A stretch of 64,000 bases of DNA from Aquabacterium sp. NJ1. Lineage in GTDB: Bacteria > Pseudomonadota > Gammaproteobacteria > Burkholderiales > Burkholderiaceae_C. Where the stretch lies: positions 2,728,001-2,792,000 of the forward strand of contig NZ_JRKM01000001.1 of NCBI RefSeq assembly GCF_000768065.1, in the 5' to 3' direction. A program made the translations under genes and the position numbers. The notes beneath the pieces were generated by a model. The model searched no databases and was not told where the DNA came from. It saw only the letters and a list, made by a program, of their open reading frames with translations. Of this stretch, positions 1 to 64,000 are shown piece by piece. Positions within the stretch are counted from its first letter, which is position 1, and every line of letters starts with the position of its first letter.

Positions 1-35
1 GGAGGGCCCAAACCCATTGCGAGGCGCGCAGGGCA

Positions 36-56
36 GTCCCGCTTGCAAAGCGGGAC
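36..56. other. perfect 9-bp hairpin downstream of dctA
   Basis: GTCCCGCTT and AAGCGGGAC form a perfect 9-bp stem around a 3-base loop. It lies about 110 bases past the dctA stop on the minus strand. No T-run follows on either strand, so it is not a standard intrinsic terminator; it could be an mRNA 3' structure or belong to a gene left of the window. Nothing else is seen in bases 1-167. Confidence 0.35.
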
Positions 57-167
57 CGTCAACATGAAGCCCGGCCAAATGTCGGCTCAGTCCGCGCCCC
101 GCGCTGCAACGACAAAGCGCCCCACGAAGGAGGCGCTCAAGTTGTCAGCAAGTGATCGGGTAGCAGA

Positions 168-1517
168 TCAGACGCGAACCTGCGCGGCACCCTCGTCCAC
201 ATTCAAGTGCTTGTCCGCACCACGCCCGTCATCGCTGGCCACCGCCACAACGTCATCAACCCGATAGCCATCCCGCAACTCGCGCACCAGCATCCCCTGG
301 TCCAGTTCGCCTTCCCACTTCGCCACCACGATGGTCGCCACGCTGTTGCCGATGAAGTTGGTCAAGGCACGCGCCTCGGACATGAAGCGGTCCACACCCA
401 GGATCAGCGCCAGCCCCGCCACCGGCACATCCGGCACCACCGCCAGCGTTGCAGCCAGCGTGATGAAGCCTGCGCCCGTCACGCCCGAAGCGCCCTTGGA
501 CGTCAGCATCGCCACACCCAGGATGCTCAACTGCTGCGTCAGCGACAGGTCAATGTTCAAGGCCTGTGCCACGAACAGCGCCGCCATCGTCAGGTAGATG
601 TTGGTGCCATCCAGGTTGAAGGAATAACCCGCCGGCACCACCAGCCCCACCACCGACTTCGCGCAACCCAGGCGCTCCAGCTTGGCCATCAAAGGCACCA
701 GCGCCGACTCCGACGAAGACGTGCCCAGCACCGTCAACAACTCTTCCTTGATGTAGGCAATGAAGCGCAGGATGTTGAAGCCCGTCAGCGCTGCGATCGT
801 GCCCAGCACCACCAGCACGAACAGGCCGCAGGTCAGGTAGAAGCTGCCCATCAAGGCGGCCAGGGGCTTGAGCGCCGCAAAGCCGTACTTGCCCAACGTG
901 AACGCCATCGCGCCGCCTGCACCGATCGGGGCCAGCTTCATGATCGCGTTCATCATCGCGAAGAAGATGTGCGAGCACTCTTCAATGAAGGCATGCACCG
1001 CGCGGCCCTTGGTGCCCATGTGCTGCATGGCATAACCAAACAGCAGCGCCAGCAACAGCACCTGCAGCAGGTCACCCGAGCCCGTGAACGCATCCGTGAA
1101 GGTCTTGGGGATGATGTGCAGCACAAAGTCCACCGAGCTTTGCTCGCCCGCCTTCTTGGCATACGTCGACACGGCCGCCGCATCCAGCGTGTGCGGATCG
1201 GCATTGAAGCCATGACCCGGCTTGAGCACATTGACCACCACCAGGCCAATGGCCAGTGCCAGTGTGGACACCAGCTCGAAGTACACGATGGCCTTCACGC
1301 CCACGCGCCCGACCTTCTTCATGTCACCGCCATTGACGATGCCCAGCACCACCGTGCAGAAGATGATGGGGCTGATCAGCATCTTCACCAGCGCGATGAA
1401 ACCATCGCCCAGCGGCTTGAGCTTGACGCCGATCTGCGGCTCGACGATGCCGATGCAGCCGCCCGCGATGATGGCCAGCACGACCCAGAAATACAAGTGT
1501 GAGGTGAGACGCTTCAT
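168..1517 (-). CDS. dctA: C4-dicarboxylate:cation symporter DctA
   Basis: Inner-membrane symporter of the dicarboxylate/amino acid:cation symporter (DAACS) family, importing succinate, fumarate and malate with protons or sodium. The 449 residues are full family length. The first helix carries the typical [16 protein letters not shown] start, followed by [16 protein letters not shown], a serine-rich hairpin ([18 protein letters not shown]) and the substrate-binding [16 protein letters not shown] and [13 protein letters not shown] segments. The start has a purine-rich SD-like stretch upstream on the minus strand. The gene is divergent from acuI with about 180 bases between them, and no DctBD two-component genes are in the window. 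Identification is firm; exact substrate preference is inferred from the family. Confidence 0.95.
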
Positions 1518-1592
1518 GGTGGCTCCAATCGTGACGGCCCATACCTGGCCGAAGCATGGGGAGCAAGATTAGCGATTTCAGGTGTGCTTAAA

Positions 1593-1610
1593 CATGTGGC
1601 ATCCCACATG
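1593..1610. promoter_or_regulatory. palindrome overlapping a possible sigma-54 -24/-12 element
   Basis: CATGTGG and CCACATG form an inverted repeat around CATC in the dctA/acuI intergenic region. On the plus strand the same bases read TGGCAT-N5-ATGC (1597-1611), with GG and GC spaced as in -24/-12 promoters. It faces acuI, not dctA, although dctA is the gene usually under sigma-54 control. It may simply be a regulator half-site pair. Confidence 0.3.
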
Positions 1611-1699
1611 CGTGATGGTGGCGGGCCAGCGCGCGCGCAGGCGCCCGGTTATGCTGCGGCCCTGCCCCGGTTTCACGATGGGCCACAGGAGACACCAGC

Positions 1700-2683
1700 A
1701 TGTTCAAAGGCATCCTCATTGAAAAAGACGAGCAGGGTTACCGCGCCGCGCTCAAGGACATCGACGACGCAGCCCTGCCTGAAGGCAACGTGACCGTGCG
1801 CGTGTCGCACTCCACGCTCAACTACAAGGACGGCCTGGCCATCACCGGCAAGTCCCCCGTGGTGCGCAAGTTCCCCATGGTGCCCGGCATTGACCTGGCC
1901 GGCGTGGTCGAGGCCAGTAGCCATGCCGATTACAAGGTGGGTGACGCGGTGGTGCTCAATGGCTGGGGCGTGGGCGAAACGCACTGGGGCGGCCTGGCGC
2001 AGCGCGCGCGCCTCAATGGCGACTGGCTGGTGCCCCTGCCCACCGCCTTCACACCTGCGCAGGCCATGGCCATTGGCACGGCCGGCTACACCGCCATGCT
2101 GTGCGTGATGGCCCTGGAAGACCATGGCGTCACGCCGGACAAGGGCGAGGTGCTGGTCACGGGTGCCGCCGGCGGTGTGGGCAGCGTGGCCGTGTCCATC
2201 CTGGCCAGGCTGGGCTACCAGGTCGCGGCCGTGACGGGCCGCCCGCAAGAAGCCGATTACCTCAAGAGCCTGGGCGCCACCACCGTGCTGGACCGCGCCG
2301 AATTTTCATCAGCTGGCAAGCCCCTGGCCAAAGAGCGCTGGGCCGGCGCCGTCGACACCGTGGGCAGCCACACGCTGGCCAATGTCTGCGCTTCAACCAA
2401 GTACCGCGGCACCGTGGCCGCCTGCGGCCTGGCCGGTGGCATGGACTTCCCCTCCACCGTCGCGCCCTTCATCCTGCGCGGCGTGACCCTGGCCGGCGTG
2501 GACAGCGTGATGTGCCCGCGCGCCATCCGCCTGAAAGCCTGGCAGCGTCTGGCCACCGACCTGGACGTCAGCAAGCTCGCGCTGATCACGCAGGAGATCG
2601 GTCTGAGCGATGCGATCTCGATTGCACACAAGCTCATCGAAGGGCAGGTGCGCGGCCGCGTGGTGGTCAAGGTGGATGCCTGA
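1700..2683 (+). CDS. acuI: acryloyl-CoA reductase-type quinone oxidoreductase (YhdH/AcuI family)
   Basis: Cytoplasmic NADPH-dependent medium-chain reductase without zinc. Close family members reduce acryloyl-CoA to propionyl-CoA in propionate, 3-hydroxypropionate or DMSP metabolism. The 327-residue length is typical. The N-terminal GroES-like domain has [16 protein letters not shown] and [13 protein letters not shown], and the Rossmann domain has [21 protein letters not shown] followed by [16 protein letters not shown], both signatures of the YhdH/YhfP group. The start follows GGAGACACCAGC (SD GGAG). It is transcribed alone, divergent from dctA. The family is secure; the acryloyl-CoA substrate is inferred from homology. 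Confidence 0.88.
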
Positions 2684-2776
2684 TGGATGCCTGGCCTTGT
2701 GCGAATCGGTAGCAAACGAGACACCTCGTAACGCTCGCACCGTGGCCCACTCGTGAAATTACAAGGGAGATCAGCC

Positions 2777-3883
2777 GTGAATCGTGTGTATCAAACAATC
2801 TTGTTGACTTGGATGCTGTCCGGGCTCGTAGCCTGTGGCGGGGGTGGCGGCGGCGGCGGCAACGCGCTGCCCTCGGCGGAAACCGGCACGGCGCCTGCGC
2901 CCTTGACCGGCGGGCGCACCGCCAGCTCGACCTGCGGCACATCGTCCACGGCGTCAGGCGTGTACTACGCCCAGATGAACCGCGCGAACCTGGGCGCAGG
3001 CGCCTCGCTCAACGGGGCCTTGCCCTTCCCGGCCGACAACGCCTGGAACCAGGACATCAGCAACTGCCCGGCGGACCCGGATTCAGACCAGCTGATCGCC
3101 AAGATCGGTGCGGCCACGGGCTTGCACCCGGACTTTGGTGCCGGCCTGTACAACGGTGCGCCCATCGGCTTTCCTTACGTGGTGGTGTCGGGCACACAAG
3201 CCAAGGTGCCCATGCACTGGACGGCCTACGGTGCTGAAAGCGACCCCGGGCCCTACCCGGTGCCCGCCAACGCGCCCATCGAGGGCGGCGCCACGTCCTC
3301 GGGGGACCGCCATGTGCTGGTGATCGACCGCGACAACCTGCGCCTGTACGAAATCGGCGGGGCCTACCCGCAAATCGATGGCAGCTGGAACGCCCTGGTG
3401 GGCGCCATCTTCCACCTGGACAGCAACAATGTGCGCCCCACCGCACAGCCCGGCTGGACCAGCGCCGACGCCGCCGGCTTGCCCCTGTTCCCGGGCCTGG
3501 CCCGTTATGAGGAAGCGGCCCGCGGCCCGGGTGGCATCCGCCATGCCCTGCGCTTCACCGTGTCCTCATCGCGTGCGGCCTATGTGCCACCCGCTTCGCA
3601 CTGGGCACCTGCCAGCCCGTCCACCTACTCGGCGCCCATGGGCATGCGCGTGCGCCTGAAGGCCAGCTACGTGATCCCCGCCAGCTTCAGCACCGAAACC
3701 CGCGCCCTGCTCACCGCCATGAAGACCTACGGCATGATCGTGGCCGACAACGGCTCGAACTGGTATGTCAGCGGTGCGCCGGATGACCGCTGGAACAACG
3801 ACAATCTGGTGTCCGAGCTGGCCCAGGTCAAGGGCAGCAACTTCGAGGTGGTGCGCATGGACGGCCTGGTGGTGGGCCCCTGA
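2777..3883 (+). CDS. predicted lipoprotein of unknown function
   Basis: Uncharacterised exported protein of 368 residues. I chose the GTG at 2777 because AAGGGAGA lies seven bases upstream; the frame also extends 24 bases further to a GTG without an SD. The N-terminus MNRVYQTILLTWMLSGLVAC is a signal peptide with lipobox LVAC, and the cysteine is followed by a run of glycines, a tether common in lipoproteins of this order. The mature part holds PFPADNAWNQDIS, GAPIGFPYVVV, and a C-terminal half with RHALRFTVSSSRAAYVPPASHW and LLTAMKTYGMIVADNGSNWYVSG. These are reminiscent of secreted carbohydrate-active or lectin-like proteins, but I cannot assign a family. It converges on the SPFH gene. Confidence 0.75.
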   Translation: MNRVYQTILLTWMLSGLVACGGGGGGGGNALPSAETGTAPAPLTGGRTASSTCGTSSTASGVYYAQMNRANLGAGASLNGALPFPADNAWNQDISNCPADPDSDQLIAKIGAATGLHPDFGAGLYNGAPIGFPYVVVSGTQAKVPMHWTAYGAESDPGPYPVPANAPIEGGATSSGDRHVLVIDRDNLRLYEIGGAYPQIDGSWNALVGAIFHLDSNNVRPTAQPGWTSADAAGLPLFPGLARYEEAARGPGGIRHALRFTVSSSRAAYVPPASHWAPASPSTYSAPMGMRVRLKASYVIPASFSTETRALLTAMKTYGMIVADNGSNWYVSGAPDDRWNNDNLVSELAQVKGSNFEVVRMDGLVVGP

Positions 3884-3909
3884 GCGGGCACGCACCACCG
3901 GCGGGCCGA

Positions 3910-5865
3910 TCAGGCCTTGGGCGTGGCGAGCTGGCCGGCCGCCAGCTCCTGCGCCTTGAGCGATGACATCAGGCTCAGCAGGGTCGAGAAGGCATTGCCG
4001 TCCTGCGCGCCGCCCAGCTGGATCTGCGGCACCAGCGGCACCTTGGCCGTCTCGAAAGCCTCGGCCAGGCGCAGCATCACGGTCTGCATCAGCTGCTTGT
4101 CCGAGCCCTCGCCTTCCAGGGCCTCCGACTTGGCCTTGATGGCAGAAGCCTCGGCCTCACCCACCGCGCGGATGGCCGAGGCGCGCCCCGAGCCCTCCAT
4201 CTCCTGGCGGAACTTGTCGGCCTGCGCCAGGGCCTCGATCTCCTGGCGGCGCTTCTCGGCGGCCTTCACCAGGGCCGCACCGTGGTTCTCCTTGATGGAG
4301 ATGTCCACCAGCGAGGCGGTCAGCTCGCTTTGCTTCTCGGCGCGGCGCTCGGCCTCGTTGAGCTCACGCTGCTTGTCGGCCGCGATCTGCTTTTGCGCAT
4401 AGGTCTCGACCTGCTCGCGCGCGATCTGGCGATCCCGCAACTGCGACATGATGTTCTCGATCTTGGTGTCGCCGTTTTGCGGCCTGGGCGTGCCGATCAG
4501 CACCTCCTGGAACTCCAGCGAATACGCCAGGAAGCGCTCGCGCATGTCCACCGAGGCATTGGTCTGCAACTCGCTGCGCGACTGGATCAGCTCGATGAAA
4601 GTCCGTGTCTGCGACACGTTCTTGAAGTAGCTCGACACCATCGGGTCCAGCGTCTGCTCGACCAGCTGCTTCACATTGCCAAAGCGCTGCACCACCATCG
4701 GTGCCTTGCGGTAGTCGATGTGCACCACCACGCTCAAAGGCAGTTGCGGCTCGAACGCGTCCTTGGTGATCAGCGTGATCTCGCGCAGATTGCCGTCGAA
4801 GCTGGAGCCGCTCTCGCCCGATTGCCACATCAGCACGAAGTTGGTCGTGGGCACCAGCTCGATCTTGCCGGCATAGGTGTTGAAGGCGTACTTGCCCGGC
4901 ATCAGCGCCTCGCGCCACACGCCGCGGCAACCGGTCTCCACCAACTCGCCGTGGCTGTACTCGCTGCCCGAGGTGTCCGCGCCCTTGCGGCCCGTGTACG
5001 ACACCACCACGCCCACATAACCCACGGGGATCACCGTCTTCTGGATGAACTCCACCGTGGCAAACAGGCGGTTGATGTAGTAGGTGCCTTCCACCAGCAC
5101 GCGCTCCTGGCGACCGCGTTTGCCGCCCGCGGCCAGGAACAGCTCGGGCTCCTGGAAGGAGTTGTGCGCATCACCCACATCGGGCGCCAGCAGCTCGTCC
5201 TTGGGCAGGGCCGGGCCGTCCATCACGGTGACCACGGCCAGCTGGTCGGACTCATGCTGGCCGGAGACCTCCTTGATCACCACGGGCGTGAAGGCACTGC
5301 GCTGGTCCAGCACGTCACGCATCTTGTCGTAGTAGGCACGCTCGGTCGCGTCCAGCGTGAGCGAGTAGGTGGCCTCCTCCGTCATCACCACGAACAGCGC
5401 CGGGTTGATGATGTGCGTGCCTTCGCGCAGCACCTTGCGCTGCGGGCCCTTCTGGCCGCCACCCTGCAGGAAGCCGCGCACGTCCAGGAAGTTGCTCACG
5501 CGGGCGTTGTCGGCCAGGGTCTGGCCGGCGGGCAGGTCCACCCCGTCACGCGCGAACACATAACCCAGCTTGCCCTGCGTCACCGACACCATGGGGTGGA
5601 TGTGCACCTTGTACTGAAACGGCGGGAAGAAGTGAAAGCCGCCGCGCAGCAACTCAGGCTGGAAGCCCGCCTCGCCTGCCAGCGCCAGCAGCCCCAGTTG
5701 CACCGAGCCCTTGGGGCTCCAGAGCTTTTCGACGACACCGATGCGGTCATTGGGGATGTAGCGCACCATGCCCGACGCAAAGGCGAACGCGGCCAGCGCG
5801 CCCAGCACGGCGAGCGTGATGATCAGATAGAACAAGAGGCCTTGGCCAAACAGTTCAGCAAACAT
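3910..5865 (-). CDS. SPFH/Band 7 (flotillin-like) membrane protein
   Basis: Large membrane-anchored SPFH protein, 651 residues from the ATG at 5865. That start has AAGGAAGG upstream, whereas the 21 extra in-frame residues lack a good SD. Residues about 8-33 form one transmembrane segment (LLFYLIITLAVLGALAAFAFASG). The Band 7 region follows, with IPNDRIGVVEKLWS, the repeated REGTHIINPALFVV / VEGTYYINRLFATVE motif and VVSYTGRKG. The C-terminal third is Ala/Glu/Arg-rich coiled coil (RQIAREQVETYAQKQ, NEAERRAEKQSELTAS), as in flotillins that oligomerise. Family members organise membrane microdomains or scaffold proteases; the specific role here is unknown. No NfeD-type partner gene is adjacent. 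Confidence 0.88.
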   Translation of the reverse strand: MFAELFGQGLLFYLIITLAVLGALAAFAFASGMVRYIPNDRIGVVEKLWSPKGSVQLGLLALAGEAGFQPELLRGGFHFFPPFQYKVHIHPMVSVTQGKLGYVFARDGVDLPAGQTLADNARVSNFLDVRGFLQGGGQKGPQRKVLREGTHIINPALFVVMTEEATYSLTLDATERAYYDKMRDVLDQRSAFTPVVIKEVSGQHESDQLAVVTVMDGPALPKDELLAPDVGDAHNSFQEPELFLAAGGKRGRQERVLVEGTYYINRLFATVEFIQKTVIPVGYVGVVVSYTGRKGADTSGSEYSHGELVETGCRGVWREALMPGKYAFNTYAGKIELVPTTNFVLMWQSGESGSSFDGNLREITLITKDAFEPQLPLSVVVHIDYRKAPMVVQRFGNVKQLVEQTLDPMVSSYFKNVSQTRTFIELIQSRSELQTNASVDMRERFLAYSLEFQEVLIGTPRPQNGDTKIENIMSQLRDRQIAREQVETYAQKQIAADKQRELNEAERRAEKQSELTASLVDISIKENHGAALVKAAEKRRQEIEALAQADKFRQEMEGSGRASAIRAVGEAEASAIKAKSEALEGEGSDKQLMQTVMLRLAEAFETAKVPLVPQIQLGGAQDGNAFSTLLSLMSSLKAQELAAGQLATPKA

Positions 5866-6306
5866 GAGGGTCCTTCCTTTCCTTGCGGGATGTGTGACGC
5901 CTGGTGGTGTGTAAGCGTGCGAGCGCATGCCTGAACCGGGCTCGGTTCATGACCAGGGTCTTATGGGAACGGGGGTGTGCCAGAGGCTAAGGTCGACGCA
6001 GCCGGTGCGCGCCTCGGCCAGTGCCGTTGCGACGGGCAGGCGAGCGAAGACCGCAGGCGGGGCTCGGCCAGATCGACAGGGCGATCCAGGTGAGCGCCTG
6101 GGCGCCAGAGGGCAGGGGCAGCAAACGGGCGTTGGCTGCGAAAACAGGATGGTTCAACAAGGTGTGTTGAGGAGGCGGGCACCAAGGCTCGACGACAGCC
6201 ATGCTGCGCCGCAGTAGCGCGCGTGACAACGATAGCCATGTAAAGCGCAGGGTCCTTGACAAGCGCTTTGTTATCCTTCGCTACCCGCACTTTGTCAGGC
6301 GTTTTG
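5866..6306. other. 440-base intergenic region without a credible gene
   Basis: Between the divergent SPFH and small membrane protein genes. Open frames on both strands here translate to Arg/Pro/Ala-rich text without a plausible start, domain or signal peptide, so I read it as promoter and spacer DNA. No clear terminator or repeat is seen. Confidence 0.5.
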
Positions 6307-6561
6307 ATGGACACCGTCTCCCAACTGCAGTCGATGGGTCTGACCCTGCCCTCACCGGCCTACCTGGCTGGCATGTTCCTGTTCAGCCTGCTGGGCATGG
6401 TGGCCTGGATGGCCGGCAAGCGCATGCAAAAGGCCACGACCAAATGGCTGGGCGTGGCCTTGATGTTCTACTCGTATGCCGTGTCAAGCACCTGGGTGCT
6501 CTACCTCATCGGGGTCGCCCTGTGTGTCGCGGCCGTCTGGGCCTGGCGCACACAGGACTGA
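6307..6561 (+). CDS. small inner-membrane protein, unknown
   Basis: 84-residue hydrophobic protein from the ATG at 6307, which has CAGGCG upstream; an in-frame ATG 51 bases earlier adds a poor N-terminus. Two or three membrane segments are visible: YLAGMFLFSLLGMVAWMAG, WLGVALMFYSYAVSSTWVLYLIGVALCVAAVW. A short basic loop (KRMQKATTK) lies between them. It resembles small uncharacterised membrane proteins common in Burkholderiales. It converges on the chalcone-isomerase-like gene with about 20 bases between stops. Confidence 0.72.
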   Translation: MDTVSQLQSMGLTLPSPAYLAGMFLFSLLGMVAWMAGKRMQKATTKWLGVALMFYSYAVSSTWVLYLIGVALCVAAVWAWRTQD

Positions 6562-6581
6562 GCTGACGCGATCAGATCCGA

Positions 6582-7166
6582 TCAGGTCGGCTCGCCCAGC
6601 AGGGCGTGCTTGAGCGCCACCTCGGCAGGTTTGTCGCCGTACCAGATGCGCAGGATGGCGTTGAAGAAGCCCGGATCAGGCAGCGGGTCGATGATCTGCT
6701 TGCCGTTGATGGTGATGACCGTGCCGGTACCGGGCACCCAGTCGGCCATCACGATGTCACCGGGCTTGAGCGGTGGCAGGGTCTCGAACAGCTCGCCGAA
6801 CTTCAGCAGCTGGTTCACGTACTTGGACTTCTCTTCCTTGTCCAGGTTCTTGTTGATGCCCGCCAGGAAGGCGCCACCGAACTCTTCGCCGGTCAGCTCA
6901 CGCAGCACATGGATCTTGGCGCGCTTGGGGCCAGGCGCAGCCAGCACACCCGCCGTGGTCGTTTCCTTCTTGTTCAGGTAGATGCCCAGCACGTAGATCT
7001 TGAAGATGGTCTTGGTGCGCAGGCCGGCGCCGCTGAGCACCAGGTCCTTGCCGCCCACCTTGGCGGCTTCGTCCACTTTCACGCCCGAGATTTCAACGGC
7101 CTGGGCCAGGCTCATGGCCATGCCCAGAACAGCGGCGGCCAGGGTGGTTTTGGAGAACAGTTTCAT
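6582..7166 (-). CDS. exported chalcone-isomerase-like protein
   Basis: 194-residue periplasmic protein of the bacterial chalcone isomerase-like group. It has a signal peptide (MKLFSKTTLAAAVLGMAMSLAQA), then the family core: EISGVKVDEAAKVGGKDLVLSGAGLR, FKIYVLGIYLNKKET, KRAKIHVLRELTGEEFGGAFLAGI and the C-terminal FFNAILRIWYGDKPAEVALKHALLG. The last segment, with its conserved W-x-G-x-x-P, is the best family mark. Bacterial members are not known to act on flavonoids; a fatty-acid or lipid-binding role is plausible. The next gene on this strand, upstream, is the chemotaxis receptor, with 57 bases between them, so they may share a transcript. Confidence 0.85.
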   Translation of the reverse strand: MKLFSKTTLAAAVLGMAMSLAQAVEISGVKVDEAAKVGGKDLVLSGAGLRTKTIFKIYVLGIYLNKKETTTAGVLAAPGPKRAKIHVLRELTGEEFGGAFLAGINKNLDKEEKSKYVNQLLKFGELFETLPPLKPGDIVMADWVPGTGTVITINGKQIIDPLPDPGFFNAILRIWYGDKPAEVALKHALLGEPT

Positions 7167-7223
7167 GAAGGCCCTCTTGCAGTTGGCGGTTAGGGGTTGC
7201 TCGGGTGATGGCGGGCGTGGCCT

Positions 7224-8780
7224 TCAGGAGGCCATGCCTTCCAGCTTGAAAACGCTGACGACCTTGGCCAGTTGCTCGGCCTGGTTCTGCATGGATTCGG
7301 CGGACGCGGCGGCCTCTTCAACCAGCGCGGCGTTCTGCTGCGTGACGCCATCCATCTGGTGGATGGAGCGGTAGATGGCCTCGATGCCCTGGCTCTGCGA
7401 CTGGCTTGCTGCCGTGATCTCGGTGATGATGTTGGTCACGCGCTGCACGCTGGCCACCACCTCGCTCATGGTGCTGCCGGCCTCGTTGACCAGCTGGCCG
7501 CCCTGGGCCACCTTCTCGACCGATTCGCTGATCAGCGTCTTGATCTCCTTGGCGGCCGTGGCCGAGCGCTGCGCCAGGCTGCGCACCTCGCCGGCCACCA
7601 CGGCAAAACCGCGGCCCTGCTCGCCGGCTCGCGCGGCTTCCACCGCGGCATTCAGCGCCAGGATATTGGTCTGGAAGGCGATGCCATCGATCACGCCGAT
7701 GATGTCCACGATCTTGCGTGACGAGGCATCGATGGCACCCATGGTGTCCACCACACGGGACACCACCGAGCCACCATCGGCCGCCACATTGGAGGCCGAC
7801 TGCGCCAGCTCACTGGCCATGCGCGCGTTGTCGGCGTTCTGCTTGACGATGTTGGTCAGCTCGCTCATGGAGGCCGAGGTCTCCTGCAGCGACGCCGCTT
7901 GCTGCTCGGTGCGGTGCGACAAGTCCAGGTTGCCCGAGGCGATCTGCGTGGAGGCCGAGGCGATCTGCTCGGTGCTCAGGCGCACATTGCCCACGATGGC
8001 CTGCAGGCTGGTGTTCATCTCGGCCAGCGCCTGCATCAGCAGGCCCGTCTCGTCCTGGCTCCTGGTAGTGATGGTGCTGGTCAGGTCACCACGCGCCACG
8101 CGCTGGGCCACGTCCACCGCGCGGTTGAGCGGGATGGTGATGCTGCGGGTCGACAGCAGGGCCACGACCACGCTGATGCCGGTGGCGGCCAGGGCCAGTA
8201 CCAGGATGAACAGCGCCGTGCTGCGGGCCTGCTGTGCCGAATTGGCGCCGGCCGCTTCCATGTGCTGGTTCTGCAAGGCAATGAGCTTGTCCAGCGCGGC
8301 GAAGTACTTGGTCTGCAGCGAGCGGATCGAGAACAGGTACTTGGTCATCGCGTTGTCTTTCTCATCGGTGTTGATGAGGTTGATGAACGCGACCTGGTGT
8401 TTGAGCGAGCGCTCGCGCAACTCGACGATGGTCTTGATGAGCGCCAGCCCATCGGGGTCGCTCACGCTTTTCTTCAGCAGCGCCAGGTTCTCGTCATTGC
8501 GCTTGGTGACCTTCTCGATGTTGGCCACTTCGCCCGACATCTGGTCGGCACTGGACATCACGAGGATGCTGAGCATGCTGCGCGAGATGTCGTTGAGGTC
8601 CGCCTTCATGTTGTTGGCGATGACCGTGCGCGGGTAGGTCTGGTTGACCATGGACCCGATTTCGCTATTAAGGCTGTTGATGCGCAGGATGGCCAGGCCG
8701 GCCAGCAACATCAACAAGGCGATGACCAGGCCGAAGCCCAGCATCAATCGTTGCCCGATACGGATATTTCGAAGGTTCAT
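7224..8780 (-). CDS. methyl-accepting chemotaxis protein
   Basis: Transmembrane chemoreceptor, 518 residues from the ATG at 8780 ([17 protein letters not shown] is the usual start for the group; 19 further in-frame residues upstream look non-coding). TM1 is about residues 11-33, then a four-helix-bundle-type ligand domain of about 150 residues, TM2 near 195-215 and HAMP ([20 protein letters not shown]). The signalling hairpin tip is strictly conserved: [42 protein letters not shown]. The C-terminus ends EGMAS without a CheR/CheB-docking pentapeptide. The ligand cannot be told from sequence. flhDC lies 3 kb away, which fits a motile cell. Confidence 0.93.
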
Positions 8781-8824
8781 GGTCCACTGCAATCCACGGT
8801 CGAAACAAGGGCGCTGCCGGGCGA

Positions 8825-8847
8825 CCTTTGACGTCACGCGTCAAAGG
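8825..8847. other. 9-bp inverted repeat upstream of the chemoreceptor
   Basis: CCTTTGACG-TCACG-CGTCAAAGG, perfect arms with a 5-base centre, about 45 bases upstream of the chemoreceptor start on the minus strand. The size and position suit a dimeric regulator site in its promoter region. No T-run follows on the minus strand, so I do not call it a terminator. Confidence 0.4.
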
Positions 8848-8902
8848 GCACAAAAGACGACGGCTTCCCGCGTTTTCGGCAGGCTTGTCAGGGACTGAAG
8901 TG

Positions 8903-8924
8903 AAAAAAGCCGGCACAGGCCGGC
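8903..8924 (-). terminator. intrinsic terminator after the 87-aa membrane protein gene
   Basis: On the minus strand GCCGGC-CTGT-GCCGGC is followed by TTTTTT, starting 14 bases past the stop at 8938. It separates that small gene from the chemoreceptor downstream. Confidence 0.75.
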
Positions 8925-8937
8925 CAGGCGCCAGTGC

Positions 8938-9201
8938 TCAGGCGGCCTTGCGCCAGCGTCGCGTGGCGGGCACGCCTTCGGCCGTCAGCAAGCCGGCATC
9001 CAGCGGTTGCCGCTTGTGGCGCCGGCCCCAGATGCTGCCCGGCACCAGCACCAGGCCAGCCAGCATCAGCAGCGCGCCGTGGGCCACGTGGCCGCTCAGC
9101 AAGGCCAGCAAACCGGCGGCACACGCCAGCACGCAAGCCAGCGTGGTCAGGTGGCGAATGCGCTTTCTGACCGATGTCGTACGGGGCAGGGAACCGGGCA
9201 T
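8938..9201 (-). CDS. small two-helix membrane protein, unknown
   Basis: 87-residue protein with a strong SD (AAGGAG, 6 bases before the ATG). A basic N-terminus (RTTSVRKRIRH) is followed by two membrane helices, LTTLACVLACAAGLLALLSG and GALLMLAGLVLVPGSIW, and a basic tail RRHKRQPLDAG...TRRWRKAA. No family is recognised. It has its own terminator, so it is probably a monocistronic gene. The real-gene call rests on the SD, the terminator and the clean hydrophobic pattern. Confidence 0.7.
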   Translation of the reverse strand: MPGSLPRTTSVRKRIRHLTTLACVLACAAGLLALLSGHVAHGALLMLAGLVLVPGSIWGRRHKRQPLDAGLLTAEGVPATRRWRKAA

Positions 9202-9402
9202 CGCTTCTCCTTTTCGGGGCGTAGGCCGTGACGTATTTGACGCTGGTCAATTTCTAAAGCCTGCCACCCAGGCGCGCAAGAGCGTGTATTCCCTCGGGGA
9301 GATGAGCAGTCATGCAAAATGCTGCGGTGCAGCATGCGTAATGCTTTGATAAAAGTGGCAAAAACGAGAGAAAGTTCAGTGACATTACTCGGCACTTCAG
9401 GT

Positions 9403-9433
9403 TTGATCACAACTGCCGATTAGTGCTTATAAA
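9403..9433 (+). promoter_or_regulatory. possible sigma-70 promoter for the PilZ gene
   Basis: TTGATC (9403-9408) and TTATAA/TATAAA (9427-9433) are spaced 18-19 bases, about 64 bases before the PilZ start. The surrounding stretch is distinctly A/T-rich for this genome. A small palindrome (ATGCTGC-GGT-GCAGCAT, 9319-9335) lies further upstream. Confidence 0.35.
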
Positions 9434-9496
9434 TTCGTTGTCTGGTGAGGCGCCCGAGCATGTGTTCTCACCGCGTTCACTCCGCAAGAGGTAGCC

Positions 9497-9859
9497 GTGA
9501 CCGTATCTGATTTGACGTCGCCACAAGCGACAGATGCTCGCCAGGGCCCCCGGGCCCATGTCTCCTGGGCCGCCAGGGTGGTGCTGAGCCCTCAGTCCTT
9601 CCTGGAGGCCCGCGTGGTCAACATCTCGGCCGATGGGCTGGGGCTGGTCTGCGAGCGGGCCTTCCCGGACGGGGCGGTGCTGCACCTCCTGATCGCCCTG
9701 CCGGACCCGGCTGACCGCAGCAAGTACCACTACCCCGATCTGCACACCAAGGTGATGTTCCACGTGGCCAAGGGCGGCAAGTTCCGCATGGGCACGCGCT
9801 TTGCCCGGGTCGACCCGGCCATGAAGGCCTTGATCGAAACCTGGGTGCAACGAGGGTAA
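9497..9859 (+). CDS. PilZ domain protein
   Basis: 120-residue cytoplasmic protein consisting of a single PilZ domain, the common c-di-GMP receptor fold. The c-di-GMP signature is present: RQGPR (RxxxR, residues 15-19) and NISADGLGL (NxSxxG type). The GTG start at 9497 has AAGAGGT upstream. Its C-terminal VMFHVAKGGKFRMGTRFARVDPAMKALIETWV is typical of short PilZ proteins. Nearby flhDC suggests a link to motility or surface switching, but the target is not visible. Confidence 0.85.
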   Translation: MTVSDLTSPQATDARQGPRAHVSWAARVVLSPQSFLEARVVNISADGLGLVCERAFPDGAVLHLLIALPDPADRSKYHYPDLHTKVMFHVAKGGKFRMGTRFARVDPAMKALIETWVQRG

Positions 9860-9888
9860 AGCAGGGCGGGGATGGGGCCGGGCCGGCC

Positions 9889-11022
9889 TCACATCCGGCT
9901 GGCGCGGAACTCGGCTTCTTTTTCCAGCATGTCGGTCATGACCGAGACGGCCTGCACGCGGCGCGCCTCGAACGCGCGCTCGATGTTGCCCGGGTCGCCC
10001 GGCTCGCGGTGCACCTGCCGCTGACGGCTCAGCGCGCGAATCAAGGGGTGCAGGACTTCCAGCGCACTGAGGTCAGCCAGGGCGTGCAGACAGCGGCCGA
10101 TGAAGTGCAGCACCTCTTCGCGCGCATCCTCGGTCAGCAGCGCCAGCGGCGGGGCGATGCTGGGGTCAGGCAGGCCTCGTGGGTTGCTCAAGGCCAGGGT
10201 GGGCGGGGTGTCGCCGCAGCAGACGCTGCGCATCAGCTTGGCTGGGGCATGCGGGTCGTTCACGAAGGATTCGACCCGGCCATCGTGGCCACGCGCCACC
10301 AGGCCGCGGATGCGCGCTTCCTGCAGTCCCACACGCGGGCCGGCGCCGTTGTTGGCCATGTCGATGCAGCGCTGCCCGGTGGCCGACAGGGTGAAGCGTT
10401 CGGCGTCGAACACCACCCTGGGCAGCTCCCGCAGCGGGGCGGGCAGCAAGTCGGCCAGGTTGATCCACAAGAGCCGGCGCGGCTGGCTGTAGAGCGCGTC
10501 CACGCCAAAGGGGCGATCCGGGTTGGCCCAGAAGGCGGCGCCGTCCACCGTCAGCACATCACCCGCGCGTGACAGGAACTGCTTGCCCGTCAGGGCTTCG
10601 GCCTGCTGGTACATGGCCGTGGCGATGCCGCGGCGCTGGTGCTCGTAAGCCACCTGCACGTCTTCGTCCTGCAGGTAGGCACCCAGCGCCGTGAAGGTCA
10701 GCTCGCCCACCGGCTCGGCCTGGGGGTTGGAGCCCATGTAGGCCAGGATGCGGTCCGGCTCATCGGGGCTGATGGCGGCTTCGTACTTGAACAGGTAGCC
10801 CATGGACTGGGCCTTGGTATTGGGCTGGACTTCGGCCACGAGGTTGATCACCTCGGTTTCGCCGCAGTAGACGGCGGCTTTCAGCCGCACCGGGAAACTC
10901 GCGCCCGTGCGACCGGGGTTGCCCACGTAATAGGTGTGATGGCTGACGTCGAGCTGGAAGTCACTGGCCCCATAGGGGATCTTCTGTCCCAGCTCCAAGG
11001 TCCGATTCAGGTAAACGTCCAT
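9889..11022 (-). CDS. unknown protein with a GNAT-like acetyl-CoA motif
   Basis: 377 residues from the ATG at 11022, which has GGGAGTGGG upstream (31 extra in-frame residues earlier lack an SD). I do not recognise the whole protein. About residues 95-170 look like a GNAT acetyltransferase core: GELTFTALGAYLQDEDVQVAYEHQRRGIATAMYQQAE, where RRGIATAMY resembles the acetyl-CoA binding R/Q-x-x-G-x-G/A signature. The rest (ALSRQRQVHREPGDPGNIE near the C-terminus) is unassigned. It lies downstream of flhDC but beyond the flhDC terminator, so it has its own promoter. An acetyltransferase activity is a guess from one motif. Confidence 0.65.
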   Translation of the reverse strand: MDVYLNRTLELGQKIPYGASDFQLDVSHHTYYVGNPGRTGASFPVRLKAAVYCGETEVINLVAEVQPNTKAQSMGYLFKYEAAISPDEPDRILAYMGSNPQAEPVGELTFTALGAYLQDEDVQVAYEHQRRGIATAMYQQAEALTGKQFLSRAGDVLTVDGAAFWANPDRPFGVDALYSQPRRLLWINLADLLPAPLRELPRVVFDAERFTLSATGQRCIDMANNGAGPRVGLQEARIRGLVARGHDGRVESFVNDPHAPAKLMRSVCCGDTPPTLALSNPRGLPDPSIAPPLALLTEDAREEVLHFIGRCLHALADLSALEVLHPLIRALSRQRQVHREPGDPGNIERAFEARRVQAVSVMTDMLEKEAEFRASRM

Positions 11023-11139
11023 GCCCACTCCCACTTGAACACACAAAGCCCACGCTGACAGCACGTGGGCCGCCCCATTGTCTCGGGCCTGGGCCGAGGT
11101 GGAAACCCGGATCAAGGGGGGCTAAGGGGTGGATCTGTC

Positions 11140-11167
11140 AAAAAAAGCGGGGTCCCGAAGGACCCCG
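11140..11167 (-). terminator. flhDC intrinsic terminator (UUCG tetraloop)
   Basis: Read on the minus strand: CGGGGTCC, loop TTCG, GGACCCCG, C, then seven T. It starts about 70 bases past the flhC stop. The perfect 8-bp GC-rich stem, stable tetraloop and T-run make a textbook terminator. Confidence 0.9.
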
Positions 11168-11239
11168 ACAAAGCACTCGGTACAGCAGTGCTGCTAGGAG
11201 GAGACAAGCAATGAAAACACTCTGACAAAAAACACGGGA

Positions 11240-11776
11240 TCAGTGCATCTGGATGGCGCCAGCGGCCTTGCCCTTGCCGGCGCGGGCTGGCGGGTTGCAC
11301 AGGCCACACACGAAGTGGCGCGAAATTTCATGAGGGTGGCTGACAAAGTGGCCGCCGCACTTGGAGCACTTGGTCATGGTCAGCATGCCGTTGTCGATGA
11401 ACTTGACCAGGCGCCAGGCGCGGGTCACGGACAGCAGGGGCTCCAGGCCTTGGGATTCGGTCTGCTCCAGGTACAGCTGGTAGGCCTTGATGACGACGTC
11501 GATCTCGTCCATCTCGGCGGCCTTGTTCAGGTACTCGTGGATGTTCAGGAACAGGGAAGCGTGGATATTGGGCTGCCAGGTCATGAACCAGTCGGTCGAG
11601 AAGGGCAGCTGACCCTTGGACGGCGACTTGCCGGAGACTTCCTTATAGAGGCGCAGCAGGCGTTCGTACGACATGTCGGTTTCCGACTCCAGCACTTGCA
11701 GGCGGGCACCCAGGTTGATCAGGGTCACGGCGCGGTCGATTTGCTTGGCTTCGGTCAACAGGCTCTTGCTACGCAT
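11240..11776 (-). CDS. flhC: flagellar transcriptional activator FlhC
   Basis: Zinc-binding subunit of the FlhD4C2 master activator that switches on class II flagellar promoters. 178 residues from the ATG at 11776 (MRSKSLLTEAKQIDRAVTLINLGARLQVLE is the family start; the frame runs 43 codons further upstream, across the flhD 3' end). The four zinc ligands are present as C137-x2-C140 and C157-x2-C160 (TKCSKCGGHFV...HFVCGLCNPP). It is preceded by flhD, 55 bases upstream, and followed by a strong terminator. flhDC here stands without adjacent motA/motB or che genes. Confidence 0.96.
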   Translation of the reverse strand: MRSKSLLTEAKQIDRAVTLINLGARLQVLESETDMSYERLLRLYKEVSGKSPSKGQLPFSTDWFMTWQPNIHASLFLNIHEYLNKAAEMDEIDVVIKAYQLYLEQTESQGLEPLLSVTRAWRLVKFIDNGMLTMTKCSKCGGHFVSHPHEISRHFVCGLCNPPARAGKGKAAGAIQMH

Positions 11777-11831
11777 GGTGGATTCTCCGGCTTGTCTGTG
11801 AATAGGGTGTGCGGTTCGGGCGGTGTCTGGA

Positions 11832-12155
11832 TCAGGCGGCTTCTTGATGCTTGCCAGCCAGCAGGATCGAGGCATGCAGGCGGGAGGCGCCATCGCTGCC
11901 AGCACCCTTGCCGTGATTGGTCAGCAGGGTCCAGACCATGTCGTCGTCAACACGCATGCGGCACACCAGGGTGTTGCTCGAAGCCACCTTCATCAGCTGG
12001 GCGGGGCTCAGCGAAGCCAGGCGGTCGGCGGCGGCTTCGGACAGGCCCAGGCGGAACAGCGCCTGTTCGCGGTCATTGCGGATCAGGGTCTGAGCCAGCA
12101 TCAGGTAGGACAGGTTGGTTTCGCGGATTTCCATCAGGATTTGGTCGGCGTTCAT
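11832..12155 (-). CDS. flhD: flagellar transcriptional activator FlhD
   Basis: Partner of FlhC in the flagellar master activator. 107 residues, the normal beta-proteobacterial length. It has the conserved N-terminal IRETNLSYLMLAQTLIRNDREQALFRLG and the cysteine at position 65 (SSNTLVCRMRVDD) used in the inter-subunit disulfide of the E. coli protein. SD AAAGGAA lies upstream of the ATG. First gene of the flhDC operon. Confidence 0.95.
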   Translation of the reverse strand: MNADQILMEIRETNLSYLMLAQTLIRNDREQALFRLGLSEAAADRLASLSPAQLMKVASSNTLVCRMRVDDDMVWTLLTNHGKGAGSDGASRLHASILLAGKHQEAA

Positions 12156-12457
12156 GGCTGTGTTCCTTTGTTTGACTCAGTGCGGTTTCGCGTTGTCGAT
12201 GGAGTCATTGTGCAAACGGATGCCAAATTCCTTGATAGGTGAGCGGCTGTAAGACGGGTCGGTTTCCGGCTACACGCTTTGTAGGAATTTGCCTGACAAA
12301 ACGCCCGAACTGGGCAGGCAAGGCGGTTCAGACAAAAGCTTTGTAAACGGCCTGTAATTGCCCGCAAGCCGTCAGAAATTCACTTGGTTCCCCTGGGGCG
12401 GCGGCTTACTCTGGCGTTTCGAATGACGACGCGCCCGCAGGGCAAAGGACCCGGAAG
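12156..12457. other. flhD/metalloprotease divergent intergenic region
   Basis: 302 bases with no gene. It must carry the flhDC promoter (minus) and the protease promoter (plus). A GCTTTGTA octamer occurs twice (near 12279 and 12338), the second inside ACAAA-AGC-TTTGT. I cannot assign a regulator. Confidence 0.4.
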
Positions 12458-14389
12458 ATGCAGTTCAGCCGCACGATGTTTTCAGCGCTGGCCCTGGTGG
12501 CCATGGGCACCTGGAATGGCCAGGCCCTGGCGGCCGTGAACCCCAGCACCCTCTCCGACAGAGGCCTGGAGATCCACAACCCGCTCAAGCTGGACGCACG
12601 CGCCCTGATGGCCATGCGCAGCGGCCAGACCGTGGCCATCACCTTCCCGGTAATCGGCCGCAAGACCGTGGTGTTCGAGACCACCACCAAGGGGCTCGAT
12701 GGCCTGAGCTACTGGCATGGCAGCCTGCAGGGCAACCCACGCGACCGCGTCTACCTCAAGCAGACCAAGGACGGTTTTGTGGGTGCGGTGCGTTTTGGTG
12801 GGCGCCAGGTGCCCTTCAGGCAGCAGCCCAACGGGGTGCTGGTGCCCGTGGCCGATGCGGGCCCCATCCAGGGCCAGGCCTACACCCTGGGGGCCCAGGT
12901 GAGCCCGGGTGTGCGCGCACTGGCGGGCAACCTGGCCGGCCTGGCGCAAGCCGACGAGGGCGCGGAAATCGCCTTGCCTTTGCCGAACGGGCAGACCGAA
13001 GTGGCCATCGTCACCCACCGCGAGCTGGACCAGGACGGTTTCGTGCAGATCCAGGGCATCAGCCGCATGGACGGTGCCGCTGCCCCCACGGTCATCACCG
13101 TGGGCACGGACGCGGTCTTTGGCACGGTGCTGAGCAATGGCAACGAGTACCAGATCGTCACCCGTCAGGGGCGCACCCAGATCGTCGACCCGAATGCGGC
13201 CGGCTGGGCCAAGCTGCGCGGGCCGGATCAGGCCGACCCGGACGAGGCGTCCCAGGCTTTGGCGATCACCGTGGGCGGGCGCACGCAAAAGGCGACCACG
13301 ACCACCACCCCCAGCGGCGGCACCCTGGTCCCCCTGGCCGCCGGCAAGATCGACACCACCATCACCCTGTTCATGACCTACGGGCCCAGCTATGTGGCGC
13401 AGTGGGGCACGGAGGCGGTGGCGCGCACCCGCTTGTCCAACATCGTGCAGCTGGCCAACTCGGCCTACTCGAACAGCGGCACGGGTGTGGCCTTCAAGAT
13501 CGTCGGCTGGGCCAAGGTGGCGCAGGCGGACGCCACGCCGCAGGTCATCCTGCCGGCCATGCGGGCCGATTCGGGTGCGTTCAAAGGCGTGGCGGCGCTC
13601 AAGCGGACGGCGGGCGGCGCCATCACGGTGTTCTTTGCGCCTTTCAACCCCACCACCTCCCGCTCATCCACCTGTGGTCTGGCTTATGTGCCGGGCGGCG
13701 GGGCCGGGGGCATGAGCCTGTTCAACGCCCAGGTGGGCAGCTCGATGTTCGCCTCGCTCAACGACGGGCAGTCCAACGGCTACTACTGCGAAATGCTCAG
13801 CCTGGCGCACGAGCTGGGGCACAACCTGGGCAACGCGCATGACAAGGCCAATTCCTCCTTCCCCGGCGTGTTTGCCTACAGCTACGGCAAGGGCCTCAGC
13901 GGGCAGTTCGGCACGGTCATGTCCTACATCTCGCCGCGCGTGGCGCTGTTCTCGTCGCCCCAGCTGACCTGCACGGCCACCAAACAGCCGTGCGGCACCA
14001 GCACCGAAAACGTGGTGGCGACCATGCTGCAGACCAAGGCCACGGTGGCCGCCCAGGGCAACGCCAGCAAGGCTTCCGTTTCCACCGATGGCAGCACGGT
14101 GGTGGCGGGCTGGTTGCTCAACGCCAACGGTTCGCCCTACACCGGTGCGGCCACCCTCAAGCCCACCGACAGCCGGGTCCGCTGCAGCGCTGGGACCACC
14201 GGTTTGTACGTGTGCACGGTGCCCAGCGCGGTGAGCGCGGTGTCGCTCAGCGTGACGGCCGCGGGCAAGGTGGTGGCGCCTTCGGTCGGCTCTTTCACCG
14301 TGGACCGCAGCAGCAACCAGCCGGTGATCGGCACCCGCTTCTACCTGAGCGCCGCGCCCACGACGGCGGCAAGCACTGCAAAGAAGTAA
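12458..14389 (+). CDS. secreted reprolysin-like metzincin protease
   Basis: 643-residue exported zinc endopeptidase. The signal peptide is MQFSRTMFSALALVAMGTWNGQALAA. A propeptide-like region is followed by the catalytic domain, with HELGHNLGNAHD at residues 451-462 (ligands H451, H455 and H461, catalytic E452). The metzincin methionine turn follows as GTVMSYISPRVALFSSP. Cysteines near the active site (SSTCGLAYVPG, GYYCEMLS) suit disulfides of an extracellular enzyme. The last roughly 110 residues (VSTDGSTVVAGWLLNANGSPYTGA) are a beta-sandwich-like tail. Orientation is divergent from flhDC, and a terminator follows. The substrate is unknown; nutrient acquisition or virulence are both possible. 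Confidence 0.9.
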   Translation: MQFSRTMFSALALVAMGTWNGQALAAVNPSTLSDRGLEIHNPLKLDARALMAMRSGQTVAITFPVIGRKTVVFETTTKGLDGLSYWHGSLQGNPRDRVYLKQTKDGFVGAVRFGGRQVPFRQQPNGVLVPVADAGPIQGQAYTLGAQVSPGVRALAGNLAGLAQADEGAEIALPLPNGQTEVAIVTHRELDQDGFVQIQGISRMDGAAAPTVITVGTDAVFGTVLSNGNEYQIVTRQGRTQIVDPNAAGWAKLRGPDQADPDEASQALAITVGGRTQKATTTTTPSGGTLVPLAAGKIDTTITLFMTYGPSYVAQWGTEAVARTRLSNIVQLANSAYSNSGTGVAFKIVGWAKVAQADATPQVILPAMRADSGAFKGVAALKRTAGGAITVFFAPFNPTTSRSSTCGLAYVPGGGAGGMSLFNAQVGSSMFASLNDGQSNGYYCEMLSLAHELGHNLGNAHDKANSSFPGVFAYSYGKGLSGQFGTVMSYISPRVALFSSPQLTCTATKQPCGTSTENVVATMLQTKATVAAQGNASKASVSTDGSTVVAGWLLNANGSPYTGAATLKPTDSRVRCSAGTTGLYVCTVPSAVSAVSLSVTAAGKVVAPSVGSFTVDRSSNQPVIGTRFYLSAAPTTAASTAKK

Positions 14390-14407
14390 GCGCTCGCTAT
14401 CCATGAA

Positions 14408-14440
14408 TCCCGCCAGGTTACACAGCCTGGCGGGATTTTT
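14408..14440 (+). terminator. intrinsic terminator of the metalloprotease gene
   Basis: TCCCGCCAGG, an 8-base loop, CCTGGCGGGA, then TTTTT, about 20 bases after the stop. Perfect 10-bp stem. Confidence 0.9.
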
Positions 14441-14465
14441 CATTTCAATCTCATTTGACGAGGCG

Positions 14466-14502
14466 ATAGCCCTTACCAATCAATCGTATTTGATCAATCA
14501 AT
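14466..14502. promoter_or_regulatory. OxyR-like binding site upstream of ahpC
   Basis: Four tetranucleotides spaced by seven bases, as in OxyR sites: ATAG, CAAT, ATTT, CAAT. This gives 12 of 16 matches to ATAG-N7-CTAT-N7-ATAG-N7-CTAT. It abuts the candidate -35 of ahpC, the position where OxyR activates. The region is strikingly A/T-rich. Confidence 0.5.
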
Positions 14503-14531
14503 TCGCTATATGGCATGACCTGGCCTAAGAT
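14503..14531 (+). promoter_or_regulatory. candidate ahpC promoter
   Basis: A weak -35 (TCGCTA, 14503-14508) and a -10 (TAAGAT, 14526-14531) with 17-base spacing, 45 bases before the ahpC start. A poor -35 next to an activator site is what an OxyR-dependent promoter would show. Confidence 0.4.
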
Positions 14532-14575
14532 TCACCCCGTTGTCTCTCAACCCCAAACCTAAACAGGAACAAGCC

Positions 14576-15151
14576 ATGTCTCTGATCAACACCCAGGTTC
14601 AGCCCTTCAAGACCCAAGCTTTCGTCAACCGCGGCGGCAAGGGCGAGTTCATTGAAGTCTCCGACGAGAGCCTGAAGGGCAAGTGGTCCGTCCTGATCTT
14701 CATGCCGGCCGCCTTCACCTTCAACTGCCCTACCGAAATCGAAGACGCCGCCAACAGCTACGCCGAGTTCCAGAAGGCTGGCGCCGAGATCTACATCGTC
14801 ACCACCGACACCCACTTCTCGCACAAGGTGTGGCACGAAACCTCGCCCGCCGTGGGCAAGGCCAAGTTCCCCCTGGTTGGCGACCCCACGCACCAACTGA
14901 CCAACGCTTTCGGCGTGCACATCCCTGAAGAAGGCCTGGCGCTGCGCGGCACCTTCATCATCAACCCCGAAGGCCAGATCAAGACCGCTGAAATCCACAG
15001 CAACGAGATCGCCCGTGACGTGTCGGAAACCCTGCGCAAGCTCAAGGCTGCCCAGTTCACCGCCGCTCACCCCAACCAGGTCTGCCCGGCCAAGTGGAAG
15101 GAAGGCGCTGCCGCCCTGACCCCTTCGCTGGACCTGGTCGGCAAGATCTGA
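14576..15151 (+). CDS. ahpC: alkyl hydroperoxide reductase, peroxiredoxin subunit AhpC
   Basis: Typical 2-Cys peroxiredoxin reducing H2O2 and organic peroxides. 191 residues from the ATG at 14576 (MSLINTQVQPF is the AhpC start; SD AGGA precedes it, while 12 earlier in-frame residues are not family-like). Peroxidatic C51 sits in FTFNCPTEIED and resolving C170 in NQVCPAKWKEG. AhpF, its reductase, is next downstream; the intergenic inverted repeat may adjust the ratio of the two. Expression is probably induced by peroxide through OxyR. Confidence 0.97.
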   Translation: MSLINTQVQPFKTQAFVNRGGKGEFIEVSDESLKGKWSVLIFMPAAFTFNCPTEIEDAANSYAEFQKAGAEIYIVTTDTHFSHKVWHETSPAVGKAKFPLVGDPTHQLTNAFGVHIPEEGLALRGTFIINPEGQIKTAEIHSNEIARDVSETLRKLKAAQFTAAHPNQVCPAKWKEGAAALTPSLDLVGKI

Positions 15152-15178
15152 GGCTGATCCGGACGGATTGCCGTGGGT

Positions 15179-15282
15179 GGCACATCCCGGCCTCAGGCGC
15201 ACGCCTGCGTTGCAAATCCTCGCCATAGCACGGGCTATGGCTGTGGTTTGCGCCTTGCCCTGCGCCTGACGCCAGGCGTGCC
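15179..15282. repeat. long imperfect inverted repeat between ahpC and ahpF
   Basis: Two arms of about 50 bases (15179-15229 and 15234-15282) around ACGG. The tip CCATAGC-ACGG-GCTATGG and the middle TCAGGCGCA/TGCGCCTGA are perfect, and the ends GGCAC/GTGCC pair. It looks like a dispersed genomic repeat of the REP/ERIC kind and would form a large RNA hairpin in an ahpCF transcript. Confidence 0.8.
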
Positions 15283-15376
15283 CCCTCACGTCACCCCGCC
15301 CGAATCAACCTTTGGCCTCCTTTGCAAAGACAGGAGGCCGGTTCCCGAAGTCGCTTGATTAAAAAGGATGCACATC

Positions 15377-16945
15377 ATGTTGGACGATTCCCTCAAGGCA
15401 CAACTCGGCGCTTACCTGGAGCGCGTACAGCAACCCTTCGAGATCGTCGCATCCCTGAGCGACTCCGAGAACTCGCGCGAGATGCTGGACCTGCTGCAGA
15501 CCATCACCGGCCTGCGCAGCGACAAGATCACGCTCAAGACCGATGGCCAGGATGCGCGCAAGCCCTCCTTCACGCTGCAGCGCGTGGGCAGCGATACATC
15601 GCTGCGCTTCGCCGGTTTGCCGCTGGGCCACGAGTTCACCTCGCTGGTGCTGGCGCTGCTCTGGACGGGTGGCCACCCGCCCAAGGTCGAGCCCGATGTG
15701 ATCGAGCAGATCACGGCCCTGGATGGTGACTTCCATTTCGAGGTCTACATGTCCCTGAGCTGCCACAACTGCCCGGACGTGGTGCAGGCGCTCAGCCTGA
15801 TGGCCATCCTCAACCCCAAGATCAAGACGACCATCATCGAAGGCGGCGCCTTCCAGGAAGAGGTGGAGACGCGCGAGATCATGGCCGTGCCCATGGTCTT
15901 CCTCAACGGCAGCATGTTCGCCTCGGGCAAGATGACCGTGGAAGAGATCGTGGCCAAGCTGGACACGGGTGCCGCCGCGCGGGATGCCGCCAAGCTGTCG
16001 GCCAAGGAAGCGTATGACGTGCTGATCGTCGGCGGTGGCCCGGCTGGCGCTGCTGCTGCCGTGTACGCGGCCCGCAAGGGCATCCGCACCGGCGTGGTGG
16101 CCGAGCGCTTTGGTGGCCAGGTCAATGACACGCTGGCCATCGAGAACTACATCTCGGTGCTGGAAACCGATGGCCCCAAGTTCGCCGCCGCGCTGGAGGC
16201 GCACACCCGCGCTTATGACGTCGACATCATGAACCTGCAGCGCGCCGACAAGCTGATCCCGGCGGCGCAGCCCGGTGGCCTGATCGAAGTGCAGCTGGCC
16301 AATGGTGGCGTGCTCAAGAGCAAGAGCGTGATCATCTCGACGGGGGCGCGCTGGCGCAACGTCAACGTGCCCGGCGAGGCCGAGTACCGCAACAAGGGCG
16401 TGGCCTACTGCCCGCACTGCGACGGCCCCTTGTTCAAGGGCAAGCGCGTGGCCGTGATCGGCGGCGGCAACTCGGGCGTGGAGGCCGCGATCGACCTCGC
16501 GGGTGTCGTGGCCCACGTCACGCTGATCGAGTTTGCCGAACAGCTCAAGGCGGACGCCGTGCTGGTCAACAAGCTCAAGAGCCTGCCCAATGTCGAGATC
16601 CACACCAACGCGCAGACCACCGAGATCACCGGGGTCGAAGGCAAGGTCAATGGCTTGAGCTACAAGGACCGCGCCACCGGGGCGGACCACCACGTCGCGC
16701 TGGAAGGCGTCTTCGTGCAGATCGGCCTGGTGCCCAACACCGAGTGGCTCAAGGGCACGCTGGAGCTGTCGCGCTTTGGCGAAATCATGGTGGACGCCAA
16801 GGGCGCGACCAATGTGCCGGGCGTGTTCGCTGCCGGTGACTGCACGACCGTGCCTTACAAGCAGATCGTGATTGCTGCCGGTGACGGCGCCAAGGCGGCA
16901 CTGGGTGCCTTTGACCACCTCATCCGCTCGTCGGTGCCCGCTTGA
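15377..16945 (+). CDS. ahpF: alkyl hydroperoxide reductase subunit F (AhpF)
   Basis: FAD-dependent NADH:peroxiredoxin reductase that regenerates AhpC. 522 residues from the ATG at 15377 ([10 protein letters not shown] matches the family; an ATG nine bases earlier is also possible, and the SD AAAAGG serves either). An N-terminal tandem thioredoxin-fold domain carries C129-HN-C132 (SCHNCPDVV). The thioredoxin-reductase-like part has the FAD motif [21 protein letters not shown], the redox C345-PH-C348 (AYCPHCDGP), the NAD motif [16 protein letters not shown] and [15 protein letters not shown]. Follows ahpC, 225 bases away. Confidence 0.97.
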
Positions 16946-16963
16946 TGAGCCGGTGAGCGCGGG

Positions 16964-18118
16964 TCAGGGCTGGAGCGTCAGCACAAAGCCCCGATAGGCA
17001 TTGGCTGCATTGACCATCCAGCCGGTGATCTCGTCCTGGTCGTTGATGGCTTTGGCCTGCACGAAGGTGAAGCCGGCTGGCGGCGTGGCGAGCACATTGA
17101 GATCCTGCCGCACGCCATTGCGCCAGATCACGGCGCGGCAGCCGTGGATGTCCTGATCGGTGCGGCAGTGGCTGCCGACAACCGTGCCGGCGGCGTTCAC
17201 GCCATAAGCCACGCTGCTGTAGCCGTTGTCGGTGGGCAAGGCCTGCGCACGGCCCTCGTACCAGATGTAGGCGCGGTTGCCTTGTTTGCTGGCGGGCGCC
17301 CAGTAAAAGCCGGCCACGTGACCGGCCGAGCTGATGGCTTCGGCGTGCACATCGTTTTCGCTGCCGTCCACCGTGCGCAGCGTGCTGGTGGGCCCGTCCA
17401 GCGTCCACACGATCACGCCGGACTGGCCGCCGCCTTCGTACTGGCCATCACCCACGGCTATGGTGGCATTGATGGCGCGCGCCTTGACGGACAGCGCGCC
17501 CGCCGATGGCAGCAGGGTGGCCAGGCCATCTCGCAGCAGGAAGGCGTATTCGTTCAAGTGCTTGTCGATCTGTGCGCGCCCCAGGATCCAGCCCTGTTCA
17601 TTGATGCCCACGGCACGGGCAGACAGGTAGGCGGGCAGGCCTTGCATCTGGGCGCTGAGGTCGACCGGCGCGCTGCCAGGGCTCAGCCACAGCACCGGGT
17701 GCACGCCGACGTCAAAGGTGCTTTTGGACACATAGCTGCGGCCCACCATCACACCACGGCTGTTGATGGCCAGGGCTTCGCAAGGCTTGTCCCAGCTGGT
17801 GGCGGTGCTGGCCGCCTTGTTCAGGCAGGGCAGCACGGCGGGGGCGCCCCCTTGAACGGGCCACCACACCGACCGAGGCTGATGCTTGCTGTAGCCTTCA
17901 ACCAGGCAGTCGACCCACTGGCTGATGGGGCAGTCCTGCTTGACGTAGGACTCGCCCAGCACGATGCCGCTGGCACCGATCACCTCGCCATAGCTGTTTT
18001 GATCCGGCGCGGTCGGTGCCAGCAGGCTCACGCCATCAGCCGCCACAGCAGACGGGGACGACAACGCCAGCAGCGCGCTGCCGAGCAGCACTGCAAACGA
18101 TGTGGTCCGGGTCTTCAT
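16964..18118 (-). CDS. exported HAF-repeat-like beta-propeller protein
   Basis: 384 residues from the ATG at 18118 (AGGAG upstream; 21 earlier in-frame residues are unlikely). The signal peptide is MKTRTTSFAVLLGSALLALSSPSAVAA. The body repeats a unit of about 50 residues with INxxGxxVGxS...PVLW: ALAINSRGVMVGRSYV, AVGINEQGWILGRAQ, AISSAGHVAGFYWA, YGVNAAGTVVGSHC, AKAINDQDEITGWMV. This is the pattern of HAF-repeat exported proteins. Paired cysteines (CPISQWVDC, CLNKAAS...KPC, CRTDQDIHGC) suggest disulfides. Function unknown. Confidence 0.75.
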   Translation of the reverse strand: MKTRTTSFAVLLGSALLALSSPSAVAADGVSLLAPTAPDQNSYGEVIGASGIVLGESYVKQDCPISQWVDCLVEGYSKHQPRSVWWPVQGGAPAVLPCLNKAASTATSWDKPCEALAINSRGVMVGRSYVSKSTFDVGVHPVLWLSPGSAPVDLSAQMQGLPAYLSARAVGINEQGWILGRAQIDKHLNEYAFLLRDGLATLLPSAGALSVKARAINATIAVGDGQYEGGGQSGVIVWTLDGPTSTLRTVDGSENDVHAEAISSAGHVAGFYWAPASKQGNRAYIWYEGRAQALPTDNGYSSVAYGVNAAGTVVGSHCRTDQDIHGCRAVIWRNGVRQDLNVLATPPAGFTFVQAKAINDQDEITGWMVNAANAYRGFVLTLQP

Positions 18119-18228
18119 GTAGTGGCTCCTGATGTGCAGGCCAGACATTAAGGGCAGTGTCATGACTTGGCCCGTAATCATTCGTAAATGGCGGACCAGG
18201 GCGCAACAAGGGCACCATCACGTGGAGT

Positions 18229-19233
18229 TCAGCTACGGGTTCGCCCTGAACTGAAGCGGGCGGCGTAGTCTCCAGGCGACACCCCCAGCCGCTGTTGGAA
18301 GCAGCGCCGCAGTTTGTCTTCGCTGCCAAAGCCGCTGTCGCGCACAACGCGTTTGAGCGAGGTGGGCCCGGCTTCCAGCAACCGGCAGGCGCGCTCCAGC
18401 CGCAGGCTGGCCAGGAAGCGGGCCGGGGTCTGGCCGGTTTGCGCCAGCACCTGCCGATGCAGGGTGCGCTCGGACAGGGCCATCGCATGGGCCATGTCGG
18501 CCACCTTGATGGCCTGCTTCAGGCGGGGCTGGAGCCATTGCAGCAACTGCCCGGTGACGCCTTCGTGTTCGGCTTCTTGCGCCAGCAGATCGGCGCTGAA
18601 CTGCCGCTGGCCACCGGCGCGGCGCAGCGGCACCACCAGGCGCTTGGCCACACGCAGGGATAGCGCGCGGTTGTGGTCGGCCTCGACCAGGCTCAGGCAG
18701 AGGTCGATACCGGCCGTCACGCCGGCAGAGGTGTGCACATGGCCATCACGCACATGGATGGCGTCATCCAGCAGGCGGACTTGGGGGAACAGCTGGCGCA
18801 GCAAGGGCAGGTCCTGCCAGTGGGTCACGGCGCGCCGCCCATCGAGCAGGCCGGCCTGGGCCAGCACGAAGGCGCCGGTGCAGACCGAGCAGCATCGCGT
18901 CACCTGCTGTGATGCGGCTTGCAGCCAGCGGATCAGGCGCTTGTCTCGCATGGCCGCTTCGGTGCCATCGCCACCGGCCACGATGAGCGTGGCGTGCTTC
19001 AGGCTGGCCGGGCGAGGCAGGGCTTCGGTTTGAATGGCCAGGCCACAGGATGAGGTGATCAGCCCGCCTGTGCTGGACACGGTGCGCAAGCGGTAGCGAG
19101 GGGCGCTGTGCGCTTGGGCGGCTTCCTGATCGGCCATGGCGAAGACCTGCAGCGGCCCGGCAGCATCCAGCAGCAGGAAGCCGGGGAAGACGACCATGAG
19201 GATGGTGTGAGGGGCGGGGGGCTTGGTGGGCAT
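18229..19233 (-). CDS. GlxA-family AraC-type transcriptional regulator
   Basis: 334-residue regulator with an N-terminal DJ-1/PfpI-like domain and a C-terminal AraC HTH domain. The first domain has MVVFPGFLLLDAAGPLQVF, a VAGGDGTEAAM turn, the nucleophile-elbow-like SVCTGAFVLAQAGLLDGRRAVTHW and SAGVTAGIDLCLSLVE. The HTH part has DMAHAMALSERTLHRQV, TPARFLASLRLERACRLLE and the second helix-turn-helix DSGFGSEDKLRRCFQQRLGVSPGDY. It faces the stand-alone DJ-1 gene across 120 bases, so it probably regulates that gene. The inducer is not known. Confidence 0.9.
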   Translation of the reverse strand: MPTKPPAPHTILMVVFPGFLLLDAAGPLQVFAMADQEAAQAHSAPRYRLRTVSSTGGLITSSCGLAIQTEALPRPASLKHATLIVAGGDGTEAAMRDKRLIRWLQAASQQVTRCCSVCTGAFVLAQAGLLDGRRAVTHWQDLPLLRQLFPQVRLLDDAIHVRDGHVHTSAGVTAGIDLCLSLVEADHNRALSLRVAKRLVVPLRRAGGQRQFSADLLAQEAEHEGVTGQLLQWLQPRLKQAIKVADMAHAMALSERTLHRQVLAQTGQTPARFLASLRLERACRLLEAGPTSLKRVVRDSGFGSEDKLRRCFQQRLGVSPGDYAARFSSGRTRS

Positions 19234-19353
19234 GAGAGGGGACTATAGGTTTGTTCAAAGCGGAAAAATCGGCATGGCAGTTTTTCAAAGCAATTTGGCA
19301 AACCTGCCAATCAACCATCTCGAACAATGTTGACAAACCAGGAGACCTACACC

Positions 19354-20046
19354 ATGACCCACATCGGCTTGCTGCTTTTTCCCCAACTGACCGTGCTGGA
19401 CCTCATCGGCCCCTATGAGGTTTTCTGCCGCCTGCCTGACACGCGTGTGGACCTGATCTGGCACACGCTGGACCCCGTCATCACCGAACACGGCCTGCCC
19501 CTGCAACCCACCCAACGCTGCACCGACATCCAGCATCTGGACGTGCTGTGCGTCCCAGGTGGCTTTGGCGTGACCCCGCTCCTGAACGACGCCCCCATCA
19601 TCGACTTCATCCACCGCGTGGGCAGCCAGGCGGGCTTTGTCACCTCCGTGTGTTCCGGTGCGCTGCTGCTGGGCGCCGCCGGTTTGCTGCAAGGCCGCCG
19701 CGCGGCCACGCACTGGGCCTCCATGGACATGCTGGCCGACTTCGGCGCGATCCCAACCGACGAACGGTTCGTGCACGATGGCCCCGTGATCACCGGTGGT
19801 GGCGTGACCGCCGGCATCGACTTCGCCTTGTACCTCGCCGCCCAACTGCAAGGCCAGGAGGTGGCCGAAGCCATCCAGCTGAGCATCGAATACAACCCCG
19901 CCCCACCCTTTGATGCAGGCCACCCTTCACGCGCCCGCCCGCCACTCGTGGCTGCTGCACGCGAACGCATGCGCGAGCCACAAGCCCATCGCCGCGCCCT
20001 CGTCCAACAGGCGGCCCAGGCCATGCGGCTCGCCCCCCTAGGCTGA
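19354..20046 (+). CDS. DJ-1/PfpI family protein, isonitrile hydratase-like
   Basis: 230 residues from the ATG at 19354 (MTHIGLLLFPQLTVLDLIGPYEVF; SD GGAGA upstream; nine further in-frame residues are optional). Residues 45-145 show VLCVPGGFGVTPLLNDAPIIDF, the catalytic cysteine elbow TSVCSGALLLGAAGLLQGRRAATHW and ITGGGVTAGIDFALYLAA. This combination is typical of cyclohexyl-isocyanide hydratases and of related proteins with unproven activity. The C-terminus is a helical Arg/Ala-rich tail. Divergent from the GlxA-type regulator that carries the same fold, a recurrent regulator-enzyme pair. Confidence 0.82.
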   Translation: MTHIGLLLFPQLTVLDLIGPYEVFCRLPDTRVDLIWHTLDPVITEHGLPLQPTQRCTDIQHLDVLCVPGGFGVTPLLNDAPIIDFIHRVGSQAGFVTSVCSGALLLGAAGLLQGRRAATHWASMDMLADFGAIPTDERFVHDGPVITGGGVTAGIDFALYLAAQLQGQEVAEAIQLSIEYNPAPPFDAGHPSRARPPLVAAARERMREPQAHRRALVQQAAQAMRLAPLG

Positions 20047-20155
20047 CCCCATCGATCCCCCCAAGGTTTGGGAAGCGCTTTAACAGCGATCCTCCTACAG
20101 TGGTCTGGCACCGTCGGCACAAGGGTGCCGGCAACCATCACACCAGGAGTTCGCC

Positions 20156-22474
20156 ATGAACACGAAAGACAGCGCATCGCCCGTGGCGATCACCATCCAG
20201 GCCCAGTTGCTGGACGCCGCCAAGAGCGATCAGAAGGTCGAGGCGATGGCCTACGCCTTCAGCTCTGAGGCCGTGTTCCTGGGCAGCGCCCCCTTGAACG
20301 ACAAGGGCGAAGCCAAACTCGCCTTGCAAACCAAGGCCCCAGCCGACACGGTGCGTGTGCTGGTCGGCCCCAGGCTGGATGACAAAACCCCCGACTTCGC
20401 CGAGCTGATGCGCCGTGGTGCGCTGGAGCAGCACCTGGCCTACAACCCGCGCCAGCGTGAGCTCAAAGCCGAGTTCACCGTCTTCTCTCCGATCTGGCTG
20501 TGCTGGTTGCGCAGCGCCGTGTTCGTGCAAGGGCAGTTGCTCAAGAAGGTCACCATTGGTGGCTCAGTGGTGGACTTCCCCGTGTGCAACGCCACAGTCG
20601 AGATCTACGAGGTCGACCCGCTCTACATCATCATCCCCAAGCTGCCCCTGCTGGTGATTGACCGCCTGCGCGACATCATCGCCAGCGGGCGCATCAAGGA
20701 GCCCGTGCTCACCTTGCCGCCGCACGGCCCGGGCCCCATCCCCGAGCCGGGGCCTGACCCCTTGCCGCTGCCGGTGACGGGCGCACAACTGCGCCGCCTC
20801 AACACCACCACGCTGGCCGCGCAAAGCCACGCGCCCACGGCCGACAGCATGGCCTCGCTCACCGCCCTCAGCGAGTCCACCGAGTTGCGCTACCTGGCGC
20901 AAACCGGCAGCACCTTGCAGTTCCAGCAAGCGCTCATCCAGAACCCCGTGTTGATCAGGCCTTTGCTGTGCTGGTTGTACCCGCGCTTCGTCACCATGCA
21001 GCGCGTGGGCACCGCGCTCACCGACAGCTGCGGGCACTTCCGCACCGTGTTCTTCCAGGGCTGCCACAACCATGACATCCCCGATCTGTACTTCAAGGCC
21101 ACGCAGCCCATCTTCGGGCCCATCAAGGCCACCATCTATGCGCCCACCCCCGTGGCCTGCCACACCTGGTGGGACTACGTCTCGGGCACCGAGGTCAAGC
21201 TCTACACGACGAGCCCCTTTGCCCATACCTGCGCGCCTTGCCCGCCCGTGGTGGGCCCCAATGGCGTGGGGCGCTGGGTAGCCTTCCTGGCCGTGGGTGG
21301 CATCCCCTTGAGCCAGATCTACGGCACCAGCAAAGCCTTGAAAGACAGCACCTTGCCGGCCGTGCTGGCAGCCAAGCGGGGCCTGACGGCCGATGGCCGC
21401 CCATGGGGTGGCCTGCTGCGCCCGCGCCTGCTGTTTGCCAACGAGCTGGAGGCGCTGGGTGTGCAGCACTACCAGGTCTCATGGCGGCGCGGCTTCAGCG
21501 GCAACTTCCAGCCTTTGAAGGACGGCATCCAGCACTACTACCGGCATGACGTGAACACCCCCAGCGGCGTCTTCCCGGCCTGGACACCCTTTACCCTGGG
21601 CCCCAAGCCCGTGCCCACCGGTGGCGGCACCTCGGTGCCCGATCTCACACAGATCCCTTATGCCTCGGTGGCCCCTGAAGGCGTGTGGGACACCCCGCCC
21701 AGCGCGGGCGAGATCATCGAGCACCTGAGCAGCGCCAAGTTCCCCACCCACCTGTTTGCACCGGGCCTGAGCTACAACGGCAATGGCACGCCCGTTTCCG
21801 GCACCAGCGACGACAGCGGCCAGTACCAGCTCAAGGTGGACCTGTTCGATGCGCACGGCCAGCCCATCGACATCCACGCGCTGGGCATCAAGTTCGTGGT
21901 GCCCGATGTGCCCGACCTCACCGGCACCATCTACACAACGGATGCCGACCCGCTGGGCCTGGTCGTGGGCAACAGCATGATCATCACCCTGCATGTGGAC
22001 AACAACCACTGTTATGCGCAGATCCCCGCGCCCTCGATCGGCACGGCCTTTGCCGATGACTGCTGCGGCGTGCTGCAGGCACAGGACAGCGACGTGGTCA
22101 GCCTGCCCTACCAGGCCTGGCACCCGCATGGCTTTGCCAACTACAGCTTCGTGACGGTGCGTGGCGTGAGCACCGTGCTCAACCGCTCGCAAGACCCCTT
22201 CAACCCCGGCCAGCCTTTGCGCGTGGACGACCCCGGCACCCCGCTGGTCAACGAAGACCCGACCGGCGGTTCACCGGCTGCCATGACCGTGCACGACCTG
22301 ATGACGATCAACCTGCCCGCGAGCTGCAACCCGGCAGGCTGCGTGGTGGCCGGCTTCAGCGAGAACCTGTATGTGGACTCGACCGCCACCGACGGTTGGA
22401 ACTACGAGCTCGGTTATGACGCCAGCGCGGTGCGGGCGTTTGTGTTGTCCAAGGTGGCGCTGCCGTCCAGCTGA
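20156..22474 (+). CDS. large unknown protein
   Basis: 772 residues, not recognised. There is no signal peptide or clear membrane helix. Residues 1-105 look like a beta-sandwich (VAITIQAQLLDAAKSDQKVEAMAYAFSSEAVFLG...ALQTKAPADTVRVLVGP). After them come a Trp-rich stretch (FSPIWLCWLRSAVFVQG), an EIYEVDPLYIIIPKLPLLVIDRLRDIIASG helix, a Pro-rich hinge (HGPGPIPEPGPDPLPLP) and a second part rich in aromatic and Cys residues. Conserved-looking pieces are AKRGLTADGRPWGGLLRPRLLFANELEALGVQHYQVSWRRG, where a baseplate- or carbohydrate-type protein could fit, and a C-terminal NNHCYAQIPAPSIGTAFADDCCGV. A start SD is AGGAG. It is a single gene with GC-rich codons, so native rather than recent. Confidence 0.8.
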   Translation: MNTKDSASPVAITIQAQLLDAAKSDQKVEAMAYAFSSEAVFLGSAPLNDKGEAKLALQTKAPADTVRVLVGPRLDDKTPDFAELMRRGALEQHLAYNPRQRELKAEFTVFSPIWLCWLRSAVFVQGQLLKKVTIGGSVVDFPVCNATVEIYEVDPLYIIIPKLPLLVIDRLRDIIASGRIKEPVLTLPPHGPGPIPEPGPDPLPLPVTGAQLRRLNTTTLAAQSHAPTADSMASLTALSESTELRYLAQTGSTLQFQQALIQNPVLIRPLLCWLYPRFVTMQRVGTALTDSCGHFRTVFFQGCHNHDIPDLYFKATQPIFGPIKATIYAPTPVACHTWWDYVSGTEVKLYTTSPFAHTCAPCPPVVGPNGVGRWVAFLAVGGIPLSQIYGTSKALKDSTLPAVLAAKRGLTADGRPWGGLLRPRLLFANELEALGVQHYQVSWRRGFSGNFQPLKDGIQHYYRHDVNTPSGVFPAWTPFTLGPKPVPTGGGTSVPDLTQIPYASVAPEGVWDTPPSAGEIIEHLSSAKFPTHLFAPGLSYNGNGTPVSGTSDDSGQYQLKVDLFDAHGQPIDIHALGIKFVVPDVPDLTGTIYTTDADPLGLVVGNSMIITLHVDNNHCYAQIPAPSIGTAFADDCCGVLQAQDSDVVSLPYQAWHPHGFANYSFVTVRGVSTVLNRSQDPFNPGQPLRVDDPGTPLVNEDPTGGSPAAMTVHDLMTINLPASCNPAGCVVAGFSENLYVDSTATDGWNYELGYDASAVRAFVLSKVALPSS

Positions 22475-22479
22475 TCCCG

Positions 22480-22540
22480 GTGTGCCTGCCGTTTCCATTC
22501 AGAATGAACAGACGGCTTCAACGACAACAGGCAGGCACAC
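22480..22540 (+). promoter_or_regulatory. inverted repeat whose right arm abuts a start codon
   Basis: GTGTGCCTGCC (22480-22490) and GGCAGGCACAC (22530-22540) are perfect 11-base complements. The right arm ends at the base before the ATG at 22541 and contains the only SD-like AGG. In an mRNA that includes both arms the ribosome site would be paired. Confidence 0.5.
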
Positions 22541-23164
22541 ATGGACCACAACACATCAGGGCAAGGCAAAAGCGCCACCGTTCCAGCCGAGATCGACCGC
22601 TGGAACTGGGGCGCCTTCCTGCTCAACTGGATCTGGGGCATCGGCAACAACACCTTCATCGCCTTGCTGATGTTCGTCCCCTTCGCGAACATCATCGTCC
22701 TCTTCCTGCTCGGCGCCAAAGGCAGCACCTGGGCCTGGCGCAACAAACGCTGGGACAGCATCGAGCACTTCCAGCGCGTGCAGCGCCAATGGGCCAAATG
22801 GGGCCTCATCGTGCTCGTGGGGGGGGCGGTCGCGATGGCCGGGTTGATGTTCACGATCGTCTCGACGCTGAAAACCAGCGAGCCCTACAAGATGGCGGTG
22901 AACCGCCTGCAAGGCAACCCGCAGGTGCTGGTGCTGGTGGGCTCACCCATGGTGACCGGCGCGCCCTCGGGTAACTTCGAAGTGTCTGGCCCGAATGGCC
23001 GCGCTAGCCTGGCTTTCTCGGTAGAAGGCCCCAAGGGCAAAGGCCAGGCCTATGTCGAGGCCTCCAAGGATCTCGGCAAGTGGCAGATCGACCGCATGGC
23101 TTTTGAAGACGAGGTGACAGGACAGCGGGTGGATTTGAGCGCGGAGATGGGCAGGGGGATTTGA
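22541..23164 (+). CDS. membrane protein with Coa1-like domain
   Basis: 207 residues. The N-terminal part (IDRWNWGAFLLNWIWGIGNNTFIALLMFVPFANIIVLFLLGAKGSTWAWRNKRW) resembles the small membrane domain that often precedes bacterial Coa1-like domains. A transmembrane helix follows (WGLIVLVGGAVAMAGLMFTIVST), then an extracytoplasmic domain MAVNRLQGNPQVLVLVGSPMVTGAPSGNFEVSGPNGRASLAFSVEGPKGKGQAYVEAS. This is the Coa1 fold, named after a yeast cytochrome oxidase assembly factor. No cytochrome oxidase genes are nearby, so the bacterial role is open. See the structure at its start codon. Confidence 0.8.
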   Translation: MDHNTSGQGKSATVPAEIDRWNWGAFLLNWIWGIGNNTFIALLMFVPFANIIVLFLLGAKGSTWAWRNKRWDSIEHFQRVQRQWAKWGLIVLVGGAVAMAGLMFTIVSTLKTSEPYKMAVNRLQGNPQVLVLVGSPMVTGAPSGNFEVSGPNGRASLAFSVEGPKGKGQAYVEASKDLGKWQIDRMAFEDEVTGQRVDLSAEMGRGI

Positions 23165-23199
23165 TGAGGGCTCGGTGATGAGCCGCGCGCCATCAACAC

Positions 23200-23679
23200 T
23201 CAGCCCCGGCGCGCCGCTTCAATCGCCGCGATGTCGATCTTGCCCATCGTCATCATGGCCTCGAAGACACGCTTGGCCGCTGCACGGTCGGGGTCGGCCA
23301 TCGCGGTGGTGAGCGCACGCGGCGTGATCTGCCACGACAGGCCCCACTTGTCCTTGCACCAGCCGCATTCGCTCGCTTGCCCGCCGTGCTGGATGATGGC
23401 GTGCCACAAGCGGTCGGTTTCTTCCTGGGTGTCGGTGGCCACCTGGAACGAGAAAGCCTCGCTGTGCTTGAAGATCGGGCCGCCATTCAAACCCAGGCAA
23501 GGAATGCCCATCACGGTGAACTCGACCGTCAGCACGTCGCCCTGCTTGCCAGAGGGATAGTCTGCAGGCGCGCGGAAGATGGCGCCCACGGCGCTGTCAG
23601 GGAAGGTCTCGGCGTAAAAGCGTGCGGCTTCTTCGGCGGTGCCGTCAAACCATAGGCAGATCGTATTTTTGCTTTGCAT
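23200..23679 (-). CDS. VOC/PhnB-like protein
   Basis: 159 residues from the ATG at 23679 (GGAG, six bases upstream; eight extra residues are possible). It belongs to the PhnB group of the vicinal oxygen chelate fold, often annotated as 3-demethylubiquinone-9 methyltransferase-like without evidence of that activity. Family marks are ICLWFDGTAEEAARFYAETFPDS at the N-terminus, LTVEFTVMGIPCLGLNGGPIFKHSEAFSFQV, and ECGWCKDKWGLSWQITPRAL. The C-terminal AAKRVFEAMMTMGKIDIAAIEAA is typical. Substrate unknown. It lies just downstream of the ArsR-type gene on the same strand, 64 bases away. Confidence 0.88.
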   Translation of the reverse strand: MQSKNTICLWFDGTAEEAARFYAETFPDSAVGAIFRAPADYPSGKQGDVLTVEFTVMGIPCLGLNGGPIFKHSEAFSFQVATDTQEETDRLWHAIIQHGGQASECGWCKDKWGLSWQITPRALTTAMADPDRAAAKRVFEAMMTMGKIDIAAIEAARRG

Positions 23680-23743
23680 GGCTTGCTCCATCCAACCACC
23701 CATCAGGGCCAGGCTGGCCAGTTTATCGGTGTGGGGCGAACAT

Positions 23744-24454
23744 TCAAGCGTTGTTGATCGCCGGCTTGACGAGCATTGGCAACAGCACCTGAACGCCCAG
23801 TGGCGTCAAGTCGAGAGCCCGACCATCCACGCGTCTGACCCAGGCCTTCTGGATGAAGTGTTGAAGCAATTCATCCGCCAGCTGGCCAGCAAGATGATCC
23901 TTTCGCTCGGACCAATCCAGGCAGGGATAGGCAAAGCGTCGCGCGGATAAAGGCACCTTCGGCTGCAGGTCCATTTTGGCCAACCATGCCAGGCCTGCAG
24001 GCGTGAGTTCATATCCTTCCCCTTCCTGATTGATCTTCAGGCCCGCTTGCTCATGCAAGGTGGTCAACACGCTGACACCCAACGCCCCCGCCAGATGCCC
24101 ATAACAGCACCGGGCAAACCGCAGGCGCTTGCGTGCCGGGTGCTCCCACATGCGCTCATGGGTCGAGCGCTCGGCCACCACGGCCAACGACTCCAGTGCA
24201 TGGGCCACATCGTTGTCTGCCAGCTTGTAATAGCGGTGCCTGCCTCGGGCTTCGCAAACAAGCAAGCCGGCCTCCAGCAGCTTGGCCAGATGCCCGCTTG
24301 CGGTTGCAGGCGTGATGGATGCGGCCGATGCCAGCTCGCCCGCGCTGGCCAACTCACCAGACAGCAGGTACGCCAGCATCAGCGAGCGCGCCGGGTCGGC
24401 GACCATGGCGGCCACGCGGGCAATGCGGGGTTCATGCGTGGCGGTGTGTTTCAT
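23744..24454 (-). CDS. ArsR-type winged-helix regulator
   Basis: 236 residues from the ATG at 24454 (GAGG upstream; an ATG at 24472 is an alternative that would overlap the preceding gene). The N-terminal half is an ArsR winged helix: RIARVAAMVADPARSLMLAYLLSGE, recognition region ASAASITPATASGHLAKLLEAGLLVCEARGRHRYYKLAD. The C-terminal half (RCCYGHLAGALGVSVLTTLHEQAGL, LDWSERKDHLAGQLADELLQHFIQKAWVRR) is the extension of the YdfF-type group. It follows the ABM-domain gene with four bases between, so the three genes form one operon. It probably autoregulates it; the ligand is unknown. Confidence 0.87.
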   Translation of the reverse strand: MKHTATHEPRIARVAAMVADPARSLMLAYLLSGELASAGELASAASITPATASGHLAKLLEAGLLVCEARGRHRYYKLADNDVAHALESLAVVAERSTHERMWEHPARKRLRFARCCYGHLAGALGVSVLTTLHEQAGLKINQEGEGYELTPAGLAWLAKMDLQPKVPLSARRFAYPCLDWSERKDHLAGQLADELLQHFIQKAWVRRVDGRALDLTPLGVQVLLPMLVKPAINNA

Positions 24455-24458
24455 GGCC

Positions 24459-24803
24459 TCAGCGTAATGCATCTAGCGCGTCGGCCGGTGCCTGATCGCG
24501 GCTTGACAAGCCATAGTCCCTGATCACCGTGGCAACACGCAAGCGGTATTGCGCGAACAGCTGCGATCGCCCTTCGCTTTGGGCCAGGCGGTGCGCCGGC
24601 AGATTGCGCCAGTGCTGCACCGACTGCTCGTCACGCCAGAAGCTCAAGGACACATAGCGACCAGGCTGCGTGAGGCTCTCGAAGCGCTCGATGGAGATGA
24701 AGCCGTCCAGGTTCACCAGAGCGCGCTTCAAGTCTTCCGCCAGTTCGAAATAGCGTGGTGCAAGCCCTGGGCGCGGCTCAAGCTCGAAGATGACGGCGAT
24801 CAT
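24459..24803 (-). CDS. antibiotic-biosynthesis-monooxygenase (ABM)-like protein
   Basis: 114-residue alpha/beta ferredoxin-like dimer of the ABM family: [76 protein letters not shown]. Members include quinol monooxygenases and heme degraders, but many have no known function. The ATG overlaps the stop of the upstream NIPSNAP-like gene by ATGA, so translation is probably coupled. Operon with the NIPSNAP-like and ArsR-type genes. Confidence 0.85.
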
Positions 24804-25138
24804 GGCAACACCTCCCGGGCTCGGTTCAAGGTGGATGCAAACGGCTCCAGCCAGGTGCGTTCCTCGCGAAGAATGAACCGCAGGGATTGCGCCATCTCGA
24901 AATTGCGCCGCCCTTCCTCATCGGCTTTGAGGGCCGTGCGGTAACGCTCGTACGCGGCCATGCTGTCAAAGCTGATCAAGCCCCAAGCCACGTCGTTGCT
25001 GCCTTCGTGCGGCAGGAAGTAGCCCAGCAGGTTGCCGCCGCAGCGAGGGATGATGCGGCCCCAAGCCTCTGCGTAGCGGGCGAAGGCGGCTCGTTGGAAT
25101 GGGTCGATCTGATACCGGATGAAGCAGGTGATGGTCAT
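24800..25138 (-). CDS. NIPSNAP family protein
   Basis: 112 residues from the ATG at 25138 ([35 protein letters not shown]). This is the NIPSNAP start, whereas the 56 upstream in-frame residues are non-coding in look. [48 protein letters not shown] and the final [10 protein letters not shown] complete the dimeric alpha/beta-barrel domain. First gene of a three-gene operon with ABM-like and ArsR-type genes; two such folds under one regulator suggest a small-molecule detoxification role, which is inference. Confidence 0.85.
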
Positions 25139-25700
25139 GGGCGCAAAAAGCGTGAAGCAAGGCACATGACTGTCTTTCAATGACAGTGCCTTTTGTTTTG
25201 ATGCGCACCGAAACGACGGGGCAAGTACTGGTGGCTTGCATTGCCCCTTCCCTCGGGGCAATCGCTTCAGAGTCAATGACGGTGCCAGGGTGGTACGTGA
25301 AATCAACGTGTACTAACCAGCATGTTGTTGAGGCGATTTGGGGTTGCCGTTTACGCGCCAAGTTGGATGTGCCCTGCGATGAGGACAATGGCAGTTCTGC
25401 AGCGATAGCGGTCAGTCGGTGTTGTTTGTGGTACGACCGGTCCTGAGCGTATTTTGGTCATCCAGGCGCTGGCCTGGTCAGGCTCCGCTCGACCAGTCTG
25501 GTGGCTAGTGCGACCATTCGCTCATGACATCCAAGGGGAGAATTCGAGGTCCCGAGATCAACTCTGAGCAGTCGATCGCCGCCAATAGCTCGACTACGGC
25601 CAAGATGCCCAGCTATTCTTGCGCCGGCTATCGTCTTTGCGATAGCTGGGACTTGGTGTAGAAGTTCCTAAGAGCCCTGACCTCTATGCTGGGGTGGTGT
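25139..25700. other. intergenic left flank of the SIR2-HerA island
   Basis: About 560 bases without a convincing gene. A small plus-strand frame at 25180-25446 has no domain or SD and ignores the divergent promoter that must lie here. Base composition becomes visibly richer in A/T from about 25300 rightward. No integrase, tRNA or direct repeat marking an insertion edge is seen. The hairpin at 25608-25650 is listed separately. Confidence 0.5.
25608..25650. other. nested alternative hairpins upstream of the SIR2 operon
   Basis: CCCAGCTAT (25608-25616) is complementary to ATAGCTGGG (25642-25650). An internal GCTATCG (25627-25633) is complementary to CGATAGC (25640-25646), so the two stems compete for the same 3' arm. 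The outer arms may alternatively be a regulator operator. Another ATAGCT lies just upstream near 25585. Confidence 0.45.
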
Positions 25701-25745
25701 AACCTTCCGCAATAAGGGCGGCGTGTGTCGCCGCAAAGGGAGGTT
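25701..25745 (+). promoter_or_regulatory. RNA hairpin that can mask the leader-ORF ribosome site
   Basis: AACCTTCC (25701-25708) can pair with GGGAGGTT (25738-25745; seven Watson-Crick pairs and one G-U). The latter is the SD of the leader ORF at 25751. The enclosed bases hold a perfect stem GCGGCG-TGTGT-CGCCGC (25718-25734). The two stacked stems would leave the SD closed until something opens them. Confidence 0.5.
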
Positions 25746-25750
25746 AGGTC

Positions 25751-25819
25751 ATGCCGTTAGGCCGTCACTACTGTTTGCGTTGTGGTAGCAATTCCATGCG
25801 CTCGGGGAGCCTGCCGTGA
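25751..25819 (+). CDS. 22-residue leader ORF coupled to the SIR2 gene
   Basis: ATG at 25751, with GGGAGG placed eight bases ahead, the best SD in this island. It encodes MPLGRHYCLRCGSNSMRSGSLP. The TGA (25817-25819) overlaps the SIR2 GTG start (25816-25818) in a GTGA junction. C-x2-C (CLRC) looks like half of a zinc knuckle. It could be a translated leader that couples ribosomes to the SIR2 gene, a remnant of a longer zinc-ribbon protein, or a functional micropeptide. Too short for ordinary gene calling. Confidence 0.5.
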   Translation: MPLGRHYCLRCGSNSMRSGSLP

Positions 25820-26898
25820 CGGCTCCGGTAGCAGCCCTTCCGGACGACCTTTTCAAGGAAGTCCAGCACATCTTTCGTCAGACGCCGGCGCTTCTTGTGG
25901 GATCCGGATTTTCTTGTGGATACGGTCTGCCCGGTATGTGGGCACTAGGCGCCCACCTGGAGGCCAAGGTTGGTCCTGGCTTGGTATCAGCGGAGGCGCA
26001 GGCTCTTTGGGCCAAGGCACTGCCGGCGGTGCACGACAACCTCGAGGCTGGGCTGAACACGATCCCTCAAGGAGTGGCTGGGCGCGAAGAGATTGTTGCG
26101 GCCATACGGGACGAGACGGCCAAGCTCATTCTTGCGGCCACCGAGAAGGCTGAGCGCGAGATCCTGGCACTGAATCCGGCCGAGCTCGCACCAGTTCGGT
26201 TGTTGAAGATGCTCTTTTCGGGTGCGCCGCAGAACTCTGAGTGCCTTCCCGTCATCACAACCAACTACGACACCCTCATCGAACTATTCTGCGATCTCGC
26301 TGAGCTCCCCCTGGATACGGGTTTCGTTGGGCATCGTCGACGCAAGCCGAGGGCTGGATCACTCTTCCAAACGCAGTACAGCCGGAGCTGGGCGCCTGAG
26401 AAGCGGGGCGGCATGCAGATCGACCACAGGCCTTGCAAGACTGTCCGCTTGCACAAGCCGCACGGCTCTATCAGCTGGTTGGCCACCGAGCACGGGCCTG
26501 TCGAGGTGCTGAACGCAGATTCAGATGCTGCGCGTGCAATTGTGGTTCCGGGACCGTCGAAGTATCAGGACGCGCTGGTGAACGTCCTGTTCGACTCGAT
26601 GCGGACAGAAATGAACGGTGTCATCACCAACGCCTCGGCGTTGCTCTGCCTGGGCTTTGGCTTCAACGACGACCACCTGCAGGGAGTTATCCGTGGTCGG
26701 CTGAATGCCGGTATGCCAATGATTCTATTGACCCGTGGCAAGACTCCCAGCATCGAAGAGGTGCTGAAAACCTACCCACATGTCATTGGCGTCTTCAGCG
26801 ATGGCTCCGGCGCCGAGATTCACTGGCGCGGGACGACCATGCGTGGCGCCTCACCGCTGTGGCAGCTCGACGACTTTCTGAAGACATTCTTGGAGTGA
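25816..26898 (+). CDS. SIR2-domain NAD-consuming effector (SIR2-HerA type)
   Basis: 360-residue protein built on a SIR2 Rossmann fold. It shows the NAD-binding loop GSGFSCGYGLPG (residues 29-40), ITTNYDTLIE with N150 and D152, and KPHGSISW with the presumed catalytic His at 216. A C-terminal LLCLGFGFNDDHLQGVI follows, the usual nucleotide-fold end of SIR2-like defence proteins. In known SIR2-HerA systems the SIR2 protein hydrolyses NAD when phage is sensed, stopping infection. The GTG start is preceded by GGGGAG and overlaps the stop of the leader ORF. The HerA gene begins nine bases after the stop, so they are one operon. Composition is more A/T-rich than the flanks, suggesting acquisition. 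Confidence 0.85.
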   Translation: MTAPVAALPDDLFKEVQHIFRQTPALLVGSGFSCGYGLPGMWALGAHLEAKVGPGLVSAEAQALWAKALPAVHDNLEAGLNTIPQGVAGREEIVAAIRDETAKLILAATEKAEREILALNPAELAPVRLLKMLFSGAPQNSECLPVITTNYDTLIELFCDLAELPLDTGFVGHRRRKPRAGSLFQTQYSRSWAPEKRGGMQIDHRPCKTVRLHKPHGSISWLATEHGPVEVLNADSDAARAIVVPGPSKYQDALVNVLFDSMRTEMNGVITNASALLCLGFGFNDDHLQGVIRGRLNAGMPMILLTRGKTPSIEEVLKTYPHVIGVFSDGSGAEIHWRGTTMRGASPLWQLDDFLKTFLE

Positions 26899-26907
26899 CA
26901 CAACACC

Positions 26908-28695
26908 ATGAGCATTTTCTCGTTCACAGAAGAGCAAGGCATCGGCGAGGTTCGCAGCGTCGAGACTGCACGCATCACGGTTCGAGTGACTGATGGCCAG
27001 CGCCTTCAGAAGGCACGCGTTGGGCGTCTCGTGGCTATTCAATCCATGGGCGATGAATGGCTCATCGGCATCATCGAGCGGGTCTGGCGGCATCCTGTTG
27101 AGCTGCCGACTCTTGCCGAGGCTGAGATGCCTGAGGACCAGGCGGTCATCCAGCAGGAGGAGAACGGCGTGGCTATCAGCCTCGTCGGCACCTATCGTGC
27201 TCGTGACGGGCAGAGACGGGACACTTTCTCGCGCGCAGTCTTCGCGTTGCCTGAGATCAATCGCCCGGTCTTCCCAATCGAGGAGAAGTCTCTCGAAGAC
27301 TTCATGGGCATCCTTAGCGCCTCGTCGAAGGCCGAGGCTGCTGCTCCGCTGAAGGTTGGCACGTACACCCTTGATGGCAAAGCCACCGCCTACATCGACG
27401 GCGACAAGCTCTTCCAACGCCACGCGGCGTTGCTGGGCAGCACCGGCTCTGGCAAGTCGTTCACGGTGGCATCAATCCTAGAGCAGTCGGCTCAACTGCC
27501 TCACACGAACATGATTGTTCTGGATCTGCACGGCGAGTACTCAAGCATGAAGTTCGCCTCGCACTACAGGATTGCTGGCATCGGCGATCTCAAGGACGCG
27601 CGCGAGGGGGCCATCTTCTTGCCGTTCTGGTTGCTCACGTACGACGAGATGCAGTCCGTTTTCGTGGATCGCTCCGGCGACAACGCACCCAACCAGGCGC
27701 TCGCGTTGATGGATTCGGTAATTGAGATGAAGCGCGGCGCTATCGAGACGCTGAAAAGGGTGGACCTGCTGGATGGCTTCACGGTCGACACGCCCGTTCC
27801 CTACCGTCTGTCCGAACTGGTGCAGTCTCTCGACTCGAAGAACGAGGAAGTGATTCCTACGGGCGAGGAGTATGTTAGCGGTGCCAAGAAGGGCCAGCCG
27901 AAGACCGAAAAGGGGCCCCTCAATGGCAAGCTGTCGCGGTTCCTCATCCGACTGAAGACGAAGATGAACGACAGGCGGTACGCGTTCATGTACCAGGCTC
28001 CGGCGGAGTACGAAACCTACGACGCACTGCATGCCCTAGCGAAGAAGTTACTGGGGACCGGCAATGCCAAGGATGGTGTCAACCCGGGCATCAAGATCAT
28101 CGACTTCTCGGAGGTCCCGTCAGACATTCTTCCTGTGGTCGTTGGTCTGGTGGCCCGCCTCGTGTATCAAATTCAGTTTTGGAGCGACCCGGGGCTAGCC
28201 GGGGATGAGCGACATCCGGTGGTCATCGTCTGCGATGAAGCGCACCTCTACCTGCCAAGCTCGGCCGCATCCACCGGGCCGCTCGAGAGGCGGGCGCTGG
28301 AGAATTTTGAGCGCATCGCTAAGGAAGGTCGCAAGTACGGTGTCGGCTTGCTGGTGGTGAGTCAGCGTCCCTCGGACGTGAGCACAACCATCCTCAGCCA
28401 GTGCAGCAACATCATCAGCCTGCGCTTGTCGAACAAGACTGACCAGGGCGTGGTGAAGCAGCTTCTACCGGAGAGCTTGGAGGGGCTGATGGAGGTGTTG
28501 CCGACGTTGGATGTGGGCGAGGCGGTCGTGGTCGGTGACGCGACGCTCCTACCAACGCGAATCCGGATGAACAAGCCAGTCCACGAGCCTCGCAGCGCGA
28601 CGATCGCCTTTTGGTCGCGATGGGCGAAGCCGAAGAAAGAAGTGGACTTGGTAGCCGCTGTCGAAAACATGCGTAGGCAATCGCGAACTGCTTGA
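26908..28695 (+). CDS. HerA-type hexameric ATPase/translocase
   Basis: 595-residue P-loop ATPase of the HerA/FtsK superfamily. The N-terminal HAS-barrel-like domain (GIGEVRSVETARITVRVTDG...RVGRLVAIQSMGDEWLIGII) is followed by Walker A GSTGSGKS at residues 177-184. Walker B with the catalytic acid is VIVCDEAH at 439-446. VVSQRPSDVSTTILSQCSNIISLRL provides sensor and arginine-finger regions. In anti-phage systems such HerA proteins form hexamers that hold SIR2 or nuclease effectors. Second gene of the island, nine bases after the SIR2 gene. Length and motifs are intact, so the system looks functional. Confidence 0.92.
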   Translation: MSIFSFTEEQGIGEVRSVETARITVRVTDGQRLQKARVGRLVAIQSMGDEWLIGIIERVWRHPVELPTLAEAEMPEDQAVIQQEENGVAISLVGTYRARDGQRRDTFSRAVFALPEINRPVFPIEEKSLEDFMGILSASSKAEAAAPLKVGTYTLDGKATAYIDGDKLFQRHAALLGSTGSGKSFTVASILEQSAQLPHTNMIVLDLHGEYSSMKFASHYRIAGIGDLKDAREGAIFLPFWLLTYDEMQSVFVDRSGDNAPNQALALMDSVIEMKRGAIETLKRVDLLDGFTVDTPVPYRLSELVQSLDSKNEEVIPTGEEYVSGAKKGQPKTEKGPLNGKLSRFLIRLKTKMNDRRYAFMYQAPAEYETYDALHALAKKLLGTGNAKDGVNPGIKIIDFSEVPSDILPVVVGLVARLVYQIQFWSDPGLAGDERHPVVIVCDEAHLYLPSSAASTGPLERRALENFERIAKEGRKYGVGLLVVSQRPSDVSTTILSQCSNIISLRLSNKTDQGVVKQLLPESLEGLMEVLPTLDVGEAVVVGDATLLPTRIRMNKPVHEPRSATIAFWSRWAKPKKEVDLVAAVENMRRQSRTA

Positions 28696-28816
28696 CGGTC
28701 CACAAGGGCCTCATCGTCCTGCAAGTCAGGCGCCTGCTGCCGACCAATGATGACGGCGTGCCGCGCTGAACTCACAACACAACCTAGATCATCTGATTAG
28801 AGAACGTGAGAAGAAC

Positions 28817-30061
28817 ATGTTCGGCACCGTCGACAAGAGCAAGGGACTTTTGTTCGTCACCCACGATCTCGACTACTCCATACGGGCGACCATGCAGAAG
28901 ATGCTGCAGGAGGTCGAGGGTTTGGACGAGAACCGGTTGCTCGGTACCCCGCCTGAAGACCTGAAGCGTTACCTGGTTGAGAGGCACGGCATCACGCCGA
29001 TAACCCTGCTGCGCGACCAGTGGTATGCCGATTATCAGGATGCGCCGGTCGATGTACGGCACGACCCCATGCGATGGATTGATGACCGGAGCTGCCCGGT
29101 CATGGTGGCGGGCGAGCGTGTCGAAGTTCGCATCCCCTTCGAGGGCGAGAGCGAGCTGTTCTACGCGAAGGCCAACACCTTTTCGCTCAACCCGCCTCGC
29201 GCCGTCATAGAGAAGAACGAGATCGTCCTGCGCTACGATTCCCCCGCCGACCAGCCCCGAGACATCCGCGTGCTGGTCGACCAGACCCTTCAGGAGATCG
29301 AGCAGCATCTGGGATGGCAGCGCCCGATGATCGACGCGCACAACCAGAGTCTGCCGCAGGCTGCGGAGCAAGCGATCCACCAGCGGCGCGAGCGCCTGCT
29401 GGCACAGTCAAAGCGCGCGGAGGCCCTCGGCATCCCAATCCGGCGGCGCGCCGACGCACCGACGACCTACGCGCTCCCTACGGTGAAGCGCAAGGCGGTT
29501 CCGACCTTGCCACTGGTGACGACGGCGCAATTCAAGCCCGAACCGGCGCTCACCATGGAGCTGTACGAGCACATCCTGAAAGTGGTGCAAGACATGGCGC
29601 TGGTCATGGAGCGCAGCCCCGATGCCTTCAAGGCGATGAACGAGGAAGCTCTGCGCCAGCACTTCCTCGTGCAGCTCAACGGCCAGTTCGAGGGCAAGGC
29701 GACGGGCGAGACCTTCAACATGGCGGGCAAAACCGACATTCTCCTGCGCGAGGGCGACCGCAACGCCTTCATCGCCGAGTGCAAATTTTGGAGGGGGCCG
29801 AAGGCCTTCGGCGAGGCCATCGACCAGCTACTCGGCTACACCACATGGCGCGACAGCAAGACAGCTATTCTTGTTTTCAATCGTGGCACCGAGACCTCAA
29901 CGGTTCTTAGCGGCATCGACGCTGCTGCCAAGGCACACGGCAACCTCAAGCGTGTCGTGACGTGGCCGCACGAGAGCGGCTTCCGGTACGTTCTACACAG
30001 CAGCGGCGACAAGAGCCGCGAGTTGGTCCTAACCGTGCTCGTTTTTCACGTGCCGACATAG
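28817..30061 (+). CDS. PD-(D/E)xK nuclease-like protein of the SIR2-HerA island
   Basis: 414 residues, not a named family to me. The C-terminal domain (about 265-400) reads as a restriction-endonuclease fold: EALRQHFLVQLNGQFEG, then D307 in GKTDILLREGD and E321-x-K323 in FIAECKFWRGPKAF, followed by AIDQLLGYTTWRDSKTAILVFN. D-(n)-E-x-K with a preceding Glu helix is the PD-(D/E)xK signature. The N-terminal 230 residues (FVTHDLDYSIRATMQKMLQEVEGLDENRL, RVEVRIPFEGESELFYAKANTF, then an Arg/Glu-rich helix) look like a sensor or adaptor. ATG has GAGAAG upstream; the 121-base gap after herA could hold its own promoter. A third component next to SIR2-HerA is the unusual point. Confidence 0.72.
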   Translation: MFGTVDKSKGLLFVTHDLDYSIRATMQKMLQEVEGLDENRLLGTPPEDLKRYLVERHGITPITLLRDQWYADYQDAPVDVRHDPMRWIDDRSCPVMVAGERVEVRIPFEGESELFYAKANTFSLNPPRAVIEKNEIVLRYDSPADQPRDIRVLVDQTLQEIEQHLGWQRPMIDAHNQSLPQAAEQAIHQRRERLLAQSKRAEALGIPIRRRADAPTTYALPTVKRKAVPTLPLVTTAQFKPEPALTMELYEHILKVVQDMALVMERSPDAFKAMNEEALRQHFLVQLNGQFEGKATGETFNMAGKTDILLREGDRNAFIAECKFWRGPKAFGEAIDQLLGYTTWRDSKTAILVFNRGTETSTVLSGIDAAAKAHGNLKRVVTWPHESGFRYVLHSSGDKSRELVLTVLVFHVPT

Positions 30062-30374
30062 CGGAACGGTGACGTCGCACGGCCGGGCGTATGGCATTGG
30101 CGAATGGCTGGTTCTGGCGTCAGCTGCCGTTCGATGACTAATACTTGCCGGCAGCAATCAGCCTGTATCGGACATCTCCCCGGACAAAAGAGGGCGCGCT
30201 CCGGGCCGACACCAGCCAACATCAGTTGGCACCTTCAACCCAAGCCAGCGTCCATCGCCGATGCGACGAACATCGGCGCCCCCTCACTTGAGGTCCCACC
30301 ATCATCTGGTTACCGCGTCAAAATGCGGCGCTGATTCAAACAAACTCGACGACAAAGTCAATCAAGGGGGCGAA
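30062..30374. other. right flank of the SIR2-HerA island
   Basis: About 310 bases with no credible gene. Short plus-strand frames run through it without an SD. I see no terminator with a T-run after the nuclease-like gene and no repeat matching the left flank. Confidence 0.5.
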
Positions 30375-31964
30375 ATGATGGCGACCAAGTGGCCGATGCG
30401 GAGGCTTTTTCTTGCCGCGATGGTGTGCACCTTGCAGGCGTGTGGCGGAGGCGGTTCCACATCCAACCCGGACACGCAGGCCTTGCCATCCAACGCCCAG
30501 GCTTCGGCATTTGATGGCTCGCACCAATGGGTGGTGAACACAGTCGACACCGATGTCTCGACGGTTGATCTGCCTTACCCGTCAACCTTCCTCACAGGTG
30601 GGGCGGGCTCTGCCATTTACTGGGTCAAACCGTCTGGCGGCCAGATGGAACTCAATGTGGTCGAACCCTCGTCCACCAACGGGTGGCAGCCCGTCAAGAC
30701 GCTCATGTCCGGCCTGCCCATGTCCTTGCAACAGGCGCAGAGGCAAGTGGTGCGAGCCGGCGCCTGGACCCTGCTGGTCTGGAATCCGTATGCGTTCGGT
30801 TCCACATCTAATTCGATCTATGCGCGCCTCGTGGGGCCTGGCGTCGACAGTGGGGCCGTGGAGATCGCACACGACTTGTTCATGGTGTTCGATCTTTGGC
30901 CAACCGTGTCAGCTGATGGGCATGCGCGCATTTATTGGGCAGATCCTGATGACCACACCTCGACCGGATGGCATCTTGGGGGGCATTTTGAAGGCCCGAA
31001 CTGGGTGGCTGACCCGCCCATTGCCATCAACAGCACCAGTGATCGATTGCTCGTGGATGCTGATGGACAAGGGTGGCTACAAGAGTACGGTCTGCGCCGA
31101 CTGGATGCAGCAACCGGCATCGGTCCACGAATACTGTCCGACGCGAATTTCGAAGGCGGCACCAACGTCACCGCTGGCCGGTTTGCCCTGCCCCTGCCCG
31201 GTAGCCACATCCTTTTTGCGTCTTCGACCACATCCAGCTCAACAGGCACAGGATGCGTGCAGGCTGTAGAGGTCGATGCGAACCTGAAAGCCCCGGCCGA
31301 ACGGCCCTGTCTCAATTTGCTCGGCCCGAACACGTCGGCTGTCGGGAACGCCCTGGGCGCGTCCACCGACGACAGCGGGCGTGCCTTGCTGGTATGGTCA
31401 GACACAAACGACCATCAACTGTATGCGGCGGCCCGGTCTGCACAAGGTCAGTGGACACCTCTGGGCATGGCTGCGGACCATATCTACAACCGGGTGGCCT
31501 GGCCGTTTTCACCCCAGGCGGTCCTCGGCCCAAATGGGCGTATGGCGATTGTGTTCAGCTCCGAGCAAGGTGATCCTGCTTATCACCCGGAAGCCATGAC
31601 GTACACCTTGTTCGCCGTGCAGTGGGATGGCACAAAGTGGGGGACTGTCAGCCAACTGACCAGCATGGGTGCGAGCACCGAAGCAGTCAAAGCCGCTTTC
31701 GACAAAGCAGGCAATTTGGGTGTGCTGTCCATCGAAGCAAAGGACGGAGCCGAATCTGTCAGATTCTGGACGAGCAAGGATGGCATGCAGTGGAGCGACC
31801 AAGTCTTGCAAGCCGGGCTGAACTTCACCCACCTGACCTTCATCGGGCGAAGCTACATCCGTTCCGATCTGCGGCTCAACGCGGCATCGGATGGCAGCTG
31901 GATGGCTTCGTGGGTTAGCACCAGCACCAGCGGTTTCCGCATCAACGGCGCGACGCTGCGCTGA
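30375..31964 (+). CDS. predicted lipoprotein, probable beta-propeller
   Basis: 529 residues from the ATG at 30375 (or 30378); the 38 in-frame residues before it look non-coding. GGGGGCG precedes the start. The signal peptide MMATKWPMRRLFLAAMVCTLQAC has lipobox LQAC, again followed by glycines. The body carries repeated blades with ALLVWSDTNDHQLYAAAR, RIYWADPDDHTSTGWH, MAIVFSSEQGDPAYHPEAMTYTLFAVQWDGTKWG and GVLSIEAKDGAESVRFWTSKDGMQWSDQ, the alternation expected of a propeller with Asp-box-like turns. Function unknown. Composition returns to that of the chromosome. Confidence 0.7.
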   Translation: MMATKWPMRRLFLAAMVCTLQACGGGGSTSNPDTQALPSNAQASAFDGSHQWVVNTVDTDVSTVDLPYPSTFLTGGAGSAIYWVKPSGGQMELNVVEPSSTNGWQPVKTLMSGLPMSLQQAQRQVVRAGAWTLLVWNPYAFGSTSNSIYARLVGPGVDSGAVEIAHDLFMVFDLWPTVSADGHARIYWADPDDHTSTGWHLGGHFEGPNWVADPPIAINSTSDRLLVDADGQGWLQEYGLRRLDAATGIGPRILSDANFEGGTNVTAGRFALPLPGSHILFASSTTSSSTGTGCVQAVEVDANLKAPAERPCLNLLGPNTSAVGNALGASTDDSGRALLVWSDTNDHQLYAAARSAQGQWTPLGMAADHIYNRVAWPFSPQAVLGPNGRMAIVFSSEQGDPAYHPEAMTYTLFAVQWDGTKWGTVSQLTSMGASTEAVKAAFDKAGNLGVLSIEAKDGAESVRFWTSKDGMQWSDQVLQAGLNFTHLTFIGRSYIRSDLRLNAASDGSWMASWVSTSTSGFRINGATLR

Positions 31965-32028
31965 TCACGATTCGGCGCAAAGGGCTCTGCCCAAGCGCCT
32001 GATCGTGTCTTGAGGCCAGGGCGCCGCG

Positions 32029-32262
32029 TCAAGCGCCCTTGCCCTCCTGACCAAACTCACCCCCAATATGCCCACGCCAAAGCATCCAGGCAGAAACATA
32101 AGCCCAGATGCCAAAGATGCGTTCGACCAGGGTCACGAACCCCGTGTCCGTGATCGGGCCACCTTGCGTTGCGGCAAGCAGTGAACCCACACCGATGGCC
32201 GCCCCGATGCCCACAGCCAGGTGCCCCACCACGATGGCCCACATCAGAAAGGCGGCGTACAA
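32029..32262 (-). CDS. small membrane protein, possibly a 5'-degraded gene
   Basis: 77 residues from a TTG at 32262, or 71 from the ATG at 32244; neither has a convincing SD. The text is a clean membrane protein (MWAIVVGHLAVGIGAAIGVGSLLAA, then TLVERIFGIWAYVSAWMLWRGHIG), so the frame is genuine. An in-frame stop lies just upstream of the TTG. The gene may be intact with a weak start or have lost its first exon-like part to a frameshift. Divergent from the EamA transporter. Confidence 0.4.
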   Translation of the reverse strand: MYAAFLMWAIVVGHLAVGIGAAIGVGSLLAATQGGPITDTGFVTLVERIFGIWAYVSAWMLWRGHIGGEFGQEGKGA

Positions 32263-32388
32263 GAGCAGGTGTCATCTCGTCAGAGGTTCGTCCCCGTTGG
32301 TGATTGGAGCGGGTTACCTGGCATGGCCGCCTCGGCCGATCAAGGCGCAGGGCTTCTGTGCGGTCAGCAGACGTAGAACAATACGAGC

Positions 32389-33438
32389 ATGCGCACATTC
32401 AACGTTCCCGCATTGCGAGGTGGCTTGCTGGCCGTTCTGGCCGCGACGCTGTTTGGCATCAGCACCCCCTTGGTCCAGCGCATTGGCAAAGGCGCTGGGG
32501 CATTTGCCACCGCGGCCTTGCTGTACATCGGCGCGGCGTTGATCGGGGCGCTGTTGCGGCAACCGCCTCAGCGCGAAGCAGCCGTCAGCCGGCATGATCT
32601 GCCGCGCTTGGGCTGGATGGCATTCTTTGGGGCAGGCGTCGGCCCGGTGGCTCTGGCCTGGGGGCTGCAGCACACCAGCGGCGCCAGTGCATCGCTCATG
32701 CTGACGCTGGAGGCGGTCTTCACGGCGCTGTTGGCCAGATGGCTGTATGGCGAGGTGATGGGCACGCGCGTCTGGTCTGCCATGGGGCTGTTGTTGGCGG
32801 GTGGCGTGGCGCTGATCCTGGACCGTGGCGGCAGCGGCCAGAGCGAGCTGCTGGGGGCGATGGTCGTCCTGCTTGCGACGATGGCTTGGGGTGTGGACAA
32901 CACCCTGTCACGGGGTGTGGCCGAGCGCGACCCGGGTCAGGTCGTGCTGCTCAAGTCCACCTTGGGCGCGGTGCTCACTGCAGCGATCGCGGTGGTGGTG
33001 CATGAGCCTTTGCCAGGCTGGCAGGCTGCGGTGGGCTTGCTGCTGGTGGGTGCCTCAGGTTATGGCTTGAGCCTGAGGCTGTATCTGCTGGCGCAGCGGA
33101 CGTTCGGGGCAGCTCGCACGGGCTCTGTCTTTGCATTCGCGCCATTCATCGGGGCCATCCTGGCTGTTGTACTGGGGGAGCGCGCCATGAGCTGGGGCGT
33201 GGCGCTGGGCGGCATGTTGATGCTGCTGGGCGTGGTCCTGCATCTGGCCGAATCACACGCGCACGAACATCAACATGAAGCGCTGGAGCACGAGCACGCG
33301 CATGCCCATGACGACGGGCATCACGATCACGTCCATCACCCCATGCCGGTCGGGCCGCACAGCCATGTCCACCGGCACGAGCCCGTGCGGCACGCTCACC
33401 CGCACACCCCTGATGTCCACCATGCGCACAGGCATTGA
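32389..33438 (+). CDS. EamA/DMT transporter with a His-rich tail
   Basis: 349-residue inner-membrane exporter of the drug/metabolite transporter superfamily. Ten helices fit two EamA repeats: GGLLAVLAATLFGISTPLVQRIG to VWSAMGLLLAGGVALILD, and LLGAMVVLLATMAWGVDNTLSRGVAERDPGQVVLLKSTLG to SWGVALGGMLMLLGVVLHLAE. The last about 65 residues are cytosolic and hold more than 20 His with Asp/Glu (HAHEHQHEALEHEHAHAHDD and HHDHVHHPMP...). This is a metal-binding tail as in ZIP/CDF or nickel exporters, not usual for EamA proteins. A Ni, Co or Zn export role is inferred. The ORF runs on past the membrane domain without frameshift, so the tail is real. Confidence 0.85.
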   Translation: MRTFNVPALRGGLLAVLAATLFGISTPLVQRIGKGAGAFATAALLYIGAALIGALLRQPPQREAAVSRHDLPRLGWMAFFGAGVGPVALAWGLQHTSGASASLMLTLEAVFTALLARWLYGEVMGTRVWSAMGLLLAGGVALILDRGGSGQSELLGAMVVLLATMAWGVDNTLSRGVAERDPGQVVLLKSTLGAVLTAAIAVVVHEPLPGWQAAVGLLLVGASGYGLSLRLYLLAQRTFGAARTGSVFAFAPFIGAILAVVLGERAMSWGVALGGMLMLLGVVLHLAESHAHEHQHEALEHEHAHAHDDGHHDHVHHPMPVGPHSHVHRHEPVRHAHPHTPDVHHAHRH

Positions 33439-33585
33439 CGAGTCCGTCATGAAGAGACAGAGCGGCTTGATGCGCCAACGAGTTTCCACGGGCGGCTGCA
33501 TTTTGCGGGGCAGATGTCGCGGATGTGTTCTCCAGGTGGGTGACTCGCCATGATGGTGATGGGCCGAGTGCGAGAAAATAGCGCC

Positions 33586-33780
33586 ATGACCTCCCTGGCT
33601 ATTCCCCCTTCAGACGACCCCAAGCCCCAGCCACCCGAGCCGCCAGACATCGACGAATGCTGCGGCAACGGCTGCGACCCCTGCATCTTTGATCGCCATG
33701 ACATGGCGATGGATGAGTATCGGCAGGCGTTGAGGGCGTGGGAGGCGAGGCAGGGCGGCGCGGCAGATCAGGAGGGCTGA
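33586..33780 (+). CDS. oxidoreductase-like domain protein
   Basis: 64 residues from the ATG at 33586 (an ATG 36 bases earlier is also open). It carries the short oxidoreductase-like motif EPPDIDECCGNGCDPCIFDRHDMAMDEYRQALRAWEAR, in which CCGNGC-x-x-C and the following C-I-F-D-x-x-D are invariant. The domain occurs at the N-terminus of some eukaryotic cytochrome-type reductases and alone in proteobacteria. The four cysteines suggest metal binding. Function unknown. Confidence 0.82.
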   Translation: MTSLAIPPSDDPKPQPPEPPDIDECCGNGCDPCIFDRHDMAMDEYRQALRAWEARQGGAADQEG

Positions 33781-33946
33781 GTGGTCTGACCGCGCTTACT
33801 GTTGCGGCGAGCCCGCATGAGCGGCGTCCGGTGCGCACGGGATGCGCAAAGAGTTCGGTTCAACAGGAGTCGCTTCATTGGCGCGCACACCGAATTTGCT
33901 TTGGCTGCGCGTTTAGCCACGCGTTCTGTAGCCTCAACGGGGCGGC

Positions 33947-35026
33947 CTATTTGTTCACGGGCAGGCCGGTGCGAGCGTCGAGCCCCTTTTCCCTACTGAG
34001 TCGCGTCATCAGGGCCTCTGATGGCTTGGTGGGGGCAGCCTGATGCACTTTGCTCCATGCGAAGGACCCGTTCCATGGGGGCAGGGATGCTGGAGGCAAG
34101 GGCACGATCTGATCGATATCCTTCAGCACAATGTCTTCCTTTTGCTTCTCGATCAGAAACACGCGGATTTGCTCATAGCGCTGAACGCGCTCGGGGTCGT
34201 TCTTCGAGGGTTTCTTCAAGAACTGCCTGATCGTATAGCGCTGCCCGGAAAAGATGTCCATCAATGTGGACGCGGCGCTGGCACTGCCGTGCATTGCCGC
34301 CTTTTGGAGCATGGGAAGGGCCTCCTTTATCTTGTTTTGACGCAGGAGTTTGTTACCAAGCTCATAACTGGATTCCCCATGGCCTTGTTCCGCCGCACAT
34401 TGATACAGGGCTATTGCCAAGCCCTTGGTCTCGGGCGACGAAACGTTGACGACATGGGACATGATGGAACGCCCATCCAACCAATCAGCGATGTTGTATT
34501 GCGCCTGCGGGCTTCCCAATTCAGCGGCTTTGCGATAGTTGTCCAATGCTTTTTGCATGTCCCAAGCTTGACGGGCATGGCCCGCGATCAGCAAGTACCC
34601 ATAGGGGTTGCTGTCCGCAACAAGCCTCTGGATGATCTGGTCCACCTCGGCTTCGCGACTCATCCTGGATGGCGTGGCCGTATTGTCGTAGTCCGTATCG
34701 ATTTGCTGGTACAGCAAATCATTCAGTAGCCAACCCGCCTGAGGATGGTCATGTGCTGCCGCTAGCCGGAGGTATCTTGCGATCTCGGTGAACGCTTGAA
34801 CCTGAGCTTTGTCCTGGTTGTAGGAGGATCGGTCGCTGTTCAATTGGCGATAGCGACCGTATTGGAATACCTGGTCCACTTCCGCGCTAGGTTGATGGAT
34901 GTGGACGCTCTCATGCGTGCACTTGAAATTCCATGGTGCCAGGTTCACAGGGCGCTCTGCCGCGACAGCGTGAGACGCCAGAACAGAGAGTGACAGGAGC
35001 AAGGACATGATGGTCCGTTGCAGCAT
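33947..35026 (-). CDS. Sel1-repeat immunity-like protein, divergent member
   Basis: 359 residues from the ATG at 35026 (34 extra in-frame residues upstream are non-family). A Sec signal peptide (MLQRTIMSLLLSLSVLASHAVAA) has no lipobox, so it should be soluble periplasmic. Sel1-like repeats include RKAAELGSPQAQYNIADWLDG, QCAAEQGHGESSYELGNKLL and LQKAAMHGSASAASTLMDIF. It shares KCTHESVHIHQPSAEVDQVFQYGRY and the C-terminal PLPPASLPPWNGSFAW/GLDARTGLPVNK with the three genes next to it but is clearly more diverged. It is the last gene of the VgrG-PLD row, so probably an immunity protein for a related effector. Confidence 0.8.
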   Translation of the reverse strand: MLQRTIMSLLLSLSVLASHAVAAERPVNLAPWNFKCTHESVHIHQPSAEVDQVFQYGRYRQLNSDRSSYNQDKAQVQAFTEIARYLRLAAAHDHPQAGWLLNDLLYQQIDTDYDNTATPSRMSREAEVDQIIQRLVADSNPYGYLLIAGHARQAWDMQKALDNYRKAAELGSPQAQYNIADWLDGRSIMSHVVNVSSPETKGLAIALYQCAAEQGHGESSYELGNKLLRQNKIKEALPMLQKAAMHGSASAASTLMDIFSGQRYTIRQFLKKPSKNDPERVQRYEQIRVFLIEKQKEDIVLKDIDQIVPLPPASLPPWNGSFAWSKVHQAAPTKPSEALMTRLSREKGLDARTGLPVNK

Positions 35027-35192
35027 GTTAGCGGCGTCTCCGAACCTGCCGCAGTGCGGCGTTGAAGGACGAAAATGAGTGTTGCCCATACCTGTTATGG
35101 ATGTTAGGTGGATGTCTTTGCGATGCATCCGTTGAGCACCATCAGGCGCCCCACCATGACTAGACAGGGCGCGTGCGCATGAACGCGTTGAA

Positions 35193-36269
35193 TCACTTGC
35201 CAGCAGTCAGCGGCCGGCCGGTCTTGGGATCCAGTCCTTTGGCGCGGGCCATTTCAGCGATGCGATTCTCGGTAGGCAAGGGTGGTGGGACATTGGCATT
35301 GAACTCTTCTAGCCATTTGATCTTGCCGTCCCAGGGAGGGAGCTTCGCTGGTGGCAGGGGAACGATCTCGTCGATTTCTGGCACCTTGGGATCGAGGTAG
35401 TCGTAGTCGGATAGAAAGTCGCCAATGACTTTATATCGACGTGACCGCTCAGGATCGGCCTGAGTGTGGCCCAAATAGCCTAGTTCATTTGAGTTGGAAA
35501 TTTTGAAACCCAACTCCAACCGACTTGCGGACTGAGCATTTCCCGCCTTAACTCCAAACTGGTATGCCTGAAGGGCTTCCAGTGGCTTCTTTTCGTAAAC
35601 GTAGACCCCCAGGTTCAGTGCCGCCTCAGCATGCCCCTGCTCTGCGGCACAGCGGTACATCTGCAAGCCGATCTCAACGATATCGGGGGCATGGCTGCGA
35701 GCGTCGGTGAGCTTGTCGCCAATCAGATATTGAGCATCGGGACTACCCATATCAGCAGCCTTGCGGTAATAGCGCTTGGCGAGATCCAGATCGCTGACTA
35801 CGCCATAGCCCTGCATGAGGTAGTTGCCCATATCGTAGTAGCCACCGGGGATGCCACGGCAGATGAGGTCTTCGACCAGATCGACACTTTCCTTGATGGG
35901 GTTCGGGCTTTGGGCTTGCCCCTTTTTGAGCATGCCGCGCAAGGCCAGGTTGGCTTTGTCGTGGCCGTAAGCTGTAGCGATGCGCACCAAGCGCTCAATG
36001 GCGGGGTAAGCCGCTGCATCGTCCTTGAGCAGGTTATTGCGGCGCAGCCAGCGAGCGTGTTGATAAAGCTGCTCAGCCTCGGGATTACGTGGGGGAATGT
36101 GCTCAGCTTCATGCGTGCAAGTGAAGGCCATGTCTGGCCTCAGTCCGGCCATGTCTGGCGTGGCGGAGACGGTCATGCGGGTGTCCTTGGCGTGACATCC
36201 AGCGAGCACCAACAGGGCGCTTGTCACAGCGACTGCAAGCACAAGAGAAGAAACGGAACACCGGCGCAT
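35193..36269 (-). CDS. Sel1-repeat lipoprotein, probable Tle5 immunity protein
   Basis: 358-residue lipoprotein: MRRCSVSSLVLAVAVTSALLVLAGC with lipobox LAGC, then FTCTHEAEHIPPRNPEAEQLYQHARWLRRNNL. Sel1-type repeats: AKRYYRKAADMGSPDAQYLIGDKLTDA, YRCAAEQGHAEAALNLGVYVYEKKPLEALQAYQFGVKAGNAQSASRLELG. The end DEIVPLPPAKLPPWDGKIKWLEEFNANVPPPLPTENRIAEMARAKGLDPKTGRPL is shared by the tandem copies. Tle5 phospholipases act in the periplasm, where a lipoprotein of this kind could bind them; P. aeruginosa PldB is likewise followed by several Sel1-type immunity genes. Twelve bases separate it from the upstream copy. Confidence 0.85.
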   Translation of the reverse strand: MRRCSVSSLVLAVAVTSALLVLAGCHAKDTRMTVSATPDMAGLRPDMAFTCTHEAEHIPPRNPEAEQLYQHARWLRRNNLLKDDAAAYPAIERLVRIATAYGHDKANLALRGMLKKGQAQSPNPIKESVDLVEDLICRGIPGGYYDMGNYLMQGYGVVSDLDLAKRYYRKAADMGSPDAQYLIGDKLTDARSHAPDIVEIGLQMYRCAAEQGHAEAALNLGVYVYEKKPLEALQAYQFGVKAGNAQSASRLELGFKISNSNELGYLGHTQADPERSRRYKVIGDFLSDYDYLDPKVPEIDEIVPLPPAKLPPWDGKIKWLEEFNANVPPPLPTENRIAEMARAKGLDPKTGRPLTAGK

Positions 36270-36281
36270 GAATGCGGCGAA

Positions 36282-37361
36282 TCACTTGCCAGTGTTCAGC
36301 GGCCGGCCGGTCTTGGGATCCAGTCCTTTGGCGCGGGCCATTTCCGCAATGCGCTTTTCGGAAGGCAAAGGCGGAGGCACGTTGGAGTTGAACTCTTCTA
36401 ACCATTTGAACTTGCCGTCCCAGGGGGGCAGTTTGGCTGGAGGCAAAGGCACGATCTCGTCGATCTCTGGCACCTTGGGATCGAGGTAGTCGTAGTCGGA
36501 TAGAAAGTCGCCAATGACTTTGTAGCGGCGCGCACGCTCGGAATCGGATGTGGTTTGACCCAGGAAACTTTGGCTTTTGGGATTGGAATCCTTTGAGCCG
36601 ATTTCTAACCAACTGGCTGATAGAGCATCCCCAGCTTTGACACCTAGCTGAAAGTATTTAAAGGCGTCCACATATTGTGCGGTTGAACCATAGTGGACAC
36701 CCATGTAATTTGCAGCTTTGGTGTTCCCTTGTTCTGCTGCGCAGCGATGCATTTGCAAGCCGATGTTCACTACGTCAGGAGTGTGACTGCGAGCGTCAAC
36801 AAGCTTCGATCCAATCAGGTACTGAGCATCGGGGCTGCCCAGGTCAGCGGCTTTGCGGTAGTAGCGTTTGGCCAGGTCCAGATCGCCGACTACGCCATAG
36901 CCTTGCATGAGGTAGTTGCCCATGTCGTAGTACCCCCCTGGGATGCCTCGGCGAATGAGGTCTTCGACCAGATCAACGCATTCTTTGATGGGATTGGCAC
37001 TTTGAGCTTGACCCTTGGTGAGCATGCCGCGCAAGGCCAGGTTTGCTTTCTCGTGACCATAAGCGGTGGCAATGCGTATCAGGCGCTCGATGGTTGGGTA
37101 TACGGATGGATCGTCCTTGAGTAAATTATTGCGGCGCAGCCAGCGTGCGTGCTGGTAAAGCTGCTCTGCCTCGGCGTCATGTGGGGGAATGTGCTCTGCC
37201 TCTTGTGTGCAAGTAAAGGCCATGTCGGGCCTCAGTCCGGCCATGTCTGGCGTGGCGGAGACGGTGATGCGGGTGTCCTTGGCGTGACATCCAGCGAGCA
37301 CCAACAGGGCGCTTGTCACAGCGACTGCAAGCACAAGAGAAGAAACGGAACACCGGCGCAT
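36282..37361 (-). CDS. Sel1-repeat lipoprotein, probable Tle5 immunity protein (second copy)
   Basis: 359-residue lipoprotein almost identical at both ends to its neighbours. The signal peptide and lipobox equal those of the 35193 gene. The C-terminus (KFKWLEEFNSNVPPPLPSEKRIAEMARAKGLDPKTGRPLNTGK) equals that of the 37374 gene. The middle has diverged most: HRCAAEQGNTKAANYMGVHYGSTAQYVDAFKYFQLGVKAGDALSASWLEIGSKD. That mosaic means the copies exchange sequence while the central repeats vary, as expected when a recognition surface tracks different effectors. 12-base spacers on both sides. Confidence 0.85.
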   Translation of the reverse strand: MRRCSVSSLVLAVAVTSALLVLAGCHAKDTRITVSATPDMAGLRPDMAFTCTQEAEHIPPHDAEAEQLYQHARWLRRNNLLKDDPSVYPTIERLIRIATAYGHEKANLALRGMLTKGQAQSANPIKECVDLVEDLIRRGIPGGYYDMGNYLMQGYGVVGDLDLAKRYYRKAADLGSPDAQYLIGSKLVDARSHTPDVVNIGLQMHRCAAEQGNTKAANYMGVHYGSTAQYVDAFKYFQLGVKAGDALSASWLEIGSKDSNPKSQSFLGQTTSDSERARRYKVIGDFLSDYDYLDPKVPEIDEIVPLPPAKLPPWDGKFKWLEEFNSNVPPPLPSEKRIAEMARAKGLDPKTGRPLNTGK

Positions 37362-37373
37362 GAATGCGGCGAA

Positions 37374-38483
37374 TCACTTGCCAGTGTTCAGCGGCCGGCC
37401 GGTCTTGGGATCCAGTCCTTTGGCGCGGGCCATTTCCGCAATGCGCTTTTCGGAAGGCAAAGGCGGAGGCACGTTGGAGTTGAACTCTTCTAACCATTTG
37501 AACTTGCCGTCCCAGGGGGGCAGTTTGGCTGGAGGCAAAGGCACGATCTCGTCGATCTCAGGCACCTTGGGGTCGAGGTAGTCGTAATCGGCCAAAAAAT
37601 CGAAAATCAATTTATAGCGTCGACTACGCTCCAGATCTGCGTGTGCCTGTCCGAGATACAACCCAACGTTCGGATCTGTGATCGAGAACCCTTTGGCCAT
37701 TCGGCTTGCGGACTGAGCATTACCCGCTTTGATGCCAAGCCGGTATGCCTGCATGGCTTCTTGTGGGTTCTTCTCGTAGATGTAGATTCCAAGATTCAAG
37801 GCAGCCTCAGCATGCCCCTGCTCGGCTGCGCAACGGTACATCTGCAAGCCGATATCAACGATATCGGGGGAATGACTTCGGGCATCAGTTAGCTTGTCAC
37901 CAATGAGGTATTGTGCATCCGGACTACCTAGATCGGCAGCTTTGCGGTAATAGCGTTTGGCGAGTTCCAGATCGCTGACTACGCCATAGCCCTGCATGAG
38001 GTAGTTGCCCATATCGTAGTAGCCACCGGGGATGCCACGGCAGATGAGGTCTTCGACCAGATCGACACTTTCCTTGATGGGGTTCGGGCTTTGGGCTTGC
38101 CCCTTTTTGAGCATGCCGCGCAATGCCAAGTTGGCTTTGTCGTGACCGTAGGCTGAGGCAATACGCACGAGGCGCTCAATCGGAGGATAAGCAGTAATGT
38201 CGTCCTTGAGCAGGTTGTTGCGGCGCAGCCATCGCGCGTGCTGGTAAAGCTGCTCGGCCTCGGTATCACGCATTGGAATGTGTTCAGCCTCATGTGTGCA
38301 GGTAAAGGCCATGTCGGGCCTCAGTCCTGCCATGTCTGGCGTGGCGGAGACAGTCATACGGGTGTCCTTGGGGAAGAAATGGCGTTGTATACCTAGACCA
38401 GCTGCGCCAAAGCCCGTCAAGCTCAGAGCGATTGCGCCAGTTCTCAGCGCCTTATTAATGTGCGATTTAGGAGATGAAAGCAT
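37374..38483 (-). CDS. Sel1-repeat protein next to the PLD effector, probable cognate immunity
   Basis: 369 residues. Its N-terminus differs from the lipoprotein copies: SHINKALRTGAIALSLTGFGAAGLGIQRHFFPKDTRMTVS is an uncleaved signal anchor rather than a lipobox, so it should stay in the inner membrane facing the periplasm. From KDTRMTVSATPDMAGLRPDMAFTCTHEAEHIP on it follows the other copies, with Sel1 repeats YYRKAADLGSPDAQYLIGDKL and YRCAAEQGHAEAALNLGIYIYEKNPQEAMQAYRLGIKAG. It starts 12 bases after the PLD stop, so it is the best candidate for the cognate immunity gene. Confidence 0.85.
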   Translation of the reverse strand: MLSSPKSHINKALRTGAIALSLTGFGAAGLGIQRHFFPKDTRMTVSATPDMAGLRPDMAFTCTHEAEHIPMRDTEAEQLYQHARWLRRNNLLKDDITAYPPIERLVRIASAYGHDKANLALRGMLKKGQAQSPNPIKESVDLVEDLICRGIPGGYYDMGNYLMQGYGVVSDLELAKRYYRKAADLGSPDAQYLIGDKLTDARSHSPDIVDIGLQMYRCAAEQGHAEAALNLGIYIYEKNPQEAMQAYRLGIKAGNAQSASRMAKGFSITDPNVGLYLGQAHADLERSRRYKLIFDFLADYDYLDPKVPEIDEIVPLPPAKLPPWDGKFKWLEEFNSNVPPPLPSEKRIAEMARAKGLDPKTGRPLNTGK

Positions 38484-38495
38484 GACGCAGCGGTA

Positions 38496-40556
38496 CTAGT
38501 CCCAGTCTTTGCGACTAGGGTCCAAACGTAAAAAGGCGTCTAATGGAGCGACAGGTGCGCGGGCGTTCTTTCGCCGATTTATGTTCTCTTGGACAATAGT
38601 TTCCCAAGCATCGTAAGCATCTTTTAAAGGCAAATCTGCTATCCGCTGTCCACCAAAGTTTTTTGTATGCAAATCCCACAACGTTTGCCGCGCCGGTTTC
38701 GATACCTCGGGCCGGTCATGGATGATGTTGAGTTCGCTGTCGGTTTCCATGCTGCGCGTGTTGATGTTGGCGCTGCCTAGCGTCATGAAGGTATCGTCAA
38801 TGATCATGAGCTTGGCATGGACATAGGTTTCCACCCATGATTGCCCTGGCGCGGTATCCGGAGACACGATACGGCAGACCAGCGTCTTGAGGCCGGGGGT
38901 GGCCATTTCCGAGGCCGAAATGGTTTGAACGGTCCAGTCGTCGAGGTCTTTTTGAGCCTGCGCCTTACGTTGCTCTGCGGCGCTCAGGCGGGTGTTGACG
39001 CTTTCGTAGCGCTGGGTGATGTAATCAGCTGAACCTGGCGTGCCGTCGATGATTCGCACGTCGTTGTCGATGGCATTCCGTTCTCGGTGCAGTTTGTTGA
39101 TCTCTGCTTGTGCGGCATCCACGTCAGCCTGTCGCTTCTTGTATTCGGCGGCTTGCGATTTGGGTAACTCACCTCGATCAATGCGCGCATCGCGCGTTGC
39201 GGCTGGAATGTCGGCCCCGCGCCCGAGGCCTTCCAGCATGCGTTGGGTGTTGTTGGCACCGTCCCCCATGCCCTCATCAGAGGTGTTGGTGATGACGAAG
39301 AGGTACAGGCTGCCATGCTTCTCTGGGCGCCTGCCATGCTCAGCCATCGCTTTGGCATGTTGCTTGATCTGGTCTGCCAGGACGGGCCAACGAAAGTATT
39401 GGTTTTCGATATAGATGAGCTGCGTCGCGTTGCTCACGGCCTGCAAATACATCTTGGCGATGTGCTTGACCGGCTTACCGTCGGCGCCACCTTGATGCTG
39501 GGTTCTCAGGATTTGCGCCGTCAGCGGAACATCAGCACCCTTGGGTTTTTGCTGGTACTTGACCGAAGTCGTCGTCGGCAGCGGATCAGGTTTGGCGTGA
39601 CCGGGCGCATCCGTGATCGCCTTGTTCCATGCCGCCTGAAAGTTATCGTAAAGGTCGGCAAGAATGGGGCCCGTCACCCTGGATGAAAAATCTTGGCGTG
39701 GAAACTGGGCGTTGGCGCCCTTGTTGGGCGCATGAGGGCGGCCTTTGACGCTGTGCTCGTTGGTGTCCCAATACCAGTCCAGCATGTTGTGTCCCATGAC
39801 AAAACCAACAGCCAGATCTGCAGATTCATGGTCAACGAGCACCATTTTCTGGTGATGCGTTGTGAAGCTGGCCAGCATGCCGCGCGTCTGGGCGGAAATG
39901 CCTTTGTCCATGAACCTGTCTGTCGAGATGGACGCTCGGTCTGGTGCGCTGAACCCTCGGCTGCGGAACACGAGATTGTCCATGGACCGGTCGTCGTTGA
40001 GGGCGCGGTATTTCTGACGCATTGCGCGGACGACTTCGTGATCTGTATGGGCGTCGTAGACCGCGAACCAATGCTTGCTGTAGTCATGCTGCCAGTCGGA
40101 TGTGCCGGCCAGACGATCCTTGATGGCCAGGTCTCGCCGGCCAGGCGTGTTGGGTTCACCATTGAAGCCAGTCACACCAATGGTGGCCACTTGCTCTTTG
40201 GTGATGCCATTGCTGTACCCCAGATCAATTTCTTGGGACCAGCTCAGCACCCGGATTTTCTTGCCTTCGCGGGCCTTTTGCTCAAGCAATTTGCCAATAC
40301 AGGGGTGCTTTTCATCACGTATGAAAAACATACTGGGCTGAAAACCCCAGCAGATAATGCAAACGCTTTTGGTTGCTGCCGCGATGGCCTTGTGTATTTC
40401 GCGAAAGGCTTCTTCACCGTTAATAAGGAGCCCGAACGTTGCAGGTTTGCGTGAGTACTCTACATCTGAGACGAACCATCGGGGCGTCATCTGAACGGCC
40501 ATGTTGCTTGAGCGCTCTACAGCAACTGTGGCGGGTTTGGGTTGGGTATCTTGCAT
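38496..40556 (-). CDS. type VI phospholipase D effector (Tle5-type)
   Basis: 686 residues from the ATG at 40556 (AGGA upstream; a GTG three bases earlier is possible). Two HKD motifs make the phospholipase D active site: H-Q-K238-MVLVD243 in FTTHHQKMVLVD (numbering from the GTG) and H581-A-K583-LMIID588 in VHAKLMIIDDTFMTLGSANIN. The region between holds IENQYFRWP and a Glu/Arg-rich coiled coil (about 465-545). No signal peptide, as in effectors loaded on VgrG. It lies between vgrG (18 bases upstream) and a row of Sel1 immunity genes, the order of P. aeruginosa vgrG5-pldB. Predicted to cleave phosphatidylethanolamine or similar lipids in rival cells. Confidence 0.92.
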   Translation of the reverse strand: MQDTQPKPATVAVERSSNMAVQMTPRWFVSDVEYSRKPATFGLLINGEEAFREIHKAIAAATKSVCIICWGFQPSMFFIRDEKHPCIGKLLEQKAREGKKIRVLSWSQEIDLGYSNGITKEQVATIGVTGFNGEPNTPGRRDLAIKDRLAGTSDWQHDYSKHWFAVYDAHTDHEVVRAMRQKYRALNDDRSMDNLVFRSRGFSAPDRASISTDRFMDKGISAQTRGMLASFTTHHQKMVLVDHESADLAVGFVMGHNMLDWYWDTNEHSVKGRPHAPNKGANAQFPRQDFSSRVTGPILADLYDNFQAAWNKAITDAPGHAKPDPLPTTTSVKYQQKPKGADVPLTAQILRTQHQGGADGKPVKHIAKMYLQAVSNATQLIYIENQYFRWPVLADQIKQHAKAMAEHGRRPEKHGSLYLFVITNTSDEGMGDGANNTQRMLEGLGRGADIPAATRDARIDRGELPKSQAAEYKKRQADVDAAQAEINKLHRERNAIDNDVRIIDGTPGSADYITQRYESVNTRLSAAEQRKAQAQKDLDDWTVQTISASEMATPGLKTLVCRIVSPDTAPGQSWVETYVHAKLMIIDDTFMTLGSANINTRSMETDSELNIIHDRPEVSKPARQTLWDLHTKNFGGQRIADLPLKDAYDAWETIVQENINRRKNARAPVAPLDAFLRLDPSRKDWD

Positions 40557-40574
40557 CACATCGTCCTGTCGCGT

Positions 40575-43500
40575 TCAGCTCTGGGCTGACTGTTCGCTTG
40601 GCGAGCTATTGACGAGTGCGTTTAAAGCACTCTGGTATTCGGAGCGCGAGGCGCTACTGCTTTGTTTGTCTTCGCCCTTGAAGACGCCCATGGCGGCCAG
40701 GGGCCCTTCCGCAGTATTTCGATATCGTTCAACAACGGGGATGTCGTATGTCATTCCGTTGGCCAAAACGACCTTGTATCGTTCAATGGCGGGAGCGTGC
40801 TTCAGTTCGATAGAGCCTGATGCATCAAGTACGTCTTGCTTGATCATTGCGCCGTTGGCGAACACTTTGTATGGCATGCCTGCCCATCCGGACATCTGAC
40901 CGAAGGGAGCACTGTCAAACGTCAACGTCAAAGGTGTTGTCAACGTACTGGTAGGGAAGCCGGGCATATCCTGATTCAGGATCTGAGGCCCCACCATCGA
41001 CTTCTGCCCTGCCTGCACCGTGATCTTCCCGGGACACTGGGCAGTAAAGCTGCCACCCTCAATCGTGATGCTCGCCCCACCGCTCACAGCCAGCGTCACC
41101 TTCTTGGCCGCCGCGATGTTGACCACCCCACTGGCCGTCTTCAACTGCAGCTCCTGCTTGGCTGCAATCTGCGCCGGGCCCGCCTGAGCCTGCATCTCGA
41201 TCGGCCCTTGCGCCGCGATCATCGTCAGGCCCTTGCCTGCGGCTTCCGCGCCTGGCTGAATCGCTCCTGCCAGCACACCAATAGCCTGCCCCGTGTGCAC
41301 GCGTGCCTGCCCACCCACCGCAAAGTGCGTGTCTTGCCCGCTGGCGATCTGGGTGGTGTCTTGCGCACTCAGGTGCAGGTCTTGGCCCGCAGTCAGGCCA
41401 ATGCCGGCTTTACCGACCAAGGCGATATTGGGATCCGCCATGTGCGGCACCTTGCTCTGGCCGGTGCCGGTGGCTTTGGCTGCCGCGTCTGCCTGGGCGT
41501 TGGGCAGGCTGCTGGTGCTGACCATGCCGCTGAGGCTCTTGGTCAGCGCAGCGGCGGGGGCGGCCCGGTCGTCCAGGTTGCTCTTGTTGCCGCCCACGCT
41601 GCCGGCTGTGGTGGCCAGGCCCACGGTCTGGTGGGTGCTGGCGGCCTGGTGGAAGGTGCTGGCCAGTTGTTGGGCTTGTTTGGCGAGCGCCATGCCGGGG
41701 GCGTTGTCGCCGGCTGGTGTGCCGGTCTGGCCCAAGCCATTGCCCAGGCCGAAGGTGCTGAGCATCACGCCGCGTGCGGCGCGCAGGCCGCCCCAGGCGT
41801 CGGTGCGCAGCTCGAAGCCCAGGCCGCGGAAAGAGCCACGGTGGTTATCGGCCTGGTGCAGCAGGTGGCCCATTTGCAGCCAGGTCTGGCTTTGGGTGCT
41901 GTGCAGCTGGGCGCGCAGCTGGCCGGGGGTGTCGTCGAACACGAGCTGGTTGTAGCCGCTGCCGCCGAATTCCTTGCTCTTGACGCCGCTGAGCGCCGCG
42001 GCGTTGGCCTGGCCTTCTGAGTCTTCGGTGGCGGCCCCCGGTGCGGCGCCGTGCCAGGCGGGGCTGTTGCCGCCGCTGCCTGAGCCCACGAGGTTCATCT
42101 GGCTGCTGGGGCTGTGGTCGGTGGATTCGGCCAGGGCGGCGGTGTCGGCTTCGGCGGGCTGGCCGCCCGGGGTGCGGGGCACGCCCGATTCGCCACGGCC
42201 GTTGTACAGGCTGGCCATGACGAAGGGGCGGTCGATGTCGTTGCCCAGGAAGCCAACCAGCACCTCCTGCCCGATGCGGGGGATGAACTGGTGGCCCATG
42301 CCAGGGCCGGTCAGGCGTTGCATGACGCGCAGCCAGCAGCTGTGGTCGCTGTTGGCGCGCTGAGGGGCGAAGGCGTTGGCCTGCCAGTGGAACTGGACCT
42401 TGATGCGGCCAAGCTGGTCGGTGTAGAGCTCGTCGGCGCCGCTGGCGTTCACGTTGCCATCGGGGCCAACGACGATGGCGGTTTGCGGGCCCAGCGCGGT
42501 GGGGCGCGGGCGGGGGCGCAGGCCGGTGTCGTCCATCAGCACGGCGCGCCAGGGCACGTTGCGGCGCAGGGCCTGGAACTGGCAGGCGTAGCCGGTCTGG
42601 GCGGCGCGCTGGTACAGGGCGGTGCTGTCCACGGCGAAGGTGTCCGGGCCGGTGGCGGCGAGTGCGGGCAGGTCGGCGGCGCCCAGGGTCTTGGCGATCT
42701 TGTCGCTCAGTTCCTTGGGCAGGTTGTTGATGCCGATGACGTCGCAGCCGGTGACGAAGAACTGTTTGTCCTCGTCGGCCAGGCCAAAGGCGGAGAGCGG
42801 GTCCAGCGTGGACTGGGTGACGGCGAACCAGGTGCCGGCGCGCAGGGTGCGCACGGTGCCGCGGCCCAGCCAGGTCTTGTAGCGGGCCTCGTGGGCTTCC
42901 TGCAGGCGGGTGGCGGCGAACTGCGCTTCGGCCTGGTTGCCAAAAACGAAATCACCCGTTGGGTCGTAGCTGGTGAGCCAGCTTTGCAGGCTGGTGGCCT
43001 CGTCGCCACCCCATTCGTGCGCGGTGGGCACCTCGGCGGTGATGGCGGCGTGGGCCTTGTAGTCCCAGCCTTGCAGCACGGTGCCGGTGGGGCCGATCTG
43101 GCGCACGCTGCCCAGGGCCTGGATGCTGTCTTGCACTTCCTGGCTGCTGCTGCCGTGGAAGCGGATGCCGGCGCCCCCCAGGCTGCTGGCGCTGATGGCG
43201 TCTTGCGGTTGCTGCGCGCTGCTGACGAAGAAGACCACGGTGTGGCCGCCCGGGGCGGATTCGTCTTCCTCGACGCGCCAGCAGATGCCTTCTTCGGCCA
43301 GCAGGCGCTGCACGAAGGCCAGGTCGGTTTCGCGGTATTGCACGCAGTAGGCGCGCTGGCCGCCGTTGCGGGCGAACAGGCCTTCGGCCACGTAGGTGGC
43401 GACGTCGTCGTCCCACTTCCAGGCGGCGATGCTGCTGTGGTCGGCGAACACGTCTTCGACGATCTCGATGACCGACTTTTCTTGCCAGACGCGGCTGTTG

Positions 43501-43925
43501 AGCGTGTGGCCCAGCAGCGCCATCCAGGGCTGGATCAGCAGGCCTTTGCGGGCGAAGCCGCCATCGGCTTCCAGGGCGCTGGCTTCCACGACGTAGCCGC
43601 TGCGGCGGGCCTTGCCGCCATCGGCCAGGGTGGTTTCCAGGGTGATGGGGCGGGCGTAGAGCTGCTTGAGCTCGACCTGGGCGTGGAGCACCAGGGCGTT
43701 GACGTACAGCGAAAACGGTTCGGACACGGCCTCGTGCATGACGAAGCTCTCGACCATCAGGTCGGCCGGCAGGCTGCGCTCGCTGCTGGGCGCGCTCAGG
43801 GTGTAGAGGCGGGTGTCGCTGCCCCATTGGGCGAGGAGGCCGCCCAGGGTCGAGTCAACGGCCGACCTGGTGGCCGAAAGGGCGGCATCCAGCCCACCCT
43901 TCAGAAATGAAGAATCCAGCCCCAT
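40575..43925 (-). CDS. vgrG: type VI secretion spike protein VgrG with C-terminal extension
   Basis: 1116 residues from the ATG at 43925 (AGGGA upstream; 51 further in-frame residues look non-coding). Order: gp27-like hub (TRLYTLSAPSSERSLPADLMVESFVMHEAVSEPFSLYVNAL, about residues 35-430), gp5-like OB fold with YTDQLGRIKVQFHW near 500, then the VgrG turn MQRLTGPGMGHQFIPRIGQEVLVGFLGNDIDRPFV. DUF2345 follows at about 820-975 (GKAGIGLTAGQDLHLSAQD...). The last 135 residues (DMPGFPTSTLTTPLTLTFDSAPFGQMSGWAGMPYKVF...) are a separate domain, probably a loading site for the PLD effector next door. No structural T6SS genes are in the window, so this is an orphan vgrG island. Confidence 0.95.
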   Translation of the reverse strand: MGLDSSFLKGGLDAALSATRSAVDSTLGGLLAQWGSDTRLYTLSAPSSERSLPADLMVESFVMHEAVSEPFSLYVNALVLHAQVELKQLYARPITLETTLADGGKARRSGYVVEASALEADGGFARKGLLIQPWMALLGHTLNSRVWQEKSVIEIVEDVFADHSSIAAWKWDDDVATYVAEGLFARNGGQRAYCVQYRETDLAFVQRLLAEEGICWRVEEDESAPGGHTVVFFVSSAQQPQDAISASSLGGAGIRFHGSSSQEVQDSIQALGSVRQIGPTGTVLQGWDYKAHAAITAEVPTAHEWGGDEATSLQSWLTSYDPTGDFVFGNQAEAQFAATRLQEAHEARYKTWLGRGTVRTLRAGTWFAVTQSTLDPLSAFGLADEDKQFFVTGCDVIGINNLPKELSDKIAKTLGAADLPALAATGPDTFAVDSTALYQRAAQTGYACQFQALRRNVPWRAVLMDDTGLRPRPRPTALGPQTAIVVGPDGNVNASGADELYTDQLGRIKVQFHWQANAFAPQRANSDHSCWLRVMQRLTGPGMGHQFIPRIGQEVLVGFLGNDIDRPFVMASLYNGRGESGVPRTPGGQPAEADTAALAESTDHSPSSQMNLVGSGSGGNSPAWHGAAPGAATEDSEGQANAAALSGVKSKEFGGSGYNQLVFDDTPGQLRAQLHSTQSQTWLQMGHLLHQADNHRGSFRGLGFELRTDAWGGLRAARGVMLSTFGLGNGLGQTGTPAGDNAPGMALAKQAQQLASTFHQAASTHQTVGLATTAGSVGGNKSNLDDRAAPAAALTKSLSGMVSTSSLPNAQADAAAKATGTGQSKVPHMADPNIALVGKAGIGLTAGQDLHLSAQDTTQIASGQDTHFAVGGQARVHTGQAIGVLAGAIQPGAEAAGKGLTMIAAQGPIEMQAQAGPAQIAAKQELQLKTASGVVNIAAAKKVTLAVSGGASITIEGGSFTAQCPGKITVQAGQKSMVGPQILNQDMPGFPTSTLTTPLTLTFDSAPFGQMSGWAGMPYKVFANGAMIKQDVLDASGSIELKHAPAIERYKVVLANGMTYDIPVVERYRNTAEGPLAAMGVFKGEDKQSSSASRSEYQSALNALVNSSPSEQSAQS

Positions 43926-44188
43926 TGCGGGTTCCCTGATTTGTGATGTCGTGTTTGATCGGATCGAGGGGGAATTCTCCCGTTGAACCGACGGCGGGCG
44001 GGCCACCCCCTTGGGGTGTATGTGCAACCTGCTGTAACCAATCTGGGGCACGCCGTAACCGTTCGTGAACTGGCGCACGCTCCGCCCTTTGTTTCACCCT
44101 TCAAAGCGCGTCAGGGGGATCAAGCTCTCGACCAGTCGGCCGAAAACGAAAGACGATCTAGCCGCCTCATCCACCGGAGAGTCTGACC

Positions 44189-44497
44189 ATGGGTCAAAAA
44201 ACCACCGCCCAAGCCCTGCGCGAACAATTGATGGCCCCTCATGCCATCGAGCGCGTCCATGCCATGCACGCCCTGGAGCTGGAGCTGGAAGAAGCCCGCG
44301 CCAACCCGGTGGCCGATGAACTGGAGGCGTTTACCGCCCGCGGCATCCCCTATTACGCGCCGGAAGACCCGGATTACCGCGAGTGGGTGGCCAAGGCCGT
44401 GGCCTACTGGGAAAAGCTGCATGCCGAGCCGCATGCCCCCGTGCCCCGCATGAGCGCTGCCAAGGTGCGCGGCGGCCGCGCCAAGCACCTGGCCTGA
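44189..44497 (+). CDS. small unknown protein
   Basis: 102-residue hydrophilic protein without family: MGQKTTAQALREQLMAPHAIERVHAMHALELELEEARANPVADELEAFTARGIPYYAPEDPDYREWVAKAVAYWEKLH. Mostly helical, with a conserved-looking PYYAPEDPDYREWV and a basic C-terminal tail (AAKVRGGRAKHLA) that could bind nucleic acid. CCGGAG precedes the ATG. Divergent from vgrG and 98 bases ahead of the MBL gene. Confidence 0.65.
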   Translation: MGQKTTAQALREQLMAPHAIERVHAMHALELELEEARANPVADELEAFTARGIPYYAPEDPDYREWVAKAVAYWEKLHAEPHAPVPRMSAAKVRGGRAKHLA

Positions 44498-44595
44498 ACC
44501 TGCGCCTGCTCTGCTTGTCCCGCTGACCGGCAGGGCTGCCCCGGCTGCCCTATGATCGCCCCGCGCACCGCTGTCGAGGTGCGGGGTGAGCCTGC

Positions 44596-45510
44596 ATGAC
44601 ATTGCCTGAGCAGATCCGCGTGCTGGAGCGCGGCTGGCTATCGTCCAACAACATCGTGTTCCTGGACGACGATGGCGCCACGGTGGTGGACACCGGTTAT
44701 GTCACGCACCTGGATGACACCATCCGCCTGATCGACGAGGCCCGTGAGGGCCGGCCACTGCGCCGCATCGTCAACACCCACATCCATTCCGATCACGCCG
44801 GTGGCAATGCCGGCTTGAAGGCCTTGCATGGCTGCGAGGTGTGGATCCCGCCCGGCGAGGCCGAGTTGGTGGACGTGTGGGACGAAGACCGCCTGAGTTA
44901 CCGCCGCACCAGCCAGTTGTGCCCGCCCTTCCGCTATGACGCCCTGATCCACCCGAACGACACCTTGCGGCTGGGTGGCGAGGATTGGCGTGTGCTGCCT
45001 GCTGCGGGGCACGACCACGCCATGGTGATGTTGTGGTGTGAGCGCCTGGGCATCCTCTTGTCAGCCGATGCCTTGTGGCAAAAGGGCTTTGGCGTGATCT
45101 TCCCGGAGCTGGCCGGCATCCCCGGTTTTGCCGAGCAGAAGGCGACGCTGGATTTGATCGGGCAATTGCAGCCGCGTTGGGTGATCCCCGGGCATGGGGC
45201 GCCTTTCAGTGGTGAGGCGGTGGATGCGGCTTTGATGGCCGCGCATTCACGCATCGATTGGCTGATGGAGGAGCCGCGCCGCAACTCGGACAACGCGCTG
45301 AAGGTGCTGCTGGCCTTCAAGCTGCTGGAGGCCAGGCGCTTGACCTTGCCCGAGCTCGCCGACATGGTGCGCACGAGCGTGCAAGGCAACGTGGCCATGC
45401 AGGCGCATTACCCGCATGAGCCCGAGGTGATGGCGGCATTCATGGCCGAGCAATTGGTCAGGGCCGGTGCGGCCACGCGTGAAGGCGACACCCTGATCGC
45501 CCCACGCTGA
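44596..45510 (+). CDS. metallo-beta-lactamase-fold hydrolase
   Basis: 304-residue MBL-fold enzyme with motif NTHIHSDHAGGNAGLK (HxHxDH), the zinc site. Downstream ligands are in PAAGHDHAMVMLWCERLGILLSADALWQKG and IPGHGAPF. The C-terminal helical DNALKVLLAFKLLEARRLTLPELADMVRTSVQGN resembles the winged helix of the LACTB2-like/glyoxalase-II-like group. The substrate is unknown. ATG preceded by GGGGTGAG. Convergent with the ceramidase operon, 27 bases apart. Confidence 0.88.
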   Translation: MTLPEQIRVLERGWLSSNNIVFLDDDGATVVDTGYVTHLDDTIRLIDEAREGRPLRRIVNTHIHSDHAGGNAGLKALHGCEVWIPPGEAELVDVWDEDRLSYRRTSQLCPPFRYDALIHPNDTLRLGGEDWRVLPAAGHDHAMVMLWCERLGILLSADALWQKGFGVIFPELAGIPGFAEQKATLDLIGQLQPRWVIPGHGAPFSGEAVDAALMAAHSRIDWLMEEPRRNSDNALKVLLAFKLLEARRLTLPELADMVRTSVQGNVAMQAHYPHEPEVMAAFMAEQLVRAGAATREGDTLIAPR

Positions 45511-45537
45511 GCCTGGTTCGGTGCCGTTGCGCCTGAC

Positions 45538-47562
45538 TCAGTTGGCGCGCACCTGGAACACGCTGGAGGTGCCGGTGAACGGCGTGATGGTGCCGATCAG
45601 GTTCTTGGCGTCGCCATAGTGGACGATGCGGTAGCTGCCGGGCGGCGTGCCAGCTGGGATCGTCCAGCTGATGTCGGCGGCGGATTCGGCACCGAAGGTG
45701 CGCACCCAACGGTAGCGTGTCGCCCAGTCGCCATCATCGGCCACCGCTTGCCAGCTGCTGCCCACCAGGCGCTGCACTTCGAGGAAGGTGCCGTTGCGGT
45801 GCAGGTTGTTCTTGGGGTGCCCGGTCTGGAAGCGCACGCTCACCGTGTCGCCCGGCGCGTAGCTGCTGGCCACGTCCGTCAGCACCTGGCCGAAGCGTTT
45901 GCCCAAGGCGGGCAGGTCCATCACCACGCCGGTCTGGAAGTTGAGCTGGCTGTTGCTCAGGTCGCGCGGTTGCAGGGTGTTGATGGTCGGCTGGTTGTTG
46001 GCCATGTCGTACGCCAGCTTGTTGAGCTCCTGCTGGTAGGCCGGCTGCGTGTAGGGCCCAAACAGGGTGCTGCCACCTTCGTAGTCCTGGATGCTGTATT
46101 CCTCGGGCGTGGTGATGTACTCGGTGTAGGCATTGGTGTAGCCCACCACCAGCACCTGCCTGATGTCGACGCCCAGCGTGCGGGCCAGTTGCCGGCGGAT
46201 GCGGTAGCCCGACATGATGGTGGGCTCGCCCGGCAGCGTGGCCAGGTAGAGCGAACCCAGGCGGACCAGTTGCAGCGGCAGCACTTCGGGCGCCCAGGGG
46301 TAGGGCTTCATGTCACCCACGGGGATCACGACTTCCTTGACACCCTGACATTGCTTGAGCGTTTCGGAGGGCCAGAACACCAGGCCGCCAATCGCCGCGA
46401 GGAAGGGGTTGGACTGACCCTCCTTGGCGATGCCCGGGCCGGGGCCGTCTTCTTCACTGCCGGCGGCGAAGCTGGTGCCCAGGGCCGCCGGGCAGGTGCT
46501 GTGCGGCTGGCCATCGGGTGTGTACGCGCCGGAGACGGCCACCTGGCTCATGTTCACGTAGCGCATGCGGTAGTCCACCGCGCCTTGCAAGGTGGTGCTC
46601 GATTGCGCTGACAGCTGCAAGGCCTTGTCGGCCTGACGCTGGCCGATGATGCGGGTGTTCTCGAACTCGTCGTCGGTGGGGCCGCTGCCAGGCTTAAGGT
46701 TCAGGTTGGGCGACATGTCGCCGGGGTTGGTCTGCCCGAATGCGGCCACGAAGGGCGCCTTGTCGCTGCGGTAGCGCACGCCGGCCTGGTCATGCTCCCA
46801 GTGGTAGGCGGCGTAGCCCTTGTTGTCCCCGCTGATCAGCGTGTTGCTGTTGGTCATGCTCGTGCCATGGGTGGGGAACAGGCTGAGCGCGCCCACCGGC
46901 CTGCCGCTTTGGCGGAAGGTCAGCACGCTCATGAGCGGGTCGATCTCCAGCGGGAAGGCGGCGCGGTCGCTGGCGGGGTTGAGGCGGAAGGCTGGTGCCG
47001 AGCGGTTGCGGCTGGCGTTGGTGAGCTCGCCCTGGTTGAGCAGGATGTCGCCCGGGGCCTTGCTCAGGTGGGCTTTGTCGATGGCCTCGACGATGCCGTC
47101 CACGATGGCGTTGAAGGTCTTTTGCTGGAAGCCCAGGATGGTGATGTTGTAGAGCGCGTAGTGCGAGTAACCACCGGGCCCGGCGTGCGTGTGCGTGGCG
47201 CTGATGAGCACGTTCTGCTCGTTGTACAGCGCGCCGTACTTGGCGGCCAGGCGCTTGAGCACGGCCTGGTGGATGGCTTGGGTGACCAGGCCCGTGTCGG
47301 CGATGACGATGACAGCGGATTTTTGGGTGGCGGCATCCTGCACGATGAAGGCGCGTGCGCGCAATCGCTGGTGGATGCCCGATGTTTTCTGCGTGAGCTC
47401 GGCGTAGCCCATCATGCCGACCTCGGCGGCCTCGCCGGTGATGTCGCTCATGCCGACGCCCACTTGGTAAGGCGGCGTGGCGGCCCGCGCCGTGCCGGCA
47501 TGAGCGAGGGCGCCCATGGCCAGGGCCAGAGCGAGCTTGGAGAGGCGATGCAGCGGGCGCAT
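45538..47562 (-). CDS. neutral ceramidase
   Basis: 674-residue exported neutral/alkaline ceramidase that splits ceramide into sphingosine and fatty acid. Signal peptide MRPLHRLSKLALALAMGALAHAGTARA. The catalytic domain begins YQVGVGMSDITGEAAEVGMMGYAELTQKTSGIHQRLRARAFIV. Zinc site SATHTHAGPGGYSHY and nucleophile NPGDMSPNLN (Ser in the G-D-x-S-P loop) are intact, and a C-terminal Ig-like domain carries SVRFQTGHPKNNLHRNGTFLEVQ. It is the last gene of a six-gene operon whose products could handle the released sphingosine. 41 bases after the TorF-like gene. Confidence 0.95.
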   Translation of the reverse strand: MRPLHRLSKLALALAMGALAHAGTARAATPPYQVGVGMSDITGEAAEVGMMGYAELTQKTSGIHQRLRARAFIVQDAATQKSAVIVIADTGLVTQAIHQAVLKRLAAKYGALYNEQNVLISATHTHAGPGGYSHYALYNITILGFQQKTFNAIVDGIVEAIDKAHLSKAPGDILLNQGELTNASRNRSAPAFRLNPASDRAAFPLEIDPLMSVLTFRQSGRPVGALSLFPTHGTSMTNSNTLISGDNKGYAAYHWEHDQAGVRYRSDKAPFVAAFGQTNPGDMSPNLNLKPGSGPTDDEFENTRIIGQRQADKALQLSAQSSTTLQGAVDYRMRYVNMSQVAVSGAYTPDGQPHSTCPAALGTSFAAGSEEDGPGPGIAKEGQSNPFLAAIGGLVFWPSETLKQCQGVKEVVIPVGDMKPYPWAPEVLPLQLVRLGSLYLATLPGEPTIMSGYRIRRQLARTLGVDIRQVLVVGYTNAYTEYITTPEEYSIQDYEGGSTLFGPYTQPAYQQELNKLAYDMANNQPTINTLQPRDLSNSQLNFQTGVVMDLPALGKRFGQVLTDVASSYAPGDTVSVRFQTGHPKNNLHRNGTFLEVQRLVGSSWQAVADDGDWATRYRWVRTFGAESAADISWTIPAGTPPGSYRIVHYGDAKNLIGTITPFTGTSSVFQVRAN

Positions 47563-47603
47563 GGGGGCTCCTTTCTGGTGACGACGTGGGCGTGGTAGCG
47601 CGG

Positions 47604-48536
47604 TCAGAAGCGCTTGGCGATGCTGGCCATCAGCGCGGGCTTGTCGATGCGCTTGACCGACGTGCCATCGGTGGTTGCCGTGTTGCCGTAATAGCTGTTG
47701 CGCATGCTGCCACCAACGATGTCGGCTTCAAAGTCAAAACCCCAGCGCGTGTGGCTGACGCCCAGCTTGTAGTCCAGCGTGTTGAGGAAGGAGAAGTTGT
47801 GCACGGCGGTGTAGCCCAGGTGCGTGACCAGTTTGGTGCTGCCATTGAGCGGGATCCTGGCTTCAACCTGCAGCAGCTGCGAGCCACGGCTGTTGTGGTA
47901 GCCGCGGTCATAGCAGCTCATGGCCTCGGACAGGTCGGCCCCGCCGTTCTGGATCATGCCGATCTGGGCGGCGCTGCCACACACCACCGAGGTGTTGTTG
48001 CCACGGAAGTCCTTGCTCAGCACCAGCATGTAGCGGGCTTCGATGATGCCGTAGCCGAACTCGAACAGGCCGAAGCTGGTGTCGAAGTTGGTCTTGATCA
48101 GCTCGGCGGGTGCGCCCATGGCGTAGGCGATTTCGTTGTCATGCACCTCCACCGACGAGCCGGGGAACATCTCATGCGCCGCGCCCACGCCGAAGTGCCA
48201 GGCTTCCGGTTTGCCCCAGCGGTAACCGAGCGCGGCCACGGCGGTGGTCTTGTTGCCATCGGGGAAGCTCTCCTTGGCCACCGTGCCCAGTTGCAGGTAG
48301 CCCAGGAAGCCGGACTCGTGCGCGGCCGTGACGGTGAACTCGGCGCCGGGGCGGCGGTAGGTGTCCGACAGGCCGTTGGTGCGGCGATCGGTCAGCACCT
48401 TGGCTTCCATGTCGAGCGAGTAGGTCTGGATCTCGGGCTCACCCGGGGCGGCGGCTTGGGCCGATGCGGCGGCGGCCAGCATGAGGGCGGTCAGTGCGGC
48501 GGACGTGATGGCAGAGAGGGACAGGGTGGACTTCAT
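47604..48536 (-). CDS. TorF-like putative outer-membrane protein
   Basis: 310 residues from the ATG at 48536 (MKSTLSLSAITSAALTALMLAAAASAQAA is a good signal peptide; 148 upstream in-frame residues are read through another gene). Alternating hydrophobic beta strands run to the end (NFSFLNTLDYKLGVSHTRWGFDFEADIVGG) and the chain closes with ALMASIAKRF, a terminal Phe typical of outer-membrane barrels. It resembles the TorF/Gcw_chp barrels. A role in uptake or sensing of the lipid substrate is inferred from the operon. Two cysteines (VVCGSAAQ, AMSCYDRG) may form a disulfide. Confidence 0.78.
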   Translation of the reverse strand: MKSTLSLSAITSAALTALMLAAAASAQAAAPGEPEIQTYSLDMEAKVLTDRRTNGLSDTYRRPGAEFTVTAAHESGFLGYLQLGTVAKESFPDGNKTTAVAALGYRWGKPEAWHFGVGAAHEMFPGSSVEVHDNEIAYAMGAPAELIKTNFDTSFGLFEFGYGIIEARYMLVLSKDFRGNNTSVVCGSAAQIGMIQNGGADLSEAMSCYDRGYHNSRGSQLLQVEARIPLNGSTKLVTHLGYTAVHNFSFLNTLDYKLGVSHTRWGFDFEADIVGGSMRNSYYGNTATTDGTSVKRIDKPALMASIAKRF

Positions 48537-48604
48537 GGCTTGTCTCCGGAAAGGGGCCGCTCGTGTCGGCTTGGGTTTGAATCGATTGCGGACGATGGGT
48601 CGGG

Positions 48605-49048
48605 CTAATGCGCCTTGCAGCCTGCGGGCAGCGTGGCCACGCGGCTCATCTCTTCGGTCTCGCCGAGGATCTCGGCCCCGATGTAGGCGCGCAGGGACAA
48701 GGTGTCCTTGTTGACGCGCACGGTGGCCTTGTAGTTCTTCTTGGTGCGCGGGTCGTGAACCCAACCGTCGCGCCAGGCCTCGTCGTCGTACTTCTTGAGC
48801 TTGGCGATCATCAGGCCGCAGGTGTCCAGCGGGGTGCCGGCGTCCTTGTCCCACACGATGGTGGCGCACAGGGCGCCGGCCGGGTCGGTGCAGTCCTTGA
48901 ACTCGATCACCGCGCCTTTGTCGGCGCTGAGCCAGAGGCCTTTGGCGTCGTTGGGGCCGGGGGGCGTCTGGGCGGCGCAAGCGGCCGAGCCGGTGAGCAG
49001 GGCAGTGACGGCCGTGACAAGGCCGACGATGGGCAAACGCTTCATCAT
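48605..49048 (-). CDS. DUF2147 exported protein
   Basis: 147 residues from the second of three consecutive ATGs (49051, 49048, 49045), with GGAG six bases before it. Signal peptide to AACAAQ. The mature protein follows DUF2147: GLWLSADKGAVIEFKDCTDPAGALCATIVWDKD, LIAK-like LMIAKLKKYDDEAWRDGWVHDPRTKKNYKATVRV and LSLRAYIGAEILGETEEMSRV. DUF2147 proteins are small periplasmic beta-barrels of unknown function. Between the PLP-enzyme gene and the outer-membrane gene in the operon. Confidence 0.87.
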   Translation of the reverse strand: MMKRLPIVGLVTAVTALLTGSAACAAQTPPGPNDAKGLWLSADKGAVIEFKDCTDPAGALCATIVWDKDAGTPLDTCGLMIAKLKKYDDEAWRDGWVHDPRTKKNYKATVRVNKDTLSLRAYIGAEILGETEEMSRVATLPAGCKAH

Positions 49049-49124
49049 CATCTTCTCCAATACGACAGAGACGGTGCCCTCAACCGCGCCTTCACGGGCG
49101 CAGGCCAAGCGCAATCAACAACAA

Positions 49125-50405
49125 TCAGGCCTGGGCCGGGAACACGGGCCACATCTCGGTGATGCGGCCGTTCTCGTACACGGCGATGTCACCGAACTGC
49201 TGCAACACGGCCTCGCTTTGCGTGGGCCTCAGGAACACGAAGTCATCGGGGTGCAGGGCCTGCTTGCCCGAGCCCAGCAGGATCTGCTGGTTGGACGAGG
49301 GGCCGATCAGCCCGCTGGGGCTCAGGCCCGCAGGCGCCACCGGGTTGGCCAGCCAGTGGCCGCCATAGATGAACAGGGACGCGCGCTGGTTGGGGTCCCA
49401 CCAGCCAGCAGCGGTGCTGAGCGGCTCCACGCCATCGGGGGCGACGAAGCGCCCCGTCTTGAGCACGGGGGTGGCGATGAAGGCGGCGGGCTGCATGTCC
49501 GTCAGCAAGGGCGTGTCGAAGTCGGAGGGCTTGACCATGGCCGAGCCCACCGACACCTCGTTGGCCGCGCCGCTGCCGTCGTGCAGCTTGAAGCTGGGCG
49601 AGCCGGCGGTGTTGAGCGTGAGCTGGTCGCGTGCGGCCTTCAGCGGGCTGGCCTGCACGAAGTCCAGCATGCGCTGATAGGCCTGCTTGGAATGCGCGCG
49701 CGACTGCTCGCGCAGGCCACCGATCTCGGGGATCTTTTCGGTGTGGGCTTCGTAACCCATCAGGCCGGCCCAATGCAGCAAGGGCTCTTCGGCGATGAGC
49801 TGCACCATGGTCTTCATCATGTCCAGATCGGGCACGCCGCCACGGTGCAGGCCCACGTCGATCTCGATGTTGACCCGCATGGATTGCTTTTGCGCGCGGG
49901 CCAGATCGCGGTATTGCCGCAGGCGCTCGGGCGTGTCGACCAACCATTGCAGCTGGCGGCTGGCGTCGAAGCCGGATGCGGGGGGCTGCGCGTAGAAGCG
50001 CGCCGCGGCGACCACCGGCAGGGGTTTGCCCATCAGCACATCACTTTGCGGGCGTTGCTGCGTGAGCAGTTGCAGGTAGGGCAGGTTGAACACCATCTGC
50101 CGCTGTGTGCCGGTGAGCTTGCTCAGTTCGTCCAGCAAGGGCATGCAGGCCAGGGACTTGTTGACCAGGCGCAGGTGCAGCCTGTTTTGCACATGGGCCT
50201 GCACGTGTTCGGCATTGGCATGCAGGCGCGCACGGTCGATCACCAGGGTGGGCGTGCCGATGCCCGCGGCCTTCAAGGCCTGGTTGAGCGAAGCAAAGTA
50301 GGGCTCGTACGGTGCGCCTTGGTCAGTGGGGCGCAGGGCCACCACACCAGCGGCTGCGGCCACCGTGGCGGTGCCGATGAACTGGCGTCGGGTCAGGAGT
50401 GGCAT
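49125..50405 (-). CDS. Tat-exported DSD1-type PLP enzyme (D-threonine-aldolase fold)
   Basis: 426 residues with a twin-arginine signal (LTRRQFIGTATVAAAAGVVAL). The mature part has the alanine-racemase-type N-terminal barrel of D-threonine aldolases and D-serine dehydratases: TPTLVIDRARLHANAEHVQA, the PLP lysine region LRLVNKSLAC, VNIEIDVGLHRGGVPDL, LMGYEAHTEKIPEI and the C-terminal beta domain. PLP enzymes are normally cytosolic, so Tat export of a pre-folded cofactor enzyme is notable. In this operon it could act on an oxidised sphingoid base. The order cytochrome c, FAD oxidase, PLP enzyme resembles, from memory, P. aeruginosa sphBCD. Confidence 0.85.
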   Translation of the reverse strand: MPLLTRRQFIGTATVAAAAGVVALRPTDQGAPYEPYFASLNQALKAAGIGTPTLVIDRARLHANAEHVQAHVQNRLHLRLVNKSLACMPLLDELSKLTGTQRQMVFNLPYLQLLTQQRPQSDVLMGKPLPVVAAARFYAQPPASGFDASRQLQWLVDTPERLRQYRDLARAQKQSMRVNIEIDVGLHRGGVPDLDMMKTMVQLIAEEPLLHWAGLMGYEAHTEKIPEIGGLREQSRAHSKQAYQRMLDFVQASPLKAARDQLTLNTAGSPSFKLHDGSGAANEVSVGSAMVKPSDFDTPLLTDMQPAAFIATPVLKTGRFVAPDGVEPLSTAAGWWDPNQRASLFIYGGHWLANPVAPAGLSPSGLIGPSSNQQILLGSGKQALHPDDFVFLRPTQSEAVLQQFGDIAVYENGRITEMWPVFPAQA

Positions 50406-50420
50406 GGTGTCTTTCTTCCC

Positions 50421-51839
50421 TTATGCCTGGACAAACAGCTTGCGCAGGTGTGCATTGAGCATGTGGCCCTGCGGGTCGAACTGTTTGCGCATGGTCTGGA
50501 AGTCCGCCCAGCGTGGGTACATGGCCGACAGCTCCTTGAAGCCCATCTCGTGCAGCTTGCCCCAGTGAGGGCGGCCACTGTGGGCGCGGTAGATGGGGGC
50601 ACAGTCCTTCACTAGGTAGTCCCAGGGCTCGTCGGCGGCGGCGTGCACGGCGATCGAGCAGCTGTCGCGGCCGTGGAAGGGGCTGAGCCAGGCGTAGTCG
50701 CTTTTGATGAAACGGAACTCGATGGGGAAGAAGGCCTCGTTGTGCTTCTCGATGGCGGCGATGATCTGGCGCAGGCAGGCGATGCCTTGCTCGCGCGGCA
50801 CATGCCACTCGGATTCGTTGAACTTGATGGGCCGCACGGACGACAGCAGGCGGTAGGCGCGGTGCCGTGCCTCGTCGGTCATATTGGGGTCGATGAACTT
50901 CTGCGCGGCCCACTGGCGCAGTTGCGGGAAGCGACCCAGCCAGTCGCGCAGCTTGCGCAGGTCGTCCATGACGGCGTCGTCACTGGGCTTGGGCAGCATC
51001 AGGTCTGTGCCGGTGTAGAGGTCGTGCGAGATGGCCGCGCCATAGCCTGTGAAGGGCAGGTAGTACATCTCGAAGTTGCGATGCTGCTGGGCCAGTTGGG
51101 GCGCTTGTTGCAGCAGTTGCTCGATGGGGCGCAGCCAGACCTTGCGGTGCAGGTTGTAGGCGGGCAGCACACGCATGGTCACCTGCGAGATCACGCCAAA
51201 GCTGCCCAGCGACACACGCGCTGCGGCGAGCATGGCGCGGTTCTGGTCCTCGTGCAGCTCGATCACCTTGCCGCCGGGCGTGACGATGCGCATGCCCACG
51301 ATGTCGGCGTGCAGCGCGGGCAGGTCGATGCCGGTGCCGTGCGTGCCGGTGGAGATGGCGCCTGCGATGGTCTGCACGTCCACATCGGGCAGGTTGCGCA
51401 GGGCCAGGCCCTGGGCGTCCAGTGCGCGCGACAGCACGCCCAGACGGGTGCCGCCGTGGATGGTGGCGGTCATCGCCTGTTTGTCGACCGAGATCAGGCC
51501 CGAGAGCTTGTCCAGCGAGACGATGGTGCCCGAGGTGGGCACCAGTGCGGTGAAGGAGTGGCCCGAGCCGAAGGCCCGGACTTCACCCTGCGCCGATGCC
51601 ATCAGGGCCTGCAGTTCAGCCTCGTTGGCAGGGGTGGGCAAGGCCGCCGGCGTGGCGCGTTGCACGCCCGACCAGTTGTGCCATTGCAGGCTGCCTGCGG
51701 CGGGTGCGGTGGCCGGCGTGGCGGCTTGTGCCTCGTCCAGCAGGCCGTGGCTCAGTAAGAGCCCGCCCAGCGTGGCGGCTGCACCTTGCGCGATGAACTG
51801 GCGGCGGGGCACCAGGGTCTGGAAGTCGGGTTGGGTCAT
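50421..51839 (-). CDS. FAD-linked aldonolactone-oxidase-like enzyme, Tat-exported
   Basis: 472 residues from the ATG at 51839, inside an ATGA overlap with the cytochrome gene. Twin-arginine signal VPRRQFIAQGAAATLGG to AQA. FAD-binding PCMH-type domain: VRAFGSGHSFTALVPTSGTIVSLDKL, TIHGGTRLGVLSRALDAQGLALRNLPDVDVQTIAGAISTGTHGTG and LGSFGVISQVTMRV. The C-terminal domain is D-arabinono-1,4-lactone oxidase-like with RPHWGKLHEMGF. Related enzymes oxidise an alcohol and give electrons to O2 or cytochrome c. With the cytochrome gene coupled upstream, a dehydrogenase passing electrons to it is likely; substrate inferred as sphingosine. Confidence 0.9.
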   Translation of the reverse strand: MTQPDFQTLVPRRQFIAQGAAATLGGLLLSHGLLDEAQAATPATAPAAGSLQWHNWSGVQRATPAALPTPANEAELQALMASAQGEVRAFGSGHSFTALVPTSGTIVSLDKLSGLISVDKQAMTATIHGGTRLGVLSRALDAQGLALRNLPDVDVQTIAGAISTGTHGTGIDLPALHADIVGMRIVTPGGKVIELHEDQNRAMLAAARVSLGSFGVISQVTMRVLPAYNLHRKVWLRPIEQLLQQAPQLAQQHRNFEMYYLPFTGYGAAISHDLYTGTDLMLPKPSDDAVMDDLRKLRDWLGRFPQLRQWAAQKFIDPNMTDEARHRAYRLLSSVRPIKFNESEWHVPREQGIACLRQIIAAIEKHNEAFFPIEFRFIKSDYAWLSPFHGRDSCSIAVHAAADEPWDYLVKDCAPIYRAHSGRPHWGKLHEMGFKELSAMYPRWADFQTMRKQFDPQGHMLNAHLRKLFVQA

Positions 51840-52207
51840 GGGGTGGGGCCACTCATGAAAGCGATCAGGCCGCGCAGGTCGTCGTCCGTGCAGTCGCTGC
51901 ACAGGCCTTTGGCGGGCATGCCGTTGAAGCCTTCGCGGGCATGCGTCAGCAGCACCTCGGCACCTTGAGCCAGGCGCGGCTTCCAGGCCGGGGCGAAGCC
52001 GGTCAAGGGGGCGGCGCTGCGCACGCCGTGGCAGCTCAGGCAGGCGCGTTCGTACTTGGCCGCGAGCTGGGCATCGGCCGGACGCAGGGTTTCAGCGCGG
52101 GCAACGTCCAGGTCACCGGGAGGGGGCGGCGGCGCATCGTGGCAGGCGGCCAGCAGGAGCATGGGCAGCCAGCTCAGCGAGAGCAGCGCGTGTTTGATCG
52201 GGGTCAT
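51836..52207 (-). CDS. monoheme cytochrome c lipoprotein
   Basis: 123 residues from the ATG at 52207 (19 further in-frame residues look unlikely). Lipobox LAAC with C22 and a five-Pro linker anchor it to a membrane. Heme site CLSCH at 56-60, and a likely axial Met in GFNGMPAKG. A second Cys pair (CSDC) lies near the C-terminus. First gene of the operon; its TGA overlaps the next ATG. Likely electron acceptor of the FAD enzyme, feeding the respiratory chain. Confidence 0.88.
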   Translation of the reverse strand: MTPIKHALLSLSWLPMLLLAACHDAPPPPPGDLDVARAETLRPADAQLAAKYERACLSCHGVRSAAPLTGFAPAWKPRLAQGAEVLLTHAREGFNGMPAKGLCSDCTDDDLRGLIAFMSGPTP

Positions 52208-52353
52208 GAAAAAAGAAACGGCGCGAGAAAAAAATACAGTGTTATCAGAATATGCTGTGTCCAATCAGACAGTTATCCAGACAAACCCTGTCCACTTCCT
52301 GCCGTAAAACGCGAGGTAATAGGGCCGTGAGATCACCCGAGGAGCGCCGCTTC
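52208..52353. promoter_or_regulatory. divergent control region of TetR gene and sphingolipid operon
   Basis: An A/T-rich stretch with two short palindromes, TGTC-N6-GACA (52258-52271) and GACA-N5-TGTC (52280-52292). They share the same half-site and could be binding sites for the divergent TetR protein, controlling both directions. Confidence 0.4.
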
Positions 52354-53043
52354 GTGGCCACCACTTCTGCCAAAGAGTCCACCAAAGATTCAGCCAAAGA
52401 TGCCGCCAAGGAAACGCGCAAGCTGCGCGAGGCCGAGCAGCGCCGCAAGGCCATCATCAAGATCGTGCGCAAGCTGATCAAGAAGGGGGGCCTGGCCGAT
52501 GTCTCGCTGCGCAAGGTGGCCGAGCTGGCGGGCTACTCCACCACGGTGGTGTACTCGCTGTTCGAGGACAAGGCCATGCTGATCACGCAGGCCATGGACG
52601 AAGACCTGCTCGAGCTCACCCGCGTGATGTCGGCCGCGGCCAACGCACACAAGACCCCGGCTGACCGCATCCGTGGCATGGCGCGGGCTTACATCGCGTT
52701 CGGCATCGCGCACCCGGCCGAGTACGCCTTCGTGTTCATGCAGCAGCGCCCGCATGCGCCCAACGAGTCGGCGCGTGTGCAGCATGGTGATCCGTCTGAA
52801 GACCCGTATGCCTTTGGCCGCAGCCTGTGGGCCGATCTCGCGCAAACGGGGGCGGTCAGCAACAAGGATGTCGACATCGACCTGATGACCCAGATCTTCT
52901 GGGAGGGCATCCACGGCCTGACGGCGCGCCACCTGGTGATGGGCCCCGATGACGTCTGGTTCCCCGAGGTGCCCAGTGAGCGCCACATCGAGCTGATGAT
53001 CGAGGTGCTGCTGGGCGGCATCGTGCAGCAGTTCAAGTCTTGA
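52354..53043 (+). CDS. TetR-family regulator of the sphingolipid operon
   Basis: 229 residues from the GTG at 52354 (AGGAG upstream; a GTG at 52327 is also possible). A Lys/Ala/Glu tail (MATTSAKESTKDSAKDAAKETRK) precedes the HTH: RKAIIKIVRKLIKKGGLADVSLRKVAELAGYSTTVVYSLFEDKAMLITQAM. The C-terminal ligand domain (WEGIHGLTARHLVMGPDDVWFP) is of the common TetR_C type. Divergent from the cytochrome gene, so it should sense a lipid product of the pathway; that is inference. Confidence 0.9.
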   Translation: MATTSAKESTKDSAKDAAKETRKLREAEQRRKAIIKIVRKLIKKGGLADVSLRKVAELAGYSTTVVYSLFEDKAMLITQAMDEDLLELTRVMSAAANAHKTPADRIRGMARAYIAFGIAHPAEYAFVFMQQRPHAPNESARVQHGDPSEDPYAFGRSLWADLAQTGAVSNKDVDIDLMTQIFWEGIHGLTARHLVMGPDDVWFPEVPSERHIELMIEVLLGGIVQQFKS

Positions 53044-53129
53044 CCGGGGCCTGAACAAGCCCTGAAGCTCCCTACAATGCCACTGCGCCATCCGGTGCGG
53101 TGGCGGTTTGTCTTGGATGGAGTGGGCTC

Positions 53130-53693
53130 ATGGGCAAGGTCGGGGAAGTCACGCAGCTGCTGGCTGCAGCGCAGCAAGGGCAGTCTGAGGCGCTCAACCG
53201 CCTGTTCGACCTGCTCTACCCGCAGCTGCGCCAGATCGCCTCGGCGCGCATGCGCAAGACCGACGAGCGCGTGATGCTCGACACCACCTCGCTGGTGCAC
53301 GAGTGCTACCTGCGCCTGCTCAAGCTCGAAGAGCTTTCGCTCAATGACCGCGGCCACTTCCTGGCCTACGCCGCCAAGGTGATGCGCTCGGTGGTGGTGG
53401 ACATCGCCCGCGAGCAACAGGCCCAGCGCCGTGGTGGCGACATGGCCTTTGTCACGCTGGACACTGCCGTGGCCAGCGGCCTGCCCAGCGGCGAAGACGA
53501 GGTGCTGCACATCCACGAAGCGCTCGAAGCGCTGGGCGCCATCGACCCGCGCCTGGTCAAGGTGGTGGAGATGCGCTACTTCATCGGCCTGGATAACAGC
53601 GAAATCGCCGAAGTGCTGGACGTGAGCACTCGCACGGTCGAACGTGACTGGGAGCGCGCCCGCAGCTTCCTGTTTGCGGCCCTCAAGGCCTGA
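53130..53693 (+). CDS. ECF sigma factor of the kinase-linked group
   Basis: 187 residues from the ATG at 53130 (GGAG upstream). Sigma region 2 is TSLVHECYLRLLKLEELSLNDRGHFLAYAAKVMRSVVVDIAREQQAQRRGGD and region 4 is PRLVKVVEMRYFIGLDNSEIAEVLDVSTRTVERDWERARSFL. This matches the ECF group encoded next to Ser/Thr kinases (TIGR02999 type), where phosphorylation by the kinase replaces an anti-sigma factor. In Xanthomonas and Vibrio such pairs control type VI secretion or antibiotic resistance. The kinase gene starts 34 bases downstream. Confidence 0.92.
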   Translation: MGKVGEVTQLLAAAQQGQSEALNRLFDLLYPQLRQIASARMRKTDERVMLDTTSLVHECYLRLLKLEELSLNDRGHFLAYAAKVMRSVVVDIAREQQAQRRGGDMAFVTLDTAVASGLPSGEDEVLHIHEALEALGAIDPRLVKVVEMRYFIGLDNSEIAEVLDVSTRTVERDWERARSFLFAALKA

Positions 53694-53727
53694 GCGGCTG
53701 TGCGCCTGTGCGTATGAGGCCCCAGCC

Positions 53728-56700
53728 ATGAAGATCCCCATGGCCTTGTGGCCCCGCCTCATGCCCTTGCTGGACGAGGCCCTGGCGCAGCCCCGTGAGC
53801 AGCGCGAGGCCTGGCTGCGCGACTTGACGCTGGACGATGAAACGCGTGCCGCGCTCAAGCAACTGCTGGCCGACCGCGAAGAACTGGATGGCGGTGCCTT
53901 CATGGCCGAGCTGCCCAAGCTGGCGCCGCTGGCATCAGCGCCCTCGCCCTCGCCCTTCCCTTCGCCAGATGGCCCCCACGAACCCGATGAAGCCGACGCC
54001 CGCTCGAACCGCGTCAGCCAGTCCGGCCTGTTCGCTGGTGACATGCTGGGCCCCTACCGCCTGATCAAGCCTTTGGGCCAGGGCGGCATGAGCGTGGTCT
54101 GGCTGGCCGAGCGCGATGACGGCCAGATCCGTCGCCAGGTAGCCCTGAAGATGCCGCATGCCGGCCCCGGCCAGGCCCTGCTGGCCGAACGCCTGCGCCG
54201 TGAACGCGACATCCTCGCCAGCCTGGAACACCGCCACATCGCCCGCCTGTACGACGTGGGCACCGCGCCCACCGGCCTGCCCTTCATGGTGCTGGAGTAC
54301 ATCGAAGGCCTGCCCTTGCCGGCCTATTGCGATGAACACCGTCTCAACCTGTACGAGCGCCTCAAGCTCTTCCTGCAGGTGCTCAGCGCCGTGCAGTACG
54401 CGCACACCAAGCTCGTGCTGCACCGCGACCTCAAGCCCAGCAACATCCTGGTCAACCGCGAAGGCGAGGTCAAGCTGCTGGACTTCGGCATCGCCAAGCT
54501 CATCCGCGACAGCGAGACCGGGCTGGTGGCGCCCTCCACCGAACTGACCCAGCACAACGGCCATGTCCTCACGCCGGACTACGCCGCGCCCGAGCAGATC
54601 GCCGGTCAACCCTTGACCACTGCCAGCGACGTGTACGCACTCGGCGTGATCCTGTTCGAGCTGCTGACCGGCCAGCGTCCTTACCGCCTGCCCAGAGGCA
54701 CACGCGGTGCGCTCGAAGAGGCCATCCTGGTCGCCGATGCGCGCCGGCCCAGCCAGGTCTGGCTCGATGCCGATGTGCAGACCCACCACCCCACCGCGGT
54801 CACGGTCAGCGATCTGGCCGAACACTTCAGGGCCAGCCCCCGCCGCCTGAGCCAGTTGCTGCGTGGCGACCTCGACGTGATCGTGGCCACCGCCCTGCAA
54901 AAGCAGGCCACGCGCCGCTACCCCACCGCCGAAGCCTTTGCGCAGGACATCCAGCACCACCTGGCCAAGGAGCCTATAGCGGCCCAGCCGGACAGCCGCT
55001 GGTACCGCACACGCAAGTACATCCAGCGCCATGCCTGGGCCCTGAGCGCTGTGGGGGCCGTCGTCGCCGCCTTGAGCGTGGGCCTGGGCCTGGCCCTGTG
55101 GCAAGCCAAGGAGGCCCGGCAGGAAGCGGCCAAGGCCAACGCCATCAAGGACTTCCTGGTCGGCCTGTTCGAGAACGGCGACGTGGAACAACCCGATGCC
55201 CTGCGCAAGCGCCAGCAGACGGTTGAGCAGTTGCTCATCAACAGCGCCAATGCACTGGGCACCCAGCTCAAGGACCAGCCCGAAGTGCGCGTGGAGCTGC
55301 AAGGCGTGGTGGGCGGCTTGCTGCACAGCCTCGCGATCACCGACGAGGCCATCAAGCTGCGCAAGCAGCGGTTGGCGCAGCTTGAAGCCATGAGGGCGTC
55401 AGTGGCAGAGCGCGCGCAGGCCTTGAGGGAGTTGGCGGATAGTCAGGATGCGAGGGGGGATACGCAAGGCGCAAGGGCAACCTTGGACAGGGGCTTGGCT
55501 TTATGCAGGGCCGCGCAGATGCAGCCTGCGACAGTTTGTTATGGTTTGCAGGTTGCCCGAGGGCAGATGGAAGCGCTCGCACGCAACATTGAGGTCGCTG
55601 AACGCGAGATCGCACCAGCGTTGAAGGTACTGGAGCGTCAACGCATGCCCAGCACGCAATACGCCGAGGCGCTAGTGGGGATGGGCGACATACTGAGTCT
55701 GAAGGGGCAGGCCGATACTTCTTACGCGCTGTACAAGGAGGCCATGCGGGTCCGCACCATGTTATGGGGTGCAAACTCAATACGGCTGGCAAAGGAGCGA
55801 TTTCAGTTGGCCATGAGCCTAGGCATGGTGCGCAGACTTAGTCAGGCAGATGAGGAGCTGCATGCAGCCTTGACGGTGATGACCAACGCGCTCGGCCGAG
55901 AGCACTTGAGCACGGCTACGGTGGAGTTGCAATTGGGCCGGCTTCATGCGCTTTTGGGGACTGAACAGGACGCTCACGCCTTGATAGAGCATGCTGGTTC
56001 GGTGATTTTGAAGCACCGGGGCGAGGCAGATGCCAGAACGGTTGTTGACGCGCTGTGGGCGCAAGGAGAAAGCGCGCTGTTCGAGGGGCGCATGTCTGAC
56101 GCAAGCGCCAGCCTGAATGCTGCAATGACCTTGCATCGCTCAGCGGACAGAGGCATACCTCGAGACGGCTTATTAGAAATAACGATGGCTTGGTATCTGA
56201 TCGATATGGGGCAATACCAAGCCGCGCGGCAACTGTTGTTGCATACGCGTGACGCCCTGTTTGGCGCGACGCGGGATGCCTCCTCCATGGTCCATGCTGT
56301 AGAAGAAGCGATTGCGTCTAGCTATCTTGCTGAGCAACGCTTTGATGACGCCAAGCTTTGGTTGATGCGGGCATCAAGGCTGGATACGTCAGTTTCGAAC
56401 CCATCGCCACTGCCACAGGTCGACTACAAGGCCAGTTGGGCTGCGCTGTATCTGGAGCAAGGCAAGTTGAGCGATGCTGAGCCGTTTGTGCGTGCCTACA
56501 TGGACGCGATCACCGGGCAAGCACGCGGTGACACTTTTGTGCTGGACATCTATGCGTCCAATGACCTAGCTGCTCGCATGGCCCTGGCTCAGGGGCATCC
56601 GCGTGACGCGAAGAAGTATTTCGAGCGAGCTATCGAAGCATTGGCTAAGTTGGGTCCTGGAAATCCCTATCTGGCGGTAACACGTAGTCGATACGCAGAA

Positions 56701-56838
56701 GTCCTGCATCTGCTGGGCGACCAGTCGGCATCCCTGCATCAATTGAGTTTGGCCCAAATCGCGTTGAAGCGTTGCGGCACAACCGCAGCTCATTTTTGGC
56801 GTGTATATCAGCGTGTCGAGAAACGTGTTGCAAGTTGA
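53728..56838 (+). CDS. transmembrane Ser/Thr kinase with large periplasmic TPR-like sensor
   Basis: 1036 residues from the ATG at 53728 (28 earlier in-frame residues overlap the sigma gene). Kinase domain about 108-400: LGQGGMSVVWLAERD, VALKM, HRDLKPSNIL (D234) and DFGIAKL with DYAAPEQ. One transmembrane helix near 437-457 (WALSAVGAVVAALSVGLGLALW). The remaining 580 residues are helical TPR-like repeats (LEAMRASVAERAQALRELADSQD... LYKEAMRVRTMLWGANSIRLAKE). The 3' part, from about 55390, uses noticeably more A/T codons than the kinase part. Probably activates the ECF sigma factor when the sensor binds a signal. Confidence 0.92.
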   Translation: MKIPMALWPRLMPLLDEALAQPREQREAWLRDLTLDDETRAALKQLLADREELDGGAFMAELPKLAPLASAPSPSPFPSPDGPHEPDEADARSNRVSQSGLFAGDMLGPYRLIKPLGQGGMSVVWLAERDDGQIRRQVALKMPHAGPGQALLAERLRRERDILASLEHRHIARLYDVGTAPTGLPFMVLEYIEGLPLPAYCDEHRLNLYERLKLFLQVLSAVQYAHTKLVLHRDLKPSNILVNREGEVKLLDFGIAKLIRDSETGLVAPSTELTQHNGHVLTPDYAAPEQIAGQPLTTASDVYALGVILFELLTGQRPYRLPRGTRGALEEAILVADARRPSQVWLDADVQTHHPTAVTVSDLAEHFRASPRRLSQLLRGDLDVIVATALQKQATRRYPTAEAFAQDIQHHLAKEPIAAQPDSRWYRTRKYIQRHAWALSAVGAVVAALSVGLGLALWQAKEARQEAAKANAIKDFLVGLFENGDVEQPDALRKRQQTVEQLLINSANALGTQLKDQPEVRVELQGVVGGLLHSLAITDEAIKLRKQRLAQLEAMRASVAERAQALRELADSQDARGDTQGARATLDRGLALCRAAQMQPATVCYGLQVARGQMEALARNIEVAEREIAPALKVLERQRMPSTQYAEALVGMGDILSLKGQADTSYALYKEAMRVRTMLWGANSIRLAKERFQLAMSLGMVRRLSQADEELHAALTVMTNALGREHLSTATVELQLGRLHALLGTEQDAHALIEHAGSVILKHRGEADARTVVDALWAQGESALFEGRMSDASASLNAAMTLHRSADRGIPRDGLLEITMAWYLIDMGQYQAARQLLLHTRDALFGATRDASSMVHAVEEAIASSYLAEQRFDDAKLWLMRASRLDTSVSNPSPLPQVDYKASWAALYLEQGKLSDAEPFVRAYMDAITGQARGDTFVLDIYASNDLAARMALAQGHPRDAKKYFERAIEALAKLGPGNPYLAVTRSRYAEVLHLLGDQSASLHQLSLAQIALKRCGTTAAHFWRVYQRVEKRVAS

Positions 56839-56919
56839 TTTCGAGTTGTCGGTTTAGGGATGGTGTTTTCGTTTATTCAATGAGAAGCTCTCATGCTTCA
56901 AGCTTTGAAGGACTTTCCG

Positions 56920-57243
56920 ATGATTGATGCATACACTTGCGCCCGTTCGGCTCTTTTGGCTTCTTTGCTGGCGATCTCTGCTTACCCGACTCATGCAGAA
57001 AATGCGCCTGCGCCCAAAGCGGCTGTCATGACGGCGTCTGCTGCAACCGGCGCAGCATCACGCGTGGTCGCTACGCCGGGCAAGGTCACCCCTGTTGTAC
57101 CCAAAGGAAGCACAGCGGGTGGTGTGGTCATGAAGAATGGGGAAAATCAATATCCAACGGGGCAACTACCCATTCCCCCCAAGCCCAAAAAGGAAGGCCT
57201 CGAAGCCGCTGGTGCGGTCAAGGCCAAAGCCGCTCAGCCATAA
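56920..57243 (+). CDS. small exported protein with one PPKPK motif
   Basis: 107 residues from the ATG at 56920 (GAAGGA, seven bases upstream); an ATG at 56893 adds nine residues with a weaker SD. Signal peptide MIDAYTCARSALLASLLAISAYPTHA. An Ala/Val/Lys-rich mature chain ends with QYPTGQLPIPPKPKKE, the same motif that is repeated in the next gene. 81 bases after the kinase gene, so probably transcribed with it or by its sigma factor. Function unknown. Confidence 0.65.
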   Translation: MIDAYTCARSALLASLLAISAYPTHAENAPAPKAAVMTASAATGAASRVVATPGKVTPVVPKGSTAGGVVMKNGENQYPTGQLPIPPKPKKEGLEAAGAVKAKAAQP

Positions 57244-57260
57244 CTTCTGACAAGAAGTCG

Positions 57261-57289
57261 TCCCTCTTCGGGCGCACACCGAAGAGGGA
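57261..57289. other. perfect 11-bp hairpin between the two PPKPK genes
   Basis: TCCCTCTTCGG and CCGAAGAGGGA around a 7-base loop, 18 bases after the first stop. No T-run follows on the plus strand, so it may be a transcription attenuator, an RNase-processing site or an mRNA stabiliser rather than a classic terminator. Confidence 0.6.
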
Positions 57290-57347
57290 ATGCAAGGAAC
57301 TCATGCGGCACTAATCTGTCCCCTTCAACTCACTGAAGGGAATCAGC

Positions 57348-57848
57348 ATGCGTCGCACTTTGTTGTCTTGGCCTGCCAAGGTCATGGTCATCGCCGTTTC
57401 GGCAATCGGGGCTTCCGGGTCGACCTGGGCGCAGCCCTCCAATGTACTGGTGCAGCAATCGGCCGGTAAGGCCACCGCAGAGCAGGATTGGATCCCCTCT
57501 GGTAGCGTTCCCATTCCGCCAAAGCCCAAAGCCCGTGATGCTGGCGAAGCAGGAGCGGATGAGTATCCAACAGGCGGGATCCTCATTCCCCCTAAACCAA
57601 AGGCGAAGGTAGGTTCAGGCGACGACGATTCGTTTGGCTTGACGGCCTATCCCGGAGGAACAATCCCGCTTCCTCCTAAGCCGAAGGCCCAAGAGGACGC
57701 CGATGCTGGAGTTGATGCTTACCCGAGCGGCACTATTCCCATTCCTCCGAAACCCAAGGCTCGCGAAGATGGGGAGACAGGGCTGGATTCCTTTCCCACT
57801 GGGACGATTCCCGTTCCCCCCAAACCCAAATCAACCATCCAATACTGA
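57348..57848 (+). CDS. exported repeat protein with five PPKPK motifs
   Basis: 166 residues. Signal peptide MRRTLLSWPAKVMVIAVSAIGASGSTWAQ. The mature chain is five units of about 23-28 residues, each with [Y/W/F]-x-P/S-x-G-[T/S/G]-[I/V]-[P/L]-[I/L/V]-P-P-K-P-K: IPSGSVPIPPKPKA, YPTGGILIPPKPKA, YPGGTIPLPPKPKA, YPSGTIPIPPKPKA, FPTGTIPVPPKPKS. Acidic spacers (ARDAGEAGADE, AQEDADAGVDA) alternate with the basic motif. Extended, disordered secreted protein; a scaffold, adhesin-like or signal protein are possible. AAGGGAAT precedes the ATG. Confidence 0.7.
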   Translation: MRRTLLSWPAKVMVIAVSAIGASGSTWAQPSNVLVQQSAGKATAEQDWIPSGSVPIPPKPKARDAGEAGADEYPTGGILIPPKPKAKVGSGDDDSFGLTAYPGGTIPLPPKPKAQEDADAGVDAYPSGTIPIPPKPKAREDGETGLDSFPTGTIPVPPKPKSTIQY

Positions 57849-58058
57849 CCTGATCATGGTGTAGCCGAGCCATGGTTCGCTCTATTTGCAGATTTATTGC
57901 GATCTTTTGGCCGCTTTGTATCAACAGCACAAAGCATTGAAGACGAACACTTGTCTACACGCCTGAAATTTATTGGCGTCATGGATCTATTGCGTCCGAT
58001 GCCCTGCTGTCGCTTTTCTTGCAGCCGCTTGCTTGAGTAGCGCAACCTCCCTCCGGCC

Positions 58059-58628
58059 TCAAAGGTGGCTCGTCAACGCCCGGCACAGCCGTTCAAACGC
58101 GCGCAGTGCCTCATGGGCATCGTCCGACATCTGCGCATGCACGATGGCGCCGTCCACGGCCACGGCCAGTGCCCGGGCTGTGGCTTTGCGTTGCCGGGAC
58201 GGTGGCAGCAGGTCGGCAATGGCCTGGGCCATGTCCTCTTTGTGCCGGTATGAGATGTCTTTGACGGCCGGCAGTTCTGGCGCCATCTCGTTGACGGCGT
58301 TGATGAACGCGCAGCCGCGAAAGCCCTTGTCTTCGAACCAGGCCTTCAGGGTGGGCGTCAGGGCCGCCACGGTGTGACCATGTTCGGCCAGTGTCGCGGT
58401 GAACCAGTCCATCCAGATGGCATGGCGCAAGGCCAGGTAGGCCAGGATCAGCTCGTTCTTGCTGGGGAAGTGCCTGTAGAAGGTGACCTTGGTGACACCT
58501 GCCTCGGCGATGACCTTGTCGATGCCGGTCGCGCGGATGCCGTGCGCGTAAAAGAGCCGGTGCGCAGTGTGCAGGATGCGGTCTCGAGCGTGAGGCGCGA
58601 CGCCTTCGGGTGCGGTCAGCATGTTCAT
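58059..58628 (-). CDS. TetR-family repressor
   Basis: 189 residues from the ATG at 58628 (or 58622). [54 protein letters not shown]. The C-terminal domain has [41 protein letters not shown], of the AcrR-like TetR_C class. Longer in-frame sequence upstream covers its own operators and is not coding. Two palindromes directly upstream make autoregulation and repression of the divergent DUF1348 gene very likely. Convergent with the PPKPK repeat gene. Confidence 0.9.
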
Positions 58629-58637
58629 GGGTACATT

Positions 58638-58655
58638 GTAGACAGACTTGTCTAC
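58638..58655. promoter_or_regulatory. TetR operator 1
   Basis: GTAGACA-GACT-TGTCTAC: perfect 7-base arms. Ten bases upstream of the repressor start, so a bound dimer would block its transcription. Confidence 0.75.
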
Positions 58656-58675
58656 TTGCGGTAGATTTCGTCCGA

Positions 58676-58695
58676 TGTAGACAAATCTGTCTACA
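58676..58695. promoter_or_regulatory. TetR operator 2
   Basis: TGTAGACA-AATC-TGTCTACA: perfect 8-base arms, same half-site as operator 1 and centred 39 bases from it. Lies 22 bases before the DUF1348 start, so it should control that gene. Confidence 0.78.
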
Positions 58696-58717
58696 TGAGC
58701 CACAAGGATGCCGCATC

Positions 58718-59185
58718 ATGGATACCCGCCCACCTCTGCCCCCTTTCACCTTGGAAACCGCCACCCAGAAGGTCCGCCTGGCCGAAGACGCCTGGAACAG
58801 CCGCGACCCGGATCGGGTGGCGATGGTCTACACCGAGGACACGCAGTGGCGCAACCGCGCCGAGTTCCCAGTGGGGCGCGAACAGGTGCGCGTCTTCCTG
58901 CAGCGCAAATGGGCGCGTGAGCTGGATTACCGTCTGATCAAGGAGCTGTGGGCGTTTTCGGATGAGCGCATTGCCGTGCGCTTTGCCTACGAGTGGCATG
59001 ACGATGCGGGCCAGTGGTACCGCTCATACGGCAACGAGAACTGGCAGTTCAACGCCCTGGGCCTGATGGTGCGCCGCTACGCCAGCATCAATGACCTGCC
59101 GATATCGGCCAGCGAGCGCCTGTTCAACTGGCCGCTGGGGCGCCGGCCGGATGATCACCCGGGGCTGAGCGATCTGGGCCTGTGA
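58718..59185 (+). CDS. NTF2-like DUF1348 protein
   Basis: 155 residues from the ATG at 58718 (AAGGATG upstream). 36 earlier in-frame codons cover the operators. Family marks: [81 protein letters not shown]2/SnoaL-fold enzyme or binding protein with unknown substrate. Repressed by the divergent TetR gene, so the system probably answers a small molecule. Confidence 0.9.
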
Positions 59186-59260
59186 ACCTGCCCCTTGTAC
59201 CGACCATCAACCCGCGTCCACTAAACTGGCGGCCTTCTCAGCCATTCAAAGGACCCCGCC

Positions 59261-59971
59261 ATGGGCGCGCAGTGGAAAGCAAAACACAAGGATCTGGCCG
59301 CCAACATCAAGGGCCGGGTCTTCGGCAAGCTGGCCAAGGAAATCATGATCGCCGCGCGCAACGGCGCTGACCCGGCGGCCAACGCACGCTTGCGCCTGGT
59401 GGTTGAACAGGCCCGCAAGGCCTCGATACCCAAGGACACGCTGGAGCGCGCCATCAAGAAGGGCGCGGGCCTGACGGGTGAGGCGGTGCACTTTGATCAC
59501 GTGATCTATGAAGGCTTTGCACCGCACCGTGTACCGGTGATGGTCGAGTGCCTGACCGACAACGTCAACCGCACGGCCTCCGACATGCGCGTGCTGTTCC
59601 GCAAGGGCCAGCAAGGCACCTCGGGCTCGGTGTCCTGGGACTTTGACCACGTCGGCATGATCGAGGCCGAAGCCAGCACCGCCGGCGCTGACCCCGAGAT
59701 GGCGGCCATCGAAGCCGGCGCGCAGGACCTGGAAGTGGGTGAAGACGGCGTCACCCTGTTCTGGACGGACCCGACCGATCTGGATGCGGTCAGCCGTGCC
59801 CTGCCCGCGCAAGGCTTCACGGTGCTGTCGGCCAAGCTGGGCTACAAGCCCAAGAACCCGGTGGACCCGGCCAGCCTGAGCCCCGAAGCGCTGGAGGAGG
59901 TCGAGACCTTCCTGGCAGCCATGGACGCCAACGACGACGTGCAGAACGTGTTTGCCGGATTGGCAGGTTGA
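59261..59971 (+). CDS. yebC: YebC/PmpR family regulator
   Basis: 236-residue YebC/PmpR protein. The family start [70 protein letters not shown] is nearly invariant, followed by [40 protein letters not shown]. The family was described as DNA-binding regulators; some members act in translation of proline-rich stretches. GGACCCCGCC precedes the ATG. Its TGA overlaps the TTG start of the next gene. Confidence 0.93.
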
Positions 59972-60483
59972 GTTTGAACGACACCCACAAGGACAGCGAC
60001 GCACAAGCTGCTGCGGCCGAGCCCATCCACGAAGCACGCCTGTGGCACGACAACGGCTGGACGGCCAAGGTCGTCAAGAACGAGGACGACGATGGCTGGG
60101 CGGTCGAGATGATCAGGGACGGGGAGCCCGAGCCCGCCCTGGTCGGCCCCTGGACCATGGGCCGCGACAAGAAGAACCCCAAGCCGCTGGACACCGGCGC
60201 GTTCAACACCCTCGTGAAGACGGCTTCGGAGGTGATCCGCCGCCATGAGCAGCAACTGCACGCCTTGCTGCACAAGAGCGTGGTGGTGAGTGCGGCATCG
60301 GGGCGCCTCACGGTCAACCTCGACATCGTGCCCGACGAGGATGACCCGTACGCGCTTTTGTCAGCGCTCGATGAAGGTGGAGATCAGCTCGCCCAGGTGC
60401 GGGTGGCGGCCAGCTTCAAGCTGAGCCAGGCCAGTGCCGAAGCCTGGGTGGCGTCCGACTTCGTCAAGCCTGGCCGGGGCTGA
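59968..60483 (+). CDS. unknown protein coupled to yebC
   Basis: 171 residues from the TTG at 59968 (TTGA overlap with the yebC stop; a TTG at 59974 is an alternative). Core: [86 protein letters not shown], then [18 protein letters not shown]. Two alpha/beta domains are plausible. A bacterial protein of unknown function; the coupling hints at a role with yebC. Confidence 0.72.
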
Positions 60484-60517
60484 GGCCGCGTCGACCCACG
60501 CCTGCTGATCTGCTCGC

Positions 60518-61783
60518 TCAGGCCGCTGCGGCCACCACCACGCACTCGCGGCGCAGCAGCGCCAGTGCATCGTTGTGCGAGGTCACCGCGTCGCTCAACA
60601 GCAGGGGCTGGGCCTCCTGCAGGAACAGGCGCCACAACTCGGCATAACTCTCGCGCAAGGCGGCGGGCGCATGGGCGGCAATGAAGTCGCTGGCCAGCTT
60701 GGGGTGCAGGCCTGATTTGCGGATCTTGCGGATCAGCGTGGCCGCGCTTTTGTCGCTCATGCTGGTCTTGGGCTTGCTGCCGGCCGCGATGTGCAGGAAC
60801 ACGGTCAGCAGCGCATCTTCATCCGTCTGGCCCAGCGTGGCCTTGCGCCATTCGGCCGAGGCCGTGCGCTCGTGGTGGTCCACTTCGGCCAGGGCGTCTT
60901 CCGTCCAGAAGTAGCGGCCCATGAAAGCGGCGGTCTGGGTGAACAGCTTGCGCGGCGACAGCGCCGCGTCGAGGATGCGGGGCATGTCGGCCAGCAGCGA
61001 GCGGCGCACGCGCTCGACCGCCTCGTGCAGGTGCGCAGGCAGCTCGGCGGGCACGGTGAGGCCCTCTTCGCTGGCCAGCATGGGCTGGCGGCGCAGCACG
61101 CCGATGGTCTTTTCGAAGCCGATCCAGTCGGGCAGGGCTTCGCGGCCCACGGCATCGATCAGCAAGGCGGTGCGGATCACGGCTTCGGCATCGGCGCCGT
61201 GTTCTTCCAGCTCGTCGGCGTCCACACCGAGGGATTGCGCCAGCCAGGTGGCGGCCTCGATCAGGTCGGCGGCGTGGCGGCGTGAGGCCAGCTCGGCGCG
61301 GTAGTCGGCCAGGCTGCGCAGCGTCCACTTCGCCAGCTGCGGGATGTGGTCGTTGGTGAAGCCGCGGCGCTCGCTCATGCCGAAATGGCTGCTTTGCGGC
61401 ATGCCGATCAGCTTTTTGAGCATGTCCGAGCCACCCTTGGAGCGCGACAGCAGGGAGTTGTCGCGCAGGGCTTCAGCCGCCTTGCGCAGGTCACCGCCGC
61501 ACGAGTCTTCCAGGTACAGGCTGATGAGGTTGACCATGCGCTCGCGGGCCTTTTCCAGCTCGGGGCGCAGGAACTCGCTGCCGAAGTAGGCGGCGATCTG
61601 CACCATGCCCTTGGGCGCTTCCACGCACATGGCGTCCAGGCGGTTCTGGTCGATCAGGCCGTGCTGCACGCCGTATTGCAGCGCCTTCTCGAAGAAGGGG
61701 CGCGCGTCGTACAGCGAGACGGCAGAGGGCCCGGAAGAGGGTTCTGCCGATTCGGCCGGGGGCGGGGTGAAGGTGGCGGACAT
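60518..61783 (-). CDS. unknown protein, last gene of the J-domain operon
   Basis: 421 residues from the ATG at 61783 (144 further in-frame residues belong to another frame of the upstream gene). Helical: ARPFFEKALQYGVQHGLIDQNRLDAMCVEAPKGMVQIAAYFGSEFLRPELEKARERMVNLISLYLEDSCGGDLRKAAEALRDNSLLSRSKGGSDMLKKL. No known domain, signal peptide or membrane helix. 31 bases after the 61815 gene. Probably a Burkholderiales-specific protein with a chaperone-related role. Confidence 0.72.
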   Translation of the reverse strand: MSATFTPPPAESAEPSSGPSAVSLYDARPFFEKALQYGVQHGLIDQNRLDAMCVEAPKGMVQIAAYFGSEFLRPELEKARERMVNLISLYLEDSCGGDLRKAAEALRDNSLLSRSKGGSDMLKKLIGMPQSSHFGMSERRGFTNDHIPQLAKWTLRSLADYRAELASRRHAADLIEAATWLAQSLGVDADELEEHGADAEAVIRTALLIDAVGREALPDWIGFEKTIGVLRRQPMLASEEGLTVPAELPAHLHEAVERVRRSLLADMPRILDAALSPRKLFTQTAAFMGRYFWTEDALAEVDHHERTASAEWRKATLGQTDEDALLTVFLHIAAGSKPKTSMSDKSAATLIRKIRKSGLHPKLASDFIAAHAPAALRESYAELWRLFLQEAQPLLLSDAVTSHNDALALLRRECVVVAAAA

Positions 61784-61814
61784 GGTGTGGGAACCTCGAA
61801 TCAGATGGCCGAAC

Positions 61815-62558
61815 TCAAATGGCCGACTCTTCGTCCGGGTCGATCGCGGCCTGCGTGATGCGGCCACGGTCGGTCTCCGTGGTCTCCACGCGGTGATCGG
61901 TCTCTTCTTCCTCTTCCTCCTCGGGCGCGTCTTCGCCACGGCGGGCCTTGGCGCGCAGCACCAGCAGCATCTCGCCGAACAGGTCGGGGCATTGGTAGCG
62001 CAGCAACCAGGCCAGCTCCATCCAGTCGTGGTCGGCCACTTCCTCGTGCTGCAGCACGGGGCGCACGTGGGCCGAGGCCAGCAGCGCCTCTTCCGACAGC
62101 ATCTGGCCGTCGTCTTCCACGGTGTCGAAAGTGCCGGTGCGGGCGAAGCTTTCGACGCGGCTCCACTTGTCGGTGAAGTAATCGGCCAGGGCTTCGGCGC
62201 CGCCTTCCAGGTCACCCAGGGCGTTGAGGAACTCGATGGGGTCGGCGTCCTCGCGGAAGATGATCGAGTTGACCATGCCGCGCAGGTGGGTGCGGGTCAG
62301 GTCCTTGTAGCGCTTTTCGATCACCACGGCGCGGGCGAACTGCTCGGGCGTGATCAGCAGGTTGATGACCGAGTCCTTGGACGGGTCGTACTCGCGGATC
62401 ACGGCCAGGATGTCCTTGGGCGGCAACTGCTCCAGCACGACCATCAGCGCGCCGTCGCCTTCGCGGTCGGCCAGGTCCACCAGGATGGCCTCGGCGCCCA
62501 CGATGTCGCCGGCGGCAATCAGGCTCTGCGTTTGTTGGATGAGGGCAATTTCGTTCAT
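61815..62558 (-). CDS. unknown acidic protein of the J-domain operon
   Basis: 247 residues. MNEIALIQQTQSLIAAGDIVGAEAILVDLADREGDGALMVVLEQLPPKDILAVIREYDPSKDSVINLLITPEQFARAVVIEKRYKDL is an alpha-helical repeat region resembling the N-domain of MgtE or FliG, but the match is loose. A Glu-rich stretch (EEEEEEETDHRVETTE) ends the chain. Starts two bases after the upstream stop, so translation is coupled. Confidence 0.7.
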   Translation of the reverse strand: MNEIALIQQTQSLIAAGDIVGAEAILVDLADREGDGALMVVLEQLPPKDILAVIREYDPSKDSVINLLITPEQFARAVVIEKRYKDLTRTHLRGMVNSIIFREDADPIEFLNALGDLEGGAEALADYFTDKWSRVESFARTGTFDTVEDDGQMLSEEALLASAHVRPVLQHEEVADHDWMELAWLLRYQCPDLFGEMLLVLRAKARRGEDAPEEEEEEETDHRVETTETDRGRITQAAIDPDEESAI

Positions 62559-62560
62559 GG

Positions 62561-63097
62561 TCAGTCTTTGCGGTCAAAGCCTTGTTCGGCCAGCCAGTCG
62601 GCACCGGCTTCGTCACGGGCGCGGGCGTCTTCGTCGTCGTCGCGCTCTTCGGGCGGCAGGTCCTCGTCACCGTCTTCATCCTCGCTGGATGCGAGCTGCG
62701 CACGGCCATCCGGGCGGTCGTACAGGTAGGCCAGGGCGGCGGCCACGGTCATGAAGCGCTGGCCGTCGGCCTGCTGCAGGAAGGTGTCGGCCATGGCCTG
62801 GGCCCAGGGCGCGATCTGCACGCTGGCGCGGATCTCGTCCCAGTCGGGGCATTCGTCCAGCTCGCCGCTGACGACCTGGTTCATCACGCCCGGCTCCGTG
62901 AAGCGGAAGGCCTGGTGGAAGACCACGGCCACCATCTCGGGCGCCAGCTCGGTCATCTGCAGCAGGAAATCGAGGGACTTGCGCTTGTCGGCCAGGCGCT
63001 GGCGCAGCACGTCCTTGCCCTCGGAGTCAAAACTCAGGTCGTCCATCTCGGCCTGGTAGGCGGCGCGCAAATGGTGGAAGGCGGGGGACAGGTTCAT
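62561..63097 (-). CDS. unknown acidic protein of the J-domain operon
   Basis: 178 residues from the ATG at 63097 (eight earlier residues optional). Helical core MDDLSFDSEGKDVLRQRLADKRKSLDFLLQMTELAPEMVAVVFHQAFRFTEPGVMNQVVSGELDECPDWDEIRASVQIAPWAQAMADTFLQQ and a very acidic tail EDEDGDEDLPPEERDDDEDARARD. No family recognised. The acidic tails of this and the next gene suggest binding to a basic partner such as ribosomal or DNA-bound proteins. Confidence 0.7.
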   Translation of the reverse strand: MNLSPAFHHLRAAYQAEMDDLSFDSEGKDVLRQRLADKRKSLDFLLQMTELAPEMVAVVFHQAFRFTEPGVMNQVVSGELDECPDWDEIRASVQIAPWAQAMADTFLQQADGQRFMTVAAALAYLYDRPDGRAQLASSEDEDGDEDLPPEERDDDEDARARDEAGADWLAEQGFDRKD

Positions 63098-63176
63098 GGA
63101 AATGCAGGCAAATGAAGGCAAAAAACGGGAAAACGCGGTGCTGAGGGGGTCAAAAAGCCAAAAATGGCCTTTCGGC

Positions 63177-63452
63177 TCAGATCAGCGCGCTGAAGTAGTT
63201 CAGCCAGATGTCGCGGGCCGTGTCGATCGGGCTGTCCAGCAGGTTGCGGCGGCGGTTGTCGTCGTAGGCCTGGCGTTTGTCGGGGTCGGACAGCACATCG
63301 TAGGCCTCCTGCACGGCCCGAAAGCGGGCAGGGGCATCCGGGGCGCTGTTGCGGTCCGGGTGGTACTGCGAGGCCTTCTGGCGAAAGGCTTTCTTGATGT
63401 CGGCCAGGGTGGCGGCACTGCCCAGGCCAAGCGCGGCGTAGTGGTCGGTCAT
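63177..63452 (-). CDS. J-domain protein (DnaJ-like), minimal
   Basis: 91 residues from the ATG at 63452 (GGAGG six bases upstream). The whole protein is a J domain: [33 protein letters not shown] with HPD at 31-33, then [22 protein letters not shown]. The short C-terminal [22 protein letters not shown] is helical. No zinc finger or substrate domain, so the other three operon proteins may supply substrates or targeting for DnaK. First gene of four on this strand. Confidence 0.93.
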
Positions 63453-63580
63453 GAGGCCTCCGTGGGACACGAGGGGGGCAAAAACGGGGATGGCCGCAAA
63501 ACGTGGCCGGGCGTGAACTGTAATGGATGCGCGGCGGCGCGTGTACCGGGGGGCGAAGCGGCTCGGCCACAATGGCGCCC

Positions 63581-64000
63581 ATGAACGCTTCTTCCAACGC
63601 GGCCGCAGCCCCGATGCTGGCCTGGCACTACACCCTGGGCGTGCACCTGCTGCGCATCCTGGAAAACGGCTACATCCTGCCGCAAGACACGCCTGACACC
63701 CCTGCCGTGGAGTGCCCGGTGGCCTGGTTCTCCCTGAACCAGCAGCATGACCCTTCCGCGCTCAAAAGCATCCTGGTCAATGGCAAGCCGCAAGCACCCA
63801 CGCTGGAGGTGATGAAGCAACTGGGCAACGGCGTGTACCGGCTGGGCATCAGCCCGCGGCGTTTGTTGGGTGGGGAGCCGCTGCGGCGCGAGGCGCGCAT
63901 CAGCAAGGCGCGCTGGGCCGAGTTGTTGAAGCAGGCCAAGGCCCAGGGTGCCAACGCGGCCGAATGGTTCGGGTCCATCGACCCGGTGGCCGCGTCGGAC
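63581..64000 (+). CDS. partial unknown protein, cut by window end
   Basis: 140 codons from the ATG at 63581 (an in-frame ATG at 63572 adds three residues), open to the window end. [65 protein letters not shown] is seen. [16 protein letters not shown] and the following PVAWFSLN resemble a small conserved bacterial family of unknown function with an ADP-ribosyltransferase-like look, which I do not claim. Divergent from the J-domain operon. Confidence 0.7.

Follow-up and report, generated by a model that had tools for sequence, protein, structure and literature searches.

A predicted TetR-repressed operon joining a neutral ceramidase to a variant sphBCD system in Aquabacterium sp. NJ1

A locus of Aquabacterium sp. 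NJ1 carries a variant of the known sphBCD system in which a neutral ceramidase gene lies in the same operon, and it probably specifies an extracytoplasmic pathway that acts on ceramide and sphingoid bases and is repressed by TetR. The genes present, their homology and linkage, the residues conserved in their products and the operator pattern are read directly from the DNA, and from these we infer the substrates, the inducer, the direction of electron flow, the chemistry of SphD and the carrier and channel roles. The window analyzed was a stretch of 64,000 nucleotides (contig NZ_JRKM01000001.1, positions 2,728,001 to 2,792,000 of the forward strand). Aquabacterium is a freshwater-type bacterium.

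Organization of the locus

All seven genes listed in the first-pass annotation were recovered at the same coordinates. Six genes on the minus strand (45538-52207) form an operon that runs from a cytochrome c lipoprotein through a Tat-exported FAD oxidase, a Tat-exported PLP enzyme, a DUF2147 protein and an outer-membrane barrel to the neutral ceramidase, with a tetR gene diverging from it at 52354-53043. The features are as follows:

44596-45510, plus strand: MBL-fold hydrolase (PF00753), a convergent neighbor and possible associate
45538-47562, minus strand: neutral ceramidase, CerN-like, 674 aa, with a signal peptide (PF04734, E 2e-182; PF17048, E 1e-54)
47604-48536, minus strand: outer-membrane beta-barrel, putative porin or channel, 310 aa (sub-threshold Gcw_chp/TorF-porin match)
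48605-49051, minus strand: DUF2147 exported protein with a predicted lipocalin fold, 148 aa (PF09917)
49125-50405, minus strand: SphD-like exported fold-III PLP enzyme, 426 aa (PF01168; Tat signal, TIGR01409)
50421-51839, minus strand: SphC-like exported FAD oxidase of the alditol-oxidase type, 472 aa (PF01565 and PF04030; TIGR01679; N-terminus PRRQFIAQG)
51836-52207, minus strand: SphB-like cytochrome c lipoprotein, 123 aa (PF13442; haem motif CLSCH; lipobox LLAAC)
52229-52245, minus strand: predicted TetR operator ATAACACTGTATTTTTT upstream of sphB (conservation, and a palindrome tied to TetR presence)
52354-53043, plus strand: divergent TetR-family repressor, 229 aa from a probable GTG start (PF00440 and PF13305)

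The sphB and sphC genes overlap by 4 nt, and the remaining gaps in the operon are 15, 73, 68 and 41 nt. The operon showed no strong internal terminator, its terminator-like sites occurring at the rate seen in shuffled sequence, and a scan for sigma-70 promoters gave zero matches. The grouping of these genes is not random, as it recurs across Aquabacterium and Massilia. The MBL-fold hydrolase gene is close to the ceramidase gene in most Aquabacterium sph loci, and an apparent relative adjoins the tetR gene in two genomes without sphBCD (L219, L220).

Enzymes of the operon

The ceramidase contains both domains of the neutral ceramidases and matches the solved P. aeruginosa enzyme (2zws) over its full length (E 3e-208); at 52.6% identity to P. 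aeruginosa CerN, its earlier identification as a ceramidase holds. Residues H124, H232, E446, Y482 and S284 occupy the metal-site and nucleophile positions, whose roles we take to be those of the P. aeruginosa ceramidase. The protein scores 679 bits over the full NCBIfam neutral ceramidase model NF041649 and does not reach the equivalog cut-off of 1200 bits.

Comparison with the P. aeruginosa proteins confirmed the suspected relation to sphBCD, with the same gene order and identities of 46% for SphB (over 100 aa), 38% for SphC and 47% for SphD, and the Tat and lipobox motifs agree with the export proposed for these enzymes. The FAD enzyme scores 474.9 bits against TIGR01679 (cut-off 292) and shares with Streptomyces coelicolor AldO (2vfr) the covalent-FAD histidine and the catalytic Glu, Arg, His and Lys that mark alditol-oxidase-type members of the VAO family. 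The AldO residues H46, E320, R322, H343 and K375, in a numbering that we assume and that agrees with the SphC alignment, are kept in 88-89 of 89 SphC relatives. SphC differs from AldO in being exported and paired with a cytochrome, and in carrying an invariant Asp (D152) at the position of the AldO substrate residue S106. Because of its pairing with the cytochrome, SphC is probably a dehydrogenase; the FAD-to-cytochrome electron route is itself a published prediction (PMC11893366).

The PLP enzyme shares with D-threonine and D-3-hydroxyaspartate aldolases (4v15, 6qkb) the fold-III N-terminal domain and the PLP-binding lysine (Lys83, present in 97/97 SphD relatives), and differs from them in its Tat export and in lacking the C-terminal metal site (H-x-C/D), where PGHCDP aligns with PTQSEA. 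The His-Cys-Asp of the aldolases is replaced by Gln-Ser-Glu, conserved in 94-97 of 97 relatives. The original suggestion that this enzyme cleaves the oxidized product thus fits the fold family, and it is weakened by the missing metal motif and by the finding that sphD is dispensable in P. aeruginosa (PMC11893366). These same two points would favor a racemase, dehydratase or deaminase acting on the oxidized base, a role for SphD that we regard as possible but on balance doubtful, given that its solved relatives are D-hydroxy-amino-acid aldolases, the D-3-hydroxyaspartate and D-threonine enzymes being the best matches, and that Glu398 could still bind a metal.

Barrel and lipocalin-like proteins

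The barrel protein was modeled as a transmembrane barrel with moderate confidence (pLDDT 71), matching OmpG, NanC and KdgM at Z of about 12 and 4rl8 (COG4313) at Z 10.7, not above OmpG or NanC. A porin family name was dropped, since the structural matches to several porins were too similar in score, and the barrel did not prove to be a sequence relative of SphA (BLASTP E 0.14). No relative of the DUF2147 protein was detected by sequence in the PDB. Its AlphaFold model (pLDDT 85) is predicted to form an eight-stranded up-down barrel like those of solved lipocalins, with Helicobacter pylori HP1028 closest in structure (4inn_A, Z 12.1, rmsd 2.9, 113 residues aligned) at just 16-17% identity and the next match at Z 9.1. 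A literature search covering few subscription journals found no link between DUF2147 and sphingolipid breakdown.

The TetR repressor and its predicted operator

In P. aeruginosa, the sph genes are under SphR, a regulator of the AraC family; here, a divergent tetR gene stands in its place. A search for SphR in the Aquabacterium genome gave 33 AraC-type matches (E <= 0.001), the best 28% identical and none linked to the locus; SphR is 65-69% identical among other Pseudomonas, and no match in the genome came near that. The TetR protein has orthologues in 18/42 Aquabacterium genomes and, near sphBCD, in Massilia, Duganella, Undibacterium, Rhodoferax, Castellaniella, Simplicispira and Acidovorax.

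The predicted operator is conserved inside an otherwise drifting spacer in 11 Aquabacterium loci and, with <=1 mismatch allowed, has no second copy in the 5.0-Mb genome. Its palindrome, WAACRNTGTTW, was present upstream of sphB in 19/23 loci with this TetR family nearby versus 2/48 others (background 0.010 per 300 bp), and in lineages left out of its discovery the count was 7/7 versus 2/48 (p 1.8e-7). Loci with this TetR family nearby carry the palindrome before sphB, whereas other loci hardly ever do; it is therefore very likely the binding site of TetR, a result that lends support at the sequence level to the earlier proposal that the operon is controlled by its own TetR. Two more operator-like sites in the genome (G000:C1:1043186 and 2607636) have no convincing target.

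At another place in the genome, the same palindrome precedes the genes of an exported pair, a monoamine oxidase and a flavin monooxygenase. Across genomes it was found before the monoamine-oxidase operon in 9/9 cases where TetR was present and 0/5 where it was absent (2.5% expected at random), so a second oxidation route is apparently part of the regulon. In two Aquabacterium genomes without sphBCD (G178, G181), cerN is joined to this pair. We tentatively propose a sensing role for TetR: as a new Burkholderiales sensor of sphingoid bases, it would connect two exported routes of sphingosine oxidation. SphC and SphB would work at the C1 alcohol, and the Tat-exported monoamine oxidase, together with the flavin monooxygenase, at the C2 amine. 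A given species would keep one route or both, and each could be attached to the ceramidase gene. It is also conceivable, if somewhat improbable, that TetR controls the operon and, in place of the sphingoid base, senses a downstream product such as a fatty acid, a long-chain aldehyde or an acyl-CoA. Several TetR regulators respond to acyl-CoAs, and the similarity of this one to the BetI, KstR and FasR models, its only resemblances and weak ones, leaves the ligand unfixed; the site shared by sphB and the amine oxidase would nonetheless point to an amine or sphingoid signal.

Distribution and related systems

Among the 42 Aquabacterium genomes, ceramidase and SphD occurred together in 15, ceramidase alone in 3 and SphD alone in 0 (Fisher p 8e-9, kinship ignored). 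Sampling 349 Burkholderiales genomes did not extend this link: ceramidase was found in 9, SphD in 6 and both only in Aquabacterium sp. NJ1, indicating that the association is lineage-specific, and other Burkholderiales have the operon without the ceramidase. A reading in which the ceramidase is a chance neighbor, and the FAD and PLP enzymes have sugar alcohols or lactones and free D-amino acids as substrates, would agree with the SphC family names (sugar lactone and alditol oxidases) and with the D-amino-acid substrates of the SphD family. We consider this very improbable given the ceramidase in 15/15 SphD-bearing Aquabacterium genomes, the sphingosine-controlled sphBCD proteins as closest characterized relatives, the invariant Asp at the AldO Ser106 position and the recurrence of the palindrome ahead of an exported oxidase whose gene is joined to cerN in other species.

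The P. aeruginosa system (sphBCD with sphA, cerN and SphR; PA5328-PA5324, PA0845) has the same order of cytochrome c, FAD oxidase and PLP enzyme and likewise co-regulates a ceramidase and an outer-membrane channel. It keeps these genes scattered, whereas in Aquabacterium the ceramidase gene is inside the operon, TetR replaces the AraC-type SphR, the barrel is other than SphA and DUF2147 is extra. The arrangement had been called distinct, and the ceramidase within the operon bears this out, but it is not unique, as similar sets are present in Massilia and Ruegeria. Three uncharacterized Massilia loci (L097, L099, L112) have TetR, sphBCD, DUF2147, barrel and ceramidase in the same order (SphB undetected in L099 and L112), and L097 and L099 also have a palindrome resembling the operator upstream; the Massilia tetR genes are co-directional, whereas that of Aquabacterium is divergent. 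In Ruegeria, the cytochrome c-FAD-PLP set follows a TetR that has no similarity to the Aquabacterium TetR at E 1e-4. A literature search reaching few subscription journals found no description of a TetR-run ceramidase-sphBCD operon.

Proposed pathway

Secreted CerN would split ceramide into a fatty acid and sphingosine, the amphipathic base would probably enter through the barrel, and the DUF2147 lipocalin-like protein may ferry it across the periplasm. FAD-bound SphC would then oxidize the C1 alcohol and pass electrons to the lipoprotein cytochrome SphB. If oxidation goes as far as the acid, it would yield a beta-hydroxy amino acid of D configuration, in keeping with the D-specific fold of SphD, and this would explain a D-amino-acid-type PLP enzyme in this pathway; SphD might split the acid into glycine and a C16 aldehyde, or process it otherwise. 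TetR would sit on the palindrome just upstream of sphB until a sphingoid base or one of its products set the repressor free.

In P. aeruginosa, sphBC is needed for sphingosine metabolism, protects against sphingosine and works as a public good (PMC11893366). The protective role, together with co-regulation of the amine oxidase as a second way of destroying the base, is consistent with detoxification instead of nutrition, in which the enzymes would destroy membrane-damaging sphingosine from neighbors or hosts and CerN would merely convert ceramide to inducer or attack sphingolipid-bearing competitors such as sphingomonads. We think this rather less than probable, as a ceramidase in the operon yields more sphingosine, which suits feeding.

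Significance

New here are the TetR-linked palindrome, its copy before the amine-oxidase pair, the SphC Asp, the DUF2147 lipocalin model and the absence from SphD of the metal site of D-threonine aldolases. A Cupriavidus strain is reported to respond to sphingosine without a close sphR (PMC13293705), so another sensor is wanted in the Burkholderiales, and the locus offers a precise predicted operator for a new sphingolipid-linked repressor. It brings ceramidase and oxidase together in a compact operon of an environmental bacterium, adds the DUF2147 lipocalin and the barrel as two candidate parts of sphingosine breakdown, and predicts a second route by way of an amine oxidase.

Organization of the sph operon

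In the 5.0-Mb source genome (17 contigs), all seven genes that the first-pass annotation had assigned to this locus were found at the following coordinates, with six on the minus strand in order of transcription and a divergent TetR gene.

Genes of the sph locus
52207-51836, minus strand, cytochrome c lipoprotein (sphB-like), first
51839-50421, minus strand, Tat-exported FAD oxidase (sphC-like), second
50405-49125, minus strand, Tat-exported PLP enzyme (sphD-like), third
49051-48605, minus strand, DUF2147 protein, fourth
48536-47604, minus strand, outer-membrane barrel, fifth
47562-45538, minus strand, neutral ceramidase (cerN), sixth and last
start about 52354, plus strand, TetR, opposite in direction to the operon

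Since a 4-nt overlap and gaps of 15, 73, 68, and 41 nt separate successive genes from sphB to cerN, and a terminator scan of the operon returned no clear terminators, the six genes fit a single operon. Adjoining TetR are genes for an ECF sigma factor (Sigma70_ECF) and then an apparent serine/threonine kinase with repeats (together 53100-56838, plus strand), and the gene at 40575-44078 (minus strand), beside the locus, encodes a large protein resembling VgrG of the type VI secretion tip. An MBL-fold hydrolase gene (44596-45510, plus strand) adjoins cerN in many Aquabacterium loci and may belong to the pathway, as an apparent relative adjoins TetR in genomes lacking sphBCD (L219, 583-1491; L220, 2183-3091).

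Comparison with the Pseudomonas sph genes

The window ceramidase is 52.6% identical to P. aeruginosa CerN and aligns full-length to the solved enzyme, retaining the residues that we take to be its metal site and nucleophile. Against the P. aeruginosa sphB, sphC, sphD, sphA, and sphR sequences from the annotated record, the cytochrome c was 46% identical to SphB over 100 aa, the FAD oxidase 38% to SphC, and the PLP enzyme 47% to SphD, in identical gene order, bearing out the previously noted likeness to sphBCD. That likeness did not extend to the barrel, which had no sequence match to the outer-membrane channel SphA; its model, of moderate quality (pLDDT 71), resembles small porins. In P. aeruginosa, sphA, sphBCD, and cerN are switched on by SphR with sphingosine (LaBauve and Wargo, PMC3900636), and sphingosine metabolism requires sphBC while sphD is dispensable, with direct action of SphC on sphingosine left open (DiGianivittorio et al., PMC11893366). 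Given same-order sphBCD and a CerN-like ceramidase in one operon, the window therefore holds a single-transcript version of the scattered Pseudomonas regulon, the distinct arrangement recognized at first pass.

Distribution of ceramidase and SphD

Ceramidase and SphD occurred together in 15 of 42 Aquabacterium genomes, with ceramidase only in three and SphD only in none (p = 8e-9, uncorrected for kinship). In the family sample (n = 151), all four ceramidase genomes had SphD, a true relative of which was present in about 17 overall; in the order-wide sample, the two coincided only in the window's genome. Because the sphBCD-DUF2147-barrel set is found in Simplicispira, Acidovorax, and Castellaniella, where ceramidase is missing from it, as well as in Massilia, where ceramidase is part of it, this core is widespread, and ceramidase joined it in some lineages. 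In three Aquabacterium-genus loci (L079, L080, and L089), a more distant ceramidase (42%) precedes sphBCD, and both TetR and the operator are absent. On a Ruegeria pomeroyi megaplasmid (L034, 4539-9322), a TetR gene distinct from the one here is followed in series by genes for cytochrome c, SphC, SphD, and a membrane protein with DUF819, which also occurs near a Yoonia locus (L035), and on a linear Kitasatospora plasmid (L191, 5902-9298), a neutral ceramidase gene adjoins a sphingomyelinase gene.

TetR and its predicted operator

Across 11 Aquabacterium loci, the TetR-sphB spacer is poorly conserved apart from a block around ATAACACTGT, the window copy of which is the sole genome match at ≤1 mismatch. 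The motif AACRYTGTT was derived from Aquabacterium, Massilia, and Castellaniella. In a subsequent tally upstream of sphB, it occurred at 19 of the 23 loci that carry a TetR of this family compared to 2 of the 48 that do not (one of the two having its upstream contig cut off), at a background rate of 0.010 per 300 bp. The four TetR loci missing the motif are close window relatives with a one-base variant. Among loci outside motif discovery, the comparison was 7/7 to 2/48 (p = 1.8e-7), the seven (Duganella, two Undibacterium, two Rhodoferax, Simplicispira, and Acidovorax) amounting to about four lineages because they include related pairs. This tracking of the TetR family is strong evidence that TetR binds the predicted operator upstream of sphB, in agreement with the TetR control first proposed.

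A second unit with the same predicted operator

A genome-wide scan gave three strict operator matches, one of which lies about 40 bp ahead of an exported flavin monoamine oxidase gene followed by a flavin monooxygenase gene.

G000:C1:1425705-1427231 (same genome, outside the window; L194, L196), flavin amine oxidase (Tat-exported, MAO-like) and flavin monooxygenase, same operator

Using a slightly widened motif, WAACRNTGTTW (≤1 mismatch; 2.5% of random 150-mers pass), a site was found in 9/9 amine-oxidase genomes with TetR and 0/5 without it, a somewhat generous count as the motif was widened after some of these sites were known; the strict motif was present in 6/9 of the TetR-bearing genomes. 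For G181 (L082, among the nine) and G178 (L081, among the five), the region tested was the one preceding cerN, since in these two genomes the oxidase-monooxygenase pair directly follows the ceramidase gene in a single cluster that lacks sphBCD, with cerN-oxidase gaps of 75 and 59 bp. The simplest reading is that the MAO-like oxidase would also have the sphingoid base as a substrate, with the amine as the site of attack.

Proposed chemistry and structural models

The solved proteins closest to SphC are an alditol oxidase and an FAD protein related to it. In 88-89 of 89 SphC relatives, the FAD-binding His is retained together with the catalytic residues Glu, Arg, His, and Lys. The position of the substrate-contacting Ser106 of AldO, the Streptomyces coelicolor alditol oxidase, is an invariant Asp in SphC relatives. 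As this position lies near the substrate in the AldO structure, the acid could hold the sphingosine ammonium, which supports oxidation by SphC at C1, as proposed for sphingosine (PMC3900636). By our own derivation, converting C1 of (2S,3R)-sphingosine to a carboxylate would swap priorities and yield a beta-hydroxy amino acid of D configuration, (2R,3R). The previously suggested cleavage by the PLP enzyme has weaker support: SphD is a fold-III PLP enzyme, and the solved structures of that group belong to enzymes of D-hydroxy amino acids, so its fold would suit this product, but Gln-Ser-Glu stands in place of the aldolase metal motif, making cleavage uncertain. For DUF2147, a good model (pLDDT 85) had the H. 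pylori lipocalin HP1028 as top structural match (Z 12.1 vs 9.1 for the next), which suggests a lipid carrier, fold likeness alone being no proof.

The sph locus represents a genuine and conserved variant of the sphBCD system with a built-in ceramidase and a different regulator, its function being predicted by homology. The operator and the second oxidase unit are new and testable, as are the SphC Asp, an SphD without the metal motif, and the lipocalin model of DUF2147.

Follow-up and report, generated by a model that had tools for sequence, protein, structure and literature searches.

A PPKPK motif under purifying selection in exported proteins encoded beside an ECF sigma factor and a Hanks-type kinase of Aquabacterium sp. 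NJ1

Computational analysis of a 64,000-nucleotide stretch of the Aquabacterium sp. NJ1 genome (the window, in the following) has revealed a short motif, PPKPK, which is under strong purifying selection while its codons and the spacers between its copies drift. The motif is carried by two exported proteins, P5 (five units) and its smaller sibling P2, whose genes close a cluster in the order sigma factor, kinase, P2, P5, all on the + strand (Table 1), and within the genus it co-occurs with orthologues of this kinase. We tentatively read P2 and P5 as exported motif proteins of the periplasm, largely disordered and auxiliary to an ECF43-type sigma factor/Hanks-type kinase module, that may dock on a TPR superhelix of the kinase; this is the account we prefer, and we hold it with somewhat less than even confidence.

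Table 1. Features of the sigma factor/kinase/P2/P5 cluster (window positions, except where the relative L004 is named)
Feature	Position	Strand	Basis or remark
Box upstream of the sigma gene, AAGCTCCCTACAATGCCACTGCGCCA plus GC-rich inverted repeat	53064..53105	+	kept in 6/8 genus genomes
ECF sigma factor, sigma2.2 motif DTTS	53130..53693	+	PF07638/TIGR02999
Hanks-type Ser/Thr kinase, ~1036 aa if the start is MKIP; kinase domain, one TM helix, TPR region	53728..56838	+	
Kinase TM helix, LSAVGAVVAALSVGLGLAL	55042..55098	+	hydropathy maximum
Presumed periplasmic TPR region of the kinase, C-terminal to the TM helix	55093..56835	+	TPR_12; structure model
P2, sibling exported protein with one unit, probable signal peptide	56893..57243	+	ORF list, sequence comparison
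P2 core (single unit)	57151-57189	+	
Hairpin between P2 and P5, 11-bp stem, no T run	57261..57289	+	stretch -22.3 kcal/mol
P5, exported repeat protein, 166 aa, ATG start	57348..57848	+	ORF list
P5 probable Sec signal peptide, 28 aa	57348..57431	+	by eye and hydropathy
P5 unit 1 core, IPSGSVPIPPKPK	57492..57530	+	
P5 unit 2 core, YPTGGILIPPKPK	57564..57602	+	
P5 unit 3 core, YPGGTIPLPPKPK	57648..57686	+	
P5 unit 4 core, YPSGTIPIPPKPK	57720..57758	+	
P5 unit 5 core, FPTGTIPVPPKPK	57792..57830	+	
IS256-like element end, ~48 bases, inside the P5 array	L004 8300-8355		plasmid matches

The original prediction, made from the sequence alone, had placed a signal peptide and five proline-rich units with acidic spacers at 57348-57848 (+). 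Reading of the sequence and the open reading frame, whose boundaries coincide exactly with these positions, has confirmed this arrangement with a probable signal peptide, which has been read by eye as MRRTLLSWPAKVMVIAVSAIGASGSTWA, the mature protein starting at QPSN; the best 11-residue hydropathy value (2.52) lies at residue 12. The units measure 24, 28, 24, 24 and 18 residues in order, and each of the four spacers is acidic, with three to four D/E and at most one K/R. The five-fold IPPKPK that had been proposed has held in its PPKPK part, found in all five units, and not as the exact hexapeptide, which occurs in three of them, the others reading LPPKPK and VPPKPK. The core is also longer than six residues: it comprises 13, with the consensus [Y/F/I]P-x-G-x-x-[P/L]-[I/V/L]-PPKPK, an invariant frame P-x-G-x-x-x-x-PPKPK and an aromatic first residue in four of the five cores. 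When the mature P5 was shuffled 200,000 times, PxGxxxxPPKPK appeared once in 22 shuffles and twice in none, and PPKPK alone occurred in one copy in 1,123 shuffles, in two copies in a single one and in more copies in none. Among the 559 stop-to-stop frames of at least 60 residues in the window, PPKPK is confined to P5 (five copies) and its upstream neighbour P2 (one copy). Neither P2 nor the sigma and kinase genes had figured in the original prediction.

Searches of Pfam and NCBIfam have returned no family for either protein, the matches Herpes_capsid (E 0.5) and FrsA-like (E 0.086) being taken as chance, and a search of solved structures with P5 has found no relative (best E 0.18). This best structural match, chain 4jiv_D ('Putative uncharacterized protein', presumably a type VI secretion PAAR protein), has been dropped because PPKPK is not kept in the alignment. 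Plasmid and phage sequences searched with P5 have given no match at E 0.01. P5 is predicted to be disordered, its model reaching a mean pLDDT of 52 and a pTM of 0.12 with the signal peptide as sole helix, a weak prediction since the alignment held two sequences. The suggestion that the motif binds SH3-like or peptidoglycan-linked domains could appeal to the PxxP element inside PPKPK (in PPKP); the searches for families and solved relatives leave it unsupported, we know of no bacterial SH3b domain that reads PxxP, and the context points instead to the TPR-bearing receptor kinase of the same cluster, so that we regard such binding as very improbable.

Among the five units of P5, the PPKPK codons show a pN of 0.000 at a pS of 0.98, versus 0.293 and 0.69 in the eight codons that open the core; the unit pairs compared are not independent. 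This bears out the proposal that selection acts on PPKPK itself while the spacers drift. Across six genomes PPKPK is kept in 16 of 17 full cores, and the one departing core (PLKPR) belongs to the copy in L004, an Aquabacterium MAG, where it lies behind a disruption of the array. As PPKPK is free of replacement change at such a pS and Tandem Repeats Finder reports no array at the P5 gene, it is the protein motif that is selected and not a DNA repeat, and a reading of P5 as a simple DNA repeat fails on the latter result. A spurious low-complexity frame, which a lack of homologues with a conserved motif would have suggested, is not upheld either: such homologues exist, near-saturated synonymous change has left PPKPK unchanged in five units, and a homologous, though broken, array stands at the same place in another Aquabacterium genome. 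The motif offers a clean natural case of a short linear motif that selection maintains as codons and spacers drift.

In P2, which has a second possible ATG at 56920, the N-terminal half aligns poorly between genomes and conservation is concentrated at the C-terminus, with the conserved end QYPTGQLPIPPKPKKEGLEAAGAVKAKAAQP; over the last 31 residues, four genomes differ by 11-13 synonymous versus 2-6 replacement codon differences. Third-position GC is low in both motif genes (0.53 in P2, 0.58 in P5, versus 0.76 in the kinase and 0.88 in the sigma gene). Besides the strong hairpin between P2 and P5, a second one (57316-57346, -11.6 kcal/mol) includes the probable ribosome-binding site of P5, and in the L004 relative there is no evident counterpart of either. 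No shared or sigma-dependent promoter has been recognised before P2 or P5, where the short intergenic gaps also lack conservation. The terminator-like sites behind P5 (57852-57879) barely exceed the chance level, with 6 found versus 3.8 (sd 1.8) expected.

L004 is the sole relative that the named genome collection has yielded, and represents the same contig as G005 of the genus sample, a 280-base stretch being identical. Its P5 frame contains three intact units, a stretch that brings in stops, a partial unit and then a final unit with the ending SNIQY, which resembles the STIQY of the P5 in the window. The disrupting stretch matches 146 plasmid records, the best at 97.9% over 48 bases, and in this best match an IS256 family transposase gene stands six bases away from it. 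No second copy of the insert has been found in G005 (with up to 2 mismatches), G000, G003, G002 or G019. Judged from these matches, an insertion sequence apparently disrupted the array, and behind the break, the only place where decay is seen, PPKPK apparently began to change.

At a threshold of E 0.1 or better, the motif query matches six of 42 Aquabacterium genomes, and an orthologous kinase (E 1e-80) is present in eight of the 42. P2 follows the kinase gene in all six motif genomes and no motif genome lacks the kinase, a co-occurrence with a Fisher's exact p of 5.3e-6, uncorrected for shared ancestry. G028, with a kinase and no motif match, has a contig that ends inside the kinase, the first part of which lies in another frame. 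G020 combines a kinase with a different proline-rich protein at the place of P2, which has a probable signal peptide, ends in ..GQDRQFPAPNPRPPVPPRMPGDLQEKLGNKAVGH and may be a diverged version of P2; a second kinase copy there reaches the contig end. The number of units, which was to be compared between strains according to the original prediction, does vary, across species rather than strains, P2 having a single unit in G000, G002, G003 and G037, two units in G005 and G019, and P5 having five in the window. Intact P5 is confined to the window genome, L004/G005 having a broken copy, and P5 has not been detected in the other four P2-bearing genomes; on this distribution it is dispensable.

Outside the genus, a 36-residue motif query against 399 family genomes and a degenerate P2-end pattern against 399 order genomes have each returned a single match, the window's own genome, in samples that hold few genus members and limit the spread outside the genus only. 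A related kinase (E 1e-70) is found in 88 of the 399 family genomes. In 20 kinase loci chosen among these from other genera, neither PPKPK nor a loose motif occurs in any frame of at least 40 residues, which argues that related kinases do not need the motif. The genes downstream of these 20 kinases, fully itemised for four loci, differ and reveal no general link to small exported proteins under a crude signal-peptide rule. Weak P5 matches in G061 and G015 (E 0.001-0.003) have been dropped, as their loci contain no PPKP, and an own-genome match (L003, E 0.9) likewise. As far as searched, the motif proteins supplement a single kinase lineage inside Aquabacterium and are not a general part of the module. 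This narrow spread (six genomes in the genus, the window's own in the family), the low third-position GC and the broken P5 would also suit young, lineage-specific genes of little or no function, carried along with the kinase by shared descent. We consider this quite improbable, since PPKPK has undergone no replacement change while its synonymous sites are nearly saturated, and the P2 C-terminus is conserved, both of which need a function, and decay is confined to the region behind the break.

The sigma factor scores 168.8 bits against PF07638 (cut-off 21.1) and 191.5 bits against TIGR02999 (cut-off 126.15), a family which we take to be ECF43. In nine compared sigma sequences, aligned by eye, sigma2.2 reads DTTS in seven and DTTA in two, so that a threonine stands at the EcfP/EcfK phosphosite in all nine, but the first Asp of DxxD is retained. 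The order of sigma and kinase genes is the same in relatives, and the box upstream of the sigma gene, a probable promoter or leader, is kept although the genes preceding it differ between genomes. A TetR-type gene (52252-53043) contains a 12-base tandem repeat (3.8 copies, 52365-52409) encoding AK[ED]x repeats near the N-terminus of the regulator, the number of which differs by species, being long in the window, shorter in G028 and one in L004.

The kinase gene, whose longest frame begins at 53644, encodes a kinase domain (PF00069, E 1.5e-42), a single TM helix and a C-terminal TPR region in which TPR_12 is also found, the layout of a PknS-like receptor kinase. The model of the TPR region (mean pLDDT 74.9, pTM 0.60, the first 80 residues mostly below 50) has been placed by Foldseek and VIA-align 2 with TPR superhelices (OGT, LGN, kinesin light chain), with RapI (Z 18.1), PlcR (17.3) and phage Rap (16.7) as lower-ranked matches, and a sequence search has given kinesin light chain 2 at E 0.0007. 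TPR superhelices commonly bind extended peptides, but the fold is no proof by itself. Across the remaining five kinases with a P2 neighbour, the TPR region shares 47-53% identity with that of the window, with few invariant positions beyond the first ~100 residues in the six genomes, a comparison that leaves out G146, the closest of the 20 kinases read from other genera. The first 100 residues from the TM helix (55093-55450) are far more conserved than the remaining TPR region (44 and then 31 of 50 invariant in six genomes), yet it is here that the model is least sure.

An invariant short motif in disordered proteins, standing beside one TPR kinase lineage and so far only there, is most simply accounted for if the TPR region reads the motif. 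The TM helix followed by a helical array that resembles peptide-binding TPR superhelices (LGN, kinesin light chain, RapI, PlcR) argues for such docking; the variable TPR region, the dispensability of P5, the related kinases outside the genus that do without the motif, the G020 kinase with its lack of a PPKPK protein and the strong hairpin between P2 and P5 argue against it. By analogy with published relatives, the kinase would phosphorylate the sigma factor at the sigma2.2 threonine and thereby switch it on. P2 and P5 should meet the TPR region in the periplasm, where the motif may dock on the superhelix. P2, whose gene directly follows that of the kinase, would act as the basic ligand setting kinase activity, and P5, with five units on acidic spacers, as a multivalent version that might cluster or buffer kinase molecules; docking might activate or inhibit, and a periplasmic ligand could either release or reinforce an inhibition by the periplasmic region of the PknS type. 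The further proposal of a self-encoded repeat ligand, in which the P2 and P5 units bind the TPR superhelix of a PknT/PknS-like kinase and act via sigma phosphorylation, the number of P5 units setting the valency, appears rather unlikely to us. If true, the cell would read its own envelope state or its neighbours, and an RRNPP-like logic would have been rebuilt across the Gram-negative inner membrane.

Possible as well, and close behind docking, is an output role: with the sigma factor on, P2 and P5 would be made as envelope proteins, and their motif would not contact the kinase but bind an envelope component (LPS, an anionic glycan or a conserved protein of the periplasm, for instance). Both genes close the cluster and share its strand, and EcfP and EcfK govern resistance to polymyxin and a type VI secretion system, both of them envelope and defence outputs. 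Moreover, the motif is more conserved than the variable TPR region, so that a less variable partner fits it better. The lack of a recognised sigma-dependent promoter before P2 or P5, the unconserved gaps and the lack of a match to a known binding family weigh against this role. An improbable third reading takes P2 and P5 as propeptides from which proteases free motif peptides, a secreted signal that the TPR kinase would read in an RRNPP-like manner outside the inner membrane. A small exported protein encoded immediately after a TPR receptor, the C-terminal conservation of P2, the repeated units of P5 and the presence of RapI, PlcR and phage Rap among the structural matches are in line with it. 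However, no processing site has been identified, many TPR proteins match equally well or better, the receptor lacks the RRNPP plan, and the P2 and P5 units exceed the typical RRNPP peptides, which are shorter.

Returning to the docking reading and the systems with which it invites comparison, the cluster resembles the RRNPP systems (Rap-Phr, PlcR-PapR) in that a TPR receptor is encoded alongside a small exported protein, and the TPR region structurally matches RapI, PlcR and phage Rap. The RRNPP plan is a cytoplasmic TPR receptor, usually with an HTH domain; unlike it, the receptor of the window is a membrane kinase with the TPR region outside the inner membrane and no HTH, and we have not filed it as RRNPP. 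TagR-PpkA of Pseudomonas aeruginosa may be named as a related system; unlike P2 and P5, TagR is not known to be a disordered motif-repeat protein. The literature searched has yielded no report of such PPKPK repeats, of motif-repeat proteins co-encoded with such a module or of a sigma factor/kinase module in Aquabacterium. The closest relatives are the ECF43 sigma factor/Hanks-type kinase pairs EcfP-PknT (Vibrio parahaemolyticus) and EcfK-PknS (Xanthomonas citri) (PMC8999054; PMC13147305). As in these pairs, an ECF sigma gene adjoins a transmembrane Hanks-type kinase. In the alignment by eye a threonine falls at the sigma2.2 phosphosite, but the sequences compared here keep the first Asp (DTTS or DTTA versus STTA or QTTA). 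PknS is described with an N-terminal extension, a kinase domain, a TM helix and three periplasmic TPRs (PMC13147305); the window kinase shares this plan, with a long TPR region of 581 residues and 27 predicted helices in place of three TPRs. In X. citri, a truncated PknS without the periplasmic region is phosphorylated under non-inducing conditions and the full-length protein is not, and activation through the periplasmic region is left to future studies in this 2026 paper (PMC13147305). Unlike EcfP-PknT and EcfK-PknS, as far as the available descriptions go, the pair in the window is followed by exported motif proteins. The kinase/sigma module is of a known type, to which this cluster adds co-encoded motif-repeat proteins; P2 and P5 matter as a concrete, testable candidate ligand or output for one receptor-kinase lineage.
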